Origin: Granulicella sp. L56 | GTDB taxonomy: Bacteria > Acidobacteriota > Terriglobia > Terriglobales > Acidobacteriaceae | Direction: 5' to 3' | DNA: 64,000 bases | NCBI RefSeq assembly: GCF_009765835.1 | Contig: NZ_LMUS01000001.1 | Location: forward strand, 682,001 to 746,000 | In this document: positions 1-64,000 of the stretch, piece after piece | How positions within the stretch are numbered: position 1 is the first letter of the stretch | How the letters are laid out: every line of letters begins with the position of its first letter | Position numbers and translations under genes: made by a program | The notes under the pieces: generated by a model | What the model was told of the DNA's origin: nothing | Databases searched by the model: none | The model's input: only the letters and a program-made list of their open reading frames with translations

Positions 1-885
1 GGCGCCGCCGATACCAGCTTCGTCGTCGAGATCGAGTTCGACGGCACCGCCCATCTCCGTTTCGGAGACAACACCAACGGCAAATTCCCCGACAGCCTTA
101 CCCAGTTCCTCGCCACCTGCCGCATCGGCAACGGCACGGCCGGCAATGTCGGTGCCGAGAGCCTCGTCTTCCTCGCCACCGGCGACGGCCGCATCCAGTC
201 CTGCACCAATCCCCTTCCAGCCTCGGGCGGCGTAGACCCCGAGACCGCCGATCAGATCCGCCGTCGCGCGCCGCAAGCGTTCATGACCCAGGAGCGCGCC
301 ATCACCATGACCGACTACGAGGCCATCGCCGAACGCAACACCCAGATCGACCAGGCCGTGGCTACCCTCCGCTGGACCGGAAGCTGGTACACCGTCTTCA
401 TCGCCGCCGAACCCAAAGGCGGAGGCAACCTCACTCCGGCACTGAGCAAGACGCTCACCCGCTGCATCAACCGCTACCGCCTCGCCGGACAGGACATCCA
501 ACTGCAATCACCGCAGTACCTGCCCCTTCAGATCAAGCTGACCGTATGCGTCGATCCCAGCTACTTCCAGGCCGATGTGCGTCAAGGGCTACTGCAGGTC
601 CTCGGCAGCCAGCCACTGCCCGGCGGTGGCAAGGGCCTCTTCGCTCCCGACACCTTCACCTTCGGACAAACCGTATACCTCAGCCCCATCTACGCCGCCG
701 CGCGCAAAGTCGCCGGCGTCACCTCTGTCACTGCCACCGTCTTCGAGCCGCAGGGCGTCAACAGCACCACCTATCTCGCCAACGGAGAGATCCCGCTCGG
801 CCCATTCCAGATCGCCCAGATGGACAACGACCGCAGCTATCCCAACCACGGTCAACTTACCCTTGTTCTCAAGGGTGGAAAGTGA
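1..885 (+). CDS. Baseplate J-family protein of a contractile tail/injection system (5'-truncated by window)
   Basis: The frame is open from base 1, so the gene starts before the window and 294 residues are visible. The stretch at about residues 77-105, with DPET, then RRRAP, then AITMTDYEAIA, is typical of gp6/baseplate J proteins, which build the baseplate wedge of contractile phage tails and tail-derived injection systems. The remainder (about 110-290) resembles the C-terminal part of that family, including a PNHGQLTLVL ending. It is followed after 7 bases by a second, longer baseplate-type gene, so both belong to one operon. Whether this is an extracellular injection system or a prophage tail cannot be decided here, because sheath, tube and AAA ATPase genes would lie upstream. 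Family assignment is fairly sure; the target is unknown. Confidence 0.8.
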   Translation, partial: GAADTSFVVEIEFDGTAHLRFGDNTNGKFPDSLTQFLATCRIGNGTAGNVGAESLVFLATGDGRIQSCTNPLPASGGVDPETADQIRRRAPQAFMTQERAITMTDYEAIAERNTQIDQAVATLRWTGSWYTVFIAAEPKGGGNLTPALSKTLTRCINRYRLAGQDIQLQSPQYLPLQIKLTVCVDPSYFQADVRQGLLQVLGSQPLPGGGKGLFAPDTFTFGQTVYLSPIYAAARKVAGVTSVTATVFEPQGVNSTTYLANGEIPLGPFQIAQMDNDRSYPNHGQLTLVLKGGK

Positions 886-892
886 GGAGCCT

Positions 893-3799
893 ATGAGCTG
901 CACGGAAACCTCCGGCACATCCGGCTGCACCTGCGGCTGCTGCTCCGGCATCAGTATCGAGACGCCGGTCGGCGAGAACAACCTGCCCGGCCTCTCCGCG
1001 ATCGCCTATCGCACCGGGACCTGGGCCACCTTCCGCGAGTCGATGCTGGCACGCCTCTCCAGTGCCGACTACCCAGCGCTCGCCTACCTCACCACCCGCG
1101 ACACCGATGACTTCAGCATCGCCCTGCTCGACGCCAGCTCCGTCGTCCTCGACATCCTCACCTTCTACCAGGAACGTCTCGCCAACGAGAGCTACCTGCG
1201 CACCGCCACTCAGCTTCGCTCTCTGACCGAACTTGCACGCCTCATCAACTATCAGCCCGCACCGGGCATCTCGGCTGAAACCTATCTCGCCTTCACGATC
1301 AAGGCCGCAACCGGCCTGCCGTCAAACCCAAACACCCCGGCCATCACCATCCCCGCTGGCACGCAGGTACAGAATGTCCCCGCGCAGAACCAGTCTCCGC
1401 AGTACTTCGAGACATCGGCCGACATTCTTGCCAAGGCCGACTGGAACGCCCTTCCCATCTCCACCGGCCAGCCGTGGATACCACCCGGCGGCGACGGTAT
1501 CTATCTCGACGGCACAACCACCCAACTTAACCCCGGCGATTCTCTTCTACTTCTGGGCATCGACCGCGAAGAGTGGACGCCCACTTCTACTCCCAACGAG
1601 CAGTGGGACGTGGTGACGCTCAACCAGGTCATCGTGGACACGCAGAACAGCCTCACCTGGGTCGGATGGGACACACGTCTCACCCACCGCACCGGATCGG
1701 GCACATCCCCAGCAACGTGGACCACCGCCAAGGTATTCGCCTTCCGCCAGAAGGCCGCGCTCTTCGGCAGCACCGCCCCCGACCCCAATCTTTTCGTCAA
1801 CGCCAAGACTCCCGCAAAGACCAGCCTGCCCGGCCTGATCGATGTCAACACCCCAACCTCGTGGATATGGAAGAACTTCACCATCGCCTCCAGCAGCCAG
1901 ATCGATCTCGACACCACCTACTCGAAGGTCGTCGTCGACACATGGTTCGCCCTTGTAGCCTCCGGCGACGTTCAACTCTACAAGGTCGCCTCGGTTGCTC
2001 CCGTCGCACGTTCAGGCTTCGCCATCAGCGCAAAGATCACCCGCCTCTCCGCCGATTACACCGACTCCAACATCGGCACCTATTTCCCGCTCCAAGCAAC
2101 CTCCGTCCTGGCCCAGAGCGAAGAGCTCGTCATCGCCAGCCAACCCTTCGACTACGCACTCTACGGTGCCATCCTCGATATCGATGCCTTCCGTCCCGAT
2201 CTCGTCGGAGCGCAGGCCGTGGCCATCACCGGCAAGGCGCAGAAGCTCAGCGTAGACACCTCCGCGTCCAGCCTCTCTTTCCAGCCCGACGACGGCTCCA
2301 ATCCCCTTGCGCTCAAGCCCGGCGACATCGTTACGCTGATCGACCCCAGTCCCCTGCCCCTCAACACAGACGGCTCAATCCCCGACTGGATCGGCTCCGA
2401 CGATACGCGCAACCTCCGCGTCTCCGACGCCAGCGGACGCACCGGCACTATCAGCGCCTCGCTCTCGGCCTTCTCACTCTCCCCCTCCAGCAAGTCTGAT
2501 CCGGACATACAGGAGTTCGCGCTCGTCTCCTCCGTGCTGGCCGTCAACACACCCAGTCCGCACACGCAGATCCTGCTTGAGTCCCCCCTGACCAACTGCT
2601 ACGACCGCACCATGACCACGGTCAACGCCAACGTCGGCCTCGCCACCGCTGGCCGCTCCGTCAGCGAGATCATGGGAAGCGGTTCCGCCGCCACGCCGAA
2701 CCAGAGCTTTGTGCTGCGCCAGCAACCGCTAACCTACGTGCAGTCGCCAACTCCCACCGGCCGGCTCAGTACCCTCCAGGTCCGCGCCAACGGAGTCGCC
2801 TGGAAAGAAGTCGCCACCCTCTACCAGCAGAAGCCCTCGGCCACCGTCTTCTCCACGCTCAATCAGGCCGACAGCACCACCGAAGTCCTCTTTGGCGATG
2901 GCGTCGGCAACAGCGGCGAAGGAGCCACGCTGCCCACAGGCCAGAACAATATTCAGGCTACCTATCGCATCGGCTCGGGAGCAGCCACCAACGTCGCCGC
3001 CGCCACTATCACCACGCTCATCGACCGCCCGCTCGGCGTCAGCGGCGTCATCAATCCCGAGTCCGCCACCGGCGGCCAGGACCCGCAATCGATCACCGAC
3101 GTCCGCCGCAACGCTCCGCTCTCCGTCCTCACTCTCGGCCGTGCCGTCTCCATCACCGACTATCAGAACTACGCCGCCACCTTCGCAGGCATCGCCAAGG
3201 CCTATGCCATCTGGATTCCCAGCGGCCCCAGCCGTGGCGTCTTCCTCACCGTCGCCGGAGCCGGAGGCGTGGCCCTGCCTCCGGGCAATCCGACCCTCGG
3301 CAATCTCGTCACCTCGCTGCACAACTACGGCAATCCGCTCATCCCGCTCACTGTCGTCACGTTTCTCGAAACGCTCTTCAGCTTCTCCGCCGACGTAGCC
3401 TACGACCCCAACTACGACTCGACCGTCGTCGAGGCCGCCATCGTTCAGTCGCTCCGCCAGAAATACAGCTTCGCCTGCCGCAGCTTCGGGCAAGGCGTCT
3501 CAGGAGACGAGATCGCCGCATTCATTCAGGCGATTCCCGGCGTCGTCGCGGTGAACGTGAAGACGCTCACCGTAGGAGCGACGAGCGCCGCCGGAGACCT
3601 CTCCAGTGGAAACTGGTCGGTCTACGCCTACAACCAGTGGAATGCGAACCCGATCACTCTCAACCGTCCATCGTCAGGATCGTACATGCGCATCTGCCCG
3701 GCCATTCCCGTGGCCAGCCCTGATTCTCCGCCGCAACCCGCCGAGGTTCTTGTCCTCGATCCCAATCCCAAGGCCGTAGCTCTGGGGGTGATGGCATGA
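893..3799 (+). CDS. Putative baseplate assembly protein (968 aa) of the tail-like cluster
   Basis: The start is placed at the ATG at 893, which follows a GAGGAG ribosome site at good spacing; the frame is also open upstream but would overlap the previous gene. Residues 40-130 contain the helical segment typical of TIGR02243-like baseplate assembly proteins (LTTRDTDDFSIALLD, then TFYQERLANESYL and LARLINYQPAPG). A baseplate J-like block lies near residues 735-775 (DVRRNAPLSVLTLGRAVSITDYQ). The extreme N-terminus is unusually cysteine-rich, with Cys at 3, 12, 14, 16 and 17 including a CGCC motif, which might bind metal or form disulfides. The last bases overlap the next gene in an ATGA junction, so translation is probably coupled. 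Role as a structural wedge/baseplate protein is inferred from family and context. Confidence 0.8.
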   Translation: MSCTETSGTSGCTCGCCSGISIETPVGENNLPGLSAIAYRTGTWATFRESMLARLSSADYPALAYLTTRDTDDFSIALLDASSVVLDILTFYQERLANESYLRTATQLRSLTELARLINYQPAPGISAETYLAFTIKAATGLPSNPNTPAITIPAGTQVQNVPAQNQSPQYFETSADILAKADWNALPISTGQPWIPPGGDGIYLDGTTTQLNPGDSLLLLGIDREEWTPTSTPNEQWDVVTLNQVIVDTQNSLTWVGWDTRLTHRTGSGTSPATWTTAKVFAFRQKAALFGSTAPDPNLFVNAKTPAKTSLPGLIDVNTPTSWIWKNFTIASSSQIDLDTTYSKVVVDTWFALVASGDVQLYKVASVAPVARSGFAISAKITRLSADYTDSNIGTYFPLQATSVLAQSEELVIASQPFDYALYGAILDIDAFRPDLVGAQAVAITGKAQKLSVDTSASSLSFQPDDGSNPLALKPGDIVTLIDPSPLPLNTDGSIPDWIGSDDTRNLRVSDASGRTGTISASLSAFSLSPSSKSDPDIQEFALVSSVLAVNTPSPHTQILLESPLTNCYDRTMTTVNANVGLATAGRSVSEIMGSGSAATPNQSFVLRQQPLTYVQSPTPTGRLSTLQVRANGVAWKEVATLYQQKPSATVFSTLNQADSTTEVLFGDGVGNSGEGATLPTGQNNIQATYRIGSGAATNVAAATITTLIDRPLGVSGVINPESATGGQDPQSITDVRRNAPLSVLTLGRAVSITDYQNYAATFAGIAKAYAIWIPSGPSRGVFLTVAGAGGVALPPGNPTLGNLVTSLHNYGNPLIPLTVVTFLETLFSFSADVAYDPNYDSTVVEAAIVQSLRQKYSFACRSFGQGVSGDEIAAFIQAIPGVVAVNVKTLTVGATSAAGDLSSGNWSVYAYNQWNANPITLNRPSSGSYMRICPAIPVASPDSPPQPAEVLVLDPNPKAVALGVMA

Positions 3800-6117
3800 G
3801 CATGCAAGGACTCGATCTCTTCCAGCTTCTTCCCGCCGTCTACCGCGTGCGCGATACGCAACTGGCCCAATCGCTGCCCCTGCTCACGCCCACCGAAGCA
3901 GCGACCCTCGCCGCGCTGCAACTGCTGACCGCGCCGTTCATGCCGCCGCTGCCGCCCGACCAGCAGGCGCTCTTCGATCAGCTCACCGCCAAGGCCTCGC
4001 GCGGCCCGCTCGAATCCCTACTCATGGTCATTCAGGAGCAGCTCTGCATCGTCTCCGACGACCTCGACCAGCTCTACGACGACCAGTTCATCGAAACCTG
4101 CGCGCGCTGGGTCATCCCCTACATCGGCGACCTCATCGGCTACCAGTCGGTGCGGGGCATCGCCCCCTCCATCGACAATCCACGCGCCGAAGTCGCCAAC
4201 ACCATCTCCTTCCGCCGCCGCAAAGGCACCGTGCTGGTGATGGAACAACTCGCCCGCGACGCCACAGCCTGGGGAGCGCACGCCGTCGAGTTTTTCCGCG
4301 TCCTCGCCGACACCCAGTACATGAACCACATCCGCCTCCAGAACCATTACGCTCCCGACGTTCGCAACTGGAAGGCAGGCCTCTACATCGAAACCGGCTT
4401 CGACCGCACCGCGCACAAGGTCGATGTCCGCCGCATCGCCTCCGTCATGCCCACCGAGCAGGGCCGCTACAACATTCAGAACATCGGCATCTTCCTCTGG
4501 TCGCTCGGCGCGTGGAGCATCACCAACTCTCCCGCGACCCCCTCCGCCGCCAACGCACCCGGCAACCCGGAGTGCTTCCGCTTCAGCTCCCTCGGCATGG
4601 ACATCCCTCTCTTCCACAAAGCTCTCTCGCAGGGAACCGATATCACCGACCCCGCCCGTCCCAACAATGTCCCCGATCGTCTCCGCCGCCGCGTCCTCTG
4701 CGACGACATCCAACGCGGAGTGGGAGCCGGCTACTACGGCCCCGGCAACAGCCTCGTCATCTCGATCAACGGCCAGCCCCTCAACCCATATGAGATTCAA
4801 GTATGCGACCTCGCCGGGGCCGAAGGCGCATGGGCCAACACCCCGGTCCAGAGTCCCTTCGCCGCAGCCATCGATCCTGAACTCGGCCGCCTCGCCCTGC
4901 CAGCCACCGCCGTCGGCACACACGCGCCCACGGTCGAAGTCTCCTACGAGTACGGCTTCAACGCCGACCTCGGCGGAGGAGAGTACGCCCGCGCCTCCGG
5001 CGGCAACGGCAACACCGGCTTCCTCGTCACCGACCCGGCGTGGATCGTTCCCTTCCCCGACACCGCTACGGCTCCTCGCTACACCGACCTGCAAGGCGCT
5101 ATCGACTTCGCCATTGGCGAGTTCGCCGAGAACGGCCTGATCGCCGTCGAGATCACCGGCTCGCAGATTTACTCGCCCGCCGGACAACTCCTCATCGACC
5201 TGCCCGCCGGAACTACCCTCGAACTGCGCGCCGCCGACGGCGCACGCCCTACCCTCCTGCTCGAAGACGAGATCGTCATCACCGGCGACGCCTCCAGCAC
5301 AGCGGTCCTCAACGGTCTGCTCATCGCCGCCGCTCCGGCAACCGTACCCGCGACTCCTTCGCCTGTGGCGCTGGTGCATGCACCGGCGTTGTTGACGGAC
5401 GGCAGCTACAGCCACCTCGGCCAGCTCAACCTCACCCACTGCACGCTCGTCCCCGGATGGTCGGTCAACCCGCAGGGAGAACCTCTCTTCCCCACCAGTC
5501 CTACGCTTCTGGTCGAACCCGCAGGATTACAAGTCATCGTAGCCCGCTCCATCCTCGGCCCCGTCCGCGCAACCAGAGTCGTCACCTTCAGCGCATCCGA
5601 CACCATCCTCGACGCGACCACCACCACCGGCATCGCCTACTCCGCTCCCGACGCCGCAGCCGATGGCCCCAGCGGCGGAGAACTTACCCTCGTCGGCTGC
5701 ACCGTCATCGGCAAGGTCCACGCCATCCTCTTCACCCTCATCTCCGACAGCATCTTCTGGGCGTGGCTCGCTCCCGGAGACACATGGGCCGCGCCGATGA
5801 TCGCTGACCGCAAGCAGGCCGGCTGCGTCCGCTTCAGCTATCTGCCCATCGGGGCCATTACGCCGCGGCGCTTCCAGTGCGTCGAGAAAGCTCCCGGCAC
5901 ACCGCAGCCGCTATTTTTCGCCCTGCGTTACGGGCATCCCGGCTATGGCAAACTTCTCGCCACCACCAACGATCGCATCCGTCGCGGTGCCGACGACGGC
6001 GGCGAAATGGGCGTCTTCCACTATCTACTGGGCCCGCTGCGCGAGACCGATTTGCGCATCCGCATGCAGGAGTATCTCCCCGTCGGCATGGAATTTGGAC
6101 TGATTTACCAGAACTGA
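3796..6117 (+). CDS. Tail protein I-like protein with repetitive beta-rich C-terminus (773 aa)
   Basis: The ATG overlaps the stop of the previous baseplate gene (ATGA). The N-terminal part (about 1-125) has the LLPAVYRVRDT start and the LYDDQFIETCARWVIPYIGDLIGYQ-like block near residues 93-118. That block is characteristic of phage tail protein I / TIGR02242-type proteins, which link the baseplate to fibres. The middle and C-terminal parts (about 430-770) are rich in short beta-strand-like segments (DLQGAIDFAIGEF, then LIAVEITGSQIYS and later LTLVGCTVIG) that suggest a right-handed beta-helix. It is therefore probably a baseplate-to-fibre adaptor. A 61-bp gap and a new strong ribosome site precede the next gene. 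The C-terminal fold is inference from the repeat rhythm. Confidence 0.75.
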   Translation: MSMQGLDLFQLLPAVYRVRDTQLAQSLPLLTPTEAATLAALQLLTAPFMPPLPPDQQALFDQLTAKASRGPLESLLMVIQEQLCIVSDDLDQLYDDQFIETCARWVIPYIGDLIGYQSVRGIAPSIDNPRAEVANTISFRRRKGTVLVMEQLARDATAWGAHAVEFFRVLADTQYMNHIRLQNHYAPDVRNWKAGLYIETGFDRTAHKVDVRRIASVMPTEQGRYNIQNIGIFLWSLGAWSITNSPATPSAANAPGNPECFRFSSLGMDIPLFHKALSQGTDITDPARPNNVPDRLRRRVLCDDIQRGVGAGYYGPGNSLVISINGQPLNPYEIQVCDLAGAEGAWANTPVQSPFAAAIDPELGRLALPATAVGTHAPTVEVSYEYGFNADLGGGEYARASGGNGNTGFLVTDPAWIVPFPDTATAPRYTDLQGAIDFAIGEFAENGLIAVEITGSQIYSPAGQLLIDLPAGTTLELRAADGARPTLLLEDEIVITGDASSTAVLNGLLIAAAPATVPATPSPVALVHAPALLTDGSYSHLGQLNLTHCTLVPGWSVNPQGEPLFPTSPTLLVEPAGLQVIVARSILGPVRATRVVTFSASDTILDATTTTGIAYSAPDAAADGPSGGELTLVGCTVIGKVHAILFTLISDSIFWAWLAPGDTWAAPMIADRKQAGCVRFSYLPIGAITPRRFQCVEKAPGTPQPLFFALRYGHPGYGKLLATTNDRIRRGADDGGEMGVFHYLLGPLRETDLRIRMQEYLPVGMEFGLIYQN

Positions 6118-6178
6118 GCGAAGAGAAAGACCGAACAAAACGGAACAGAACGAACAGAGACCAGCAGGAGGCAGCACC

Positions 6179-9100
6179 GTGAGCTTCGATACAAGCCGTT
6201 TTACCTTCGATCCCTTCAAGAACTACACCGGCGTCGTCATGGAACAGGGCCGCGTCCAGCTCGACTCCGACTGGAACGACTGGCTCGCCCAGCTCTTGCG
6301 CCGCATTCAGGCAGGCACGCTCGACATGCTGGGCCACGCCGCGTACCCGGCAACCACCCCCTACGCCTTCCTTATAAACCTCGATGGCACAGGCAATCTC
6401 ACCATCGGTCCCGGACGGATGTACATCGACGGCCTGCTTGCGGAAAATCACGGCGACCCCGCCGCCGCAACCTGGGACCCCGCCCTGGCCGAGCTCTCCG
6501 GCTCGCCGCAGCCCGCGCCGTCGGCGGAGACCGGAGCCATCTCCTTCACCAGCCAACCGTGGCTGCCCGGCGTCACGCTGCCTGCAGGCGGCGGCACCTT
6601 CCTAGCGTATCTCGACGTCTGGACACGCGCGGTCACCTATCTTGAGGACTCGAACCTCATCGACCCCGCCGTCGGCATCGACACCACGGGCCGCCTTCAG
6701 ACCGTGTGGCAGGTCAAGCTCGCCGCCATGAACGCAGGCGTCACCTGCGCCACTGCGGGCAGCCCATGGCCAGCGGACTCAAGCGGCCTGCTGACCACAG
6801 CGCCCATCGCCAACACACCCTCCGGCCCCTGCTGCCTCACGACCAACACCGGTTACACCGGCATGGAAAATCAGAACTACCGCGTCGAGGTCCACATCGG
6901 CGGCCCCGTCGGCACCGCCACCTTCAAGTGGTCGCGCGACAATGCCTCGGTCGAAACCGGCGTCACCGGCATCCTCGGCGTGACCAACTCCGTCGGCGTT
7001 GCAGCCAGCCAGCTCACCGTGCTCAGCATGGGCCGAGACCAGGTGCTCGGCTTCGCCCCCGGCAACTGGATCGAAGTCATCGATGACGACCTTGAGCTGG
7101 CCGGTCTGCCCGGCGAGCTGCATCTCATCGACACCATCGACTTCGCCGCCAAGACCATTACCCTCGACAGCAACGTCAGCGCCGCGAGCTTCCCCGTCGA
7201 TGGCTCCAACCAGACCACGCCCAGCCGCCACACCCGCATCCGCCGCTGGGACCAGTCCGGCAAAGTCTTCGCCAGCGACGGCACCACCCTCATCACCGAC
7301 CTCGGCGCCGCCGGCAGCACCGGCGCAATCCCCATCCCCGCCGCCGGAGCCGCAGTCATCCTCGAGAACGGCGTCACCGTCTCCTTCAGCCTCAGCTCGT
7401 CCACCGGCTCCTTCAACACCGGCGACTTCTGGACCTTCGCCGCCCGCACCGCCGACGGCAGCATCGAGCAGCTCAACAACGCTCCGCCACGCGGAATCCA
7501 CCACCACTACACCGGCCTCTCCGTCGTCAACTTTGCCACCGGAACTGCCACCGACTGCCGCAATCCCTTCGAGCCCTGCGAGGGCGGTGGGTGCGGCTGC
7601 TGCACCGTCACCGTAGGCGATGGCGTCGAAAGCTTCGGCCAGTACACCTCCATTAATGACGCCATCAAAGCCTTGCCCGACGCAGGCGGCGAGGTCTGCA
7701 TCCTGCCCGGCCGCTACTACGAGCACGTCTTCATCGAGGGCTGCCACGACGTCATCGTCCACGGTTGCGGCTACCAGACCCGGCTCGCTTCACCCTCTCT
7801 CCAGCCTGCGCCGCCGCCACCCGCTCCCATGAACCAGGCGGCTGGCCAACCAGCCGCGCCCCCTGCTGCTGCACCTGCACCGCCTCCCGGTCAGTTCAAC
7901 GCCGTCATCTCCATTTCAAGCTCGGCGCACATTCAACTGCGCGACTTCGCCGTCGAAGCCGACACCGATGAGGTCGGCATCCTCATCGATGGCACAGGAG
8001 ATCTGGTCGTCCAGCCCGGCAACGTCATCGAAGTTCAAGCCGCTTCAAACAATCCTGCCGTCTTATCCAGCGCTCAGGCCTTCAACATCTTCGGCGCAAT
8101 CGACATCACCGTAGAAGACCTCTTCCTTACCGCATCGACCCTGCCCGCAATTCTCGCCAAGCTGGTTCGCCTGCTGCGCATCGACGACAACCGCGTCGCC
8201 ATGCAGGACGTCGCCAGCATCTGGCCAGCCATCTGGGTCAGCGGTCAGGAGATCCACATCGACCGCAACTTTGTCGGCATCCAATCCACCGCCATATTCA
8301 ACGAATGGATGTCGACAGCGGTCACCAACGATCTCGCCTCCAGCCCTGCGTCAGCAAGCGCGGAGGCCACCACAACCGCAGCCGCTCCTGCGACAGCCAC
8401 CGCGAAGAGCTCCAACTCCTCGGCCAGCCAAAAGGTCGCCGCGCAAATAGCGCAGAAGCGTTCCAAGGCGACCGCAAAGCAACAGGCGGCCAATCCCGCA
8501 GCGGTCATGGTGCAGGAGGCGGACACGGCCGTCTTCCTGAGCGCAGCGGTCGCCAAAAACCGTGGCGGCATCCAGATCGGCGGCAGGTCGCGCAGCGTCT
8601 TCGTCATCGACAACCTCATCCAGGGCGGGCGCGGCAACGGCATCACCCTCGGCAGCTTCGACGTCCTCGACGCCAACGGCAACGACACCAGCTCGACCAT
8701 CGGCGTCATCGTCTTGCAGGAAGACCCCTGCTCCACCACCGGAACCCTGCAGCCGCCCACCACAGTCCCTACCGGAACCGGCACGCCCGGAGGCTCCATC
8801 GTCGCTGGCGGCCCACTGATCGACATTCTCATCGACCACAACCGCATCCTCAACATGGGCATGTGCGGCATCGGGCCCGTGGGCTTCTTCGATCTGCGCA
8901 CGGTCTTTGAAATCATCACCATCGAAAATCTCACCATCACCTCAAACACCATCACCAACGTCCTGCTGCGCGACACCGCCGCCGTCAACACTTTCGGCAC
9001 CGCCGCAAGCTCGCAGGCCTCCGCCAGTACCAATGCAACCGACACAACCACAAGTTCGTTCGCCACCGTCGGGACCGTCAATGCCGGAACCTCGACCCCT

Positions 9101-10054
9101 TACGGGGCCATCAGCGTCTCTTCCGTCGAAAACCTCGTCATTCGCGACAACGCCATCACCAACTTCGGCAGCAAGCCCGGCATCGCGGCCAACGGCATCT
9201 TCATCCTCATCGGCGAGATGGTCGAGATCAGCCGCAACCAAATCCTCGAAACCCGCGACTGGACTCAGACCACCAACGACACTCCCGTCAATCCGGGCGG
9301 GATCCATGGCGGCATCGTGATCGCCATCGTCACGCCTCCTTCGATCACCAACGCCACTGCGCTCACCGCGTCTTCCAACGCCCTCTTTGAACCCGGCCTC
9401 CCCGCTCTCCGTGTGGAAGAAAATGTCGTTCGCGTAGCCCTCGGCCAAGCCTTCGTCGCCCTCGGCCTCGGCCCCTTCGCCATCTCCAACAATCACTTCA
9501 CCTGCGGCGGCACCATCCGCGGCCGGGGAACACCGATGGCCCAGACCGTACTCATTCTTAATCTCGGCACCGCCATCGAAGCCGCCGCCACGACTCGTCC
9601 TTCCGGGGTCAACAGCGGATTGGCCGGCTACGCCGTTGCGGAGTCTGCCCCAACTCTCTCTGCATCCTCCAACGGCACCGTGCTCTTCACAAACAACATC
9701 TGCCAGTTGGAAGCGCGCGCCGACCGTCAGCGCTCCATCACCTCCGTCACCATCATCAGCACCGACAACCTCATCTTTTCGAACAATCAACTCTGGTTCG
9801 ACAGCGCCACCATCGATGCGTTCTTCGACGCTTTTCTCGCCGCAGGTACCCTCACGGCCACCGGCAATCGCTTCCAGGAATCCGCGGCCTCCGTTTACTT
9901 ATCCGGCCTCACCGTCGCACCCTTCAACATCACCACGCAGAACATCTCCACCTTCTGCCTGCTCGTCAGCGGCGCAAACCAGATCAATACCTCCAACCTC
10001 GCCATCGTCAATGCGTTTTTTAACAACATCTGCGCCAGCCTTCAAAAGCAGTAG
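6179..10054 (+). CDS. Giant DUF6519 / right-handed beta-helix protein, likely tail fibre or spike (1291 aa)
   Basis: The start is a GTG at 6179 preceded by AGGAGG with a 7-base gap. Residues 8-40 (TFDPFKNYTGVVMEQGRVQLDSDWND in part) match the DUF6519 N-terminal signature found in tail-like clusters. Near residue 470 there is a GGGCGCCTVTVGDGV segment; from there to the end the protein shows repeated N-x-I/V-x-x-N turns (DNRVAM, DHNRILNMG, SNTITNVL, RDNAITNFG, SNNHFTCGG) as in pectin-lyase-like beta-helices. An Ala/Ser/Thr/Lys-rich low-complexity insert lies at about residues 720-785. A surface-binding fibre or spike decorating the injection apparatus is the best guess; an enzyme acting on a polysaccharide is an alternative. 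I see no catalytic residues I can name. Confidence 0.7.
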   Translation: MSFDTSRFTFDPFKNYTGVVMEQGRVQLDSDWNDWLAQLLRRIQAGTLDMLGHAAYPATTPYAFLINLDGTGNLTIGPGRMYIDGLLAENHGDPAAATWDPALAELSGSPQPAPSAETGAISFTSQPWLPGVTLPAGGGTFLAYLDVWTRAVTYLEDSNLIDPAVGIDTTGRLQTVWQVKLAAMNAGVTCATAGSPWPADSSGLLTTAPIANTPSGPCCLTTNTGYTGMENQNYRVEVHIGGPVGTATFKWSRDNASVETGVTGILGVTNSVGVAASQLTVLSMGRDQVLGFAPGNWIEVIDDDLELAGLPGELHLIDTIDFAAKTITLDSNVSAASFPVDGSNQTTPSRHTRIRRWDQSGKVFASDGTTLITDLGAAGSTGAIPIPAAGAAVILENGVTVSFSLSSSTGSFNTGDFWTFAARTADGSIEQLNNAPPRGIHHHYTGLSVVNFATGTATDCRNPFEPCEGGGCGCCTVTVGDGVESFGQYTSINDAIKALPDAGGEVCILPGRYYEHVFIEGCHDVIVHGCGYQTRLASPSLQPAPPPPAPMNQAAGQPAAPPAAAPAPPPGQFNAVISISSSAHIQLRDFAVEADTDEVGILIDGTGDLVVQPGNVIEVQAASNNPAVLSSAQAFNIFGAIDITVEDLFLTASTLPAILAKLVRLLRIDDNRVAMQDVASIWPAIWVSGQEIHIDRNFVGIQSTAIFNEWMSTAVTNDLASSPASASAEATTTAAAPATATAKSSNSSASQKVAAQIAQKRSKATAKQQAANPAAVMVQEADTAVFLSAAVAKNRGGIQIGGRSRSVFVIDNLIQGGRGNGITLGSFDVLDANGNDTSSTIGVIVLQEDPCSTTGTLQPPTTVPTGTGTPGGSIVAGGPLIDILIDHNRILNMGMCGIGPVGFFDLRTVFEIITIENLTITSNTITNVLLRDTAAVNTFGTAASSQASASTNATDTTTSSFATVGTVNAGTSTPYGAISVSSVENLVIRDNAITNFGSKPGIAANGIFILIGEMVEISRNQILETRDWTQTTNDTPVNPGGIHGGIVIAIVTPPSITNATALTASSNALFEPGLPALRVEENVVRVALGQAFVALGLGPFAISNNHFTCGGTIRGRGTPMAQTVLILNLGTAIEAAATTRPSGVNSGLAGYAVAESAPTLSASSNGTVLFTNNICQLEARADRQRSITSVTIISTDNLIFSNNQLWFDSATIDAFFDAFLAAGTLTATGNRFQESAASVYLSGLTVAPFNITTQNISTFCLLVSGANQINTSNLAIVNAFFNNICASLQKQ

Positions 10055-10117
10055 CGCTCGCGTGCCAATCAGGATCGAATCCATTCCAAGGGAAAGAGCA
10101 GCGAAAGGATGCAAGCC

Positions 10118-10834
10118 ATGAGTACACGCTCCACCACCGGAAGCAGCACTGCCGGAAACACCACACCGCCGACTCCCGCTCAGATCAGCCAGACCACTGT
10201 CGCCACCCTCGCCGCCGCCGACACCGGCTCTACCCAGACCATCCTGAATCTGAAGATGGTCCACCAGGCACGCCTCTCGCAGTTGAAGCGCACCGCCGAA
10301 ACCCTCAAGCAGCAATATGGCGCAGACGATCCCAGCGTCAAAGCAGCCGAATCGGCCGTCAAAGCGGGATCGGCCAGAGTCACGCGCATCACGGCTGCCC
10401 ATCAGGAACTCGATACACCCGCGCCGCAGGCCTCCGCCGACGGATGGGTGCTCAACGGCCGCGTCTACAGCTCAGACCTGAAGCCCCACGCCAAGTACAC
10501 CGTCTTCCTCGTCGACGGCCAAAAAACATATCAGGAGGCCTACGGCTTCGCCTACACCGACGAGACCGGATACTTCCTGTTCAACGTCGCAGCAGCAACC
10601 GCAGGCAAAGACACGGCGCAGGCCACGGCGCCTCTTTTCATCGCCATGACCAACACCAAAGGAGAGCCCATCTACCTCGGCACAACGCCCTTCCAACCCG
10701 CTCCCGGCAGCGTGACCTACCAGAACATCACCATCCCCTCCGGAACCCAGCCACTAGGCGACCCGCCAACTGCCGTTCGCGATGTCGCCCTGCCAAGCCG
10801 GAGGAAGAAGGCCGCTACAAAAAGCGCAAAGTGA
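10118..10834 (+). CDS. Hypothetical tail-cluster protein with a beta-sandwich-like domain (238 aa)
   Basis: The start is placed at ATG 10118, with GAAAGG about 9 bases upstream, rather than the in-frame ATG at 10109, which would sit directly on that ribosome site. The N-terminal 110 residues are Ser/Thr/Ala-rich and helical (ETLKQQYGADDPSVKAAESA). Residues 110-215 (VLNGRVYSSDLKP, YTVFLVDGQKTY, AYTDETGYFLFNV) resemble a carboxypeptidase-regulatory-like or transthyretin-like beta-sandwich, often used in adhesion. The C-terminus is Lys-rich (RRKKAATKSAK). It follows the beta-helix gene by 63 bases and ends the + strand cluster, so it is probably co-transcribed with the tail genes. Its function is unknown; fibre accessory, chaperone or cargo are all possible. 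Confidence 0.6.
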   Translation: MSTRSTTGSSTAGNTTPPTPAQISQTTVATLAAADTGSTQTILNLKMVHQARLSQLKRTAETLKQQYGADDPSVKAAESAVKAGSARVTRITAAHQELDTPAPQASADGWVLNGRVYSSDLKPHAKYTVFLVDGQKTYQEAYGFAYTDETGYFLFNVAAATAGKDTAQATAPLFIAMTNTKGEPIYLGTTPFQPAPGSVTYQNITIPSGTQPLGDPPTAVRDVALPSRRKKAATKSAK

Positions 10835-10839
10835 AATCT

Positions 10840-10872
10840 GAAGCTCTTGCGCTCCTGCCAGAGAAGAGCTTC
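10840..10872. terminator. Hairpin between convergent genes
   Basis: A 9-bp perfect inverted repeat, GAAGCTCTT (10840-10848) and AAGAGCTTC (10864-10872), lies in the 41-bp gap between the converging tail-cluster and GH2 genes. There is no clear T-run on either side, so it is only a tentative bidirectional terminator. Confidence 0.35.
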
Positions 10873-10875
10873 CAG

Positions 10876-13440
10876 CTATCGCAGCTCCGTCCCCAGGCTT
10901 CCCGGCTCAGCGCGAATGCCGATCTCATCCGAAGTCATACCCCCCGCGCTGGCTCCCAGCCGAATCTCCCCGGCCGTTCTGGACGTCCGCACAACGACCA
11001 GCGCGCGTCCATGAAAGAGTGCGCGGTGGTTCCCCTGATACGCCTCCGTACTTGTTCCGTCTCCATTGCCCACGGCAAGAATCGTGCCGGGACCGCTTAT
11101 TGTGAACGCGGCCTCACTGGCTGCGTTGGGTTGCAGTCTCCCCTGCGCATCGAGCGCCTCCACCGTCACATAGGAGAGGTCCTCGCCATCCGCGTGCAGC
11201 ACCTTGCGATCTGCCGTGAGGCGAACCTTTACAGGATCGCCCACAGTCTGCAGCACATCCGTCGTCACCTCACGATCGCCATTCACGCCGACCGCCTTGA
11301 GCGTGCCCGGCGCATAAGGAACGGTGAACAGAGCCCTGCGCTCCTGCTCCACACCCGTCGGCTTCTCCCCTACGAGCTTGTCGTTGAGATACAGGCGCAC
11401 CTTCTCCGTACCGGCATAGACCTCCACCTGCATCTCTTTTCCATCCTGCCCGGGCCACGTCCAACTCGGCAGCGTCGGATAGACCGCCCAACCAATCGCA
11501 ACGATCTTCTTGCCCTCCGGCTCCGGCAGCCGCACAGTAGCAAACACTCTGTCTCCGCCGTTCCACAAGATATCCCGATAGTAGGACTGTGGCTTCCGAT
11601 AGCCGGTCAGATCGATGTCTCCCGAATCCGCCGCATGCCACGGAAAGCCGGGAAACATCAACTTCATCATCGGATCTGGCTTTGCATCCTTCGGCTTCGC
11701 CATCGCTTCGAAGGGATCTTTTCCATCCGCTCCCATGTTGGCCATCATCTGGCCCATCATCGCGGCAACCTTGTCTACCTGCCCCGCTTCTTCCGGCGTC
11801 ACGTACGACCAGCTTCCAATTCCCGACTCCCCGAGATAGTCCATTGCCGTCCAGACAAATTCCCCGAGGATGTAGGGATGCTCCTGCGTCAGCTTCCAGT
11901 TATCGAACGCAGCCGACGACAAGGATTCAGTCGTCACCATGATTCGGCTCGGAACCCGCTCATGGTCCTTGGCCTGGTTCTGCTTCAGGTTGTAGTTGTA
12001 GCCGCCGATGTCGAGATGAGACATCACCGCGTCTGTACTCGGGGTATAAGTCGCGCCAGGAAACGCCTCCGTCAAAGGCCGGGTCGCATCGAGCGAACGA
12101 ACCCGGTCAGCAAGCTCTTTGGCAATGGGACCGCCCTTCGGCGTCCACGCCTCGGGAATCTCGTTGCCGATGCCCCACATAATGATCGACGGATGATTGC
12201 GGTCGCGCAGCACCATCGAGTCGATGTCCCGCTGCCACCAGTCGTTGAAGAAGCGTGCATAGTCGTACTTCACCTTGCTCTTCGTCCAGACATCGAACGG
12301 CTCATCCAGCACCAGCAGCCCCAGCCGATCGCACGCATCGAGAAAAGCAGGCGACGGCGGATTGTGCGCTGTGCGCACCGCATTGAAGCCCGCAGCCTTC
12401 AGAAGCTCGACCTTGCGTTCTTCAGCGCGGTCAAACGAGGCAGCTCCAAGAACATTGTCGTCATGATGAACGCTTCCACCCACCAGTTTGATGGATCGAC
12501 CGTTCAGCAAAAGCCCCTTATCGACCGACCATGAAAGCGATCGCACGCCAAAGCTGGTCTCGACCCGGTCAACCACCTTGCCCGCCAGCACCAGTTCGGT
12601 AACAGCGCGATAGAGCGTCGGCGTTGCCGGAGACCACAGCGCAGGGCTTGCCAGTGCAATCTTCTGTGTCGCCTCTTCATGCGATCCCGCGCCCACCTGC
12701 ACCTGCGACTCCTCTTTCGCAACCGGCTGTCCTGCTGCCGAGAGCAGCGTCGTCCTCACCGTCGCGCTGCCTGCACTTGCAGAATCGTTTTGCAAACGGG
12801 TCTGGACAAGAACGCTTGCACTCGCGTCGGTGGCTTCAGGGGTGCCGACAAAGACTCCCCACGGCGCAACATGAAGCGGCTCGGTAACCACAACGCGGAC
12901 ATGCCGGTAGATTCCCGAACCGCTATACCAGCGGCTGCTTGGCTGCTCAGAATCATCGACCCGCACGGCAAGAACATTGGCCTTCGAGAAGTCGAGGTCG
13001 TGCGTCAGATCGAACCGAAAGCTGGTGTACTCATAAGGATGAATCCCAAGCTTCTTGCCGTTCAGGTAGATGGTCGCATTCGACGCAACGCCATCGAACT
13101 CGACACTCACCTCTTTCCCTTTCCAACTGGCAGGCGCGGTGAAGGTCCTTCGGTACCAGCCGATACCGGCAGGAAAGTATCCACCGCCCGAGCCGGTCAG
13201 GTTCTTCTCGTTCGGAGCCTGTTCGATGCTCCAATCGTGCGGCAGGGTGACGGAGCGCCAGTTAGCATCCGCAAAAGACGGCGCTTCGGCACCAGCAGGA
13301 TCGCCCAGCAAAAACTTCCAGTTCGCATCTGCGTTGAGCTGTTGCCGCGGCGACCGCGGCTGTGCGGCCCTCATCGAAGCTGTCGACAGCGCTAATGTGG
13401 CGAGAGCGGTCAGGACCATCAGACGGTGTGTTCTTTGCAT
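10876..13440 (-). CDS. Secreted glycoside hydrolase family 2 beta-galactosidase-like enzyme (854 aa)
   Basis: The start is the ATG at 13440, preceded by GGGAG; residues 1-26 form a signal peptide (MQRTHRLM then a hydrophobic run ending SMRAAQ). The GH2 jelly-roll domain (about 35-190) carries the LPHDW motif at 67-71. The Ig-like domain follows to about 300, then the TIM barrel with RTAHNPPSP at 356-364. The acid/base is N426-E427 in MWGIGNEIPE and the probable nucleophile is E505 in MVTTES. The C-terminal 250 residues look like the extra Ig-like modules of bacterial GH2 beta-galactosidases. It acts outside the cytoplasm, releasing galactose or a related sugar from oligosaccharides. It lies 55 bases downstream of a TetR gene and close to galT/galK, which fits galactose release. 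Substrate (galactoside versus glucuronide) is inferred from context. Confidence 0.85.
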   Translation of the reverse strand: MQRTHRLMVLTALATLALSTASMRAAQPRSPRQQLNADANWKFLLGDPAGAEAPSFADANWRSVTLPHDWSIEQAPNEKNLTGSGGGYFPAGIGWYRRTFTAPASWKGKEVSVEFDGVASNATIYLNGKKLGIHPYEYTSFRFDLTHDLDFSKANVLAVRVDDSEQPSSRWYSGSGIYRHVRVVVTEPLHVAPWGVFVGTPEATDASASVLVQTRLQNDSASAGSATVRTTLLSAAGQPVAKEESQVQVGAGSHEEATQKIALASPALWSPATPTLYRAVTELVLAGKVVDRVETSFGVRSLSWSVDKGLLLNGRSIKLVGGSVHHDDNVLGAASFDRAEERKVELLKAAGFNAVRTAHNPPSPAFLDACDRLGLLVLDEPFDVWTKSKVKYDYARFFNDWWQRDIDSMVLRDRNHPSIIMWGIGNEIPEAWTPKGGPIAKELADRVRSLDATRPLTEAFPGATYTPSTDAVMSHLDIGGYNYNLKQNQAKDHERVPSRIMVTTESLSSAAFDNWKLTQEHPYILGEFVWTAMDYLGESGIGSWSYVTPEEAGQVDKVAAMMGQMMANMGADGKDPFEAMAKPKDAKPDPMMKLMFPGFPWHAADSGDIDLTGYRKPQSYYRDILWNGGDRVFATVRLPEPEGKKIVAIGWAVYPTLPSWTWPGQDGKEMQVEVYAGTEKVRLYLNDKLVGEKPTGVEQERRALFTVPYAPGTLKAVGVNGDREVTTDVLQTVGDPVKVRLTADRKVLHADGEDLSYVTVEALDAQGRLQPNAASEAAFTISGPGTILAVGNGDGTSTEAYQGNHRALFHGRALVVVRTSRTAGEIRLGASAGGMTSDEIGIRAEPGSLGTELR

Positions 13441-13495
13441 CGCAAGTCTCCCTTTTGCTGCCAATGAAGTAGGGCCCATTCGTTACAGTTGCAAA

Positions 13496-14155
13496 CTAGG
13501 TGGCGCGCAAGCCAAGCAAGAGGATGCGCACCGTCTCGCGGAAGAGAAGATCGATTGGCTGGCCGTACTCTTTCTCCACCCGGCTTCCCAGGGACGCCAG
13601 CCGTCGCTGCGTTCCGATGACAGCATTCACGATCGAGTGCATCGTAAGGTCCGGATCCACATCAGAGCGCAGCGACCCATCCGCAATCCCGTCCCGAATC
13701 AAAGCGGCAAACGCCCCAAAGCGGTCTGGAAATATCCGCTCTTCCACCGCCAGCAGGCGCTCCACCGGCCAGTCGAGCGCGTACATCGCGTCGAACTGCG
13801 CCATAAAGCGCACCCGCCCAGGATGCTCCGCCAATTCGTCTCCGAAGGCCTGCAACAAAGCAGTGATCTTTGCCAGCGCAGACCCCGCAGTGCCTGCGGT
13901 GGACGCCTGAATCTCACCCGACGCTTGCCCCATCGCCTCTTCGACCAGGGCCCAGACGATCTCATCCTTGTTCGAGAAATACTCATACAGCGTCGAAGCC
14001 CGAATCCCTGCCGCAGAGATAATGTCCGCCAGCGGAACGCGGTCAATGCCCCGCACATCGAAGAGCTCCTGCGCCGCAACCAGGATGCGTCGTCGTTGCC
14101 TTTCGCGGTGAGCGCGGTAAGGGGCCTTAGGTGCGGTTGGAGATGCAGCAGTCAT
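13496..14155 (-). CDS. TetR/AcrR-family transcriptional regulator (219 aa)
   Basis: Residues 18-65 form a TetR HTH: RILVAAQELFDVRGIDRVPLADI, then the recognition helix region AGIRASTLYEYFSNKDEI. The rest is the variable all-helical ligand-binding and dimer domain. The gene reads into the GH2 beta-galactosidase gene 55 bases downstream on the same strand, so the two may form a regulator-enzyme operon. Two 12-bp palindromes just upstream of its start flank a possible -10 box, which suggests autorepression and control of the GH2 gene. The inducer is unknown; a sugar or a plant aromatic released with it are guesses. Confidence 0.88.
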   Translation of the reverse strand: MTAASPTAPKAPYRAHRERQRRRILVAAQELFDVRGIDRVPLADIISAAGIRASTLYEYFSNKDEIVWALVEEAMGQASGEIQASTAGTAGSALAKITALLQAFGDELAEHPGRVRFMAQFDAMYALDWPVERLLAVEERIFPDRFGAFAALIRDGIADGSLRSDVDPDLTMHSIVNAVIGTQRRLASLGSRVEKEYGQPIDLLFRETVRILLLGLRAT

Positions 14156-14173
14156 TCGATAAAGTCCGTCTCG

Positions 14174-14204
14174 TTCAAATTTGAATATAATGTTCGAATT
14201 TGAA
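14174..14204 (-). promoter_or_regulatory. Tandem palindromic operators flanking a -10 box of the TetR gene
   Basis: A perfect 12-bp palindrome TTCAAATTTGAA (14174-14185) and a one-base variant TTCGAATTTGAA (14193-14204) sit 19 bp apart, centre to centre, so on nearly the same helix face. Between them, on the minus strand, is TATATT (14189-14184), a plausible -10 for the TetR gene that starts at 14155. This is the usual geometry of a TetR auto-operator. Confidence 0.6.
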
Positions 14205-14292
14205 AATACGATACGAAATCATTCGACACGAAACTGTCAACAAAATTCTGAACTCCGGTGGATATTCCTTAGAACGTTAAAGTCCAAGACCA

Positions 14293-14359
14293 CGCATCTC
14301 GACGGCACAGTGGAGAGACCCCTGTATTCGCCGTTGTTCTTGTCGTTGCCTGTTCTCTC
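14293..14359 (+). repeat. Dispersed intergenic repeat family 1, copy 1 (forward, degenerate)
   Basis: The copy contains the core TGGAGAGACCCCTGTATT, a degenerate left arm (GCATCTCGACGGCACAG) and a CCGTTG/CGTTGCCTGTTCT tail. It lies 47 bases beyond the 3' end of galT. It is read on the + strand, as are all copies left of 40 kb. Confidence 0.8.
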
Positions 14360-14405
14360 TAGCCGAACACGCCACTTCCCCTTAGCAGGACCCCGGAGAG
14401 GTCAT

Positions 14406-15446
14406 TCAAACCGAACGTGCTGCCGCCTGCCGCAGCACCTCAGCCGCACTCTCCGCCGTAATGTCCCGCTGCGGAGAACCCAGTAGCTCATACCCAACCA
14501 TGAACTTCCGAATCGTCGCCGACCGCAGCAGCGGCGGATAGAAGTGAGCATGGAAGTGCCATTCAGGATGCTCCTCCCCATCAGAAGGCTTCGGATGCAG
14601 CCCCATCGAATAAGGAAAAGGCGTATCGAAGACCCGGTCGTAGGTCGAAGTCACCGCCTGCAGCATGGCGGCAAAGTCGTCCCGCTCCGCATCGGTCATG
14701 CTCTCCAGATCGGCGATATGCCGCAGCGGCAGAATCATCACCTCGAACGGCCACACCGCCCAGTAAGGAACCACGGCAACAAAGCTGTCGTTCTTTGCAA
14801 TCACCCGCTCGCCGAGCCGGACCTCCAGCTCCCGGTAAGCGCAGAGCAGGCAGCAGCCATGCTCATCGAGATAAGCCTTCTGCCCTGCAAGCTCGGAGAC
14901 GACCTCGTTCGGAATCGACCGGCTCGCCCAGATCTGCCCATGCGGATGGGGATTGCTCGCGCCCATCATCGCACCTCGGTTCTCAAAGACCTGAACGTAA
15001 GAGATATCGTCCCGCGAACCCAGTTCTTTGAACTGCTCGTCCCAGACATCGACCACCTTCCGAATCTCAGGCACCGACATCTTCGCGAGCGTCAGGTCAT
15101 GCCGCGGCGAAAAACAGATCACCCGGCAAATGCCGCTCTCCCCTTCGGCGACCAGAATTCCCTTGCCTTCCTCGTCGCTTGAAAATAAAGGAGCATCGAG
15201 CTTCAATGCCGCATAGTCGTTCTCAAAGACATAGGTGCTGGCGTACTTGTCCGTACGTGCACCACCGGCGCGAACATTACCCGGACACAGATAGCAATCG
15301 GGATCGTACCTCAGGGCCGCCGCAATGACGGGCTTCTCCATCTGTCCCTGCCAGGGCCGCTGCGTGCGGTTCGGCGAGACCAGGACCCACTCCTGCTTCA
15401 ATGGGTTGAACCGGCGATGAGGGTTTTTCTGCGCTAATGGATTCAC
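14406..15446 (-). CDS. galT: Galactose-1-phosphate uridylyltransferase
   Basis: Leloir-pathway enzyme that exchanges UMP between UDP-glucose and galactose-1-phosphate in the cytoplasm. The HIT-fold active site N165-P-H-P-H-G is present; H169 is the expected uridylylated nucleophile. C51 and C54 (CYLCPGN) are the first pair of zinc ligands. The length of 346 residues is normal for bacterial GalT. Its ATG overlaps the galK stop by 4 bases (15443-15446), so it is translated right after galK. No galE or galM is visible nearby; galE is probably elsewhere in the genome. Confidence 0.95.
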   Translation of the reverse strand: MNPLAQKNPHRRFNPLKQEWVLVSPNRTQRPWQGQMEKPVIAAALRYDPDCYLCPGNVRAGGARTDKYASTYVFENDYAALKLDAPLFSSDEEGKGILVAEGESGICRVICFSPRHDLTLAKMSVPEIRKVVDVWDEQFKELGSRDDISYVQVFENRGAMMGASNPHPHGQIWASRSIPNEVVSELAGQKAYLDEHGCCLLCAYRELEVRLGERVIAKNDSFVAVVPYWAVWPFEVMILPLRHIADLESMTDAERDDFAAMLQAVTSTYDRVFDTPFPYSMGLHPKPSDGEEHPEWHFHAHFYPPLLRSATIRKFMVGYELLGSPQRDITAESAAEVLRQAAARSV

Positions 15447-16618
15447 TGAACACCGCCCTTCGCCGCCATCGCCAGCGCGCCATCCGTAGGAGCGCTGATA
15501 AAGCAGTCAGCCGAAATACCTGAAGCAATCTTGTACTCGTTGCGCACAGCCTCGACGAACGCCTCAGCCTTGTCCACGCTGACCAGGTTCACGGTGCATC
15601 CGCCAAATCCACCGCCCGTAATTCGAGCGCCGAAACACCCCGGCTGCCGCACCGCAATCTCCACCAGCGTATCCACCTCCGGCGCACTGGCCCCGAAGTC
15701 GTCACGCATACTTGCATGCGCCTCGATCATCAGTTCGCCAAACCGCTTCACGTCTCCGCGAAGCAAAGCACCCTTGGCCTCCATGACCCGCACATTTTCG
15801 CTGATGATGTGTTTGCACCGCGCAAAGCTGGTCGCGCTCATCTTGTCCTTGCAGGCTTCCAGGTCCGCGAGCGTAGCATCGCGCAACAACTCGATTCCCG
15901 GCCGCTGCTGTCGCAGTACCGCCTGCCCAGCCTCGACCTCGTCGCGACGATCGCCATACTCGCCACCCGCATGTTGATGCTGCACCATCGAGTTGCAGAT
16001 CACCACCCGCACTTCAGACGGCAAAGGCAGCAGTTCAAATTCGAGTGAACGGCAATCGAGCAGCATCACGCGCCCGGCAACGCCTCCGGCTACGATGAAC
16101 TGGTCCATAATGCCGCTCTTGGCGCCGACAAACTCGTTCTCTGTCCGGCGGCAAAGCGTCGCGACCGTCTTCAGCGGAAGCTCCTTGTCCGCGTGCGCCA
16201 GCAAAGCCATCGCTGTTGCAACTTCCAAAGAGGCCGACGAACTGAGTCCCGCGCCTACGGGCACGTTACCGGAGAGGCTCATGCTGAACCCACTCACGGC
16301 AATGCCTTCCAAGGCAAGACTCCACACCACGCCCAGCGGATAGTCGCTCCAATGTCCTTGCGGCGTCCGTCCCAGAGATGCAAGCTCGAACGAGACCTCT
16401 TCGTCAAAGTTCAGCGAATAAAACACGGCACGCCCATCGTCGCGCGGACTGATAACGGCAACCGTACTGAAGTCGATGGTCATGGGCATCACAAAGCCGC
16501 CCGTATAGTCCGTATGCTCGCCGATCAGATTGACGCGCCCCGGCGCTCCGAACGCCCGCCCATCAAGCCCAAACCGCTGCCGATGCACACGCAGCGCCTC
16601 CACTCCATCCAGCTTCAT
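15443..16618 (-). CDS. galK: Galactokinase
   Basis: Phosphorylates galactose to galactose-1-phosphate with ATP. The GHMP-kinase signature GRVNLIGEHTDYTGG lies at about residues 27-41, the ATP-binding glycine/serine-rich loop PVGAGLSSSASLEVA near residues 120-135, and the C-terminal GARITGGGFGGCTVNL motif near 335-350. The length (391 aa) is typical. It is coupled to galT by a 4-base overlap and lies 59 bases downstream of a secreted GH105 gene, so galactose kinase and transferase probably serve sugars released by the surrounding hydrolases. Confidence 0.95.
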   Translation of the reverse strand: MKLDGVEALRVHRQRFGLDGRAFGAPGRVNLIGEHTDYTGGFVMPMTIDFSTVAVISPRDDGRAVFYSLNFDEEVSFELASLGRTPQGHWSDYPLGVVWSLALEGIAVSGFSMSLSGNVPVGAGLSSSASLEVATAMALLAHADKELPLKTVATLCRRTENEFVGAKSGIMDQFIVAGGVAGRVMLLDCRSLEFELLPLPSEVRVVICNSMVQHQHAGGEYGDRRDEVEAGQAVLRQQRPGIELLRDATLADLEACKDKMSATSFARCKHIISENVRVMEAKGALLRGDVKRFGELMIEAHASMRDDFGASAPEVDTLVEIAVRQPGCFGARITGGGFGGCTVNLVSVDKAEAFVEAVRNEYKIASGISADCFISAPTDGALAMAAKGGVQ

Positions 16619-16677
16619 CGACAGTACCCACAGACTTTAAATTGCAAGACCTCTTCATCCTACAACCTAATCCGACT

Positions 16678-17910
16678 TCAATGTACGCGTTTACCTGCCG
16701 AAGAATGGTTGCCCATGCGGCGAATCTCACTTCCCGCCAACAGGAAGGCCCCAACGCCATAGGTATAGCTCGAACTGGCCTTGAACGGAGCGGGTTCGGC
16801 CCCTGTTTGCTGGATGCATCCTAAACGACCATCGGTGTAGACATGGTGCAACATTCCCGCCCATGCCTTTTCGATTACCGGACGATAGACCTTTCTGCTC
16901 AGAATCCCCTCGTTGACGCCCCACGCCATTGCGTACGTCATCAGGGCTGAACCCGACATCTCCGGCAACTCATAGTTGCTCTGGTCAAGCAGCCCCGAGC
17001 GCCACAGCCCGTCCTTGCCCTGCAACGAAGCGATGCGCGCCGACATCTCCTGCAACTGCTTCACGTACTTCGGGCGAGCCGGATCGTCCTTCGGCAGGTA
17101 TTCGAGCGTGCGTGCAATGCCGCCCATGACCCATCCATTTCCCCGCCCCCAGAACATCCTCTGCCCATTGGCCTCGGTCTTGGTCAGGTAGCTCGCATCC
17201 CGCGCGTACAGGTGTTCCTTGGTGTCATACAACAGGTCGGAGGTCTTCCACCACTCCTCGTCAAGATAGGAGATATATCTCTGGTCGCCAGTCGCGGCAT
17301 ACATCCGCGCCCATACCGGAGGCCCCATAAACAGAGCATCGCACCACCACCAGGGCAGCTCTTTGCCCGGAATCTTCGACATCCGCGGCGCAGCCAGCAC
17401 AGCATCCAGCTCGTCGCGCGTGGGCTGCATCATCGCCGGATCTTTCTTCAACAGATAAAGCTCAAGGTAAGTCTGCGCCACGCTCTGATCGTCCGCATTC
17501 GGCAGGTGCGAGCGCAGCTTCCAGTCAAACTTCGTTCCCATGGCCATCATGGCATCGCGATACTTCGGATCGTTCAGCGACTCCGAAGTCGCCATGAAGC
17601 CGCTGTACAAGATGCTCCACGTCCAGATCCGGTCGAAGTAAGGCTCAGACCGCGCAAGCTGCCAGTCCGCAACCTTGCGCATGGCCTTTTCTACCGCGAC
17701 AGGCGAAGCCTTATAAGAAAGATCGTTAGCCAGCGGCCCCGGATCGTCGGGATCATCGCCAAAGTGGCGCGAGTTGTCCTTGGCGATTCCAGCCAGTTGC
17801 TTCGCCGTCGCATGTTCATACGACACCTGCTGCGCCACGACCTCCTGCAAGCCAAAGCTCAAGAGCAATACCGGAACAACCGCGCTATATTTCCAGCCAA
17901 AGCGACCCAT
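16678..17910 (-). CDS. Glycoside hydrolase family 88/105 unsaturated (rhamno)galacturonyl hydrolase, secreted
   Basis: Residues 1-27 form a signal peptide (hydrophobic VVPVLLLSFGLQEVVAQ). The rest is an (alpha/alpha)6-barrel protein of the GH88/GH105 type: WWWCDALFMGPPVWARMYAATGD with the likely catalytic Asp191, and WGRGNGWVMGGIARTLEYLP further on. Such enzymes remove the terminal unsaturated uronic acid left by pectate or rhamnogalacturonan lyases. At 410 residues it is the usual size. It sits between a TonB receptor and galK/galT, which suggests processing of rhamnogalacturonan I, whose side chains contain galactan. The exact substrate is inference. Confidence 0.85.
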   Translation of the reverse strand: MGRFGWKYSAVVPVLLLSFGLQEVVAQQVSYEHATAKQLAGIAKDNSRHFGDDPDDPGPLANDLSYKASPVAVEKAMRKVADWQLARSEPYFDRIWTWSILYSGFMATSESLNDPKYRDAMMAMGTKFDWKLRSHLPNADDQSVAQTYLELYLLKKDPAMMQPTRDELDAVLAAPRMSKIPGKELPWWWCDALFMGPPVWARMYAATGDQRYISYLDEEWWKTSDLLYDTKEHLYARDASYLTKTEANGQRMFWGRGNGWVMGGIARTLEYLPKDDPARPKYVKQLQEMSARIASLQGKDGLWRSGLLDQSNYELPEMSGSALMTYAMAWGVNEGILSRKVYRPVIEKAWAGMLHHVYTDGRLGCIQQTGAEPAPFKASSSYTYGVGAFLLAGSEIRRMGNHSSAGKRVH

Positions 17911-17936
17911 CTTTTATCTCCCGTAAGTCAGTCTGC

Positions 17937-17976
17937 AAAAAAAATGCGGACAGACGCAAACAGCGCGACTGCCCGC
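17937..17976 (-). terminator. Rho-independent terminator after the TonB receptor gene
   Basis: Read on the minus strand, an 8-bp stem GCGGGCAG (17976-17969) / CTGTCCGC (17953-17946) with one G-T pair is followed by A and eight T residues. It lies just after the receptor gene and before the GH105 gene, so it may end or attenuate transcription between them. Confidence 0.75.
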
Positions 17977-17999
17977 CTGGAGGGGTGTTACCTGAAACG

Positions 18000-20900
18000 T
18001 TAGAAGTTGACGTGGCCGGCGAACTGGAAGTCACGGTTTCCCTTGGCTGAACCTACCGAGCCAAAGTTAGCGGCACCCCATGCTGTTGCGATGCCACCGA
18101 ACGTATTTTTGTTGGGCACGTTCAGGCAGTCCGCTTCGAAAATCAACTTCACACGCTCGGGCGTCAGATTGAAGCTGCGCCGAACGCTTGCATCCAGTTC
18201 GTAGGTGCTCGGATTCCATAATTGATATGGTGCGGACCGTGGCGCATCGCCAATCTTGGTAATCGCAGTTTGACCAGCAGCAGTCGTCCCATAGTTGTTC
18301 GGCACAGAGAAGGCATTGCTATCGATGTAATTAATCGAACTCAACGATTTCGCCGTGACGCCCTTACCCCAGGTGCCATTGATGCGAGCCGAACCAGTGA
18401 AGCTTGGATTCAGGTCGGGCATGCACTGTCCCTGTCCGGGTGCGGTGCAACCCGCATAGGTAATCGCCAGCGGCACGCCTGAGCCATAAGTAAAGATGCT
18501 CGAGAACTGCCAGCCGCCCGCGAGCGTCCGTACCAGGAAGTTGTCTCCGCCGATGCCGCCCTTGCCGAACGGCAGCTTGTAGACGCCGTAGGCTGCAAGG
18601 TTCTGCGGCACGGCTACCGTCGTGTACGAGCGGTCAGCACGGCCCTGGTGAGAGGCAACGCCATTCGACGACGCGCCTGCCGGAATATCGAAACCGCTGC
18701 GGAAGGTGTTGTCGTCGCCAAGGTTCTTCGAGTAGGTGTAGTTGAGCGTGTAGCTGAGGCCCTTCCACTCCCGCTGGTTCAAGGAGATCTGAAGCGAGTT
18801 ATAGCTGACGTTTCCGACATTGCCCCAGGTATCCGTGGTTCCGGAATACTGCGGAAAGGCGGTGAGCATGTGGGCAATCGTGGCAGCCGAACTCTTGGCC
18901 GCCGCCGCGGTGTAGGCAGTATAGGGTGCCGCAACTCCCGGCATGGCAGCCGCCGCGATAGCGACGTTTGCAGCCGTTGCAGGAGCGTTCAGGATTGGAG
19001 TCTTTCCATCCGAAGCGCGCACCGCACCCAATCCGGCCAGATACGCCGGATCGAGCTGCCCCGCCCAGTAGCCACGGGCGTTCGCGCCGGTTGAGAGGAA
19101 GTGTGCATTGCTGCCTGCATAGTTCACCGACAGCGTCAGGTCATTCGTTACGGAACGCTCGAAGCCGAAGTTATAGAAGTTGACCTCAGGAGCGCGGCCA
19201 GACAGGTAAGGATCGGCATAGCCGGGAGCGCCGCCCGCTGTCTGTACACCACCCGCGCCATTGATGTAGTTGCCGGTGCCAATCAACAGGCTCGCGGCGC
19301 TTGGCGCGGCGGGCGAGGTCAACTGATATCCAGCTCCGCCAAAATCCGTATTCTGGCTGTTCAGGAAATACGAAGGCCCGGCATTGACTCCCGTTGTCTG
19401 TGCTGCAGGCAAAACCAGGTTGGCGGTAAAGCCTGCCTGGCTGGTACCACTGCCCGCTCCGCCACGTCCACCCACGCCGCCTGCACGCGAGTACACCAGA
19501 GCATAACCACCACGGACCACCGTCTTGTCGTTAACAGAATAGGAGAACCCAACACGAGGTCCCCAGTTTTTCATATAAGTATGTACCGGCGTCCTGCACT
19601 CGCAACTGATGTCCGCTCCGCGATTACCGGCAAACTCAAGTGCGCCCGGGGTTCCGGTAGCTGCGTTGATCTTCGTCGGATTCAGATAGCTCCACCGGTC
19701 CTGTACCTCGTGGTAGGGAGGGAAGTAGTCGTAGCGCAGGCCAAGGTTCAGCGTCAGCTTGTTGTTTACCTTCCAATCGTCCTGGAAGTAAGGCGAGATA
19801 GGACGGTACCGTCCACCTTCCTCGGCAAACGCCTGAATCGTTGTAGCGGAACTATTGATGGCGCCCAGAAGATAGCTGGCATAGGAGTAGCCGGTCTTAG
19901 TGCTGTCGATCGATGTGCCGGTATAGTTCGCGGTGTCGTTGGGGCTGAACGTCGTCGTAAAGATGCCTGACGGCCCAAGCTGCGCTGCGACGTTGTCCTC
20001 CAGCCACTGCATCTGGACACCGAACGTCATCGAGTGCTTGCCCTTGATCCACTGAAGGTTGTCCACGAGAGTAAAGGCATTGGGAACGGTGGTCTGGGTC
20101 GCACCCGATGCGCCATTCGAGGTCCAGTTGCCCTGAACAACGGGAAACGCCGTGCTTGCATTGAACGTTACACCGGGGAACTCGTCCGACGCCTGTCCCG
20201 CAGGCAGGTTGGTGATTCCGATATCTGCCGCGGCACGATAGGGTTTGATTCCATCGGTAAGCGACTCAATCGGCTGAGAGAACCGCGTGAAGCCAAACTT
20301 GAATTGATTGACCAGGTTCGGCTTGATGACGATGGAGTGTTCAACATCGATGATGGTCGGCTTGATGGTCGCATAGCCGCCGGCGGTGTATGGAAGAGGA
20401 AGGACAACGCCTGCAGGCGTTCCGCCAACCGTAAAGGGAACATTCTTACGGCTGCCAAGCGTCAGCACTACCGAGAGCCGCTGCGATGGAGTGAGGTCGT
20501 AGTCAACCTTGCTCAAGAACTCCCAGTTGTCGTATCCCGAAGGAACGCCGCCAAGGTAGTTGCCCACGATGCCGCTATTGGTTGGGTCGGGCAAAAACTT
20601 CTGCATGTACTGGGTAATCGGAGAGAGCTTGCTGGCAGGAATGACGTTGAGCGTCGGAACACCGTTCTTCAGGCCCATGAATGGCTGACGAGTGCAACCA
20701 TTTGCCGTGCACGCATTGGTAGAAGGGTCATAGATGACCGGCACGGTCGAGGACAACTCGGAGAAGTCGCCGGTCCGCATCAGTGTGGTGGGAACGGTAA
20801 GCGTATTCGGGTTGATTCCGTTGCGGCCGTGATACTTGTCATACGTCGCAAAGAAGAAGCCCTTCTTATGGGTGAACGGGATAGGACCACCAATCGCGCC

Positions 20901-21839
20901 GACAAGCTCGTTCTGATGCTCGACCGGCTTCTGGGCAGGAATCGTATTTCCGTTGGCGTCCTTTTGAGTCAAGGCAGGAGCGCTGAAGCCCCATGTGTCG
21001 AAGATCGTATTGCGGACATAAGCTGCGGCGGTACCGTGATACTGATTACCGCCCGACTTGATGGTAAAGTTCAGTGCGCCCGCGCCCTGATATTCCGCTC
21101 CGGGAACGCTGGTCAACACCTGAAACTGGTCCACTGCTTCGACCGGGATCGAGTTCGAGACGACGCGGTTGTCTCCCTGCTGGTTGGCCGTGGTCGTCGG
21201 TAGACCGTCGACATAAACTTCGGCGATGTAGTTCCCTGTTCCTCCGATGATCGGAGCGCGCGCACTGCCCTGCGACTGTGCTCCCGGCAGCAAGGTGGCA
21301 AACGCCGTCGGATCGCGCTGCTGTCCATTCATCTGCAACGGCAGGTTGGTATAGGTCGAATTCTCGATGACGCCGCCAAGAGTAGCGTTGGTCGTATCCA
21401 GCGCAGGAGGCGCTTCTGTCACCGTAACCGTCTCGCTCGTGTTACCGACCGTGAGCGTCACGTTCAGTCCGGTGACCTTCAAAGCGTCGACGACGAGGTT
21501 CTGCTGCTTGAATGATTGAAATCCTTGTGCGGACGCAGTGACTGTGTACGTTCCCGGAATAATCGGATTGATCGTGTACAGACCCGCTGAAGAAGACACG
21601 CGCGTCGTCACCACACCGCTGTCCTGATTCTTTGCGGTCACGGTCGCGTTCGGAACAACGGCGCCCGTCGCATCGGTTACCGTTCCCTGAACGGCACCTT
21701 GACCACCGGTCTGGGCCATCGCCGGTTCAACCATCCACGTACAGCCCACGAATGCAGCGAGAAGAATGCCTGCGCCCATCCATCTTGAAAACCTTGTTCC
21801 TATTGCTTGCTGCCCGCGCAACACATCCTTGAATTGCAT
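18000..21839 (-). CDS. TonB-dependent receptor, Oar-like, with carboxypeptidase-regulatory-like N-terminus (1279 aa)
   Basis: The ATG at 21839 is preceded by AAGGAG. A long signal peptide (cleavage after EPAMAQ, about residue 43) leads into a beta-sandwich domain at about 48-140 (GAVQGTVTDATGAVVPNATVTAKN, LYTINPIIPGTYTVTASAQGF). A plug region follows (about 150-290; NLPLQMNGQQRDPTAFATLLPGAQ) and then a large barrel ending in the aromatic HVNF, as expected for an outer-membrane barrel. This acidobacterial receptor class imports or binds large ligands, mostly thought to be glycans. It is first in a minus-strand run with GH105, galK and galT, which makes pectic or galactan oligosaccharides the likely ligand. 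The ligand is inference. Confidence 0.88.
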   Translation of the reverse strand: MQFKDVLRGQQAIGTRFSRWMGAGILLAAFVGCTWMVEPAMAQTGGQGAVQGTVTDATGAVVPNATVTAKNQDSGVVTTRVSSSAGLYTINPIIPGTYTVTASAQGFQSFKQQNLVVDALKVTGLNVTLTVGNTSETVTVTEAPPALDTTNATLGGVIENSTYTNLPLQMNGQQRDPTAFATLLPGAQSQGSARAPIIGGTGNYIAEVYVDGLPTTTANQQGDNRVVSNSIPVEAVDQFQVLTSVPGAEYQGAGALNFTIKSGGNQYHGTAAAYVRNTIFDTWGFSAPALTQKDANGNTIPAQKPVEHQNELVGAIGGPIPFTHKKGFFFATYDKYHGRNGINPNTLTVPTTLMRTGDFSELSSTVPVIYDPSTNACTANGCTRQPFMGLKNGVPTLNVIPASKLSPITQYMQKFLPDPTNSGIVGNYLGGVPSGYDNWEFLSKVDYDLTPSQRLSVVLTLGSRKNVPFTVGGTPAGVVLPLPYTAGGYATIKPTIIDVEHSIVIKPNLVNQFKFGFTRFSQPIESLTDGIKPYRAAADIGITNLPAGQASDEFPGVTFNASTAFPVVQGNWTSNGASGATQTTVPNAFTLVDNLQWIKGKHSMTFGVQMQWLEDNVAAQLGPSGIFTTTFSPNDTANYTGTSIDSTKTGYSYASYLLGAINSSATTIQAFAEEGGRYRPISPYFQDDWKVNNKLTLNLGLRYDYFPPYHEVQDRWSYLNPTKINAATGTPGALEFAGNRGADISCECRTPVHTYMKNWGPRVGFSYSVNDKTVVRGGYALVYSRAGGVGGRGGAGSGTSQAGFTANLVLPAAQTTGVNAGPSYFLNSQNTDFGGAGYQLTSPAAPSAASLLIGTGNYINGAGGVQTAGGAPGYADPYLSGRAPEVNFYNFGFERSVTNDLTLSVNYAGSNAHFLSTGANARGYWAGQLDPAYLAGLGAVRASDGKTPILNAPATAANVAIAAAAMPGVAAPYTAYTAAAAKSSAATIAHMLTAFPQYSGTTDTWGNVGNVSYNSLQISLNQREWKGLSYTLNYTYSKNLGDDNTFRSGFDIPAGASSNGVASHQGRADRSYTTVAVPQNLAAYGVYKLPFGKGGIGGDNFLVRTLAGGWQFSSIFTYGSGVPLAITYAGCTAPGQGQCMPDLNPSFTGSARINGTWGKGVTAKSLSSINYIDSNAFSVPNNYGTTAAGQTAITKIGDAPRSAPYQLWNPSTYELDASVRRSFNLTPERVKLIFEADCLNVPNKNTFGGIATAWGAANFGSVGSAKGNRDFQFAGHVNF

Positions 21840-22022
21840 CCCGGTGATCTCCTTGAAATTGCGTAGCTCGTCTTTGTCAGCCTTTTGGTCTGATCAATTT
21901 ATGAATTCGTGAGCCGCATTGAAATCTACGGGAGCGAAGAAATGAATGTCAATAGAAAAATTGTTCCAGTTTTATCGCACAAAAACAGGAGTTCCAGAAT
22001 GGTCCAGGCGATATTCAGTAAC

Positions 22023-24605
22023 CTATTCTTCTCGAAGCACTTCCAGCGGTTTCTGCCCCAGAATTCGGTGGCTTGCCACCCACCCCGTCGCCACCGTCAA
22101 TGCGGCCGTTCCCACCAGTGCCAGCGCTGACCAACCCCACTGCCAATGGAACACAACATCCATTCGGTGTAGAACCACTCGCGCAATCACATTGGCAAAG
22201 GTAATACCAACCGTACCCGCAACTAGACCCAGCACCGCAAACTCAATCGAGAAGATGGTTGCAATCCTTTGCCGTGTCGCTCCCAGGGTCTTCAACACCA
22301 CCACCTCCCTGATCCTGCGATACCGCGTCCCGGCGATGCTGCTGGCAAGAATAATGATCCCCGCGAAGATCGAGAACGCCGCCAGAAACTGGATCACATA
22401 GGTAATCTGGATCACCACCGAGCGCACCGTCTCGAGCGCCTGCGCTACATTGATCACCGTCACCGTCGGATAGGCGTGATACAGCGCGCGCTGCAACTCC
22501 CCGACCCGCGCCGGATCGGCATGAACGCCTCCGTACCAGACCACCGGCAGCCCGGCCAGCGCAGCCGGAGGCAGAATAAACGCCGCACGCGAGTAGGCAT
22601 GTTGTCCATCCGGTTTGATCAACGCCACCACCGTCGCCGTCAAGCGCGAGTCCTGCGCGGCAAACGTGAGATGCGACCCGACTTTTACCCCAAGCCGTTC
22701 GGAGTCGTTCTCATTCACCGCCACCACCGGCGACTTCTCCCCAGCCTGCCACCATTTTCCTGCGACGGTGCTGGTCCCCGGCGGTGCGCTATCAGCCCAG
22801 GTCAGCGAGATCGATTGCAGCATCCGCTTGGGAAAGTTCTTCAGCTTCGCCTGGTCCGCCGCCACGCCATCGATCGCGACGATGCGCGACGACACCACAG
22901 GCATCATCTCCGCCGGAGCGGTCACACTCGGTTGCGCCTTCAGCAAGACGCGCACTCCATCAATCTCGCTCGGCGTAATGTCCACCAGAAAGACGTTGGG
23001 CAGATTCGGCGCACTGCTGATGTGCAGCTCTCTCACCACGGCCTGCTGCACAAAGTAGACCGTCATGATCTGCATCACGCCCAGCCCCAGAGCCGCCAGC
23101 AGAGCAGCCGAAGGATTGCCCGGGCGATAGAGATTCGCCAGCCCGTGCCGCACCGCTGACGGCAGACTCAACCGTGTCCGCCCCAGAAAGCGCTTCAACG
23201 CCGCAAGCACCAGCGCCGAAGCGGCCAGCAGCACAGCCAGTACCGACACCAGTCCCAGCGAAAACACGACGCCCACCATCGTCGAATCACTCAACGTAGC
23301 CGCAATCGCCGCCAGCCCCGCAAGAATCAGAACAGCAGCACCAATCTGCGCGCCATTCTTTCGCAGCTTGCGAAAGATGGCGGTCACAAACGGATCGTCA
23401 CTCTCTTCCACCGCTCGCCGCAGAATCAAAACCGGACGCACGCCGCGAATATCCAATAGCGGAGGGAGCGTAAACAGCAGCGTCGTCAGCACGCCCACGG
23501 CAAGTCCTGTCAGCACCGTCCGTCCCTGCACATGAATCTCGGTCTGCATATGCAGCAATCCCGCCAGCAGATGCGGAAACGCCATCTGCACCCCAACGCC
23601 CAAGGCGACGCCAATCACTCCCCCCAGCAGCCCCAGCAGCAAAGTCTGCAGCAGATAAATCTTCATGATCTGCCCGGAGCTCGCACCGAGCGACTTCATG
23701 ATCGCAATCGTATCGAGTCGCTGCTGCAAATGAGCCCGCATCGCCATGCCAACGCCGATCGCACCCAGCACCAGCGCCACCAGGCTCATCAGCGAAAGCA
23801 GGCTCGTCGCCCGGTCCAGCCCCTGCGTCAACGCCGGATTCGTCTCGCGATAGTCGATCACGCGCGACTCCGGCAGCAGCTTCTCCAGACGATCTCGCAA
23901 CGCAGACACTTTAGAGTCCGGCATCGCGCTGCCATCTGGCGGAGCAGGCAGCTTGAACAGAAATCTCTGCCCCGCATGGCTGCCCGGAGCAAGCAGCCCG
24001 CTTGCATCCAGCCCTTCGCGCGAGATCAGCACCCGCGGGCCCGCGGCAAAATTCCCTGACAACCGGTCCGGCTCGTTCACCACCACCGCAGCGATGCGAA
24101 ACAGCTTGTTACCGATCTTCAGCTCATCGCCAACCTTAAGATGCAGCCGCACCAGAAGGTCATCTGCCACCGCCACGCTATTCGCCGTCAAAACACTCTT
24201 CAACGCAGACGCCGGAGCAAGCTCCACCGTCCCATAAAACGGATACATCGCAGGATCGACAGCCTTCAGCGAAACCAGTAGCGGATCAAGCGTCTTCGCC
24301 GAACTCGCCATCGACAGCAGCTCCGTCACCGGCGTCATCTCCACGCCATCCGCCGCGATCTCGTCCAGCCCCTTCTGCTGCTCTGGCGTCGGCTGCTCAA
24401 ACATCCTCGCCGAAACATCGGCCGCCATAATGCTCCGTGCCCGCGTCAGCAGCGTCGCACGAAACGAAGAAGAAAATCCACGAACGCCGGTCAGCGCGGC
24501 AACACCAATCGCAACAGAGAGAATGACAAAGAAAAACTTGCCACGCGACGAGCGCATCTCGCGTGCAGCGATTCGGGCGGCGGAATGATAGGAGAGGCCC
24601 GCCAT
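22023..24605 (-). CDS. ABC exporter permease, FtsX/YbbP type (860 aa)
   Basis: The protein has an N-terminal membrane segment (about 24-44, FFFVILSVAIGVAALTGVRGF), a large periplasmic domain, and FtsX blocks near 265-385 (LMSLVALVLGAIGVGMAMRAHLQQR, IAIMKSLGAS). A second repeated half follows with IREVVVLKTLGATRQRIATIF near 785-805. Ten or so transmembrane helices and the duplicated FtsX signature match YbbP, the permease of the YbbA/YbbP exporter. It starts 2 bases after the end of the ATPase gene, so the two are one operon. The substrate is unknown; lipid or toxic lipophilic compounds are suspected for the family. Confidence 0.85.
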   Translation of the reverse strand: MAGLSYHSAARIAAREMRSSRGKFFFVILSVAIGVAALTGVRGFSSSFRATLLTRARSIMAADVSARMFEQPTPEQQKGLDEIAADGVEMTPVTELLSMASSAKTLDPLLVSLKAVDPAMYPFYGTVELAPASALKSVLTANSVAVADDLLVRLHLKVGDELKIGNKLFRIAAVVVNEPDRLSGNFAAGPRVLISREGLDASGLLAPGSHAGQRFLFKLPAPPDGSAMPDSKVSALRDRLEKLLPESRVIDYRETNPALTQGLDRATSLLSLMSLVALVLGAIGVGMAMRAHLQQRLDTIAIMKSLGASSGQIMKIYLLQTLLLGLLGGVIGVALGVGVQMAFPHLLAGLLHMQTEIHVQGRTVLTGLAVGVLTTLLFTLPPLLDIRGVRPVLILRRAVEESDDPFVTAIFRKLRKNGAQIGAAVLILAGLAAIAATLSDSTMVGVVFSLGLVSVLAVLLAASALVLAALKRFLGRTRLSLPSAVRHGLANLYRPGNPSAALLAALGLGVMQIMTVYFVQQAVVRELHISSAPNLPNVFLVDITPSEIDGVRVLLKAQPSVTAPAEMMPVVSSRIVAIDGVAADQAKLKNFPKRMLQSISLTWADSAPPGTSTVAGKWWQAGEKSPVVAVNENDSERLGVKVGSHLTFAAQDSRLTATVVALIKPDGQHAYSRAAFILPPAALAGLPVVWYGGVHADPARVGELQRALYHAYPTVTVINVAQALETVRSVVIQITYVIQFLAAFSIFAGIIILASSIAGTRYRRIREVVVLKTLGATRQRIATIFSIEFAVLGLVAGTVGITFANVIARVVLHRMDVVFHWQWGWSALALVGTAALTVATGWVASHRILGQKPLEVLREE

Positions 24606-24607
24606 CG

Positions 24608-25345
24608 CTACTCCCTCACCGTAGAACCCGCAGCACTTCGGCCCGCCTCATCGGAGACGATCACCCCATCCCGCAGCGTGATCCTGCGGTCGGCATACGC
24701 AGCCAGCACCGCATCATGCGTCACCAGCACCAACGTCGTGCCTTCCTTCTTATTCAGGTTCAGCAGCAGCTCCAGCACATGCTCTCCATTGGTGCTATCG
24801 AGATTCCCCGTAGGCTCATCGGCCAGCACAATCGGAGGCCGCAGAATAAACGCCCGCGCCAGCGCCACCCTCTGCTGTTCGCCGCCGGAAAGCTGTACCG
24901 GATAATGCCCCAGCCGATCGCCCAGGCCAACGCTGGTCAGCAACTCTCGCGCCCGCGCCAACCCATACTGCGTCTCTCCTGCGTTCAGTTCGTAAGGCAG
25001 CAGAACATTCTCCAGTGCCGTCAACGTTGGAATCAATTGATACGACTGAAAGACAAACCCAATCGTCTTTCCGCGAACCTGCGCCAGCTTGTCTTCCGGC
25101 AGATAGCTGATCGCAACTCCATTCAGCCGCACGTCGCCGGAGCTGGGCGTGTCCAACCCCGCCAGCAATCCCAGCAGCGTGGACTTTCCGCTGCCCGACG
25201 CTCCCATAATCGCTGCAAACTGGCCTTGAGGAATGGAAAAGTCCACGCCCTTCAAAATATCCACCGTCCGCGACCCGTTGCGAATCGACTTGCGCAGCCC
25301 CTCGACGTGAATCATCGGAGCAGTCCTGCCTTCCATAGCATTCAC
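24608..25345 (-). CDS. ABC transporter ATPase, YbbA type (245 aa)
   Basis: Walker A GASGSGKST (about 49-57), signature LSGGEQQR (about 152-159) and Walker [13 protein letters not shown] (about 172-183) are all intact. The best start is GTG 25345, 10 bases after AGGAGG; ATG 25336 is an alternative. It pairs with the FtsX-type permease gene 2 bases downstream. It is divergent from a TesA-like esterase gene, with only about 31 bases between the starts. E. coli has the same tesA/ybbA/ybbP arrangement. Confidence 0.9.
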   Translation of the reverse strand: MNAMEGRTAPMIHVEGLRKSIRNGSRTVDILKGVDFSIPQGQFAAIMGASGSGKSTLLGLLAGLDTPSSGDVRLNGVAISYLPEDKLAQVRGKTIGFVFQSYQLIPTLTALENVLLPYELNAGETQYGLARARELLTSVGLGDRLGHYPVQLSGGEQQRVALARAFILRPPIVLADEPTGNLDSTNGEHVLELLLNLNKKEGTTLVLVTHDAVLAAYADRRITLRDGVIVSDEAGRSAAGSTVRE

Positions 25346-25376
25346 CGGCGTCGCTCCTCCTGATAACTTGATACAT

Positions 25377-26093
25377 ATGCGGCAGCTTCAGACTCTATTT
25401 ATAGTAGCGGGTGTCACCATCGCAATGTCCGGATGCAAATCAAGCCCTTCCACGCCACCCTCCGCCCCTGTCAGTTCGACACCCGTCGCCCAGTCGCAAT
25501 CCGAACCGGCCGCACCGCCGCCAGCAACCAGGCCGGACAACCGTCCCGTACTGGCCTGCTTCGGTGACAGCCTTACCGCAGGCTACGGAGCCGATCCCGG
25601 CCAGAGTTATCCCGACTATCTGCAAGCCGACCTTGACGCTCGCGGCTACCACTACCGTGTCGTCAACGAAGGAATCAGCGGCAACACCACCAAAGACGGC
25701 GTCGAGCGCCTCGACACCATCGTCGCCCTCAAGCCAACCGTCGTCGTCGTAGAGTTCGGCGGCAACGACGGCCTTCGTGGCCTGCCCATCGAGGACTCAC
25801 GCGCCAACCTCGATCAGATCATCACCACGCTCAAGGCCACCGGAGCAAAGATCGCCCTCGCCGGAATCACCCTTCCGCCCGACTACGGCCACGACTACAT
25901 CCAGCACTTCGACGAGACCTACACCCTGCTGGCAAAGAAGCATCACATCCCCCTGCTTCCATTTCTGTTGCAGGGCGTCTACGGCGTGCCCGGCATGATG
26001 CAAGCCGACCAGACCCACGCCACCGCAGCCGGAAACAAGATCGTAGCTGAAAATGTGCTGCCGCTTATCCAGCCCCTCCTGACAAAAAAATAG
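25377..26093 (+). CDS. tesA: SGNH/GDSL esterase lipoprotein, TesA-like (238 aa)
   Basis: The start is the ATG at 25377. An N-terminal signal ends in a lipobox-like MSGC, with Cys20 the likely lipidated residue, followed by a Ser/Pro/Ala-rich linker to about residue 55. The catalytic blocks are visible: FGDSLTAGYG (block I Ser), EGISGNTT (block II Gly), VEFGGNDGLRG (block III Asn) and DQTHATAAG near 218-226 (Asp-x-x-His, block V). It should hydrolyse thioesters or short-chain esters in the periplasm, like E. coli TesA. Unlike E. coli TesA it is predicted to be membrane-anchored. It diverges from the YbbA/YbbP-type operon. Confidence 0.88.
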   Translation: MRQLQTLFIVAGVTIAMSGCKSSPSTPPSAPVSSTPVAQSQSEPAAPPPATRPDNRPVLACFGDSLTAGYGADPGQSYPDYLQADLDARGYHYRVVNEGISGNTTKDGVERLDTIVALKPTVVVVEFGGNDGLRGLPIEDSRANLDQIITTLKATGAKIALAGITLPPDYGHDYIQHFDETYTLLAKKHHIPLLPFLLQGVYGVPGMMQADQTHATAAGNKIVAENVLPLIQPLLTKK

Positions 26094-26140
26094 CAGCCAT
26101 ACTTACTGCAGCTCCCATTTTCAAAACCTGCATAAATGCA

Positions 26141-26256
26141 CGTCATCTCGACCGAAGCGAAGCGCAGTGGAGAGACCCCTGTATTTCGTCTTTGTCCTTG
26201 CCGTTGCCTGTCCTTAAATCGGTGTCATCGGTGCAAATCGGTGTTAAGTCCTTCAC
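26141..26256 (+). repeat. Dispersed repeat family 1, copy 2 (forward, long form)
   Basis: CGTCATCTCGACCGAAGCG, the core TGGAGAGACCCCTGTATTTCG, a TTGCCGTTGCCTGT tail and then an extension GTGTCATCGGTGCAAATCGG. The extension is shared with the copy at 28.7 kb. It fills the gap between the esterase gene and the end of truB. Confidence 0.85.
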
Positions 26257-27132
26257 CTACCCCATCACAACAATAGGCTGCATCAGCGTCCCGGCCACTC
26301 GCTTTGCAATCGCCAGCAGATCCGTCGGACTGGTAAAGACCTTCACCAATGGAGCCTGCGAGAACTCCGGCAGGTTCACCTGCATCCCATTCCGCAGCCG
26401 TCCCGCCATCTGTTCATCCACCGTCACCGCAGGCATCTCCGGCAGCAGCGTTCGCGGATGCGGCAACAGAGCCGCAATCTCTTCAGGACCGCTCGCCTGT
26501 TTCAACTGCTCCACCGTCACCGCTTCGTTCAGCGTAAACACGCCAGCACGAGTTCGTCGCAACGAAGCCAGATGCGCTCCGCACTCCGCAAGCTGCCCCA
26601 ACTCATTTGCCACCGAACGAACATACCCACCAGCCGACACCTGCATCTCAAACGCAGCCACGTCGCCCTGTAACTTCCGCAGCCTGAAGGCATGAATCGT
26701 AATCCGCGCAGGCTTCACCGCAACCTCGATTCCAGCGCGAGCCAGCTTGTGCGCCGCAACGCCATTGATTTTTTTTGCGGAATAAACCGGAGGCATCTGA
26801 TCAATCTCGCCACGAAACCGCTCGCTTAACTCACGAAGCTCCTCAAGCGAGCGCGTCAGCGGTTGCGGATCACCCACCGCAGTTCCCTCAGCATCAAAAG
26901 TGTCGGTTGCAAAGCCGAAGCGAATCGACCCCTCATAATACTTTTCCGCCTGTCCAAAAAACTGCGCCAAGCGAGTGTATTTGCCAAGCAAAAGAGGAAG
27001 AACCCCGGTAGCCATAGGGTCCAGCGTGCCAAGATGTCCAATAGACTTTTCGCCCGTAGCCCGGCGAACAATAGCTACAACGTCATGCGATGTAAGCCCT
27101 GAGGGCTTATCCAATACCAGAAGACCGTTCAT
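26257..27132 (-). CDS. truB: tRNA pseudouridine(55) synthase
   Basis: Makes pseudouridine 55 in the T-loop of elongator tRNAs. The motif GHLGTLDPMATG places the catalytic Asp at residue 38. The N-terminal MNGLLVLDKPSGLTSHDV and the later YSAKKINGVAAHKLAR and GGYVRSVANELG segments are all characteristic. The length of 291 residues with a C-terminal PUA-like region is normal. It is the last gene of a minus-strand run ptpS2-ptpS1-folE-truB, with a 34-base gap after folE. Confidence 0.95.
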   Translation of the reverse strand: MNGLLVLDKPSGLTSHDVVAIVRRATGEKSIGHLGTLDPMATGVLPLLLGKYTRLAQFFGQAEKYYEGSIRFGFATDTFDAEGTAVGDPQPLTRSLEELRELSERFRGEIDQMPPVYSAKKINGVAAHKLARAGIEVAVKPARITIHAFRLRKLQGDVAAFEMQVSAGGYVRSVANELGQLAECGAHLASLRRTRAGVFTLNEAVTVEQLKQASGPEEIAALLPHPRTLLPEMPAVTVDEQMAGRLRNGMQVNLPEFSQAPLVKVFTSPTDLLAIAKRVAGTLMQPIVVMG

Positions 27133-27166
27133 TCATCTCCCAGTCTAGTTGCTAAACGTCGATTCG

Positions 27167-27775
27167 CTAAATTCCATTCCCCTGTCGCCGCACCAGCGAC
27201 AAGAACTCACTCCGTGTCTGACTCTGTTCTTTGAACACGCCCAGCATCGACGAGGTCACCGTAGACGAGTGCTGCTTCTCCACACCACGCATCATCATGC
27301 ACAGGTGCTGCGCCTCCAGGATCACCGCGACGCCCTGCGGATTGATCGCCTCCTGAATTGCCTCGCTCACCTGCTTCGTCAGCCGCTCCTGCACCTGCAG
27401 CCGACGCGCGAAGACATCCACCAGTCGCGGAATCTTGCTCAACCCGATCACCTTGCCATTCGGCACATAGGCGATGTGTGCCTTGCCGAAGAACGGCAGC
27501 AGATGGTGCTCGCACTGCGAGAAAAATTCGATGTCCTTCACGATCACCATCTCGTCGTAGTCCACATCGAACAACGCATCATGCAGAACAGAGGTAACAT
27601 CCATCGCATAGCCCTTGGTCAAAAAGGCCATCGATTTCTCCATACGCTCCGGCGTGCGCACCAGGCCATCGCGATCAGGGTCTTCGCCCATGCGGCGCAG
27701 CAATTCACGGTACAGCTCCTGCGTCGAAGCAGCTTCAAGCGAAACGGAATCAAGTGTGGCGGACATGCCTGCCAT
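27167..27775 (-). CDS. folE: GTP cyclohydrolase I (type IA)
   Basis: Converts GTP to 7,8-dihydroneopterin triphosphate, the entry to tetrahydrofolate, biopterin and queuosine. The zinc ligands are C88 and H91 ([10 protein letters not shown]) and C159 (HLCMMMRG); the substrate-binding QEDLT-like segment reads [13 protein letters not shown]. The ATG at 27775 has AAGGAAGG 6 bases upstream. It is 15 bases downstream of the first of two pyruvoyl-tetrahydropterin-synthase-like genes, which would use its product directly. Confidence 0.95.
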
Positions 27776-27790
27776 AGGGAACCTTCCTTT

Positions 27791-28213
27791 TTAGATGAAA
27801 CCGGGATCTATACCACCTGCATAGTCGAAGGAGTTATTGCTCGTCTCTTCGACATGCACCCGCTCCAAATGGGCAGCAGGAAAACTACGAAAAATACGGT
27901 AAACCTCAATACTTAGATTCTCTGTCGTCGAAACCGATTCGCGAAAGCAATCCAGCGTGTTCAAATTCGCGTGGTCAAAACAATCCAGCAGATTTGTTTG
28001 TGCAAACGCATCCAGCTCACCAAGATTGCAAACCATGCCCGTCGCCGGATCGACCTCTCCGCTCACCGTCACCTGCACGGTGTAGTTATGCCCGTGCCCA
28101 TGCGGATTGTTGCACTTGCCAAAAACAGCCCGGTTCCCTTCTGCGTCATACGCATCGCTGTTCAAACGATGCGAGGCCGGAAAATGATAGCGTCGTGAAA
28201 GATAGGCCTTCAT
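27791..28213 (-). CDS. 6-pyruvoyl-tetrahydropterin synthase / QueD-family protein, paralogue 1 (140 aa)
   Basis: The zinc site is H15 (FPASHRL) with H40 and H42 (NPHGHGHNY). The catalytic set is C34 (GKCNN), D80-H81 (CFDHANL) and E123 (VHVEETSNN). The sequence around DPATGMVCNL and VSTTENLSIEVYR is close to the animal PTPS pattern, where the family makes 6-pyruvoyl-tetrahydropterin; bacterial members are often QueD, making 6-carboxy-tetrahydropterin. It overlaps the next paralogue by 4 bases and precedes folE by 15. Queuosine genes queC/queE are not visible here, so a tetrahydropterin-cofactor role is as likely as queuosine. Confidence 0.85.
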   Translation of the reverse strand: MKAYLSRRYHFPASHRLNSDAYDAEGNRAVFGKCNNPHGHGHNYTVQVTVSGEVDPATGMVCNLGELDAFAQTNLLDCFDHANLNTLDCFRESVSTTENLSIEVYRIFRSFPAAHLERVHVEETSNNSFDYAGGIDPGFI

Positions 28214-28620
28214 CGCTCACCATAAAAGTCGGCAAAGAGATCGGGCATCTCATACACCCGAACCCGGTGCAGCTTCGCATTCGGAATCTTGCCTTCGAGC
28301 CGCTGCCAGATTGCAATCGCGATGTTCTCTGTCGTCGGAATCTTCTTCGCAAACTCCGGCACTTCCAGATTGAGGTGCCGATGGTCATACACGCTGACGA
28401 CCTCGCGCTCCAGAATATCTTTCAACTGCTTAAGATCGACCACAAACCCCGATACCGGATCGACCTCACCGGCCACAGTAACCTCAAGCGTGTAATTATG
28501 CCCATGACCGTTACGATTCGAGCACTTGCCGAAGACCCGCTGGTTCTCCTCAGCAGACCACGCATCATTCCAATAAAAATGTGCGGAAGAAAACTCGGCT
28601 TTGCGTGTCAATAAGATCAT
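28210..28620 (-). CDS. 6-pyruvoyl-tetrahydropterin synthase / QueD-family protein, paralogue 2 (136 aa)
   Basis: The start is placed at ATG 28620, preceded by GGAAAG, which aligns the N-terminus with the family (MILLTRKAEFSSAHFY); an in-frame extension to 28665 is possible. Zinc ligands are H14, H39 and H41 (NRNGHGHNY); the catalytic set C33, D79-H80 (VYDHRHL) and E124 (RVYEMPD) is complete. It diverges clearly from the adjacent paralogue, so this is not a recent tandem duplicate. Both are probably active on the FolE product. Having two complete copies side by side with folE is unusual and suggests two different products or a mixed assembly. Confidence 0.85.
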   Translation of the reverse strand: MILLTRKAEFSSAHFYWNDAWSAEENQRVFGKCSNRNGHGHNYTLEVTVAGEVDPVSGFVVDLKQLKDILEREVVSVYDHRHLNLEVPEFAKKIPTTENIAIAIWQRLEGKIPNAKLHRVRVYEMPDLFADFYGER

Positions 28621-28713
28621 CGTTGTTCTTTCCATTAGACGCTCCGCGCAGCCACGCGGATACAAACCTCAATCATATCCGCAGCAAACTGAAAACACCT
28701 GCTACCAAAACTT

Positions 28714-28853
28714 ACGTCATCTCGACCAAAGCCCCTCTACTTCTACGTCATCTCGACCGAAGCGCAGCGCAGTGGAGAGGCCCCTGTATCAGCCTTTGCC
28801 GTTGCCTGTTTTAAATCCGTGTCATCGGTGCAAATCGGTGTTAAGCCTTCACC
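28714..28853 (+). repeat. Dispersed repeat family 1, copy 3 (forward, with a truncated extra arm)
   Basis: A partial arm TACGTCATCTCGACCAAAGC (from 28714) precedes a full copy from 28745 with core GTGGAGAGGCCCCTGTAT, a TTGCCGTTGCCTGTT tail and the GTGTCATCGGTGCAAATCGG extension. It occupies the gap after the glycosyltransferase stop. Confidence 0.85.
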
Positions 28854-28868
28854 ATACCAGCCACAAAC

Positions 28869-29927
28869 CTACCCGCCGCCATACCTCCGACCCTTCCAAA
28901 CAACCGACTTCTTCACCCGATGGTCTACCACACTCCTTACCAGCAGATACACAAACAGTGGAACCCCAAGGATCGAGATCACCACATCAGATGCAGGAAA
29001 GTTCGACCGCGCCACCCGCGAATAAAACCGCCAAAGCGTTCGCAGCCAGATCACCCAGATCACGCCCCGCTGCCACGGCTGCAACCAGTACATCCCCACC
29101 GCCAGCCCCGGCAGGCCAAAGAAGAGCAGCACATCCAGCACCCGCCACGCTGCCAGATAGATCGGCCGCGGAAACAGCAGCGCAAGGTTCTTCGTCCACC
29201 CCTCCACCATCTCCGCCGTGCTGCGATACATCCGCGTAGCCAGCGCATCCGGCGCATAGCGAAATCGTATCGTCCGCTCCCCGCTCTTAATATTGCGTGC
29301 CAGCGCTACATCTTCAAGCACCGTCCCTCCCAGCGCGCGATGACCGCCCACCAGAAAATAAGCATCCCGCTCGACCATCAAAAACTGCCCATTCGCCGCA
29401 GCCAGGCTCGTCTCGGGATCGTTGACCTGCTTCATCGGATAGACACTCGCCAGCTCCGAAAACACCAGCGGCATCACCGCTCGCTGCCAGAAGCCGGTCA
29501 CAATCTGCCGCGGCGAATACGACAGCAGAGCTGCCTCATACTTCTCCATCTCAAACAGCGCCCGCGAAAGATCGCCCTGCTCATGCAGCGTGTCTGCATC
29601 GGTAAACAGCAGCTGCCTTCCCCGAGCCCTCTGCGCGCCGGCCCAACACGCATTCGACTTCCCCGAAAGCGCACCGGCCCCACTCAAATCCAGCAGCGGA
29701 GCATCAATCACCACCACGCCCTCATACCCCTCCGCAACCGCTCGCGTGCTATCGGCGGAGTCATCGTTGACAACAATCAACTCCCACTGCGTCCCCAGCG
29801 CGAACCCCGGCTCCGACTGCCGCACCAGCGACGCCAGACACGCCCCCAGCACACTCTCTTCATTGCGCGCAGGAACAATCACCGACAGCAAAGGTTCCAA
29901 CTCAGGGATAAGCTCGTTAGGGTTCAC
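28869..29927 (-). CDS. Membrane-associated family 2 glycosyltransferase (352 aa)
   Basis: The GT-A domain begins LLSVIVPARNEESVLGACLASL (about 13-34), with VVNDDSADST and the metal-binding FTDADT near residue 108; the acceptor/base region GGTVLEDVALA is near residue 200. Three hydrophobic segments follow in the last 120 residues (VLDVLLFFGLPGLAVGMYWL, VIWVIWLRTLWRF, VISILGVPLFVYLLV), so it is anchored at the cytoplasmic face. The overall layout resembles HpnB-like hopanoid-locus glycosyltransferases, but no hopanoid genes are nearby. The start is a GTG with no ribosome site; a TATAAT box ends 8 bases upstream, so the mRNA may be leaderless. Confidence 0.8.
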   Translation of the reverse strand: MNPNELIPELEPLLSVIVPARNEESVLGACLASLVRQSEPGFALGTQWELIVVNDDSADSTRAVAEGYEGVVVIDAPLLDLSGAGALSGKSNACWAGAQRARGRQLLFTDADTLHEQGDLSRALFEMEKYEAALLSYSPRQIVTGFWQRAVMPLVFSELASVYPMKQVNDPETSLAAANGQFLMVERDAYFLVGGHRALGGTVLEDVALARNIKSGERTIRFRYAPDALATRMYRSTAEMVEGWTKNLALLFPRPIYLAAWRVLDVLLFFGLPGLAVGMYWLQPWQRGVIWVIWLRTLWRFYSRVARSNFPASDVVISILGVPLFVYLLVRSVVDHRVKKSVVWKGRRYGGG

Positions 29928-29935
29928 GACTTTGT

Positions 29936-29941
29936 ATTATA
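29936..29941 (-). promoter_or_regulatory. Putative -10 box of a leaderless glycosyltransferase transcript
   Basis: On the minus strand TATAAT (29941-29936) ends 8 bases before the GTG at 29927, so transcription would begin at or just before the start codon. No good -35 is seen. Confidence 0.35.
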
Positions 29942-29957
29942 GGAAGCGGAGCGTAAT

Positions 29958-30440
29958 GTGCGTAAAGTCTGGGCAGGCGTAGTCCTTGGAATGTTGCTGG
30001 TCGCCGGATGCGACCGCGGAAGTCATCCCCATCAGGTCGGCACTCCCGCGCCCGAGTTTACCGTCAGCGACGGCGTCCAGACCGTCACCCTCAACAAGTA
30101 CCGTGGCCACACCGTCATCCTCAACCTGTGGGCCACCTGGTGCCCTCCCTGCCTCGACGAGCTGCCCAGCCTCATCCGACTTCATCAACAGATGCCCGAC
30201 ATCATCATCATCGCCATCAGCCAGGATGAAGACGACACCGTCTACCGCCGCTTCCTCGTCCAGCACCACATCGACTTCCTCACCGTCCGCGACCCCACCA
30301 CCCGCATCAACCACCTCTACGGCACGCTCCAGATCCCCGAAAGCTACGTCATCGACAAGAACGGCATGGTGCGCAGAAAATTCGTCTCCGCGCAGGACTG
30401 GACCAGCCCCGAGATCATGGGCTACCTGAAAAAGCTCTAA
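29958..30440 (+). CDS. TlpA/ResA-like thiol-disulfide lipoprotein (160 aa)
   Basis: A GTG start at 29958 follows AGGAAGCGGAG. The signal peptide ends in a lipobox LVAGC with Cys18 as the lipidated residue. A thioredoxin fold follows with the active site WCPPC near residues 61-65 (NLWATWCPPCLDELP) and the cis-Pro region PESYVIDKNG. The protein would be tethered to a membrane facing the periplasm and reduce or exchange disulfides, as TlpA/ResA do in cytochrome maturation. It diverges from the glycosyltransferase gene; the partner is unknown. Confidence 0.88.
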   Translation: MRKVWAGVVLGMLLVAGCDRGSHPHQVGTPAPEFTVSDGVQTVTLNKYRGHTVILNLWATWCPPCLDELPSLIRLHQQMPDIIIIAISQDEDDTVYRRFLVQHHIDFLTVRDPTTRINHLYGTLQIPESYVIDKNGMVRRKFVSAQDWTSPEIMGYLKKL

Positions 30441-30480
30441 CAGCGTCCACTCATATCTCGCTCCATCCAAAGGCAAGTCT

Positions 30481-30640
30481 TCTCGATATTTCGCCGTTGC
30501 TTTTGCCGTTGCTTTTGCCGTTGCTTTTGCCGTTGCTTTTGCCGTTGCTTTTGCCGTTGCTTTTGCCGTTGCACTTGCCGTTGCACTTGCCGTTGCACTT
30601 GCCGTTGCCGTTGCATTTTGCCGTTGCCCTTGCATCTAGG
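30481..30640 (+). repeat. 12-bp tandem repeat array (six GCCGTTGCTTTT plus three GCCGTTGCACTT units)
   Basis: Six perfect units GCCGTTGCTTTT run from 30493 to 30564, followed by three units GCCGTTGCACTT from 30565 to 30600 and degenerate units to about 30632. The start TATTTCGCCGTTGC is the same as the tail of repeat family 1, so the array probably grew from a family 1 remnant. Copy number is likely to vary between strains. Confidence 0.9.
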
Positions 30641-30713
30641 TACGCCAAGGCTTCAGCCTTGGCTTCTCATTCGGCCAACAGCAAGGGGCTTTAGCCCCTG
30701 GGGCATGCCTCCC
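30641..30713 (+). repeat. Dispersed two-hairpin element, family 3, copy 1 (forward)
   Basis: GCCAAGGCTTCAGCCTTGGC is a palindromic stem-loop (30644-30663), followed by AGGGGCTTTAGCCCCT (30684-30699) and GGGGCATGCCTCCC. The same element occurs in reverse orientation at 45591-45664. Confidence 0.8.
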
Positions 30714-30768
30714 TACACCTCAGTAATTCGGCGAGAGGAGGCAATCAACCACATCGCGCCCGGCCAGC

Positions 30769-31365
30769 CTATCGCTCCGGCAAAAAGTATTCGCGAATAT
30801 CAACACTCCGCATCCCCGCCCTGCGAGCGCCCTCCAGCCCCTCATCGGTATCTTCAAACACGATGCAATCCGCAGCCGCAACTCCCATCCGCCGCGCAGC
30901 CTCCAAAAACACATCCGGCTCAGGCTTTCCCCGCTCCACATCCTCGGATGTCACGACATAGTCGAACAACGGCAGCAGCTTCGTCACCGTCAGGCTGGCT
31001 TCGACATTCTCCCTGCGCCCATTCGAGGCAACAGCCATCGGCACCCGTCCATGCCATTCACGCGCGACCTCCGCAATTACCGTGACCTCCTGCAACCCCT
31101 GCAACTCCGCCTGAAACGCCGCTTTATGCCGTGCAAGGATGTCCTCGCGCGGCACCGTTCTGCCAAGTAGCGCCTCATAATCGTCCATCAGCGCATCCGG
31201 CGTAAGGCCGCCCCTCGGGTAATACCACTCCTTCGCCACCGTCAAACCATACGCATCCAGCCCTACCTGCAGCGCCGCTAAATGTGCCGGAGACGTATCC
31301 ACCAGCGTCCCATCGCAATCGAAGATCAGACCCGCAAACGTGCCCTCAACCAAAGAAATCCCCAT
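30769..31365 (-). CDS. HAD-superfamily phosphatase, YqaB/beta-phosphoglucomutase-like (198 aa)
   Basis: HAD motif I DCDGTLVDTS (about 16-25) has both catalytic Asp residues; motif II is VASNGRRENV near 114-123. The conserved Lys is in VERGKPEPDVFLEAARRMGV near 144-163 and motif III is VFEDTDEGLEGARRAGM near 169-185. The small helical cap after motif I is of the beta-phosphoglucomutase type, found in YqaB-like fructose-1-phosphate phosphatases. It should act on a small phosphosugar in the cytoplasm; the substrate cannot be read from the sequence. It diverges from the next small gene, with about 45 bases between starts. Confidence 0.85.
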   Translation of the reverse strand: MGISLVEGTFAGLIFDCDGTLVDTSPAHLAALQVGLDAYGLTVAKEWYYPRGGLTPDALMDDYEALLGRTVPREDILARHKAAFQAELQGLQEVTVIAEVAREWHGRVPMAVASNGRRENVEASLTVTKLLPLFDYVVTSEDVERGKPEPDVFLEAARRMGVAAADCIVFEDTDEGLEGARRAGMRSVDIREYFLPER

Positions 31366-31409
31366 ATCTTCAATTCTACTTACGCCCCCGCCGCTGCTAT
31401 CATCGATGC

Positions 31410-31673
31410 ATGACCCAGCTTGACGTCCTGTACCGCTACGGAGCGCCGCCCACCGAGGCCGCCACCCTTGCCATCGCTAAAATCCGCGAAGTCTACGGAG
31501 TCCGCCGCATCGAACTCCGCGAAGCAGAAAAGACCGTCCGCATCGAGTACGACGCCACCCGCCTCACCGAGCCGGTCATTCACCAGCTCCTGCGCCGCGC
31601 CGGCCTCGAAATCGTAGAAACCATGCCCATGTTCGCGCCTCCGCTTCCCGAGCCCGAACCGGCAGCAGCATAG
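31410..31673 (+). CDS. Conserved-looking hypothetical protein (87 aa)
   Basis: The start is placed at ATG 31410 (MTQLDVLYRYG); the frame is open further upstream but that part would overlap the HAD gene. The protein has a beta-alpha-beta-beta-alpha-beta look (LDVLYRYG, TEAATLAIAKIREVYGVRRIELR, KTVRIEYDA, TEPVIHQLLRRAGLEIV), which recalls ferredoxin-like heavy-metal-associated domains. It lacks their CxxC, so it may be a regulatory or degenerate relative. The tail is Pro/Glu-rich. It stands alone just before a tRNA gene. Function unknown. Confidence 0.65.
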   Translation: MTQLDVLYRYGAPPTEAATLAIAKIREVYGVRRIELREAEKTVRIEYDATRLTEPVIHQLLRRAGLEIVETMPMFAPPLPEPEPAAA

Positions 31674-31682
31674 CCTTTACAC

Positions 31683-31759
31683 GCGCCCGTAGCTCATCTG
31701 GATAGAGCATTTGGCTTCGAACCAAAGGGTAGGGAGTTCGAATCTCTCCGGGCGCACCA
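31683..31759 (+). tRNA. tRNA-Arg (anticodon TCG)
   Basis: 77 bases including encoded CCA. The acceptor stem GCGCCCG pairs with CGGGCGC; the anticodon stem TTTGG/CCAAA encloses loop CTTCGAA with anticodon TCG; the T-arm has GTTCGAATC. It reads CGA codons. Downstream lies a short accessory segment that ends at another tRNA-Arg (34118). Confidence 0.95.
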
Positions 31760-31913
31760 AGTAAATTAGCAACCTAGATACGAAGTGGGGCGGGTCGCAG
31801 ATAGCGATACCGCCCAATTTATCGTTCAAATACCGCCTACTTGATTCGTGATTCACTCGATCTGTGAGTTCCGCGGCATTAGAGAAGCGTAGCCGCCTCG
31901 ACCTTATTGACGC

Positions 31914-31927
31914 GCGTAACGATACGC
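31914..31927. promoter_or_regulatory. Possible operator upstream of higBA
   Basis: The dyad GCGTA-ACGA-TACGC lies 15 bases before the preferred higB start, followed by a partial repeat CGATACG. HigA antitoxins usually repress their own operon through such dyads. Confidence 0.4.
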
Positions 31928-31941
31928 GATACGCTGTTTGG

Positions 31942-32220
31942 GTGATCAGGTCATTCAGGCACGTTGGCCTTGAGAAGTTCTACAAAACCGGCTTGAAGAA
32001 GGGCATCAATGCAGCCCACGCGAATAAGCTGAACATGCAATTGACCGCTCTGAATGTCGCTAAGGCCCCCGCAGATATGAATCTTCCGGGTTACGCACTC
32101 CATTCACTTCATCGTGAATTGCTGGGTCACTGGTCGATCAAGGTCAATGGTAATTGGAGATTGACCTTCAAATTCGAAGACGAAGATGTAATCCTCCTCG
32201 ATTATCAGGATTATCACTAA
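31942..32220 (+). CDS. higB: HigB-like toxin, RelE superfamily mRNA interferase (92 aa)
   Basis: The start is set at GTG 31942 because the protein then has the normal 92-residue HigB form (VIRSFRHVGLEKFYKTG to LLDYQDYH); GTG 31864 would add 26 residues unlike the family. The core motifs KLNMQLTALNVAKAPADMNLPGYALHSL and GHWSIKVNGNWRLTFKFE are typical of HigB toxins, which cleave mRNA on the ribosome. The antitoxin gene follows 35 bases later, the toxin-first order that characterises higBA. It lies 182 bases from a tRNA-Arg gene. Confidence 0.9.
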   Translation: MIRSFRHVGLEKFYKTGLKKGINAAHANKLNMQLTALNVAKAPADMNLPGYALHSLHRELLGHWSIKVNGNWRLTFKFEDEDVILLDYQDYH

Positions 32221-32255
32221 CCGCTGCCGGAAGTTTTTCCCCGGAAGGAGAGCAT

Positions 32256-32537
32256 ATGCATAACCCAGCACACCCAGGAAAGGTCCTCAAAGATGCACTC
32301 GAGGCCATCCCCATGACCGTAACCGAATTCGCCGCGCACATCGGTGTGGCGCGTGTCACCCTGTCCCGCGTACTCAATGAAAGGGCCGGTGTCTCGGCTG
32401 AGATGTCGATCAAGCTAAGTGAGGCGTTCGGGCAGGAGTCTCCAGACTTCTGGTTTCGCATGCAGAATGCCCATGATTTCTGGATCGCATCAAAGGGAAA
32501 ACGGAAGAAGATAAGTCCACTCAAGCTGGCGGCGTGA
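32256..32537 (+). CDS. higA: HigA-like antitoxin, XRE family (93 aa)
   Basis: The ATG at 32256 follows GGAAGGAG. The N-terminal HPGKVLKDALEAIPMTVTEFAAHIGVARVTLSRVLNERAGVSAEMSIKLSEAFG is the HigA helix-turn-helix pattern (recognition helix about 30-42). The WFRMQNAHDFWIA segment near 70-82 and a basic tail follow. It neutralises HigB and probably represses the pair through the dyad upstream. A strong terminator ends the operon about 100 bases later. Confidence 0.92.
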   Translation: MHNPAHPGKVLKDALEAIPMTVTEFAAHIGVARVTLSRVLNERAGVSAEMSIKLSEAFGQESPDFWFRMQNAHDFWIASKGKRKKISPLKLAA

Positions 32538-32633
32538 GCTTGAATACTTACCCCAAAAGTACAAATTCCGAACGGCCAAAGCGCTGGGAGGGAACTACAG
32601 CAACTACAGCGAATCATCAATATCAGCGCAAAG

Positions 32634-32660
32634 AAGCCCTCCGTTGTGGAGGGCTTTTGT
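32634..32660 (+). terminator. Rho-independent terminator after higBA
   Basis: AAGCCCTCC (32634-32642), loop GTTGT, GGAGGGCTT (32648-32656) then TTGT. A 9-bp perfect stem with a short T-run. Confidence 0.8.
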
Positions 32661-32759
32661 CATGGATTGGTGTTCAGCTTTTTATATTTGTTCCTGTGTT
32701 AGATACAATTTCAATGCGTCCCAACTACTGCCTATGCCATGATCGAGCGCCTGTTCGAC

Positions 32760-32815
32760 AAAGCCCCACACCGAATCCTTTGCATCGTCTGCATGGGATT
32801 CGATGTGGGGCTTTT
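32760..32815. terminator. Long bidirectional terminator beside the PEP-CTERM gene
   Basis: AAAGCCCCACACCGAATCC (32760-32778) pairs with GGATTCGATGTGGGGCTTT (32795-32813 region) with one G-T pair, flanked by T-runs on the + side. It lies 20 bases past the end of the PEP-CTERM gene, so it can terminate that gene on the minus strand. Confidence 0.75.
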
Positions 32816-32834
32816 TGCCTGTTCTTACTGACTA

Positions 32835-33476
32835 CTACGCCTGCAAATACTTGCGACGTGCAGCACCAGCCAATCCGAAGATGCCGGTACCAAGCAGTGC
32901 AAGCGTGGATGGCTCAGGCACTGGGCTGGGATCTCCTGTCGTCATAAACGATTGTCCGCCATCGCCCGCATTCAGATAGAACGAGCCGGAGTAATTGGCG
33001 CTCTGATAATTGGCCAGCATCTGCGTCTGCAGAGTCGTCATCTCACCGTTGAGCCCATACTGTCCGGGAGAACTGAGGTCCCAGATCAGCTCCTGAATGT
33101 CGGTATCCAATGCCGTATTGCCCGACGGGGTCGATCCGAACAGCGTGCCGTAATAGGCTTCCTGCTCCAGTGTGGTATTGCCGGCAACGGCCTGGACCGT
33201 CACGTTATAGGTGGCTGGAACTGTGATCTCGTGATTGAAGTCGTCGCAGAATGCCTCAAGCGATCCAAGAGGCGATCCGTTCTGGCTAAAGTTGGCCTGT
33301 GTAAGGCCAACATAGAAGGAACCGTTATTCTCTCCGGACGCGTATGGCTCGACAGTCATGGATACGGTTTGTCCGACGTACGGAGCAAGGTTGAGCGTAT
33401 CTGCGTGTGCAGACATGGAAGACAGCGTGAGCGTTGCAAGACAGATAGCTGGAAGCAAGTAAGCAATTTTCTTCAT
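32835..33476 (-). CDS. PEP-CTERM sorting-domain extracellular protein (213 aa)
   Basis: A signal peptide covers residues 1-25 (ending SMSAHA). The middle is a beta-rich, Asn/Gly/Ser-rich region of unknown fold with one Cys (FCDDFNHEI). The C-terminus is a textbook exosortase sorting signal: VPEPS at 186-190, a hydrophobic helix LALLGTGIFGLAGAA, then the basic ARRKYLQA. Exosortase (EpsH) recognises such tails and releases the protein to the surface or matrix; no exosortase gene is in this window. The ATG at 33476 has GGAG 11 bases upstream, and a sigma-54-type promoter lies about 50 bases upstream. Its function is unknown; surface or biofilm-matrix protein is likely. Confidence 0.88.
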   Translation of the reverse strand: MKKIAYLLPAICLATLTLSSMSAHADTLNLAPYVGQTVSMTVEPYASGENNGSFYVGLTQANFSQNGSPLGSLEAFCDDFNHEITVPATYNVTVQAVAGNTTLEQEAYYGTLFGSTPSGNTALDTDIQELIWDLSSPGQYGLNGEMTTLQTQMLANYQSANYSGSFYLNAGDGGQSFMTTGDPSPVPEPSTLALLGTGIFGLAGAARRKYLQA

Positions 33477-33803
33477 TGGTAGTAGTTCTCCTGGGCCTCA
33501 CATTTACAGACATCCTGCTACAAGCAAGTTGTTGGCCATTTCGTGGAGATCTCGGCATCTAAATATCAAAATGCTCTTTTTCCCAGATAAGGCATTGATT
33601 TCATGCCCTGCAAGATGCTTTTGAGTAAGCAACTTCGCCATAGGTGAGTAAATATTTGCACAAAATGCACGAAGATGAGCCCATTGGGGTAAGGAAGGTA
33701 ACAGAAGCTCAAAGCGCGCGAGATCAGGAAACTATAAAAATCATTCTGCTGTCGTATAAGCCTCTCAAAAGAGATTCCGCATCAGAACCAGAGGAGGATC
33801 TTT
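33477..33803. other. 327-bp intergenic region between the PEP-CTERM gene and the small secreted peptide gene
   Basis: AT-richer than its surroundings. It holds the sigma-54-like promoter of the PEP-CTERM gene (33523-33538) and the AGGAGG site of the peptide gene. It also has a small hairpin GGCAT-ATGCC near 33590. I see no convincing gene. Confidence 0.6.
33523..33538 (-). promoter_or_regulatory. Sigma-54 (-24/-12) promoter of the PEP-CTERM gene
   Basis: On the minus strand TGGCCAACAACTTGCT matches the RpoN pattern TGGC-N8-TTGCW exactly in spacing (GG and GC 10 bases apart), differing only in the optional AC after TGGC. The implied start near 33512 gives a leader of about 36 bases. PEP-CTERM genes are known in other bacteria to be driven by RpoN with PrsK/PrsR. 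Confidence 0.65.
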
Positions 33804-33932
33804 ATGAAGAAAGCTTTTTTGACAGGGTTCCTTTTACTGCTCACGAGCAGCGCCTTTCCTCAACATCGTCGTCCCCGTCCCTGCCGTGTATGGAAGACAC
33901 GACACCATCAACGCATTTGCGTGAAGAGATAA
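33804..33932 (+). CDS. Small secreted cationic peptide precursor (42 aa)
   Basis: A perfect AGGAGGATC ribosome site (33793-33801) precedes ATG 33804. The N-terminus MKKAFLTGFLLLLTSSAFPQ is a compact signal peptide with likely cleavage near residue 18-20. The remaining ~22 residues are strongly basic (12 or more Arg/Lys/His) with two Cys (27 and 39) and one Trp. A strong terminator begins 18 bases after the stop, so the gene stands as its own transcription unit. I do not recognise the family; a secreted cationic peptide (bacteriocin-like, signal, or binding peptide) is a guess. The ribosome site, signal peptide and terminator together make it likely to be real. Confidence 0.6.
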   Translation: MKKAFLTGFLLLLTSSAFPQHRRPRPCRVWKTRHHQRICVKR

Positions 33933-33950
33933 CCTCGCGATCATCACAAG

Positions 33951-33989
33951 AACAAAAGCCCGCACATTCAAACCGTGTGGGCTTTTGTT
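33951..33989. terminator. Strong bidirectional terminator after the small peptide gene
   Basis: AACAAAAGCCCGCAC (33951-33965) pairs with GTGTGGGCTTTTGTT (33975-33989) over 15 positions with one G-T pair and T-runs on the 3' side. Confidence 0.85.
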
Positions 33990-34117
33990 GATTTAGGCCG
34001 CTTGTGAGTTTCAATCTCCAGCTTCTCTATTTTGCCGTAGAGGCTTGCCTGCATTTACCCAGTTGCTCTAACCGCTAAATTCCGTTATTCTTTGAAAGTT
34101 GCATGCAAACGCAATGT

Positions 34118-34194
34118 GCGCCCGTAGCTCAGTTGGATAGAGCAACTGGCTACGAACCAGTAGGTCGGGCGTTCGAATCGCTCCGGGCGCACCA
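34118..34194 (+). tRNA. tRNA-Arg (anticodon ACG)
   Basis: 77 bases including encoded CCA. Acceptor GCGCCCG/CGGGCGC; anticodon stem ACTGG/CCAGT with loop CTACGAA (anticodon ACG, normally modified to ICG, reading CGU/CGC/CGA). Its acceptor and T-arm are almost identical to those of the tRNA-Arg at 31683. Confidence 0.95.
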
Positions 34195-34217
34195 TTCTCC
34201 CCTCTAAAAAAATCAGC

Positions 34218-34955
34218 TTATTTTGTGTATGCAGAACTCGGCGGTGGCGGTGTCTGATCATTCAGAATGGAATTCACCCTGACGAGATGCAAAACACCGG
34301 GACGGTTAGGGTTTTCAGCCATAATTTGATCGATCATCGCGGTAATCACCATATGCTGCCCGCTATTGTTCCCATATAACGGGAAACGATTGTCTATCAG
34401 CTCCCACCTTTTATTTGTACCCTCTTCAATAAAGACCTTCGTAGCCTTGTGCTCCCAAATAAACCATCCTCGAAACGTCTTCTCCGCACTCATTTGTGGA
34501 ATTCTGCGTGAAGCATCGTCCACAGCCTTCTGCTTCGCGTCAGCCTCCTCCTCTGCCTTTGCCTTCGCCTGGGCCTCCGTATTCTGTTGGGACCGCTGAT
34601 CCAGTGCCTTCTGATCGAGAACGACCTGAACAATATAAAACTGGGTCTTTCCGTTCGCCGGCAACTCCACCCCAATAATTCCTACATGCTCCCCCGCATG
34701 GGAGGGATTGGCTGCAGGAGCCATCACCGTGGCCTTCATCACCTGATTCGTGGTGTCGTCGACAAAGACATAGCCGCTGCCCGCAGCGATGTCCGCCTGA
34801 ACCACCGTACGCGGCGTGCCGGGAACAGGATGCGCCTCGCTCTCAATCCAACCCACATGCACATTCCGTTTAAGGGGCCCGACGTTGGACTGGCCATAAG
34901 CCATCCCCGTCATCAAGCCCACCACCGCAACACAAGCCACGATCGTCCGATTCAT
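34218..34955 (-). CDS. Periplasmic protein of unknown function (245 aa)
   Basis: A signal peptide covers residues 1-21 (cleavage after AYGQ). Two similar beta-rich segments flank a charged coiled-coil-like helix at about 110-150 (QRSQQNTEAQAKAKAEEEADAKQKAVDDA). The segment before (GYVFVDDTTNQVMKATVMA, HVGIIGVELPANGKTQFYIVQVV) and after it (FRGWFIWEHKATKVFIEEGTNKRWELIDN, GQHMVITAMID) look like a duplicated beta-domain, each predicting a strand-rich ligand- or matrix-binding fold. The C-terminus has TPPPPSS. I do not recognise a family; related proteins would be expected in other Acidobacteria. It stands alone next to a tRNA gene. Confidence 0.7.
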   Translation of the reverse strand: MNRTIVACVAVVGLMTGMAYGQSNVGPLKRNVHVGWIESEAHPVPGTPRTVVQADIAAGSGYVFVDDTTNQVMKATVMAPAANPSHAGEHVGIIGVELPANGKTQFYIVQVVLDQKALDQRSQQNTEAQAKAKAEEEADAKQKAVDDASRRIPQMSAEKTFRGWFIWEHKATKVFIEEGTNKRWELIDNRFPLYGNNSGQHMVITAMIDQIMAENPNRPGVLHLVRVNSILNDQTPPPPSSAYTK

Positions 34956-35021
34956 ATCCGCTCCACGCTCCTTTATTGAGAGGCAGACGATTGTACAGAA
35001 TCGTCCGGCTCTTATACTCCC

Positions 35022-35597
35022 CTACTTCGAATCACCCGGCAGTAATCCCTGCGGCAGGTCGGTCAGCACAGCCTTCCCGTCCTTGTAATCGATCCGCCAA
35101 ATCCGATCGAACTGAGTATCTGGCCACGGCGTATATGGCGGCTGCGCTCCCAGCGTAGAGGCAAGCTGCGGAATCTTGCCATGGTGCCACGCCACCAGCA
35201 CCACCTTCCCCGCATACTTCCCGCTCAATAATTCCTTCGCCAGCGCCTCATAATCATCGTCCAGGATCGTGCTGTCGATCGGCAGCTTCAAAGTCGCTGC
35301 CAGCGGCGTAATCGTCTCCACCGGACGGTTCGAGTGCTTGCTCAAATGCGTGGCAAACAGAACCTGCGGCACAGGCACATCAGACCGCGACCCATCAAAC
35401 AACTTAGGCAGCAACGAAGCCCGCTGATACCCCACCGGCGAAAGGTCCTGCCGCCCATCCGTCAGCTTCTCCGCATGGCGAATGATCAAAATCGTAGCCG
35501 GAGGCTGCGGCGCAACCGCACCCTGCCCCCAGGCAACTCCAGCAGCGGCCAACAACGCCACCACAAATACAAACAGACCGCACTTCATCCTGAACAT
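35022..35597 (-). CDS. Secreted histidine-phosphatase-superfamily protein (about 191 aa)
   Basis: The start is set at ATG 35597, giving a normal signal peptide (CGLFVFVVALLAAAGVAWGQ); ATG 35588 is an alternative and upstream in-frame starts lack a signal. The catalytic RHAEK motif follows at about residues 39-43 (ILIIRHAEKLTDGR), and the second conserved His is in VLVAWHHGKIPQLA near 133-146. The usual RHG/E pattern is thus RHAE, as in SixA-like and related phosphatases. The protein is probably periplasmic; its substrate is unknown. It diverges from the iron permease operon. Confidence 0.78.
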   Translation of the reverse strand: MFRMKCGLFVFVVALLAAAGVAWGQGAVAPQPPATILIIRHAEKLTDGRQDLSPVGYQRASLLPKLFDGSRSDVPVPQVLFATHLSKHSNRPVETITPLAATLKLPIDSTILDDDYEALAKELLSGKYAGKVVLVAWHHGKIPQLASTLGAQPPYTPWPDTQFDRIWRIDYKDGKAVLTDLPQGLLPGDSK

Positions 35598-35665
35598 ATC
35601 CAACCAGCATCTCCCAAGCCACTCCCAACATTGTGAACGCACCAAGAATTCCTCCAGACCGTCAA

Positions 35666-35695
35666 TTGACGACCAATTTAGTCCGCATTAGACTA
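35666..35695 (+). promoter_or_regulatory. Sigma-70 promoter with overlapping dyad upstream of the iron permease operon
   Basis: TTGACG (35666-35671), a 17-base spacer and TAGACT (35689-35694) form a good promoter pointing to the FTR1 gene. An inverted repeat TAGTC-N7-GACTA (35679-35695) covers the spacer and -10, where a repressor would act. No Fur consensus is seen. Confidence 0.5.
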
Positions 35696-35793
35696 GAGAA
35701 GGAACGCTGGCCAATCCAGCACAGCATCGGGACCAGCCTTCAAGCGCTCGCGGAAAGCCTTGTGGAAAGTCTCTCGGGGAAGAGAAACACCTT

Positions 35794-37071
35794 ATGTTGC
35801 AGGCATTTATCATCACCCTCCGCGAGGGGGTCGAAGCAGCGCTGATCGTGGGCATCGTCTTCGCCTACCTCTCCAAGATCGGCCGCAACGAGCTGAAGCG
35901 CATCGTCTTCTGGGCACTCGGAGCCGCCGTCGTCGCCAGCATCGGCGTCGCCATCGTCGTCGCCCACCTCAACTTCAACTCCGACATCATCGAAGGCTGG
36001 GTCATGCTCGCGGCTGCTGTCTTTGTGGTGAGCATGATCTGGTTCATGCACAAGACCGCCCGCTCCATGAAGGGCGAGATCGAATCCAGGGTCGCCAAGT
36101 TCACCGGCGGCGAAGACGGCCCCTCCCGCATCGGCCTCTTCCTCTTCGTCTTCCTGCTCGTCCTCCGCGAAGGCGTCGAGACCGTCCTCATCCTCTCGGC
36201 CGTCACTCTCAACTCGACCGAGCTACTCAGCTTCACCGGCACTCTCCTCGGCATCGCGGTAGCCGTCGTCTTCGGTGTCCTCTTCATCCGCGGCAGCGTC
36301 AAGATCAACCTCCAGCGATTCTTCCGCGTCACCACCGTCATCCTCTACTTCGTAGCATTCCAGCTCATCGTCAGCGGACTGCACGAGCTCAGCGAAAACG
36401 GTGTCCTCCCTTCCAGCACCACCGAGATGCGCCTCATCGGCCCCATCGTCCGCAACGACCTCTTCTTCTTCGTCACCATGCTCGCCCTGGCCGGCCTGAT
36501 GATGCTGCTCGAATACAAACGCCGCACCTCGGTTGAACTCCCTGCCACCGCCACTCCCGCCGACAAGCGTCGCGCCGACTGGACCCAGCGCCGCGAAAAG
36601 ATGTGGATGACCGCCGTCGTCGTCACCAGCTTCGTCTTCATCTTCCTCTCCACCGCCGAGTTCATCTACGCCAAGAGCACCACCGCGCTCTCGCCCACCA
36701 CCTCCGTCACTCTCGTCGGCAGCCAGGCCATCGTCCCCACCTCGCAGATCACCGACGACCAGCTCCACCGCTACGGCGTCCACGTCGACGACGGCAAAGG
36801 CGGCAGCACCGAAGTCCGCTTCCTCCTCTACAAAAAGCCCGACGGCAACATCGTCTCCGTAGCCGACGCCTGCCACATCTGCGGCCCGGTCGGCTTCTAC
36901 ATCAGCAGCCAGGGAATCACCTGCAAGATGTGCGCCTCCCCACTCGTGCCGCAATCGATGGGCCAGCCCGGAGGCTGTAATCCCATCCCGCTACAATCCA
37001 CCATCGGCGGCGGCGAAGTAGTCATCCAAGCCGCAGATCTCCGCGCCCTGGCCCCGGTCTTCGAGCGATGA
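35794..37071 (+). CDS. FTR1-family iron permease fused to a C-terminal DUF2318 Fe-S-type domain (425 aa)
   Basis: Residues 1-250 form an FTR1/EfeU-like permease with about seven membrane helices and two REGVE iron-path motifs (R10-E14 and near 128-132, LLVLREGVETVLIL). After a further membrane helix (about 270-290) comes a soluble domain with DACHICGPVGFY, CKMCAS and GGCNPIPL, the cysteine pattern of DUF2318, a putative metal or Fe-S domain. In Campylobacter-type P19/FTR1 systems these two parts are usually separate genes. Two FtsX permeases and an ATPase follow on the same strand, so this is the membrane permease of that iron uptake operon. No P19/Tp34 partner is visible. Confidence 0.88.
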   Translation: MLQAFIITLREGVEAALIVGIVFAYLSKIGRNELKRIVFWALGAAVVASIGVAIVVAHLNFNSDIIEGWVMLAAAVFVVSMIWFMHKTARSMKGEIESRVAKFTGGEDGPSRIGLFLFVFLLVLREGVETVLILSAVTLNSTELLSFTGTLLGIAVAVVFGVLFIRGSVKINLQRFFRVTTVILYFVAFQLIVSGLHELSENGVLPSSTTEMRLIGPIVRNDLFFFVTMLALAGLMMLLEYKRRTSVELPATATPADKRRADWTQRREKMWMTAVVVTSFVFIFLSTAEFIYAKSTTALSPTTSVTLVGSQAIVPTSQITDDQLHRYGVHVDDGKGGSTEVRFLLYKKPDGNIVSVADACHICGPVGFYISSQGITCKMCASPLVPQSMGQPGGCNPIPLQSTIGGGEVVIQAADLRALAPVFER

Positions 37072-37096
37072 TGCACTTCCCTAATCAAAAATCGTC

Positions 37097-37136
37097 GGGT
37101 GCCCCATCCTTCGCAGTCTCATCGCGAAGGGTGGGA
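37097..37136. repeat. Hairpin repeat family 2, copy 1
   Basis: GGGTGCCCCATCCTTCGC, 9 bases, GCGAAGGGTGGGA: a near-perfect 12-bp stem (37103-37114 with 37124-37135). It lies between the FTR1 and first FtsX genes. Confidence 0.85.
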
Positions 37137-37169
37137 TCAACAATCCTCCCCGCAAACGAGGCCGCATAA

Positions 37170-38429
37170 ATGTTCTTCCGCCTCCTCTGGGAAAGCTTCC
37201 GCCGCCAGCGCCGCCGCAAGGCCCTCGCCGGAATCGCCATCCTACTCGGAACAACCGCCGTCACCGCCATGCTCGCGCTCGCCACCACCATCGGCGACCG
37301 CATCCATAAAGAGCTGGCCGTCTACGGAGCCAACATTGTCATCACTCCCAAAGCCGCCGACCTCGACGTAAAAATCGGTGGAATCAACATCAAGCCCGCC
37401 ACCGGCAACGCCTATCTCAAAGCCAGCGATCTCCCCAAACTCAAAGCCATCTTCTGGGCCAACAACATCACCGGCGTCTCCCCCGAACTCCCCATCACGC
37501 TCACCCTCGCCAACGGACAGCAACTCTCCGCCACGGGCCTCTGGTTCCATCACAACCTCGCCAACGGCGGCAGCAGCATGATCACGGGAGCGCCGCCATT
37601 GCACCCATGGTGGAAGCTCACCGGAGCATGGCCCTCCGCAGAAAACGAAGCCGTTGCCGGAGCAGCAACCGGTCTGCACATCGGCGACATCGTTCAGGCC
37701 GACAACACACCTCTCCGCATCACCGGCCTCGTCTCCACCGGAGACGCCACCGACAAGCGCCTTCTCCTCCCCCTCGAAACCGCGCAGAAGTTAGCCAACC
37801 TCCCCGACGCCGTCTCCCGCGTAGACGTCTCCGCCCGCACCAAACCCGAAGACGCCTTCGCCCGCAAAGACCCCGACACGCTCTCGCCGCAGCAGCACGA
37901 GATCTGGTACTGCCGCCCCTACGCCAACTCCATCGCCTACCAGATTCGCGAAGCCATCCCCGGCGCACAGGCCGACCAAGTCCGCCGCGTCGAGCAGAAC
38001 GAAGGCAACGTCCTCGAACGCATCAGCGGACTCATGTGGCTCATCAGCGCCGCCGCCCTACTCGCAGCCGGGTTCGCCGTCTCTGCGGCTATGGCCACCG
38101 CCATCCTCGAGCGCCGCGCCGAGATCGGTCTCATGCGCTCCCTCGGAGCCAGCAAAGGCGCTATCGCCTTCCTCTTCTACTCCGAGACCGGCCTGCTGGC
38201 CGTCTTCGCCGGAACCATCGGCTACCTCTTCGGCTCCGGCCTCGCCGCATGGCTGGGAGCCCGCATCTTCGCAGGCGACGGCGCAGCCGCAGCCGGCTCC
38301 GTCCTCAACCCCGTCCTGCTTCCTGTAGTCGTAGCTCTCGCCCTCGCCGTAGCCATCGCCGGAAGCACCCCGTCCATCCGCACCTCTCTCAAGATGGATC
38401 CCTCCACCATCCTCAGGGCGGACGCATGA
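37170..38429 (+). CDS. FtsX-family ABC permease 1 of the iron operon (419 aa)
   Basis: The MacB/FtsX layout is clear: a membrane helix at about 18-45 (RKALAGIAILLGTTAVTAMLALATTIGD), a periplasmic domain to about 285, and three membrane helices in the FtsX domain (GLMWLISAAALLAAGFAVSAAMATAILERRAEIGLMRSLGAS and following). The ERRAEIGLMRSLGAS stretch is the coupling-helix signature. It is followed by a paralogous permease and an ATPase, matching Cj1661-Cj1663 of the Campylobacter P19 operon by order. The likely job is energising release of iron, or moving a redox or metal-binding partner; this is unknown even in the known systems. Confidence 0.85.
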   Translation: MFFRLLWESFRRQRRRKALAGIAILLGTTAVTAMLALATTIGDRIHKELAVYGANIVITPKAADLDVKIGGINIKPATGNAYLKASDLPKLKAIFWANNITGVSPELPITLTLANGQQLSATGLWFHHNLANGGSSMITGAPPLHPWWKLTGAWPSAENEAVAGAATGLHIGDIVQADNTPLRITGLVSTGDATDKRLLLPLETAQKLANLPDAVSRVDVSARTKPEDAFARKDPDTLSPQQHEIWYCRPYANSIAYQIREAIPGAQADQVRRVEQNEGNVLERISGLMWLISAAALLAAGFAVSAAMATAILERRAEIGLMRSLGASKGAIAFLFYSETGLLAVFAGTIGYLFGSGLAAWLGARIFAGDGAAAAGSVLNPVLLPVVVALALAVAIAGSTPSIRTSLKMDPSTILRADA

Positions 38430-38446
38430 CACCAACAATCTTCCCC

Positions 38447-38491
38447 CACGTGGAGAGACCCCTATATTTCGCCGTTGCCGTTGCCTGTTCT
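38447..38491 (+). repeat. Dispersed repeat family 1, copy 4 (forward, short form)
   Basis: GTGGAGAGACCCCTATATTTCGCCGTTGCCGTTGCC tail, missing the left CATCTCGACC arm. It is the last forward copy before the strand switch. Confidence 0.75.
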
Positions 38492-38514
38492 CCCGAACCC
38501 CACTCCATAAGCCA

Positions 38515-38554
38515 GGGTGCCCCATCCTTCGCTGCCTCATCGCGAAGGGTGGGA
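38515..38554. repeat. Hairpin repeat family 2, copy 2
   Basis: GGGTGCCCCATCCTTCGC then CTGCCTCATCGCGAAGGGTGGGA; the stem is as in copy 1, differing only in the loop. Confidence 0.85.
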
Positions 38555-38586
38555 TGTAAACCGTCCGCACCCGCGCAGGTGAACGC

Positions 38587-39684
38587 ATGAAGCGCCTCAC
38601 CTTCCCCAGCATCCTCCGCCGCTCGTTGACCCACCGCCGCGCACGCAGCCTCTCCGCGCTGGTAGCACTCACCGTCTCCGCCGCCGTTGCCACTGCGCTG
38701 CTCACTCTCTACGCCGACCTCAACGCCAAACTCCACAAAGAGTTTCGCAACTTCGGAGCCAACGTAGTCGTCACCGCCTCTGCCTCATCCCCACTCCCAC
38801 CCAATGCACTCGCAGAAATCCAAAAAGCCGCAGGCCCCGACGCCCTCATTGCCCCCTTCGCCTACGCCGTAGCCACCACCGACCGCGGAACCTCCGTCGT
38901 CGTAGCAGGAACCGACTTCCCCGCCGTTCAGCGCCTCGACGCATGGTGGGACCTCGCCCACTGGCCCACCGCACCTGACGCCGCCCTGCTCGGTGACCGC
39001 GCCGCCAACTTCATCGCCGACGAGCACGCCGTCAAGCTCACCTACGCCAACAAAGCCATCACGCTCACCGGAGCAGGCCGCATCAAGACCGGTGGCGACG
39101 AAGACAGCCGCATTTACATCCCGCTGCCCGCCTTCACCCAATGGACAAGCATCGGCCCAACCGTCATCGAGCTGCAAATCCCCGGCGGGGCCGCCGCCGT
39201 CGAAGCCGCACTCAACCGCCTCCGCGCCCAGTTCCCCACTTTACAAATTCAACCGGTCCGCCAGCTCGTCGAAGGCGAATCCCGCATCGTCGATCGCACC
39301 CACTCGCTCATGTACGGCTCGGTGCTGCTCATCGCACTTACTGTCGCCGTCAGCGTGCTCGCTACCCTCTCCGCCTCGGTCCTCGAACGCCGCCGCGACT
39401 TCGCATTGATGAAAGCCCTCGGCGGCTCGCAGACACAGCTCATGTCCCTGTTCCTGCTCGAAGCCCTCGTCCTCGCGCTGGCGGGAGTCGTCCTCGGCTA
39501 CATCACAGGCTCCGCCGCCGCATGGGCCATCAGCCAAGCCAACTTCCACACCGCCACACTGCCGCGCCTCTCCGTCCTGCCGCTGGTGCTTCTGCTCAAC
39601 ATCGCCATCGCCGCCTTCGCCGCCCTCTTCCCCGTCCGCGTCCTGCGGGGCCTCCAACCAGCAGCCTTGCTCAAGGGTGAATGA
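38587..39684 (+). CDS. FtsX-family ABC permease 2 of the iron operon (365 aa)
   Basis: The ATG at 38587 follows AGGTGAACGC. Like the preceding gene it has one N-terminal membrane helix (about 20-45), a periplasmic domain and a C-terminal FtsX domain with three helices (YGSVLLIALTVAVSVLATLSASVLERRRDFALMKALGGSQTQ, LFLLEALVLALAGVVLGYITGS, LPLVLLLNIAIAAFAALF). The ERRRDFALMKALGGS motif is the expected coupling helix. The two permeases probably form a heterodimer with one ATPase dimer. Family 1 and family 2 repeats separate it from its neighbours, but all genes of the operon stay on one strand. Confidence 0.85.
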   Translation: MKRLTFPSILRRSLTHRRARSLSALVALTVSAAVATALLTLYADLNAKLHKEFRNFGANVVVTASASSPLPPNALAEIQKAAGPDALIAPFAYAVATTDRGTSVVVAGTDFPAVQRLDAWWDLAHWPTAPDAALLGDRAANFIADEHAVKLTYANKAITLTGAGRIKTGGDEDSRIYIPLPAFTQWTSIGPTVIELQIPGGAAAVEAALNRLRAQFPTLQIQPVRQLVEGESRIVDRTHSLMYGSVLLIALTVAVSVLATLSASVLERRRDFALMKALGGSQTQLMSLFLLEALVLALAGVVLGYITGSAAAWAISQANFHTATLPRLSVLPLVLLLNIAIAAFAALFPVRVLRGLQPAALLKGE

Positions 39685-39703
39685 CAGATGAGCCACAAAT
39701 CCG

Positions 39704-39735
39704 GGTGCCCCATGTCCCGATTTTGGGACATGGGT
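39704..39735. repeat. Hairpin repeat family 2, copy 3
   Basis: GGGTGCCCCATGTCCC, GATTTT, GGGACATGGG: a perfect 10-bp stem (39710-39719 with 39726-39735). Only the GGGTGCCCCAT prefix is shared with copies 1 and 2. Confidence 0.75.
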
Positions 39736-39779
39736 TCCACTGCGGCCAACCCGCACAAGGCTAAACTAGAAGAGAACCC

Positions 39780-40520
39780 ATGCCCGAAAGCCTAAGCCCC
39801 ATCGAAAGCGAAACCCGTCCCGACTGCGCCGTCATCTCCCTTACCGGAGTCACACGCGAGTATGCCGGCCGCGCCGGAGCCGTGCGCGCGCTCGATCACG
39901 CGGCCTTCAGCATCGTCGCCGGCGAGTGGGTCGCCATCACCGGCCCCTCAGGCTCGGGAAAATCCACGCTGGTCAATCTCATCGGCTGCCTCGACCGCCC
40001 CACCTCGGGGGAGCTGCGCATCGACGGCGTCAACGTAGCCACGATGTCTGCAACGGAACTCGACCGCTTCCGCGCCGACAAGATCGGCTTCATCTTCCAG
40101 CAGTTCCACCTGATTCCCTACCTGTCGGCGCTTGAGAATGTGATGCTGGCGCAGTACTTCCACTCCATGACCGACGAGTCCGAAGCCCGCGCTGCGCTTG
40201 CTCGTGTCGGTCTCGCCGCGCGGGCAGAGCATCTTCCCAGCGAGCTATCCGGCGGGGAACAGCAGCGTGTCTGCATCGCGCGGGCGCTAATTAATAACCC
40301 GCCGATTCTGCTTGCAGATGAGCCTACGGGAAATCTGGATGCGGCCAATCAGACGATTGTTGCGGAGCTTTTGCAGGATCTGCATCGCAATGGCCACACG
40401 ATTGTCATGGTGACGCACGATCCTGAGATGGCGGCGCTTGCGCAGCGCAAGATTGCCCTGAGTCATGGCAAGGTCTTCTGCCACCCCGTCGGCGGCCAAG
40501 TCGTCACTTTGAAGCGCTAG
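39780..40520 (+). CDS. ABC transporter ATPase of the iron operon (246 aa)
   Basis: MacB/LolD-type ATPase with Walker [10 protein letters not shown] (about 56-64), signature LSGGEQQR (about 157-164) and Walker [13 protein letters not shown] (about 177-188). It closes the FTR1-FtsX-FtsX-ATPase operon. Codon use changes within the gene: up to about 40120 nearly all Ile and Asp codons are ATC and GAC; after about 40270 they are mostly ATT and GAT and the third position turns to G/T. That shift marks the compositional switch described in the findings. No residue loss accompanies it, so the protein looks functional. Confidence 0.88.
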
Positions 40521-40526
40521 ACTCAA

Positions 40527-40602
40527 TGTAACCGGACAACGTGCTTCTGAGCGGTTACAAATTAATTTAGGTAACCACTTCAATAGCATCTGAATGGTTA
40601 CA
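40527..40602. repeat. Symmetric array of four GGTTAC-type sites between convergent genes
   Basis: TGTAACC (40527-40533), GGTTACA (40553-40559), GGTAACC (40570-40576) and GGTTACA (40596-40602) have start spacings of 26, 17 and 26 bases. The middle pair frames the self-complementary AAATTAATTT, forming an AT-cored dyad. Possible protein-binding array; no known dif or DnaA consensus is matched. Confidence 0.4.
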
Positions 40603-40614
40603 TGCTTAGTTCAA

Positions 40615-41472
40615 CTAGCGCTCGCCCCACTTCAACTTCGAGCGCAGCACATTGAAGACTCCGTTCGGCGTATGCCGCAACAGACGTACGCTGTACTGCG
40701 AACGGCAACAGTAGACGTTGTCTCCCAACATCAGCTCTACCGCCTCCTGCCCGTCGACGGTGAGATAGGTCTGGTTAGGAACCCCTTCAATATGAATACT
40801 TACAGAGGAATCTCCAGGTACTACTATAGGTCGCAGCGTCAGCAGATGCGGACAGATCGGCGTCACCAGCATGGCATTCACGTTGGGCATCACAATCGGC
40901 CCATTGGCTGCGAGATTGTAAGCCGTTGATCCTGTTGGAGTTGCAACGATAATCCCATCCGCCCGGAATTTGGCCACGAGCTGCTCGTCAATCTCGACCA
41001 GGAAGTCGGCCATACGAGCTATTGTTCCTTTAGAAACAACGACATCGTTCAGGGCATCCCACTGATGCAGCAGCTTTCCCTCGCGTCGCAGCTCGGCGTG
41101 CATCATGCTGCGAACCTCAACATCGGCGCGGTGATCACACCAGTCCTGAAGCGTGACATAAAGGTCCGCCAGCGGAATCTCCGTCAGAAATCCCAGTGAA
41201 CCGAGATTTACGGAAAGGATCGGCGTCACCGTTCGCGCAAAGGCGCGTGCCGCTGCCAACAAAGTGCCATCGCCACCCAGCACGATGACCAGATCGGGCT
41301 TGTGCTTCGGCAACTCTGGCCGCTCAATGCCTACAGCGCCCGCCAAATATGCCGCACTATCCGGATCGAGAACGTACTGATAGCTGTGGCTTTCGAGCCA
41401 GCTCACCAGCTCGCGCAAAATTCCGGCGAGTTCCGGCTTCTGAGGCTTGGAGATAATGGCAGCAAGAGGCAT
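40615..41472 (-). CDS. nadK: NAD kinase
   Basis: The start is set at ATG 41472 (MPLAAIISKPQKPELAG); the frame is open further upstream but that region is repeat DNA. The phosphate-donor loop GGDGT is at 66-70, followed by LGSLGFLTEI and VVSKGT segments. The substrate-binding GIIVATPTGSTAYNLAANGP and the C-terminal PGDSSVSIHIEG, TVDGQ are also present. The enzyme phosphorylates NAD to NADP. It follows tlyA on the minus strand, a pairing seen in many bacteria, here separated by 140 bases with a family 1 repeat. Confidence 0.95.
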   Translation of the reverse strand: MPLAAIISKPQKPELAGILRELVSWLESHSYQYVLDPDSAAYLAGAVGIERPELPKHKPDLVIVLGGDGTLLAAARAFARTVTPILSVNLGSLGFLTEIPLADLYVTLQDWCDHRADVEVRSMMHAELRREGKLLHQWDALNDVVVSKGTIARMADFLVEIDEQLVAKFRADGIIVATPTGSTAYNLAANGPIVMPNVNAMLVTPICPHLLTLRPIVVPGDSSVSIHIEGVPNQTYLTVDGQEAVELMLGDNVYCCRSQYSVRLLRHTPNGVFNVLRSKLKWGER

Positions 41473-41528
41473 ATCGCTAGTGTAACGGCACTTCGGGTGC
41501 TGGGTGATGATGGGTATTGCAAGCAAAA

Positions 41529-41580
41529 GCGAAATACAGGGGTCTCTCCACTGAGCTTCGCTTCGGTCGAGATGACGTAC
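41529..41580 (-). repeat. Dispersed repeat family 1, copy 5 (reverse)
   Basis: Read on the + strand: CGAAATACAGGGGTCTCTCC, then ACTGAGCTTCGCTTCGGTCG and AGATGACGTA. It is the first copy right of the strand switch and the first in reverse orientation. Confidence 0.85.
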
Positions 41581-41612
41581 GTTGGTGTGGGTAGAGGTAG
41601 ATTGTTTGCAAT

Positions 41613-42401
41613 TTACTGTTTGCCGAAGCGGGCGTGGAGCAGGTACTCGTGGTTGCCTTCCATGCCTAAGATCGGCGAATCGATGACCTCGATGCCGCTG
41701 CCGCGTTGCTCGATGACGCACTCGCGAACGCGTTGCACGGCCTGCTGGCGGGCGTCGGGATCGCGGACGATGCCGCCCTTGCCTACATTGGCGCGGCCTG
41801 CCTCGAACTGCGGCTTTACCAGAATCACAGCTTCGCCCGACCATTGCTGCGATGCTGTCGAGAGCGCAGACAGCACTGCGGGAAGAACCAGTGTGGCCGA
41901 GATGAAGGAGACGTCCATGGCTATGAATGACGGGACTGCACCGTTGCCCAACAGTTCGCCTTCTGTCAGCAGGCGGGCATTGGTGCGCTCGCGCAGGGTC
42001 ACGCGCGGATCGTCGCGGAGCTTCTGGGCAATCTGGCCGTAACCGGTATCGACGGCGAGGACGCTGGAGGCGCCGCTCTGCAACATGCAGTCGGTAAAGC
42101 CTCCGGTGGAGGCTCCGATATCGACACAGGCCAGGCCGGTCAACGCTATCTGCCAGTGGGCCAGCGCCTGCTCCAGCTTCAGTCCGCCGCGGCTGACATA
42201 TTTGAGGTCCGAGCCCAGCAGCCGAATCGCAACTTCGGCGCGAACCGCAGTTCCCGGCTTATCGACGCGTTGCTCATCCACCAGCACCCGGCCTGCGAGG
42301 ATGAGCGCCTGCGCCCGCTCGCGCGAGGCGGCGTGGCCCTGATCGACGAGCAGCTTGTCCAGACGTATCTTCTCAGCGCGCGTTTTAGACGGGTCAGCCA
42401 T
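41613..42401 (-). CDS. tlyA: TlyA-family rRNA 2'-O-methyltransferase / hemolysin A-like (262 aa)
   Basis: The start is the ATG at 42401. The N-terminal S4 RNA-binding domain covers residues 10-75 (RLDKLLVDQGHAASRERAQALILAGRVLVD). The RrmJ/FtsJ-type methyltransferase follows, with the SAM motif CVDIGASTGGFTDCML near 90-105, the AVDTGYGQIAQKLRDDP region and the MDVSFIS motif near 155-162. TlyA proteins methylate riboses in 16S and 23S rRNA. It diverges from an ECF sigma operon. Confidence 0.9.
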   Translation of the reverse strand: MADPSKTRAEKIRLDKLLVDQGHAASRERAQALILAGRVLVDEQRVDKPGTAVRAEVAIRLLGSDLKYVSRGGLKLEQALAHWQIALTGLACVDIGASTGGFTDCMLQSGASSVLAVDTGYGQIAQKLRDDPRVTLRERTNARLLTEGELLGNGAVPSFIAMDVSFISATLVLPAVLSALSTASQQWSGEAVILVKPQFEAGRANVGKGGIVRDPDARQQAVQRVRECVIEQRGSGIEVIDSPILGMEGNHEYLLHARFGKQ

Positions 42402-42581
42402 ATTTTTGCATCTATCAATAAGGTACATGTTGAGCGGAGCTGGAAATGAACAACTATTGCGACGAAATTTCGAGTAAAGTTGCATTTGGAATGATGCCCA
42501 AAACGATAAAAGCAGCGAGTTGCCTGACGGACTCCATATATTCCATCTTTCGGCAATCTGTTCGAGCCGCAGGTGCGTTTT

Positions 42582-43148
42582 ATGTATAGAGAGACGGGCA
42601 TCGTCAATACACCGCCACTATCCACACAGGATGATGCCGCCCTGCTTGCGCTGATACAGCGGGGCGACGAATATGCGATGGCATCGCTGTTCGACCGCTA
42701 CTCGAAGGTGGTCTACTCCGTTGCGTTGCGCGTGCTTCGCGACCCGGCGGCGGCGGAGGATGTCTTACAGGAAGTGTTCATGCAGATCTGGCGCAGTCCC
42801 GATAGTTTTGTCGCAACCCGCGGAAGTCTTGGCGGCTGGCTCGCGGTAGTATCCCGCAACCGGTCGATCGACACCCTGCGCCGGAAGCGCCCCACGGAAT
42901 GTGTCGATGATATTGCGCTCGCGTCTAACTACAATCTAGCCAATGAGGCAGAACGGGAGTTGATGGTCGAGAAGGCGCGCGGCGTCATCCAGTTGCTTCC
43001 GATGGAGCAGCGCAAGACCCTGGAGATGGCTTTTTTTGATGGACTGACGCACTCTGAGATCGCAGAAATGACGGGCGATCCGCTGGGAACGGTAAAGACA
43101 AGGATTCGCAGCGGGCTCTCTACGTTGAGAAAGGCATTCACGGCATGA
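42582..43148 (+). CDS. ECF RNA polymerase sigma factor, SigK-like (188 aa)
   Basis: The start is set at ATG 42582 with AGG about 8 bases upstream; an in-frame GTG at 42573 is possible. Region 2 (about 20-95) has YAMASLFDRYSKVVYSVALRVLRDPAAAEDVLQEVFMQIWRS, and region 4 (about 135-185) has LLPMEQRKTLEMAFFDGLTHSEIAEMTGDPLGTVKTRIRSGL. Together these are a complete ECF sigma factor. Its stop overlaps the start of a RskA-type anti-sigma gene (ATGA), so the pair is co-translated. The stress it answers is unknown. Confidence 0.92.
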   Translation: MYRETGIVNTPPLSTQDDAALLALIQRGDEYAMASLFDRYSKVVYSVALRVLRDPAAAEDVLQEVFMQIWRSPDSFVATRGSLGGWLAVVSRNRSIDTLRRKRPTECVDDIALASNYNLANEAERELMVEKARGVIQLLPMEQRKTLEMAFFDGLTHSEIAEMTGDPLGTVKTRIRSGLSTLRKAFTA

Positions 43149-43996
43149 ACACAACCGGACACATTGAACGCGACGATCTGGTGCTGTTTGCCATGCAGCT
43201 TCTCTCGCAAGAGGAGCACGCTGTAGCCGCAGCGCATATCACGAACTGCCCCGAGTGCCGCCACGAACTGGCCGAGGTGCAGGGCGACCTGGCCGTCTAT
43301 GCCCACAGCGTCGAGATGCAGGCCCCGCCTGCCAGCGCCCGAGAGCGACTGATGAAACAGGTGGCGCACGAGAAAAAAGTGATCTCCATTGATACCGCGA
43401 GTGCAGCGGAGCCGGAACTTCCTAGTCGCGGGTTCGGCGGTCGTAGCTCGCTTACCGAAGACGATCTGCCGCCGCGAGGATTTGCAGGCAGGGTCTTCCC
43501 CTGGCTGGGCTGGGCACTGGCCGCCGGACTGGCGGTGACTGCGGGCAACTTCTATATGCAGCGCACCGCCCTGCAGGGTTCCATCGCCGAGCAGAAGGAC
43601 CAGATTGCGCAACTGACCACGGATGCCGCCACCGCGCACGAGGTGATGGAGACGATGACCGATCGCAATGCGATGCGGGTCACGCTGACCAAGGCTCAGA
43701 CGGCTCCGGTGCCGCAGGCGCGGGCGACCTACGTGGCGGAGAAGGGCCTGCTGATCTTTCAGGCCAACAACATGGAGCCGTTACAGCCTGCGAAGGTCTA
43801 TGAGCTGTGGCTGATTCCGGCCAATGGCAGCAATCCCATTCCTGCGGGCACCTTTCAGCCGGACCAGCGCGGCTATGCCAGCATTGTGATGCCGCCGCTG
43901 CCCAAGGGAGTCGAGGCGAAAGCATTCGGCGTGACGATTGAAAACGAGGGTGGTTCGCAGACGCCGACCTTGCCCATCGTTATGGTTGGTGCTTGA
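43145..43996 (+). CDS. Membrane anti-sigma factor, RskA/zinc-finger type (283 aa)
   Basis: The N-terminal anti-sigma domain has HITNCPECRHEL near 31-42, the HxxxCxxC zinc-binding anti-sigma motif. A single membrane helix lies near 117-137 (VFPWLGWALAAGLAVTAGNFY), followed by a coiled-coil-like segment and a C-terminal RskA domain (about 170-283; VYELWLIPANGSNPIPAGTFQPDQRG). It would hold the ECF sigma factor at the membrane until a periplasmic signal triggers proteolysis. Its ATG overlaps the sigma gene. Confidence 0.9.
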   Translation: MNTTGHIERDDLVLFAMQLLSQEEHAVAAAHITNCPECRHELAEVQGDLAVYAHSVEMQAPPASARERLMKQVAHEKKVISIDTASAAEPELPSRGFGGRSSLTEDDLPPRGFAGRVFPWLGWALAAGLAVTAGNFYMQRTALQGSIAEQKDQIAQLTTDAATAHEVMETMTDRNAMRVTLTKAQTAPVPQARATYVAEKGLLIFQANNMEPLQPAKVYELWLIPANGSNPIPAGTFQPDQRGYASIVMPPLPKGVEAKAFGVTIENEGGSQTPTLPIVMVGA

Positions 43997-44035
43997 GGGC
44001 AATTGACGATTGCTGTGGCGAGAGATGGCCAGAAT

Positions 44036-44105
44036 AGGCAACGGCAAAATACAGGGGTCTCTCCACTACGGCGGCAAAAGCGCCGCCTTCGGTCGAGATG
44101 ACGTG
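44036..44105 (-). repeat. Dispersed repeat family 1, copy 6 (reverse, with an inserted hairpin)
   Basis: GGCAACGGCAAAATACAGGG, TCTCTCCACT, then a GGCGGC-AAAA-GCGCCGCC hairpin before TTCGGTCGAGATGACG. It follows the anti-sigma stop. Confidence 0.85.
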
Positions 44106-44180
44106 CGGTTGGGATCGACCTGGCGTGTAGTTGGGGTCGAGCTGGCGTGAGTTGGGCGAGTTGCGATGACGTGGTTTTAT

Positions 44181-44212
44181 AGTTTTAAACAGGTTCTTAG
44201 AACTTTTAAACT
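44181..44212. promoter_or_regulatory. Imperfect palindrome upstream of the phosphodiesterase gene
   Basis: AGTTTTAAACAGGTTCT and AGAACTTTTAAACT are near-inverted around one T, ending 28 bases before the preferred start codon at 44241. A dyad here could be an operator. Confidence 0.35.
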
Positions 44213-44240
44213 AACCAACTTCACTGATAAGGCCCTTTGC

Positions 44241-45572
44241 ATGAATTCGATTCGATGCTCTGCTGCAATCGCTCTGGCTGGTCTTCTATCTCTTCCAATC
44301 CATGCACAACAATCTGGTGTGGCCCGTCAGAAGGTGGTCGTCATCAGCCTGGACGCGTTTGGAGCGGCCAGCCTGCATGAGCCTGAGCTGCCAGCGCCGA
44401 CTCTGCATGAGTTGATGAAGATGGGGGCGTATGCCGCGTCGATGCGTCCCATCAACCCTACGGTCACCTGGCCGAACCATACCTCGATGGTCACGGGCGA
44501 CGATGCCAGTTTGCATCATGTGCTGGTCAATGGGCTGATCGTCGACCAGCGCACGCAGGCGCCGCCGGAGCAGGATGCGGATGCGCCTAAATCGCAGCTC
44601 GTGGCAGTGCCTACGGTCTACGATGCGGCGCACGCGGCGGGATTGACCACGGCGGAGGTGGACTGGGTAGCGATTGGCGATGCGAAGAACATCGACTGGC
44701 GCTTCTCTGAGCGGCCTCATCCGAATGGGCCTATCGAGCGCGATCTGATTGCGCAGGGTGTGCTGAGCGAGGAGCAGCTTGCTCACTTCGGCAAGCCCTC
44801 GCAGGCGTGGCGCGACCGCATGTATACGCGAGCTGCCGTCGATATTATCGAAAAACACCACCCCGACCTGATGCTGCTGCATCTGCTAGCACTGGACAGC
44901 ATCGAGCATGAGACCGGCTTTGGCAATAACTCGGGACGCAACACGATTGCCTTTCTCGACGACCGGGTGAAGGAGATCGTGGATGCGGTGCGGGCGGCGG
45001 GCGATCTCGACCACACCACCTTTATGGTTGTCTCCGACCATGGCCAGCAGAGCGTTCACCACGAAGCGCACCCGAACGTGCTGCTGGCACAGGCGGGGCT
45101 TCAGGGAGCGGCGGTGGCTAACGATACCTTCTGCATGCCGGACGGCGGCTTTGCGCTGGTCTATCAGCAGCACGCCACGGCGGCATCGCGGGCGAAGTTG
45201 AAATCACTGTTTACCGGCAAGCCCGGCGTGCTGGCCGCGTTGACTCCCGAGGAGGCGGCGAAGCAGGGCTGGCCTACACCGGAACAGAGCAATCAGGCTC
45301 CGGACCTGCTGCTTTATGCGGCGGATGGCTATGCGTTCGACGATGGGGCTACGGGGGAGTATGTGACATCCACCAAAGAGGTGGGGGCCCATGGATATCC
45401 CAATAGCGATCCTCTGATGCAGGCGATCTTCATTGCGGCGGGGCCGGGGATTCTGGCAAAGGGAGAGGTGCCTGCGTTTCCTAATCTCGATGTCGCCCCT
45501 ACCATCGCGCGGCTCTTGCACATCTCGCTGCCTCATGTTCAGGGCAAGCCGCTGACTGAGATTCTGAAGTGA
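44241..45572 (+). CDS. Secreted alkaline-phosphatase-superfamily phosphodiesterase/nucleotide pyrophosphatase (443 aa)
   Basis: The start is set at ATG 44241, which begins a signal peptide ending near residue 23 (LSLPIHAQQ). Metal ligand D38 is in VVVISLDAFGA; the nucleophile is probably T76 in TVTWPNHTSMVTG, as in the NPP group. Other metal ligands lie in LLALDSIEHETG and VVSDHGQQSV. The C-terminus carries TKEVGAHGYPNSDPLMQAIFIAAGPG, the conserved last metal-ligand region. It should cleave phosphodiester or pyrophosphate bonds in the periplasm or outside. The exact substrate is unknown. Confidence 0.88.
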   Translation: MNSIRCSAAIALAGLLSLPIHAQQSGVARQKVVVISLDAFGAASLHEPELPAPTLHELMKMGAYAASMRPINPTVTWPNHTSMVTGDDASLHHVLVNGLIVDQRTQAPPEQDADAPKSQLVAVPTVYDAAHAAGLTTAEVDWVAIGDAKNIDWRFSERPHPNGPIERDLIAQGVLSEEQLAHFGKPSQAWRDRMYTRAAVDIIEKHHPDLMLLHLLALDSIEHETGFGNNSGRNTIAFLDDRVKEIVDAVRAAGDLDHTTFMVVSDHGQQSVHHEAHPNVLLAQAGLQGAAVANDTFCMPDGGFALVYQQHATAASRAKLKSLFTGKPGVLAALTPEEAAKQGWPTPEQSNQAPDLLLYAADGYAFDDGATGEYVTSTKEVGAHGYPNSDPLMQAIFIAAGPGILAKGEVPAFPNLDVAPTIARLLHISLPHVQGKPLTEILK

Positions 45573-45590
45573 GCGTTGCCAATCTGAAGG

Positions 45591-45664
45591 AAGGCATCCC
45601 CCAGGGGCTGAAGCCCCCCCTTTTCTTCCTGGGCTTGAGGCCAAGGCTGAAGCCTTGGCGTACC
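45591..45664 (-). repeat. Dispersed two-hairpin element, family 3, copy 2 (reverse)
   Basis: CAGGGGCTGAAGCCCCCC and GCCAAGGCTGAAGCCTTGGC; the same order as the 30.6-kb copy when read on the minus strand. A GCAACTGCAACTGC stretch follows nearby. Confidence 0.8.
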
Positions 45665-45823
45665 CAGAAGCCAGTGCGGATGCAAAGGCAACAACCCGGG
45701 CAGAAGCAGAAGCCAGTGCAACTGCAACTGCTTTGCGGTTTGAGGTGAAGTTGTGGGCTAATGGAATTGGCTGCCTCCGCTTAACGAAGGCAGCCAATGG
45801 AACTACTTAGAAGGACCAGACGG

Positions 45824-47281
45824 CTACGGACCGGTGACGCGAACAGATACGCCCTTGCCCTGTAACGGGATAATCGTGTCAATCGAGTCGATATCCGTGC
45901 GGATGATCGACAGGTTGGTCGAATCGAGGGAGGTCACATAGACCTTTCCAGACGGTGACCCGGTCGTGACAGCGATCCAGCCCGGATGACCGCAGATGGT
46001 CTTCGGGGATGAGGTCGTGCAGGTGCTATTAGGCAAACTAGTGGCTGACAGATCGGGCAGACCGGTAATGGTTGTGGTGACGGTGTTCGAGGTGAGGTTG
46101 ATCACCGAGACCGAGCAGACTGTGCTCACACCGGCGACTGCCGTAGCCGCACAGGGAAGGGTGGGGTCTCCGGCGTTGGCGACATAAGCGCGGGTTCCGT
46201 CCTGCAGCACGGCGACCATGACCGGATTGATGCCGACCGGGACCGTCGCAAGAACGGTTCCGAATTGAGCGGTGTCTACCGGGTTGTTGGGATCGCAGTT
46301 CGGATTGGAGGGCAGCGCCGTTGCCGAGCAGAGCGGGATGCTGATAATGCTGACCGTGCCCGGTGTGGTGCCATCGCCTGCGTTGGCGACGACCAGTTCA
46401 TTAAGGGTGGGGGCGAAGTCGGCCCACACAGGATTCGTGCCGACTGGGATGTAGCTCTTGCCGGTGCTGGGGATGCTATCCAGTTGGTTGGTCTGGGAGT
46501 TGATGACGCTGACCGTGCCGTCTCCCTTGTTCATGGTGAAAGCGCGCCTGCCGTCTGCCGTCATGACGCCATAGACGGGATTTTTTCCGATTGCGATGGG
46601 GGTCGGCTCAAAGGTATTGGTCGCGGTTTCGAGGGTGTAGGCCTGGCCGTTGCCGGAGCCGTCTGCACCAAGGGCATAGACACGCGGTGCGCCGTTGAGG
46701 CCGACGACGTAGGTCCCATTGGGGACGGGGCCGAACTCCTGGTTGAGGTTCAGGGCTGGTGCCGCTCCGGTCAGATCGCCAATGGCAGACCTTCCCGGCT
46801 CAGCAACATAGCTATGGGTGCTGAGGGGCAGGATGCTGACCGGGTCGGCTCCGGAGAGCAGGGTGATCTGAGATACTTGGGTACTCAACAACGAAGTCGA
46901 GATACCGAAGCCACTGACCGTGGCGTCCCGGTTGAGCGTATAGCCGGTGTCGCCCGTGGAATCAAGCGCCAGATAGTAGGGGTCTACGCCAATGCTGGCC
47001 GTGATGAGCACGGTGTCGCCCGAGAAGTCGACGAACGTTACCAGACCGGGGGTGCTTGCTCCCGTGGTGGAGATAGCGACCGCATATTTGGGTGGCTGGG
47101 CGGCTGGGCCAACGGGGTTGATGGCAGTGACCACCGGTCGATAGGTGTTGCCGCAGCCGATAAGAGACGCCGATACGGCCGCTACGAGAGCGAACCGGAA
47201 TGCGAACCGCGCTACAGACCGGGGAAGGTGCTGTCCGTGTGCCTGTGTGTTTGCTTCTGATTCAATTCTTGCTGAATGCAA
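45824..47281 (-). CDS. YncE-like beta-propeller lipoprotein (about 485 aa)
   Basis: A TTG start at 47281 with GGAG 5 bases upstream gives a lipoprotein signal with lipobox SLIGC; GTG 47338 would add 19 residues. The body is a seven-bladed-type propeller with repeats of the 40-residue kind: VSVINSQTNQLDSIPSTGKSYIPVG, GTVSIISIP, SVSVINLTSNTVTTTITGLP and NPVWADFAP/NPVMVAVLQDGTRAYVANAGD. Such YncE-type proteins are found on the periplasmic or surface side, often of unknown function. No catalytic residues can be named. It faces a DUF92 gene across a short divergent gap. Confidence 0.78.
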   Translation of the reverse strand: MHSARIESEANTQAHGQHLPRSVARFAFRFALVAAVSASLIGCGNTYRPVVTAINPVGPAAQPPKYAVAISTTGASTPGLVTFVDFSGDTVLITASIGVDPYYLALDSTGDTGYTLNRDATVSGFGISTSLLSTQVSQITLLSGADPVSILPLSTHSYVAEPGRSAIGDLTGAAPALNLNQEFGPVPNGTYVVGLNGAPRVYALGADGSGNGQAYTLETATNTFEPTPIAIGKNPVYGVMTADGRRAFTMNKGDGTVSVINSQTNQLDSIPSTGKSYIPVGTNPVWADFAPTLNELVVANAGDGTTPGTVSIISIPLCSATALPSNPNCDPNNPVDTAQFGTVLATVPVGINPVMVAVLQDGTRAYVANAGDPTLPCAATAVAGVSTVCSVSVINLTSNTVTTTITGLPDLSATSLPNSTCTTSSPKTICGHPGWIAVTTGSPSGKVYVTSLDSTNLSIIRTDIDSIDTIIPLQGKGVSVRVTGP

Positions 47282-47370
47282 AACTACTCCCGCCGTGGTG
47301 CTGGTGTTGGCTATGCTCAAGGTCTGATTGTAAATCACCGGGGAGCATGTAGCTGTTGCCGGAGGAGGAA

Positions 47371-48198
47371 ATGCACAGAATGGAACCGCAAAAGGCGACC
47401 GAGGCAGGACGGAACCGGCGGCAGAGTGCCGCGCTGGTGTGGATTGTCACTCCCTTGATGGTGCTGGGAGCGGCGTGGAGACCGCTTCATGAGCGATCGT
47501 CCGCCTCGTGGATGATGCCGCTGCTGCTGAGTGTGGGCTTTGCGGTTCTGGTCTGGCTGCTGAAGGCAGCGACCCGGCCAGCAGCGGCGATTGGGTTGGT
47601 GATCTGCATGGTGCTGGCGGAGCCGCGGCAGGCTGGAGCTGAGATCAACAGCGCGGCACTGGCGGCGCTCATTGCTCTGTTCGTGCTGACGTTTGCAGCC
47701 ACGCGGTTTGGCAGGGCAAAGAAGGAGATGCAAAAGCTGGCGGAGCGGCGCGGTGGAAGGCGCGCCTCGCAGATTGTGGCCAATCTTGGCGTGGCGGCGC
47801 TGTGCGCTGCGATGGGGTGGCATGGCGGCTGCATTGCCGCCCTGGCCGAGGCTGCCGCAGATACGGTCTCTTCGGAGATTGGGCAGGCGCTTGGCGGACG
47901 GGCGTGGATGATCACGACCGGGCAGCGGGTTTCGGCTGGGACTGATGGCGGCGTGAGTTTTGCAGGGACGGTGGCTGGAGTTTTGGCTGCCTCCGTGGTG
48001 GTGGGTGCGGGCGGGATTCACGGTGCGCTGGGAGCGACAGAGACTCTGATGGTGTTCGCAGCGGCCTGCGCGGGGTTGGGCTTCGACAGCGTGCTGGGGG
48101 CGACCGTGGAACGACGCGGATGGGTGAGGAACGATCTGGTGAACTTCAGCTCGACGCTGTTTGCGGCTTTGATTGTGGTGGTGTGGATGCTCATTTGA
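47371..48198 (+). CDS. DUF92 family membrane protein (275 aa)
   Basis: The start is ATG 47371 right after GGAGGAGGAA; a TTG at 47356 is also in frame. There are about seven hydrophobic segments, including ALVWIVTPLMVLGAAW, WMMPLLLSVGFAVLVWLL, AALIALFVLTFAATRF, TVAGVLAASVVVGAGG and LMVFAAACAGLGFDSVLG. The DUF92 pattern ALAEAAADTVSSEIGQ, GTDGGVSFAGT and ERRGWVRNDLVNF is clear. Plant and cyanobacterial relatives (VTE6) phosphorylate phytyl phosphate; in this bacterium the activity is unknown. No neighbour suggests a pathway. Confidence 0.85.
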   Translation: MHRMEPQKATEAGRNRRQSAALVWIVTPLMVLGAAWRPLHERSSASWMMPLLLSVGFAVLVWLLKAATRPAAAIGLVICMVLAEPRQAGAEINSAALAALIALFVLTFAATRFGRAKKEMQKLAERRGGRRASQIVANLGVAALCAAMGWHGGCIAALAEAAADTVSSEIGQALGGRAWMITTGQRVSAGTDGGVSFAGTVAGVLAASVVVGAGGIHGALGATETLMVFAAACAGLGFDSVLGATVERRGWVRNDLVNFSSTLFAALIVVVWMLI

Positions 48199-48228
48199 GG
48201 GAGCGGCCTGAAGAGTCAGCGTAGCTCC

Positions 48229-48292
48229 GGCAAAATACAGGGTCTCTCCACTGCCCCATTCGACTGCGCTCAGGGTTCGGTCGAGATGACGT
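48229..48292 (-). repeat. Dispersed repeat family 1, copy 7 (reverse)
   Basis: GGCAAAATACAGGGTCTCTC, CACTGCCCCATTCGACTGCG, CTCAGGGTTCGGTCGAGATG, ACGTGG. It follows the DUF92 stop. Confidence 0.85.
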
Positions 48293-48328
48293 GGTTTTTA
48301 GGGTTGGCTGGAAACGGCAGGTGAAGGG

Positions 48329-49009
48329 TTAGAGCTCAGATTTGCCTTCCAGCCAGCTATGCAGCCAGGCCGGGTCCGCGTGAAGACGCCATGCCGTATA
48401 GCTGAGCATCTCGTGGAAGTAGCGCATGGCTAGATCGTAGTTGCTGATGTGGCCGAACATGGGGCGCGGCGAGGTATAGATGTGCAGCCCGACGCTGTGG
48501 CAGAGTTCGCGGATGCGGAAGAGATGGGTGCCATCGCTGACGACGACGATAGTGTTGAGATTGTTTTCGCGGGCGATGGCGGCGAGGCGGTGGACCTGCT
48601 GCTCGGTGTCGGTGGAGCGGGTTTCGGCGATGATGTTGCCGAAGGGAATGCCGTTGGCGAGGAGATAGTCGCGACCGACGCCGCCTTCGGTGTTGCCGGA
48701 GTCTTTATCGCCGCCTCCGCCGAGGGTGATGACGAGCGGGGCGATCTGCTTGCGATAGAGCTCGACGGCGTGATCGAGACGGGCGTGGAGCACGGGCGAG
48801 GGGTGGCCGCTGTACTCTGCCGCTCCGAAGACGGCGATGGCGTCGGCGGGCTGCGCCTGATCCTCGGCGGCAACCTGCGAGATCTGCTGATAGACCCAGA
48901 CGAACCAGATCAGCCCCACCAGCAGAAGGACTCCGACGAGTCGGCGAAGAAAGCTGCTGCCCGCGGAGGAGCGGCGCGATCGACGTAGATTGGAGGGGGA
49001 AGGCGTCAT
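48329..49009 (-). CDS. YdcF/ElyC-family membrane-anchored DUF218 protein (226 aa)
   Basis: One membrane helix near 25-43 (LVGVLLLVGLIWFVWVYQQ) precedes a DUF218 domain: DAIAVFGAAEYSGHPSPVLHARLDHAVELYRK, PLVITLGGGGDKD, GVGRDYLLANGIP, AETRSTDTEQQVHRLAAI, VVSDGTHLFRIREL. YdcF, SanA and ElyC proteins act in envelope integrity, possibly in peptidoglycan or lipid-carrier metabolism. The anchored form with a periplasmic domain fits SanA/YdcF. It lies between two repeat copies and forms no obvious operon. Confidence 0.85.
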   Translation of the reverse strand: MTPSPSNLRRSRRSSAGSSFLRRLVGVLLLVGLIWFVWVYQQISQVAAEDQAQPADAIAVFGAAEYSGHPSPVLHARLDHAVELYRKQIAPLVITLGGGGDKDSGNTEGGVGRDYLLANGIPFGNIIAETRSTDTEQQVHRLAAIARENNLNTIVVVSDGTHLFRIRELCHSVGLHIYTSPRPMFGHISNYDLAMRYFHEMLSYTAWRLHADPAWLHSWLEGKSEL

Positions 49010-49112
49010 CGTGAATGAAAGATGAGTCTACGGGAGATGAGGCTGGATGGGAAGATGTTTGGTTGTGGCGATGTCGCTGGTTATTTCTGATGGAGTTGGA
49101 TGCAAGAACAAA

Positions 49113-49193
49113 CAACAGCAACAGCAACGGCGAAATACAGGGGTCTCTCCACTGCCCCTTCGACTACGCTCAGGGTTCGGTCGAGATGACGTG
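49113..49193 (-). repeat. Dispersed repeat family 1, copy 8 (reverse)
   Basis: CAACAGCAACAGCAACGGCG leads into AAATACAGGGGTCTCTCCAC, TGCCCCTTCGACTACGCTCA and GGTTCGGTCGAGATGACG. It lies between the YdcF start and the end of the Sua5-like gene. Confidence 0.85.
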
Positions 49194-49221
49194 CCTTTAG
49201 GTTTGGTTTCTGTACGGGTTT

Positions 49222-49866
49222 TTAGCGTTGCAGCGCGAGGGCTATTTCGTGGGTCGGGATTGCGCCTTCGCGGAGGATCATCCATGAGTTGCCGCCACCG
49301 GAAAGATCGACGATGGTGGTCGGGATGGAGCGGGCGGTGGGGCCGCCGTCAACGATCAATGGGATTTTGTCGCCTAGCTGTTCTAGCACGCAGTTGGCGT
49401 AGGTGCACTCGGGATAGCCGTGGAGGTTGGCCGAGGTTGCGGTGATGGGCAGGCCGAGACGAGCAACGACGGCGCGGGAGATGGCAGCCTCGGGAACGCG
49501 CAATGCGACGTTGCCGGTGTTGGCGGTAACTCGGAGCGGAAGCTTGGAGCCTGCCTTGACGACGATGGTCAGCGGGCCGGGCCAGAACCTTTCGGCGAGG
49601 CGGTCGAAAGCGGAGTCAAGCTGGCGGGCGATCTCGTAGGCCTGCGCGACCTCGGCGATGAGCAGCGAGAGCGGCTTGTGGCGGGCGCGGGTTTTGAGCT
49701 CGTAGATACGGTCGACAGCTTTGAGGTTTACCGGGTCGACGGCGAGGCCGTAAAAGGTGTCGGTGGGCAGAGCGACGACGTTGCCGCGATACAGATTGCT
49801 GACGACCTGATTGATGAGTTCCGGTTCAGGCTCGTCGGGGTGGATGCGAAGTGTCTGCGCCGTCAA
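49222..49866 (-). CDS. L-threonylcarbamoyladenylate synthase family protein (Sua5/YciO/YrdC, 214 aa)
   Basis: The preferred start is TTG 49866, which has GGAG 6 bases upstream and gives a standard 214-residue protein; ATG 49935 lacks a ribosome site. The YrdC-like domain shows NVVALPTDTFYGLAVD, ELKTRARHKPLSLLIA (KxR/SxN-type nucleotide site), FWPGPLTIVVK, NVALRVPEA and ITATSANLHGYP. The family makes threonylcarbamoyl-AMP for the t6A37 tRNA modification; YciO-type members are less well defined. It is divergent from the SpoU methylase gene. Confidence 0.88.
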   Translation of the reverse strand: MTAQTLRIHPDEPEPELINQVVSNLYRGNVVALPTDTFYGLAVDPVNLKAVDRIYELKTRARHKPLSLLIAEVAQAYEIARQLDSAFDRLAERFWPGPLTIVVKAGSKLPLRVTANTGNVALRVPEAAISRAVVARLGLPITATSANLHGYPECTYANCVLEQLGDKIPLIVDGGPTARSIPTTIVDLSGGGNSWMILREGAIPTHEIALALQR

Positions 49867-50037
49867 ATCTTGCTCCTGTGCCGGGTTCAAATGTCTGAGA
49901 TGGTGAGACAACCATATAAAGCGGCAAACCTGCATCAGAATATCAGCATTGCCTTCTACATTATGAGAGGTTGGCTGTTTCGTTATATGAGGTTGGCCGC
50001 GCTGCTGTGTGAATGCGAACAGCGTAAGATTTGCCTG

Positions 50038-50844
50038 ATGCCCTTCTTCGAAAAGACTGCCGCCGCTACTGTCGTCTCCAGCCGCGCCAATGGCCGCGTC
50101 AAGCAGTTGCGCGCGGCGTTTGCCGGACAGGCGCGGTTGAGCGGAGGTATGGTGGCCATCGAGGGCGACCATCTGCTGGCCGAGGCGCTGCGCAGCGGCA
50201 TGGTGTTGAAGACGGTCTTTGTGAGCGAGCGGCGCGAGGTGCCGAAGATCGTTCCGCGAGGCGTTGAAGTGCTGCTGCTGACGGATGAGGTGTTTGAGAG
50301 CGTGGTGGAGACGCGGTCTCCGCAGGGAGTGGCGGCGCTGATGGTGCCGCCGGTTCCGACGATGGATGCGGTGCTGCGGGGAACGCCGCTGATTCTGATT
50401 GCGGCAGGTTTGCAGGACCCGGGAAACTTGGGGACGCTGGTGCGTTCGGCGGAGGCTTTTGGAGCGACAGGAGTGCTGGTCACTCCGGGGACAGTGAGCG
50501 CGTGGAACCAGAAGGCGCTGCGGGCGAGCGTGGGCAGCGTGTTTCGGATGCCGGTGGTCGCGGCTACGGTGGAGGAGATCGCTGGGTTGAAGTCGCGGGG
50601 TGTGAGACTGCTGGCGACGGTGGGCTTTGATGATGCCGGGACGATTGCTGCGCAGGAGATGGACTTCTCTTCGGCGTGTGCTTTGATGATTGGTAACGAG
50701 GGCGCGGGTTTGGCGGCGGAGTGGATGGAGATGGCCGATGCGCGGGTGACGATTCCCTGCCCCGGCCCGGTAGAGAGTTTGAATGCGGCGATTGCGGGAT
50801 CGTTGCTACTGTATGAGGCTTCGCGGCAGAGGAGCAGACGATGA
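50038..50844 (+). CDS. SpoU/TrmH-family RNA 2'-O-methyltransferase (268 aa)
   Basis: The start is set at ATG 50038 (MPFFEKTAAATVVSSRANGRVKQLRAAF), which fits the family N-terminus; the frame is open further upstream. The N-terminal substrate-binding domain covers about 20-105. The SPOUT domain has LQDPGNLGTLVRSAEAFGATGVLV near 125-148, MIGNEGAGL near 222-230 and IPCPGPVESLNAAIAGSLLLYE near 240-261, the three deep-knot motifs. It methylates a ribose in rRNA or tRNA. Its stop overlaps the rarA start by 4 bases. Confidence 0.9.
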   Translation: MPFFEKTAAATVVSSRANGRVKQLRAAFAGQARLSGGMVAIEGDHLLAEALRSGMVLKTVFVSERREVPKIVPRGVEVLLLTDEVFESVVETRSPQGVAALMVPPVPTMDAVLRGTPLILIAAGLQDPGNLGTLVRSAEAFGATGVLVTPGTVSAWNQKALRASVGSVFRMPVVAATVEEIAGLKSRGVRLLATVGFDDAGTIAAQEMDFSSACALMIGNEGAGLAAEWMEMADARVTIPCPGPVESLNAAIAGSLLLYEASRQRSRR

Positions 50845-52178
50845 GCTTGTTCGATGCTTCGCCAATCTCCGCTGCGGCGGCGCATGGGCGGCAGGCTCCG
50901 CTGGCGGAGAGAATGCGTCCACAGACGCTGGATGAGTACGTCGGGCAGGATCATTTGCTGGGGCCGGGCAAACCGCTGCGGCTGGCGATTGAAGGTGACG
51001 ATGCTACATCGATGATCTTCTGGGGGCCTCCGGGGACGGGCAAGACTACGCTGGCGAAGATTATTGCGCATATGACTTCGGCGAGCTTCATCGAATTTTC
51101 GGCGGTGCTGTCGGGGATCAAAGAGATCAAGCAGGTGATGGTAGAGGCGGAGAAGGCGGCGGGTTTCGGGTCGCGCACGATTTTGTTCGTCGATGAGATT
51201 CATCGATTTAACAAGGCGCAGCAGGATGCGTTTCTGCCTTACGTGGAGCGCGGCACGATTCGGCTGATCGGCGCGACGACGGAGAATCCTTCGTTTGAGA
51301 TTATTGCCGCGTTGTTGTCTCGGTGTCGCGTGTATACCTTGCAGGCGCTTTCTGAAGAGCAGATTGTCGCTTTGCTGCAACGGGCTTTGAGCGATGAGAA
51401 GCGCGGGCTTGGCGGCTCTGGATTGAGCGCGGATGAGGATGCGCTGGCGACGATTGCGTCTTATTCGAGCGGCGATGCACGCAATGCGCTCAATGCGCTG
51501 GACGTTGCGGCGAAGCTGGCGGAGGGACGCAAGCAGAAGACCATCACTAAGGCTATTGCTTCGGAGGCGATGCAGCGGCGGGTGTTGCTTTATGACAAGA
51601 AGGGCGAGCAGCACTACGACATCATCTCGGCGCTGCACAAGAGCGTGCGCAACTCCGATCCGGACGCTGCGCTGTATTGGCTGGGGCGAATGCTCGAAGC
51701 TGGCGAAGACCCAATGTACTGCGCGCGGCGCGTTGTGCGCATGGCGGTCGAAGATATTGGGCTGGCGGCTCCTGAGGCGCTGAACCTTTGCCTCTCGGCC
51801 AAGGATGCCATGCATTTTCTGGGGCAGCCGGAGGGTGGGCTGGCACTGGCGCAGGCGGTGGTGTATCTGGCGCTGGCTCCTAAGTCGAATGCGGTGTATG
51901 TGGCGTATGGCGCGGTGAAGGCCGACATTGAGGCGACCGCGGCGGAGCCTGTGCCGCTACATCTGCGTAATGCCCCGACGAAGCTGATGAAGGAGCTTGA
52001 TTATGGCAGGGACTATCAGTATGCGCACGATGTTGAGGGGCGCGTCGCTGATATGGAGTGCCTGCCTGCGAGCCTCGCTGGACGGCAGTACTATCAGCCG
52101 ACGGGTGAAGGACGAGAGAAGCTGCTGGCACAACGCATGGACGAGATTGCGCGAATCAAAGCGGCGAAGCGGAAGTAG
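50841..52178 (+). CDS. rarA: Replication-associated recombination AAA+ ATPase
   Basis: RarA/MgsA (445 aa) acts at stalled replication forks together with SSB. Walker A GPPGTGKTT is at 62-70, Walker B ILFVDEIHRFNKAQQD near 114-129, sensor 1 LIGATTENPSFE near 142-153, and the sensor 2 region SSGDARNALNALD near 211-223. The C-terminal tetramerisation domain contains RRVVRMAVEDIGLAAPEAL and YGRDYQYAHDVEG. It overlaps the SpoU methylase stop by 4 bases. Confidence 0.95.
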   Translation: MSLFDASPISAAAAHGRQAPLAERMRPQTLDEYVGQDHLLGPGKPLRLAIEGDDATSMIFWGPPGTGKTTLAKIIAHMTSASFIEFSAVLSGIKEIKQVMVEAEKAAGFGSRTILFVDEIHRFNKAQQDAFLPYVERGTIRLIGATTENPSFEIIAALLSRCRVYTLQALSEEQIVALLQRALSDEKRGLGGSGLSADEDALATIASYSSGDARNALNALDVAAKLAEGRKQKTITKAIASEAMQRRVLLYDKKGEQHYDIISALHKSVRNSDPDAALYWLGRMLEAGEDPMYCARRVVRMAVEDIGLAAPEALNLCLSAKDAMHFLGQPEGGLALAQAVVYLALAPKSNAVYVAYGAVKADIEATAAEPVPLHLRNAPTKLMKELDYGRDYQYAHDVEGRVADMECLPASLAGRQYYQPTGEGREKLLAQRMDEIARIKAAKRK

Positions 52179-52271
52179 TTACCCGCTCGAAGCCGTGCGG
52201 TGGTAGATATTCTGTTACTGAACGACTCATCTTGAAGAACGTTGTACCCTTTATCTGAGGCTTAAATCACA

Positions 52272-53324
52272 ATGAAGGCTTTGCTGCTCTCCGAGTACAA
52301 AAATCTTGAGATTCAGGATCTGCCGGCGCCCGTTCCCGGCCCCGACGACGTTCTTGTGCAGGTGGCCGCATGCGGCATCTGTGGCAGCGATGTACATGGA
52401 TACGACGGCTCTACCGGGCGGCGGATTCCGCCGATTGTCATGGGGCATGAGGCAGCGGGTATCGTGGCAGGTGTCGGCTCTGCGGTCAGCAAGTTTGCCA
52501 AAGGCGACCGCGTCACCTTTGACTCGACCGTCTATTGTGGGGCGTGCGACTTCTGCCGCAAGGGCGAGGTCAATCTTTGCGACAACCGGCAGGTCGTAGG
52601 CGTCTCCTGCGGCGAGTTCCGTCGGGATGGCGCATTCGCCGAGTATGTCACCGTTCCTGAGCGCATCTTGTATCCGTTGCCGACGGCGCTGTCGTTTGCC
52701 GAGGCGGCGATGCTTGAGGCCGTCTCCGTGGCTCTTCATGGCGTGCATGTCTCCGAGATTAAAGGCGGAGAGACTGCTCTGGTTATCGGCGCGGGAATGA
52801 TTGGGCTGCTGCTGTTGCAGGCGGCCCGTGCGGCTGGCTGCTCTCGTGTCTTGATCGCGGATATTGACGCTACTCGACTGAAGCTTGCGGCCGATCTTGG
52901 AGCCGATCAGACGCTTCAACTTTCGGGGGCGGAGTTGCTTGACGAGATATTGCGGCTTACCGGAGGACGCGGCGTCGATGTTGTCCTTGAAGCAGTGGGC
53001 CGCAATGAAACGGTTAGCTCCGCGATTGACTGCGTACGCAAGGGCGGCACGGTAGCGCTGGTGGGAAATATCACGCCGCAGGTGACGATTCATTTGCAGA
53101 AAGTTGTCTCGCGGCAGATTCGCCTGCAAGGCTCATGTGCTTCGTCGGGCGAGTATCCGGAGGCGATGCAGCTGATTGCTGACGGAAAGATTAAAGTTGG
53201 CCCGTTGATTACTGCTGTCGCTCCCTTGACCGATGGCCCCGAGTGGTTCAAGCGTCTGTATGCGCGTGAACCCAACCTGATGAAGATCGTTCTCGATCCA
53301 CGCGAAGGCTCAGCTCAATCATGA
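52272..53324 (+). CDS. Zinc-dependent MDR alcohol/polyol dehydrogenase (350 aa)
   Basis: The catalytic zinc site is in ACGICGSDVHGYDG (C37, H42 region) and GHEAAG near 63-68. The structural zinc cysteines are in VYCGACDFCRKGEVNLC near 91-107, and the Rossmann fold is LVIGAGMIGLLLLQAARAAG near 170-190. The pattern matches sorbitol or galactitol-1-phosphate dehydrogenase-like enzymes. It overlaps the SDR gene by 4 bases and sits next to a hexuronate-type transporter and a PL22-like lyase, so a role in oxidising or reducing a pectin-derived sugar acid or polyol is likely. The substrate is inferred only from context. Confidence 0.85.
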   Translation: MKALLLSEYKNLEIQDLPAPVPGPDDVLVQVAACGICGSDVHGYDGSTGRRIPPIVMGHEAAGIVAGVGSAVSKFAKGDRVTFDSTVYCGACDFCRKGEVNLCDNRQVVGVSCGEFRRDGAFAEYVTVPERILYPLPTALSFAEAAMLEAVSVALHGVHVSEIKGGETALVIGAGMIGLLLLQAARAAGCSRVLIADIDATRLKLAADLGADQTLQLSGAELLDEILRLTGGRGVDVVLEAVGRNETVSSAIDCVRKGGTVALVGNITPQVTIHLQKVVSRQIRLQGSCASSGEYPEAMQLIADGKIKVGPLITAVAPLTDGPEWFKRLYAREPNLMKIVLDPREGSAQS

Positions 53325-54103
53325 CCAATCCTCTCTTCGATCTTAGCGGGCAGACTGCCCTTGTCACTGGGGCCAGCCGCGGCCTTGGACAGATCTTCGC
53401 CCGTGCGCTCGCTCATGCTGGAGCCGACCTGATTCTTACCAGCCGCAAGGGCGACGACCTTTCTGATTTTGTAACCGAGATAGAAGCAATTGGGCGGAAG
53501 GCGGTGCCGCTTGCTCTGGACGTGCGCGACCAGGGCAGCATCGAGCGCATGGCTGCAGAGGCGGAGGCGGCGTGCGGCCAGATCCACATTCTGGTCAACA
53601 ATGCCGGATGCAATGTGCGCAAACCTGCTCTCGATGTCACTTGGGATGACTGGAACCTTATCCTCGAAACCAATCTTCGTGGCAGCTTTTTTGTCGCGCA
53701 GCAGATGGCGCGCAGGATGGTTCCGCATGGGTACGGCCGCATCATCAATATCGGCTCCGTCACCAGCGTATTCGGCTACGCGGGGCTGGCTCCGTATGGG
53801 GCGAGCCGCGGCGGTATACGGCAACTTACGATGAGCCTCGCCGATGACTGGGGCAAATATGGCATCACGGTAAACTGCCTGGCTCCCGGCTGGTTTCATA
53901 CCAAGCAGAACACGGTGCTTTATCAGAATGAGCAGTGGGTTGAATATCTCAAAGACCGCATTCCGGTGAAGCGGCCCGGCGAGCCACGCGATCTTGAAGG
54001 CGCGGTCGTCTTTCTGGCTGCGGAATCGAGCCGCTATATCACGGGGCAGACACTTCTGATCGATGGCGGCATCTCAACCGGAGCCATGCGCGCAACGGTG
54101 TAG
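53321..54103 (+). CDS. SDR-family dehydrogenase, gluconate 5-dehydrogenase/KduD-like, with YxxxR active site (260 aa)
   Basis: The classical SDR fold is clear: TGASRGLGQ near 16-24, NNAG near 93-96 and SAAP-like PGW turn near 188-190. Catalytic residues are S146 (NIGSVTS) and Y159, but position 163, normally Lys, is Arg (PYGASRGG; codon CGC). IdnO/KduD-type enzymes interconvert keto acids such as 5-keto-gluconate or 2,5-diketo-3-deoxygluconate, which fits the pectin-catabolic neighbourhood. The Arg may mark a subfamily with altered catalysis. It is translationally coupled to the MDR gene. Confidence 0.85.
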   Translation: MTNPLFDLSGQTALVTGASRGLGQIFARALAHAGADLILTSRKGDDLSDFVTEIEAIGRKAVPLALDVRDQGSIERMAAEAEAACGQIHILVNNAGCNVRKPALDVTWDDWNLILETNLRGSFFVAQQMARRMVPHGYGRIINIGSVTSVFGYAGLAPYGASRGGIRQLTMSLADDWGKYGITVNCLAPGWFHTKQNTVLYQNEQWVEYLKDRIPVKRPGEPRDLEGAVVFLAAESSRYITGQTLLIDGGISTGAMRATV

Positions 54104-54149
54104 CTGCACGTTTGGAGCGTTTTCACAGAGAGTGTAAGGGCTTGGCAGC

Positions 54150-54203
54150 CAACAACAAATACAGGGTCTCTCCACTGCGCTGCGCTTCGGTCGAGATGAC
54201 GTG
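54150..54203 (-). repeat. Dispersed repeat family 1, copy 9 (reverse)
   Basis: AACAACAAATACAGGGTCTC, TCCACTGCGCTGCGCTTCGG, TCGAGATGACGTG. It follows the SDR stop. Confidence 0.85.
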
Positions 54204-54237
54204 TCCCTATCGTCATTGCAGAAGCGGGGAAGATGGC

Positions 54238-55629
54238 CTAGGTTGCGGGTTGAGGCTCCGATGGCATGGGCTCAATTTTGCCCAGCATGAAGACGTAGGC
54301 GGCGATGCCAACGAGCAGATATATCGCCGACACGCCGAAGGCCCATGCAAAAGATCGCGTCGCTGCAACGACGTAGCCGGTGATGATCGGCGCGGCGATT
54401 CCTGAGATCTGATTCGAGAAATTCATGATGCCCCCCACCTTGCCGACGCTGTGACGCGGCGAGATGAGTGATGGAATCGCCCAGCCCACCGGAGCCGCGG
54501 CTGAGAGTCCGCCAATGGAGATGCTGATCCAGAGCAGGGCCCGCGCGGGTGTGTGTGCGTGGGCGGCGCCGATGATGCCAAGGCCGAGAGCTGTGCCGCT
54601 GATGAGAACGACCTTGCGAACCAGGTTCGCGTTCCATCCGCGATGGATCAACCCATCGACCAGCCATCCGCCAACGACCAGATCGGCGGCGGTCGCGACC
54701 AGCCATGGCACTCCGGTATAGAGGAACGAGTGCAGGAGATCGATGTGCAGGGCTGAGGAAAGATAGCTGGGCAGCCAGGTCAGCAAAAGATAAAAGACGT
54801 AGTTGTAGGAGCCGAAGCCCAGCACCATCGCAAGGACTTTTCGTTGCCGCAACAGGAAACCCAGCGATGCGGTGCCACGCTGCGTGTCCTCTGCAGTCGT
54901 GGGCCCTGCATCGTCTGCGATGTGTCTTCGTTCGGCATCGCTCAACTTCGGATCATCCTGGGGGTCGCGATAGAGCTTCCAGAAAAAAGCAAAGTAAATG
55001 AAGCTGACCAGACCTGTGATGGCGAAGCTCCACCGCCAACCCACCTTCAAAAGCAGGATGCCGATAATGGGTACGCCGATGGCGGAAGAGAATTTTGCCG
55101 CAGAGTCGAAGATGGCCGTGGCGAAGCATCGTTCTCGCGCAGGAAACCAGTAGCCAATGGCCTTTGCGTTCGCTGGAAAGGTGGGTGCTTCGCCGACGCC
55201 GAGCAAGAGACGCGCCGCAAAGAAGCCCCCAAGATTGGGCGTGATTGCCGCGCAGAAGGAGGCTATGCCCCACAAAAATGTTCCGACAAGGCCAACGCGA
55301 CGGATGCCAAATTTATCGAGCAACACGCCGATCGGCAACTGGAACATGGCGTAGGTCCAGTTGTAAGCACCGGAGAGATATCCGAAGGTGACTGCCGAGA
55401 TGCCGAAGGTGGTGATGAGCGCCTGATGCGAGACCGACAGGTTTACCCGGTCAAAGTAGTTGACCAGAACACCTATTCCCAGCAGCCATGCGATGCGCCA
55501 GCGACGGCGCGGTATAGGGGGCTCTTCGCTCGATGTCGCCGTGGGTTGCAGTTGGGCAGTCCAATCGTGGTTGAATGACAGCCTGCCCAGATTACACGAA
55601 ACGTCCTCTGCAATCCGAAGCCTCTCCAT
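54238..55629 (-). CDS. MFS transporter of the anion:cation symporter type, hexuronate-transporter-like (463 aa)
   Basis: Twelve membrane helices are visible. The family signatures are present: NYFDRVNLSVSHQALI in helix 1, LDKFGIRRVGLVGTFLWG (the MFS loop 2-3 motif) and LLLGVGEAPTFPANAKAIGYWFPARERCFATAIFDSA, typical of the ACS (ExuT/GudP) family. It should import a sugar acid, such as galacturonate or a glucarate, with protons. The gene is followed on the same strand's other side by a PL22-like lyase and preceded by dehydrogenases on the + strand, which supports a hexuronate substrate. The N-terminal 30 residues are long for the family, so the true start may be later. Confidence 0.88.
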   Translation of the reverse strand: MERLRIAEDVSCNLGRLSFNHDWTAQLQPTATSSEEPPIPRRRWRIAWLLGIGVLVNYFDRVNLSVSHQALITTFGISAVTFGYLSGAYNWTYAMFQLPIGVLLDKFGIRRVGLVGTFLWGIASFCAAITPNLGGFFAARLLLGVGEAPTFPANAKAIGYWFPARERCFATAIFDSAAKFSSAIGVPIIGILLLKVGWRWSFAITGLVSFIYFAFFWKLYRDPQDDPKLSDAERRHIADDAGPTTAEDTQRGTASLGFLLRQRKVLAMVLGFGSYNYVFYLLLTWLPSYLSSALHIDLLHSFLYTGVPWLVATAADLVVGGWLVDGLIHRGWNANLVRKVVLISGTALGLGIIGAAHAHTPARALLWISISIGGLSAAAPVGWAIPSLISPRHSVGKVGGIMNFSNQISGIAAPIITGYVVAATRSFAWAFGVSAIYLLVGIAAYVFMLGKIEPMPSEPQPAT

Positions 55630-55661
55630 TGAGAGACTGCGGATGAGGTTGAGCTTAAAAG

Positions 55662-55700
55662 CTCCCGGTGCATGGCAGCGTATCTGCCATGCACCGGGAG
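55662..55700 (-). terminator. Perfect 17-bp hairpin terminator after the PL22-like gene
   Basis: CTCCCGGTGCATGGCAG (55662-55678), loop CGTAT, CTGCCATGCACCGGGAG (55684-55700). On the minus strand it is followed by CTTTTAAG. It separates the lyase from the MFS gene and could act in both directions. Confidence 0.75.
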
Positions 55701-55713
55701 TTTGAGAACGCTG

Positions 55714-57120
55714 CTACTTTGCAGCCGCTGGCGGCGTGTGGAGAGGCGTTGGATCGGTGGGATTGAACTGCTTCGCCAGTTGCGGCGTCGAATGGATCTC
55801 CGATGCCGGCGGGTTGATGGCCTTTGCAACCTCAACACCGAAGACGTAGCTGTCGCCAAACATGTTGCTGGTGAAGATCACCAGCTTCTTGTCGGGGGAG
55901 AAGCGGACATTCGGCTCGAGGCGATAGTTGTGATGAGACATGTTCACCAAGTGCTCAGAGTGAAAGACGCCGGGCTGCCAAAAATCCGGCTCGTTGATGC
56001 CCGTGATCTTCAACATCTCTGGATGGAACAACTCAATCCACTCTCCGTCTGAAGCTTTGGCTACCTGGCCGGGATCGCCGCCGTCGCCGGTGAAGAGATC
56101 GAGGTCCTTGGTGAGGTTGAAGTGAATCGACCACTCGTTGCGCTGCATGTGGAAGGCAGTTCGTTTGTGTGTCTGCAGGTTGTAGCCAGCGAGAAAGAAG
56201 TCCTCGCCTTTGGGGTACTGCCAGTCGTACCAGATCGTCTGGCCGTCAAGCCCCCAGAACTCGTGACCGGCAATCTCCATCGCCATGGTGCGCTTGTGAA
56301 TCAGCGTATTGTGCGTGCCGTCGGTGTGGATCATCCAGATACGGTCGACCTTCTGCCACGGACCTTCATGGCAATACATCAGCAAGGTCGGATCACTGGG
56401 CGAAAAGAGCAGATGGTTGACCCAGTCGGTGCTGTGCAGCAACGTGGTCATCTTGCCTGTCTGCAGGTTGATGGTGAACAGTACCAGCGGCAGATGAGCC
56501 GCGAGACGTCGCTCCATCATTTGGCCCTTGTTCTCGGGCTGAACCAGAAAGCCCGGCTTGACACCCGGAGGGCTCACGCGATGTTCGCCGTAGTCTTCTC
56601 CTTTGCCCTCGATATAGGTGCCGGCTGCCAGAGTTTCGTCGGCATTAATCGTCACTACGTTCGCGCGGGGTGGCAGGGTTACGAGCTTTTTGATTTCGCC
56701 GGTATACACATTCGCGGTGTAGACCGAACTCGTCTTGCTAGCGGCATCGAACTTCGAGAAGAAGACGCTTGGCGTCTTTTTGCCTACGACAATTGCATGG
56801 ACGCCGGAGCGGAATGCGCTGGAGCCATCAGCGTTTGCGGAACGCGGCGGATTGGGGACGAGTAGTTTCGATTTACGGGTCGCAAGATCGAAGACGTGGA
56901 TTCCATCCGGCGCGCTGTAGACCATCTCTTTACCGTCGGGCGTGTAGGCATTGACGTTGAAGTAGAAGCCGGAGGAGCCAGGCTCGCTGGTCAGCCGGAA
57001 GACACGGTGACCGGTATCCTTATCGACCCATGAGGTGGGCAGATTTTCTGCGAGGGCCAGGGGGGTGATGACAGCGGCGAGAGTAAAGGCAGCCAGAAGA
57101 GTGCGGGCGAAACGATACAT
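55714..57120 (-). CDS. Oligogalacturonate lyase-like protein, PL22 family, secreted (468 aa)
   Basis: A signal peptide covers residues 1-24 (LALAENLP). The body is a seven-bladed beta-propeller with GHRVFRLTSEPGSSGFYFNVNAYTPDGKEMVYSAPDGIHVFDL, then DWVNHLLFSPSDPTLLMYCHEGPW and the later HEFWGLDGQTIWYDWQYP and FSPDKKLVIFTSNMFG. This pattern matches oligogalacturonate lyases (PL22), which cleave short unsaturated oligogalacturonides using a metal held by His residues. Canonical Ogl is cytoplasmic; this signal peptide suggests a periplasmic form. It fits the hexuronate transporter next door. AGGAG lies 8 bases before its ATG. Confidence 0.82.
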   Translation of the reverse strand: MYRFARTLLAAFTLAAVITPLALAENLPTSWVDKDTGHRVFRLTSEPGSSGFYFNVNAYTPDGKEMVYSAPDGIHVFDLATRKSKLLVPNPPRSANADGSSAFRSGVHAIVVGKKTPSVFFSKFDAASKTSSVYTANVYTGEIKKLVTLPPRANVVTINADETLAAGTYIEGKGEDYGEHRVSPPGVKPGFLVQPENKGQMMERRLAAHLPLVLFTINLQTGKMTTLLHSTDWVNHLLFSPSDPTLLMYCHEGPWQKVDRIWMIHTDGTHNTLIHKRTMAMEIAGHEFWGLDGQTIWYDWQYPKGEDFFLAGYNLQTHKRTAFHMQRNEWSIHFNLTKDLDLFTGDGGDPGQVAKASDGEWIELFHPEMLKITGINEPDFWQPGVFHSEHLVNMSHHNYRLEPNVRFSPDKKLVIFTSNMFGDSYVFGVEVAKAINPPASEIHSTPQLAKQFNPTDPTPLHTPPAAAK

Positions 57121-57335
57121 CAGGAATGCTCCTTTTTGCGATCGAACGCCTAGGCGCGCTCGAGGAGAAGATAGCCGGAAAATTTACGCGAGAGAATTTA
57201 TACACCTCGCAATGTGCAATTGGGAAATAGTTCCTTACTGGAACTCATTGACGGAGCCGTTGCATTGAAAGTTTCGCCTGCCCGCTCGATTTCGCGTCAA
57301 TTCCCTCTCATCCCACAACGCCATACAATGAATTT

Positions 57336-58418
57336 ATGGGGAATGCAGCAGCGATTGACCACAGCCAGCTGGCAGAGATTGCCGCCAAGGTAGACCAAGG
57401 CGTTCGCATTACTGCCGAAGATGCTCGCTGGCTTTGGAGGAATGCCTCGGACGCCGATCTCTGCTCGCTGGCGAGCGCCGTTCGCAAGCGGTTTCATGCG
57501 CCAGAGGCCTGTACTTATATGGTGATGCGCATCATCAACTACACCAACGTCTGCGTCGCCCAATGCAACTACTGCGCCTTCTACAAGCTGCCCGGTGTCA
57601 GCGGCGGATACGTGCTGAGCCATGAAGACGTCTTCGCAAAGCTGGATGAGTTGCTTGTGCTTGGAGGAGATCTGGCTGCCTTCAATGGCGGCTTCAACCC
57701 GCAGCTTCCGCTCAGCTACTACTGCGATCTGTTTGCATCGATCCGGGCGCGCTATGGCGACTCCATCGAGTTTTACGCGCTTACCATCGCCGAATTTCTC
57801 TACCTTGCGGACCATGCAAAACTAAGTCTTTCCGAAACTGCCGAGCGACTGAAGGCAGCAGGCGTGCGTTGGATTACGGGTGGCGGCTCCGAGATTCTCA
57901 CCGAAGACTTTCGCGCCCGCCACTCCAAGTTCAAATACACCGTTGCCGAATATTTTCTTGCACAACGGGCGATTGTAGAAGCTGGGTTGAAGACCACCGC
58001 GACCATGGTCATCGGCTTCGACGAGACGCTGGACGAACGCATCGAGCATCTGGAGCGCACTCGTAATTTTCAGGACGAAACCGGTGGCCTTGCCAGCTTT
58101 CTCTGCTGGACCTTCAAGCCTTACTTCACGCAGATTGGAGGCATTGAAATCACTACCTCCGAATATCTGCGTCATCTGGCTTTGAGCCGGATCTATCTCG
58201 ACAACATTCCGCGCATTCGAACATCGGTGCTGACCCAGAATGAACGAGCGCTCGACGGGCTTCGGTTTGGCGCGGACGATTTCGACCTGCCCATCGAAGA
58301 CGAGGTTACCCAGAAGGCCGGAGCAACCATCAATCTCGACTTCGAGCGGATACTGAACTATGCCAGGCAGCTCGGCTATTCGCCGGAGTACAGACACGTC
58401 TCCAGAACCTTTGAATAG
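57336..58418 (+). CDS. mqnC: Cyclic dehypoxanthinyl futalosine synthase (radical SAM)
   Basis: The cluster-binding CX3CX2C is C73-C77-C80 (NVCVAQCNYCAFYK). The MqnC-type segments FNGGFNPQLPLSYYCDL, GGGSEILTEDF and TATMVIGF, then FQDETGGLASFLCWTFKP, distinguish it from MqnE. It makes the spiro ring of the futalosine-pathway menaquinone precursor. No other mqn gene lies in the window. The length of 360 residues is normal. Confidence 0.9.
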   Translation: MGNAAAIDHSQLAEIAAKVDQGVRITAEDARWLWRNASDADLCSLASAVRKRFHAPEACTYMVMRIINYTNVCVAQCNYCAFYKLPGVSGGYVLSHEDVFAKLDELLVLGGDLAAFNGGFNPQLPLSYYCDLFASIRARYGDSIEFYALTIAEFLYLADHAKLSLSETAERLKAAGVRWITGGGSEILTEDFRARHSKFKYTVAEYFLAQRAIVEAGLKTTATMVIGFDETLDERIEHLERTRNFQDETGGLASFLCWTFKPYFTQIGGIEITTSEYLRHLALSRIYLDNIPRIRTSVLTQNERALDGLRFGADDFDLPIEDEVTQKAGATINLDFERILNYARQLGYSPEYRHVSRTFE

Positions 58419-58570
58419 GCCATCGAAACTGGCCTTCCGCTTACGTGCGATGCGCTTTGAGAGAAACGCGTCCTGAAGGAAGCAATCTGCGGTCGAAGAC
58501 GCAAAGGCCATTTTCAACCTGATATGTTGATGGGGAGAATTCTTCCTCTAATTTAGGAGATTGCACTCCA

Positions 58571-59980
58571 GTGACAGCACACGATCTTATCGACCGATTG
58601 GCAGAACACAAAACCCTGAGCGCGGCACCGCAGACGGAGTTGGAGTGGCTGGTGGCGCACGGGTCCATTCGAAAGCTGAACGCTGGCGAAGTGTTAAGTG
58701 GGAAGAGCCAGGAGGTCGAGGCACTTTACATTATTCTTTCCGGGCGACTGGCTTTATTCGTCGATCGTGGGGCTGGGCCGAACAAGGTCATGGAGTGGCG
58801 CAAAGGAGATGTTGCCGGTCTGTTGCCATATTCGCGGCTCATGACTGCGCCGGGCGATTCGACCGCGCTGGAGCCGCTGGAAGTTCTCTCCATACCCCGC
58901 GACCAGCTCGGGGAGATGACGCGAGAGTGTTTCGAGGTCACTTCGATTTTGGTGCATACCATGATTGATCGTGCCCGGCTGATTACCTTAAGCGACCTGC
59001 AAGACGAAAAGATGATCTCCCTGGGTAAACTTTCGGCGGGTTTGGCCCACGAGCTGAATAATCCGGCCTCCGCGATTGAGCGCTGCGCGGCGATGCTCGA
59101 TGACCGTATGGAAGACTGCGAAGAAGCGACACGCGGCCTGTCCGCGGCGACGCTCAGCGACGCCCAGATCTCCTGCGTCGACGCAGTGCGGGCGGCGTGT
59201 ATGGCGAAAAAGAACCATGGAGTGCGTTCCCCTCTGGAGCAGATGGACCGCGAAGAGGCCATTGCGGAGTGGCTTGCCGAGCACGGAATGGACGCGGAGA
59301 ACGCAGGGATGCTGGCCGACATCGAAGTGACGGTTGAATCGCTGAACCTGCTGGCTGCCGCAGTGCAGGGACCTGCCTTGCATGCAGCGTTGCGGTGGGC
59401 AGCCGCCAGTTGTGCCGTGCGGAACATGGCTTCGGAGATTCAGGGTTGCGCGATGCGCATCTCGGGCCTGGTGACTGCGGTCAAGGGATTTACGCACATG
59501 GACCAGGCGAACGTAGCCGGGCCGGTCGATCTGGGACCGGGGCTGGGTGACACTGTGGTGGTACTGAAGTCGAAGGCGTGCGAAAAGTCGGTGGTCGTGA
59601 CATTGGAAGTGGAGACTGAACTGCCAAAGGTGTGCGGACGGGTCGGTGAGCTAAACCAGATATGGGGCAACCTGATCGACAATGCCTTAGACGCCGTCGC
59701 GAATGGGGGCCGAGTCGAGGTGCTTGTGGCTCGAGAGAACCACAGCGTGGTGGTGCGAATCATCGATAACGGACCTGGGATCGCGGAGGAAGTTCGTGGC
59801 CGCATCTTCGACCCATTCTTTACAACCAAACCACTGGGACACGGAACCGGGCTCGGGCTTGATATCGTTCGGCGCCTAGTGCGCCACAATGATGGCGCTA
59901 TCGACTTTGAATCGCGGCCCGGCCGCACTGAGTTTCGGGTCAGTCTGCCGATGATGCAGATCGACGCGGCCAAAGATTAA
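58571..59980 (+). CDS. Soluble sensor histidine kinase with N-terminal cyclic-nucleotide-binding-type domain (469 aa)
   Basis: A GTG start at 58571 has AGGAG 11 bases upstream. A cNMP-binding beta-roll lies at about 15-130 (GEVLSGKSQEVEALYIILSGRLALFV, LLPYSRLMTAPGDSTALEPLEVLSIPR). The HisKA box LGKLSAGLAHELNNPASAIE has the phospho-acceptor H160, and the HATPase domain (about 345-465) has NLIDNALDAV, DNGPGIAEE and GHGTGLGLDIV. No membrane segment is seen. A helical insert of about 170 residues separates the H box and ATPase. No response regulator gene is adjacent, so the partner is unknown. Confidence 0.88.
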   Translation: MTAHDLIDRLAEHKTLSAAPQTELEWLVAHGSIRKLNAGEVLSGKSQEVEALYIILSGRLALFVDRGAGPNKVMEWRKGDVAGLLPYSRLMTAPGDSTALEPLEVLSIPRDQLGEMTRECFEVTSILVHTMIDRARLITLSDLQDEKMISLGKLSAGLAHELNNPASAIERCAAMLDDRMEDCEEATRGLSAATLSDAQISCVDAVRAACMAKKNHGVRSPLEQMDREEAIAEWLAEHGMDAENAGMLADIEVTVESLNLLAAAVQGPALHAALRWAAASCAVRNMASEIQGCAMRISGLVTAVKGFTHMDQANVAGPVDLGPGLGDTVVVLKSKACEKSVVVTLEVETELPKVCGRVGELNQIWGNLIDNALDAVANGGRVEVLVARENHSVVVRIIDNGPGIAEEVRGRIFDPFFTTKPLGHGTGLGLDIVRRLVRHNDGAIDFESRPGRTEFRVSLPMMQIDAAKD

Positions 59981-60012
59981 GTCGTCGCAGCCCTCTTTTC
60001 TAATTCAGGTAC

Positions 60013-60058
60013 AACTAACTCTGCGCGGCCGAGGAGACTCGACCGCGCAGAGTTAGTT
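60013..60058. terminator. Bidirectional terminator between the kinase and the second TonB receptor
   Basis: AACTAACTCTGCGCGG (60013-60028) pairs perfectly with CCGCGCAGAGTTAGTT (60043-60058), a 16-bp stem, with a CGAG-rich inner loop and T residues after it. It lies between convergent genes. Confidence 0.88.
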
Positions 60059-60087
60059 TTGATGGACCGAAGGAATGCTCCGATTAC

Positions 60088-63000
60088 TCAAAATATGATC
60101 TTGCCGCTCAACTGCAATTGCCGGGGTGAATTTGCCTGGCTGGTGACGACTCCAAAGCTCGTATTGCTAATGTCGCTCTGGGGGCCACCAAAGACCGGGT
60201 GATTAAGGATATTGAATCCTTCTGCACGAAATTCGATTCGATCTTCTCGCCAGAACGGGAAGGAGCGAATGACCGAACTGTCCAGATTGATCCACCGTTG
60301 CGACTGCATCGTATTCCTTCCGACGTTTCCAAAGGTGTATTGCGCTGGAACGGCGAAGGCCGCAGTATTGAACCATTCTGCTACCGTTTTGTGAGAAAGA
60401 TGCGGGTCGCCTACCCGGTCAGCCCATTCATAGCCGGTATTTCCAATGTTGGCGATGTCATTACTGTCGTGCACCGTGAAGTTCTGGCCATTGCGCCAGG
60501 TGAAGATATTGTTGATCTGCCAATTACCTGCGATGTAATCGACGAAGCGATTGCCGGTTGAAAATCTCTTGCCTTTGCCGACCGGAATCTCATAAAGAGA
60601 GTTGACCACAAAGACCTGGGGCATATTGGTCCCGGACAAGCCGTATGAGGCCCCGGGATGATACGCATCCTGCACCACTGTGCCTTCCACCCCAAACCAG
60701 CCGTCATCTTCGGCCATTGATTTAGACCAGGTATAGGCAACCTGGTAAGAGAAGCCATTGGTGTAGCGCTTATCCAACTGCACCTGGAGCGCGTTATAAC
60801 TGCCATTGCCGATGCTGCGGTCGTAATAGGTTGGAATGCTATACGGATAAGGCGCTCTTGACTGCGGAGTCCCCGGACCGGGTGTGAGAGCCGTGTTGTA
60901 TTGACCGCCGACGTTCGTGCGATGGGACCCGGAGCCGACATAGTCCACTCTTAGCGCCAGGGAGCCACTCAACTGTCTCTGCACACCGAAGTTCCACTGC
61001 TCCGAATAAGGGTTCTTGATATGCGGGTCATAGAACCACTGATTACTGGTAAATGGCGTGGCGGGTGGAAAGAGACCCGATCCGCTTGCGTTGAAAGGAT
61101 TCTGAACGGTCACGTTCGGCGTAAGCTGCGTGGTGGTGGGAACATTGGTGAGCGAACTTGCAATCTGCTGTCCAATGTCAGGCCATGAACCCTCAATGTT
61201 CTGGGCCATCTGGGTGACCGCAGCCCAGTCATCGAAGACGATGCCGTAAGCACCATGCATCACCGTCTTGTCATCGACCTTATAGGCGAACCCGAATCTC
61301 GGCCCAAGGTTCGAATTGACGTTATGAGAGATCTTGCCGTTGGGGCTCACAATGACATGAGCAGGCAAGGTACCGTCGCCGGGGATGCAGGGAGCGAAGC
61401 CGCGCGAGTCGCAAGACGGCGGCAGCTTCTGGATGATGTAATTCCCGGTTCCCCAATCCATGTCGCCGGTTTCTGGGCCGCCCTGCTTGCCGATGTTTGC
61501 GTTGGTTCCATACGCTGGCAGGAAGGGATAGTCGTAGCGCAATCCGTAGTTCAGGGTGAGCCGTGGCGTGGCCTTCCATGAGTCCTGGAGGAAGACACTC
61601 AGCAGCCCGCCGGGGCGCTCTGTCTCATCCACGTTGCGGCGGCTGGCGCCACTGGGGGCATTCAATAGAAAAGATGCCAGAGCATCGCCCGTGGAAGCCG
61701 CGACAGAAGGATTCCCAGTCTGCGGAGACGTGAAGGTGAGACCAATCTGAGCCAAAGGGCTGGCAAAGTTCACGGTATCGAACCCTGCACCAAACTTAAT
61801 TTCATGATTGCCCATGATCCTTGTGTAGGAACCACGAACCTCTTGGCTGTCCGTGGCCTTAGGATTATCGTCGATGCTCTCGCCGCCGTTGCCATAGCCG
61901 CTGATGCCCGGGCCCGGGAGCAGAGCGCCTCCATTTGCCGCGGCAAAGCCGCTCGCAAAGGCATCGGAAAAGCCTATGGTCGAGATAATGTCCGCAGTTG
62001 ATTTGGTGAAGCGCGTCGCGGAGTTGTCCGAGACTGTGGTGTGAGCGTATTGCACCTGCAGAATCTGGGTGGGGCTGAAGATGTGAACAAAGCTGCCACC
62101 CCAATTACGACCCTGGATCTCGTGGTCGGTCAGCAGTCCAGGCAATCCGCCTGAAGAATTGAGCGTGCTGTTGATGAAGCTGTAGCGGAACCAGGCAGTG
62201 TCTTTGGTCCCAAAGCTTTGATCCCCACGGATGTCGAACTCATTCTGCTGTTGCGTCAATGGAGTAGCGTCGAGCGCATTCGCTGTGCAGGTACCATTGC
62301 TACTGACCAGGCAGGGCCCTGGTGCGGGGAAGACAAATTTCGCGTAGGCGACCATCCGCTGGTCGATCAGATTGGAAGGAATCTGGTTGCCAGCAAATGC
62401 CGGACGGGTGAAGGTTTGACCATCAGTCGTGGTCTGAAATGGATTGTAGATTTGAAGTTGATTGTTGTCGGCCTCGTTACCTGACAGCTCCGCGTCGGTC
62501 GGTACAAGGATCAGGTTGTTCTGCGGTGTCGAATACCGATACCCCTGATACGCGCCAAAGAAGAAGGACTTGTTCCTGCCGTTGTAAAGCTTCGGAATGA
62601 CGACAGGACCGCCGATTGATCCACCGAACTGATTCTGATGGAAAGAGGGCTTGGGCGTGGACGCCGGCAGAAAATAATTGCGTGCGTCGAAGACGGTGTT
62701 GCGAACATATTCCCAGCCCGAACCGTGAAATTCGTTGGTGCCGCTCTTCGTGACTACATTCACTACGCCACCGAGCACGGAACCGTACTCCGCATTGTCG
62801 GTATGCGAAACGACTTTGAACTCCTGAATCGCGTCGATGATAGGCGAGATGGCATAGGTGCTCTCGATTGCACCGTAGTTGTATAGTCCGTCCATCAGAT
62901 AGAAATTGCTGCGGTTGGTCTGCCCGTTGATAGCAGGAAAGGAGTAGTCCGAACCGATGGCGACAGCGGCGCCGAATCCGCCGTTACTGGACATTCCAGC

Positions 63001-63558
63001 ACTCTGCCCCGTCATGATTGGAACCACGCCTGGGGTGAGTGCCAGCAGCGCTGTAAAGTTTCGTCCATTTAGAGGAAGATCGTTGACCTGTTTGGTCTCG
63101 ATCACAGTTCCCAAACTCGCGCCGGTCACATCCAACTGGGCGGCCGTGGCATCCACTGTGACGGCTTCCGTCTGACTTCCTACCGCAAGGCTGAAGTCGA
63201 GCGTAGCGGTCTGGTCGACGGCGAGGACAAATTCAGCAACCTTTTGCGGATTGAACCCAGTCGCACTCGCCTGAACGGTATAGTGGCCCGGCGTGATATC
63301 GAGAATGGCATACGCGCCTGAGTTGTTGGAGACCGATTGATGCACGACCGATGTCGCGGTGTTCTGCAACACGATCGTCGCACCGGGAATCACCGCGCCA
63401 TTGGGGTCGCGAATGACTCCATTGACGGAAGCGGTCGAGACCTGGGCGATTGCCGGGGCCGCGAAGAGGAGGAGGAGAAGGCCAACGAAACAGGTTTTAT
63501 GCATTCCTGGGAGCAGAGCAGCAATCTGACGGGCAAAGTTTTGCGCGTAATTTGTCAT
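60088..63558 (-). CDS. TonB-dependent receptor, Oar-like, with carboxypeptidase-regulatory-like N-terminus (1156 aa)
   Basis: The start is set at ATG 63558 with AGAGG 9 bases upstream; ATG 63576 is in frame but has no signal. A signal peptide (GLLLLLFAAPAIAQ, ending near 39) is followed by the beta-sandwich at about 45-130 (ASVNGVIRDPNGAVIPGATIVLQN, GAYAILDITPGHYTVQASATGF). The plug (NDLPLNGRNFTALLALTPGVVP, KTGTNEFHGSGWEYVRNTVFDARN) and a large barrel ending in SGKIIF, an aromatic-terminated last strand, come next. It diverges from a LacI-type regulator, which suggests a sugar-related ligand under carbon control. The ligand is unknown. Confidence 0.88.
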   Translation of the reverse strand: MTNYAQNFARQIAALLPGMHKTCFVGLLLLLFAAPAIAQVSTASVNGVIRDPNGAVIPGATIVLQNTATSVVHQSVSNNSGAYAILDITPGHYTVQASATGFNPQKVAEFVLAVDQTATLDFSLAVGSQTEAVTVDATAAQLDVTGASLGTVIETKQVNDLPLNGRNFTALLALTPGVVPIMTGQSAGMSSNGGFGAAVAIGSDYSFPAINGQTNRSNFYLMDGLYNYGAIESTYAISPIIDAIQEFKVVSHTDNAEYGSVLGGVVNVVTKSGTNEFHGSGWEYVRNTVFDARNYFLPASTPKPSFHQNQFGGSIGGPVVIPKLYNGRNKSFFFGAYQGYRYSTPQNNLILVPTDAELSGNEADNNQLQIYNPFQTTTDGQTFTRPAFAGNQIPSNLIDQRMVAYAKFVFPAPGPCLVSSNGTCTANALDATPLTQQQNEFDIRGDQSFGTKDTAWFRYSFINSTLNSSGGLPGLLTDHEIQGRNWGGSFVHIFSPTQILQVQYAHTTVSDNSATRFTKSTADIISTIGFSDAFASGFAAANGGALLPGPGISGYGNGGESIDDNPKATDSQEVRGSYTRIMGNHEIKFGAGFDTVNFASPLAQIGLTFTSPQTGNPSVAASTGDALASFLLNAPSGASRRNVDETERPGGLLSVFLQDSWKATPRLTLNYGLRYDYPFLPAYGTNANIGKQGGPETGDMDWGTGNYIIQKLPPSCDSRGFAPCIPGDGTLPAHVIVSPNGKISHNVNSNLGPRFGFAYKVDDKTVMHGAYGIVFDDWAAVTQMAQNIEGSWPDIGQQIASSLTNVPTTTQLTPNVTVQNPFNASGSGLFPPATPFTSNQWFYDPHIKNPYSEQWNFGVQRQLSGSLALRVDYVGSGSHRTNVGGQYNTALTPGPGTPQSRAPYPYSIPTYYDRSIGNGSYNALQVQLDKRYTNGFSYQVAYTWSKSMAEDDGWFGVEGTVVQDAYHPGASYGLSGTNMPQVFVVNSLYEIPVGKGKRFSTGNRFVDYIAGNWQINNIFTWRNGQNFTVHDSNDIANIGNTGYEWADRVGDPHLSHKTVAEWFNTAAFAVPAQYTFGNVGRNTMQSQRWINLDSSVIRSFPFWREDRIEFRAEGFNILNHPVFGGPQSDISNTSFGVVTSQANSPRQLQLSGKIIF

Positions 63559-63719
63559 CGAAGGAACCTCTCTCATCGTGCTGATCTCATCCCACCATCT
63601 CGTCGATGGCGTCCTGCAGGTGACTCATGGCCCAAGGAATACGGTTACTGTTCCGAATACTTTACAAAGGTGGAACCAACTTTTATCTGCGCACAACGAC
63701 TTTGTCAAGTGAAAAAGTC

Positions 63720-63755
63720 AATCTTTCGGATGAGCCGTGGCTCATTGGAAAGATT
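63720..63755. promoter_or_regulatory. 36-bp dyad midway between divergent TonB receptor and LacI genes
   Basis: AATCTTTC (63720-63727) and GAAAGATT (63748-63755) frame ATGAGCC/GGCTCAT, an 8-bp plus a 7-bp arm with one mismatched pair between. Its centre is about 180 bp from each start codon, fitting a shared operator or hairpin. Confidence 0.55.
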
Positions 63756-63801
63756 GGGCGGCAAGTCCGCGCCCACCAGCACTTGATTTTGATTTGGAGG
63801 T

Positions 63802-63831
63802 TTGCCTGGATCGAAGAATTTCCGCTATAGT
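63802..63831 (+). promoter_or_regulatory. Putative sigma-70 promoter of the LacI-type gene
   Basis: TTGCCT (63802-63807), 18 bases, TATAGT (63826-63831), about 85 bases before the start codon. The -35 is weak. Confidence 0.4.
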
Positions 63832-63916
63832 ATGCGGCTCAGTCAAAGTTTCGTAGACCGATGCTTTGGGTCAAACGCAAGAGTGGGCCGATCTGAGCAT
63901 GAAAGGTGCACTTTAT

Positions 63917-64000
63917 ATGACGATTCGGATGAAGGACATAGCAAAAGATCTCGGTCTTTCGCAGGCTACCGTTTCCAAAGTCCTCCGCGACCATCCTGAC
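63917..64000 (+). CDS. LacI-family transcriptional regulator (3'-truncated by window)
   Basis: The first 28 residues are visible from ATG 63917 (AAAGG about 12 bases upstream): a LacI helix-turn-helix with MKDIAKDLGLSQATVSKVL and RDHPD, the exact family pattern with recognition helix SQATVSKVL. It diverges from the TonB receptor, so it probably regulates that receptor and perhaps sugar genes beyond the window. The rest of the gene lies outside. Confidence 0.85.
   Translation, partial: MTIRMKDIAKDLGLSQATVSKVLRDHPD

Follow-up and report, generated by a model that had tools for sequence, protein, structure and literature searches.

A local strand-composition switch beside an iron operon of Granulicella sp. 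L56 looks like a scar of past replication direction

In the 64,000-nucleotide stretch of the Granulicella sp. L56 genome (G000) analyzed here (the window; contig NZ_LMUS01000001.1, positions 682,001 to 746,000), the plus strand is C-rich to the left of 41.4 kb and G-rich to its right. This flip beside an iron operon seems to be a local scar left by an earlier direction of replication and not the chromosome's origin. We consider it close to an even bet (probability about 0.48) that the genes from nadK to rarA form a relict polarity island, acquired mainly through homologous exchange with a close lineage, outside the sample, that carried the block inverted. Two observations are new: two interspersed repeat families point by the local skew, a second strand marker that flips with it, and the same genes carry either polarity in congeneric species, in several of them as a positive island in negative surroundings. 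The features around the switch, in window coordinates, are:

35,794 to 37,071, plus strand: FTR1 iron permease fused to an FtrD-like Fe-S domain (Pfam FTR1, FtrD-like; third-position skew -0.59)
37,170 to 38,429, plus strand: FtsX/MacB-type permease A of the iron operon (Pfam FtsX, MacB_PCD; skew -0.65)
38,449 to 38,484, minus strand: last family 1 repeat on the left side of the switch (other minus copies at 14,309, 26,166 and 28,771)
38,587 to 39,684, plus strand: FtsX/MacB-type permease B (Pfam FtsX, MacB_PCD; third-position skew -0.61)
39,703 to 39,735, plus strand: family 2 repeat with the GGGTGCCCCA core (further plus copies at 37,097 and 38,515; none elsewhere in the window)
39,780 to 40,520, plus strand: ABC-ATPase, with the third-position composition switch within the gene (Pfam ABC_tran; break at 40,100; codon counts below)
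40,082 to 40,127, no strand: support interval of the third-position polarity break (40,082 to 40,118 in G001)
40,521 to 40,614, no strand: convergent ATPase/nadK intergene (operon-nadK adjacency)
40,615 to 41,535, minus strand: NAD kinase (nadK), start approximate, first gene of the putative positive island (Pfam NAD_kinase N- and C-terminal)
41,522 to 41,587, plus strand: first family 1 repeat on the right side of the switch (other plus copies at 44,054, 48,239, 49,140 and 54,163)
41,613 to 42,431, minus strand: TlyA-type S4/FtsJ methyltransferase (tlyA), putative island (Pfam S4, FtsJ)
42,573 to 43,996, plus strand: ECF-type sigma factor and RskA-like anti-sigma factor, putative island (Pfam)
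45,824 to 52,178, no single strand: strongest positive part, with a beta-propeller-like protein, DUF92, DUF218, Sua5/YrdC and the RarA/MgsA ATPase (third-position skew +0.38 to +0.49)

The FTR1 gene opens the iron operon and sits in the C-rich block. The beta-propeller-like protein had no match in the Pfam search, and its name is our reading.

The switch from C-rich to G-rich claimed in the initial annotation is confirmed. Segmentation over all G and C bases of the window placed a change point that far outweighs all others at 41,425 (lnLR 365), the cumulative G-C minimum lies at 41,424, and 2,000 permutations of 500-bp blocks reached a top value of 78, against 362 observed at the same grain. 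The four hand counts behind the claim (G/C of 13/27, 13/26, 24/12 and 27/11) are exact, and its placement at 40 to 41.5 kb was right: the third codon positions of the genes from FTR1 to the anti-sigma factor break at 40,100, inside the ABC-ATPase gene, and all G and C bases at 41,425. Within that gene, the reported change from ATC/GAC to ATT/GAT is borne out by the codons before 40,110 (8 ATC/0 ATT, 5 GAC/1 GAT) and after it (1 ATC/6 ATT, 1 GAC/4 GAT). When third-position skew is read gene by gene on the plus strand, most genes left of the switch are negative and most genes right of it positive, whichever strand they lie on. The exceptions are the genes at 18.0 to 21.8 kb (+0.11) and 32.8 to 33.5 kb (+0.04) on the left and two negative genes on the right, where the bias is weak and mixed from 52 kb onwards. 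The skew changes fairly sharply at the left edge and gradually at the right.

Across congeners, the same genes span third-position skews from -0.8 to +0.8, and in several species the cluster is a positive island amid negative surroundings. Leading strands are G-rich in the genus, most plainly in G033 and G014. In the close relative G001, the third-position break lies at 40,112, and in eight of nine genomes that we picked it falls within 40.1 to 41.2 kb. The background is opposite in skew sign to the island on both sides in G001, G023 and G032; in G000, the right flank is neutral, and composition and oriented repeats oppose the flank on the left side only. Between G000 and G023, all ten genes from the ATPase to rarA shift towards negative values (mean, -0.22), whereas the three genes left of the ATPase do not (+0.04 to +0.06).

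The repeats report the same flip. Family 1, which ends in GATGACG and so begins with CGTC on the other strand, has 161 copies in G000 at no more than one mismatch, the reversed-pattern control having none. In the sampled DNA of G000, 41 of its 45 copies in skewed DNA are oriented by the local skew. Its orientation in the window flips between 38,449 and 41,539, with all nine copies fitting the switch; all nine are intergenic, between predicted genes. Three fold z-scores for the repeat, sought as a sign of a stable palindromic structure, are weak (-1.2, -1.8 and -0.3). For family 2, the figure is 19 of 19 copies in skewed sampled DNA with the GGGTGCCCCA form, the second form tried, a shorter core used because the strict 12-mer GTGGGTGCCCCA gave no copy there; an earlier look allowing up to three mismatches gave 5/5. 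In other genomes, family 2 does not always follow the skew: 16 of 17 copies fit among the non-neutral ones in 36 named loci, and 0/1 in G030/G002/G032. Family 1 in G026 is minus in 12/12 copies at 1.08 to 2.73 Mb and plus in 3/3 copies below 0.57 Mb, but the copy just right of dnaA is minus. In G023, with arms counted from dnaA, the left arm holds four plus copies and one minus copy of family 1, against the simple expectation, and four plus and two minus copies of family 2; this arm is itself mixed in skew. The single Y1-transposase gene of G000 is flanked by the family 2 motif (L248, by eye), and no dedicated RAYT gene flanked by family 1 was seen; G014 and G002, with 17 and 6 family 1 copies, have no Y1 match.

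In the reading that we favor, the switch would be the left edge of a relict island running roughly from the 3' half of the ATPase gene to rarA and beyond. This tract would long have been copied by forks moving the opposite way and would then have entered the present negative context with its gene order intact, its synonymous sites having yet to catch up with that context. The route would mainly have been homologous exchange with a close unsampled lineage, the tract ending inside the ATPase gene. Exchange is favored by the sharp break in both G000 and G001, which lies inside an ATPase gene that is intact although inversion at that point would have split it, and by site-sharing within G000/G001/G023 that is uneven, as short exchanges would leave it, for example at 37.0 to 37.5 kb (permutation p 0.001 and 0.003) and 40.7 to 41.0 kb (p 0.037); rate variation could produce this unevenness instead. 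A relict island is further favored by the block polarity that differs between related species with the order kept, by the 9/9 repeats, by the opposite-sign background on both sides in three genomes, and by the shift of ATPase to rarA in G023 without the genes to the left, as expected of a single decaying island. Block inversion, which the donor would have carried, does occur (in L123 and, by gene positions, in G016).

Several results weigh against it. Protein trees, covering 29 species (28 in the case of the right block), agree between the left, middle and right genes in placing G000, G001 and G023 together on a long stem, so that no sampled donor is seen, and no donor clade was found in them for either side. 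The codons of the 3' part of the G000 ATPase gene are nearer in nucleotide identity to the positive species G002 (0.83) than to G023 (0.79), and its protein is nearer to G023 (0.98) than to G002 (0.94), a pattern that a close donor and a shift in place would explain equally well. The surroundings to the right in G000 (745.9 to 940 kb) have a skew near zero (-0.02), not negative; similar breaks near this place in other clades would require several events or old shared ancestry; and some of the step, about 0 to 0.25, comes from a coding-strand effect at the convergent gene pair.

The runner-up route to the same island, which we regard as possible but clearly less likely, is that the block was inverted in the same lineage, gained the opposite bias and was re-inverted at (nearly) the same endpoints, leaving the order apparently untouched. 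In L123, the FTR1-sua5 block is flipped relative to rarA, most of its genes having skews of +0.2 to +0.5 against -0.50 for rarA, and the gene positions in G016 suggest the same; in the window, the opposite-pointing repeats at 38,450 to 38,484 and 49,118 to 49,152 (35 nucleotides, 94% complementary) could recombine. However, two inversions whose endpoints match would be required, and one ending at the third-position break would have destroyed the ATPase gene, which is intact.

It is rather unlikely that the step is an old rearrangement junction. The iron operon and a far older nadK-rarA block, differing in polarity, would then have come together at the base of the genus, and the step would have lasted or been renewed up to the present. 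The ATPase/nadK boundary is indeed a genus-level junction: the operon adjoins nadK in 30 of 68 nadK loci, among them almost every close one, and is absent in 28, of which 25 have at most 65% nadK identity. The clustering of breaks in eight of nine genomes agrees with this, as does a weak site memory between same-polarity clades (kappa, 0.16 to 0.20, for the G000 right block with G002, G032, L112, L111 and L116 and the left block with L114 and L116; values were computed within gene and codon box, since pooling genes would mix gene strands and inflate them). However, both sides have since been under one fork direction, and many congeners with the same junction are uniformly positive or uniformly negative. 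The genes at 22 to 30 kb left of the operon are negative in G000 but positive in G032, so the left side has changed too.

Gene-level codon preference, by which the operon would favor C-ending codons and the switch would reflect gene content and strand only, is improbable. An additive fit across species does give -0.15 to -0.34 for the operon genes and 0.06 to 0.22 for the right genes, but the left-right step of G000 is still the largest of 28 species (0.68) once gene effects are removed, island genes on both strands share the positive sign, the repeats flip as well, and the break lies inside one gene.

Of slightly lower probability still is a local second replication start, with forks running right from near ATPase-nadK through the island to meet the main fork there, or, across Edaphobacter and Granulicella, a conserved site of extra initiation or frequent fork reversal at this junction. 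The change is origin-like in sign, with a fairly sharp left edge and a gradual right one; several clades show it at almost the same position, and right-block genes have positive or mixed skew in G023, G014, G061, G062 and G028, where simple dnaA-based arms predict negative. Against this, many other islands would require the same explanation, uniformly negative species such as G033 have no switch, and in G032 the left edge is found about 50 kb to the left of the operon, near 1.0 Mb. The window has no DnaA box cluster and one 1-mismatch box at 38 to 44 kb, but the dnaA loci of G000, G023 and G033 lack a cluster too, which leaves these boxes uninformative. If true, nadK-rarA would be copied against the main fork in many species, and secondary initiation would leave a lasting, transferable strand signature.

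The remaining proposals of the initial annotation fare worse. In a few species, oriC lies away from dnaA, so that the location of dnaA on another contig (C6:1,713,287, the window being on C1) is not decisive alone. Together with the local nature of the kink, which is not a global minimum, and with the several skew sign changes and polarity blocks on C1 and C6, it excludes the main origin as far as G000 was sampled (about 30% of the genome). The suggested synteny comparison, once run, showed the same order and strands of the iron operon, tlyA and rarA across the switch in 19 of the 22 congeneric genomes with all three on one contig (exceptions: G016, G026 and G031), among them the one-contig genomes G023 and G033. 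This contradicts a present-day inversion endpoint at the switch, and an endpoint at the third-position break would cut the ATPase gene, which is intact. Misassembly is very unlikely because the switch occurs with the same gene order in G001 and, displaced and weaker, in G023. A present-day endpoint or misassembly at 40 to 41.5 kb, either of which would give a composition switch, has a very low probability against this conserved order. What survives of the overall interpretation is past inversion, the likeliest background to such switches because in L123 the block is flipped relative to rarA with a polarity jump.

Merrikh & Merrikh (2018, PMC6220195) interpreted local GC-skew inversions as signs of inverted DNA, an approach criticized by Liu & Zhang (2022, PMC9098844); inferring gene inversion from skew sign alone is thus disputed. 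The locus offers a natural test case, since the same genes, with their order mostly kept, are strongly biased to one sign in some species and to the other sign in others, and a sign change falls within a single intact gene. Strand history can also be read, independently of base composition, from the two oriented repeat families, which could map past fork direction across the genus. Our literature search found neither skew polarity islands nor oriented repeats described for Edaphobacter, which does not prove that no such paper exists.

The switch shares with a replication origin the negative-to-positive change along the plus strand and differs in being a local kink, with dnaA elsewhere and further polarity blocks. 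Like the inversions described in PMC6220195, it involves a stretch with a skew opposite to its arm; unlike them, order and strand across its edge are conserved in relatives, the edge is intragenic, and repeats flip too. The repeats recall REP elements and their RAYT/TnpAREP (IS200/IS605-like) transposases, likewise many-copy short intergenic repeats, some CGTC-tagged (PMC3733652, PMC6006769 and PMC3116915), through the CGTC start of family 1 and the family 2 motif beside the Y1-transposase gene of the present genome; family 1 is a candidate member of the CGTC superfamily. In the portions of these papers available, we found no mention of orientation by local skew. Orientation that follows the chromosome arm is described for strand-biased octamers, the AIMS/KOPS-like motifs (PMC5993296), from which the present repeats differ in being about 55 bp long with variable inner parts.

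The polarity switch is real. The four hand counts of G and C in the initial annotation were exact on recount, and the codon switch within the ATPase gene was likewise reproduced. Skew segmentation gave a top change point of the window at 41,425 (lnLR 365), and permutation of 500-bp blocks (n=2000) reached a maximum of 78, versus 362 observed at the same grain. On the + strand, the three genes at 35.8-39.7 kb have a third-position skew of -0.59 to -0.65, and the five at 45.8-52.2 kb, where both gene strands are represented, one of +0.38 to +0.49. The left-side exceptions, slightly positive, are the genes at 18.0-21.8 and 32.8-33.5 kb; the skew is weak and mixed at 52-64 kb.

Genes around the switch (Pfam, except the putative beta-propeller protein, for which the Pfam search gave no match)
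Left, iron operon: FTR1-FtrD, two FtsX/MacB-type permeases, ABC-ATPase
Right: NAD kinase, TlyA, sigma factor, anti-sigma factor, phosphodiesterase-like protein
Further right: putative beta-propeller protein, DUF92, DUF218, Sua5, RarA

The named relatives of the window's tlyA are Edaphobacter, Granulicella, and other Acidobacteriaceae. Two tRNA-Arg genes (TCG, ACG), at 31683-31759 and 34118-34194, flank near-neutral, lower-GC DNA, and the called gene between them (32.8-33.5 kb, PEP-CTERM) had matches in 0/7 relatives; the DNA at 31683-34194 is possibly a small island.

Third-position break points in nine selected genomes (G, genomes, G000 being the source; L, individual loci or species)
G000: 40,100, within ATPase gene
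G001: 40,112, within ATPase gene
G023: 40,654
L113: 40,651
L116: 40,750
L112: 40,894
L114: 40,951
G030: 41,107
G032: 37,889

Since two gene strands converge at 40.5-40.8 kb, a break in that interval is to be expected in part; in uniformly polarised species the ATPase-to-nadK skew jump is about 0 to 0.25.

Two dispersed repeat families provide a second marker of polarity. Family 1, found by repeat search, consists of AAATACAGGGGTCTCTCCACT, a variable inner part and TTCGGTCGAGATGACGTGC; the family 2 motif is GGGTGCCCCA.

Repeats in the window
14,309; 26,166; 28,771; 38,449: minus, family 1
41,539; 44,054; 48,239; 49,140; 54,163: plus, family 1
37097; 38515; 39703: family 2

Scored against the skew of the surrounding DNA, with the element left out, the 57 family 1 copies in 1.43 Mb of the source genome comprise 41 concordant, 4 discordant and 12 in neutral DNA (41/45 in skewed DNA); outside the window the counts are 34, 4 and 10 (binomial p 6e-7). 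Minus-strand gene pairs and plus-strand gene pairs alike have copies of either sign between them, and gene strand therefore fails to account for the orientation. Neighbouring copies agree in orientation in 61/96 cases versus 48.2 expected (p 0.005; 99 of the 100 places listed for this genome), and the corresponding intergenes of G001 hold copies of identical sign. Genome-wide, G000 has 161 copies, G001 130, G032 22, G026 18 and G014 17; 8 of the 19 genomes searched have none, and a reversed-pattern control gave 0 matches. To the right of dnaA on contig C1 of G014, 6/8 copies have plus orientation; the two in minus orientation (2,113,865 and 2,116,526) are those within this gene cluster. Family 2 is oriented opposite to family 1: in G000, 19 copies are concordant, none is discordant and 3 lie in neutral DNA, with exceptions in other genomes. 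Its motif flanks the sole Y1-transposase (RAYT-like) gene of G000 (L248, about 1378-1415 and 1932-1968).

Among 37 same-genus genomes searched, 22 carry FTR1, tlyA and rarA on one contig, gene order and strands being conserved within ~20 kb in 19 of them; the exceptions are G026 (rarA far off), G016 (rarA adjoining FTR1) and G031 (FTR1-tlyA distance 70 kb). The adjacency of the operon and nadK is a genus-level feature, present at 30 of 68 nadK loci, absent at 28 and undecided at 10; at one of the 28, L102, the ATPase gene still lies beside nadK. Insertions of ~2-5 kb separate nadK from tlyA in one clade (G002, G032, L103, L106, L107, L108, L112).

With order kept, third-position skew of these genes in relatives ranges from -0.82 to +0.80. 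Left and right skew are correlated once gene effects are removed (r = 0.62, 28 species having both sides). The left-right step is biggest in G000 (0.68, z = 2.1), followed by G001, L116, L112 and G023, and has the opposite direction in L120 and L127. The + tract is flanked by - DNA on both sides in G001, G023 and G032 (+ block about 1.005-1.095 Mb in the last); in G002 and G014 the sampled rarA-ward side is opposite in sign to the tract; on the other side, sampling reached 12 kb or the DNA is neutral.

Trees built from proteins of the left, middle and right parts all hold G000, G001 and G023 together (stems 0.16-0.18), and thus import from any sampled clade is not seen. From G000 to G023, the ten genes from ATPase to rarA all move towards - (mean -0.22) and the operon genes do not; this joint shift is as expected of a single island decaying in step. 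At fourfold sites these two genomes differ by 0.24-0.37 in the FTR1-FtrD and permease genes, by 0.63 in the ATPase gene and by 0.41-0.53 further right, and site sharing within the trio varies along the region. The 3' ATPase codons of G000 score higher against G002 (0.83) than against G023 (0.79) at the nucleotide level, and the corresponding protein higher against G023 (0.98) than G002 (0.94). We propose a homologous exchange with a close lineage, whose tract would end inside the ATPase gene; because that end falls inside a gene, exchange is favored over an inversion endpoint. A polarity shift in place is a possible explanation, as is a flip-flop inversion. The block does undergo inversion in L123, where rarA lies on the other side (-0.50 versus +0.15 to +0.49 in nadK-sua5). 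The FTR1-sua5 block is apparently flipped relative to rarA in L123 and in G016:C4:76840-85864, with a polarity jump at the L123 edge. A fresh junction at the switch, such as the inversion endpoint suggested by the initial annotation, is very unlikely, being contradicted by the order kept in 19/22 genomes.

The cluster reads towards dnaA in G023, G033, G028, G014, G061 and G062, assuming that arms end at the antipode (almost exactly where the G033 cluster lies) and, for G061 and G062, that contig C1 is the named record. Negative skew is therefore predicted, but the genes of the right block have positive or mixed skew in 5/6 (G014 values taken from L108). Since repeated relics account for this only at some cost, we retain a local change of fork direction at the cluster as a bold and highly improbable reading.

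A main replication origin at the switch is ruled out, as far as the genome was sampled (~30% of a 4.72-Mb, 15-contig draft), by several sign changes, dnaA lying at C6:1,713,287 and the window at C1:682,001-746,000. C1 and C6 contain blocks of both signs, and neutral, low-GC stretches occur as well; the nearly contiguous C1 500-940 kb holds 9 skew segments, including another + island in - DNA (648.5-653.3 kb, +0.27), and skew is ~0 right of the window's block up to 940 kb. The dnaA gene sits within a + run. The minus-to-plus change in repeat orientation closest to it is at C6:1,683-1,686 kb, ~28 kb to its left, and oriC may therefore not be at dnaA in G000. In the left arm of G023 the skew is mixed. 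Skew does track replication in relatives: left of dnaA (2.50 Mb) in G033, 13/14 stretches at 0.1-2.42 Mb are negative and 5/8 to its right are positive, and in G014 the counts are 3/3 negative on the left and 12/17 positive on the right.
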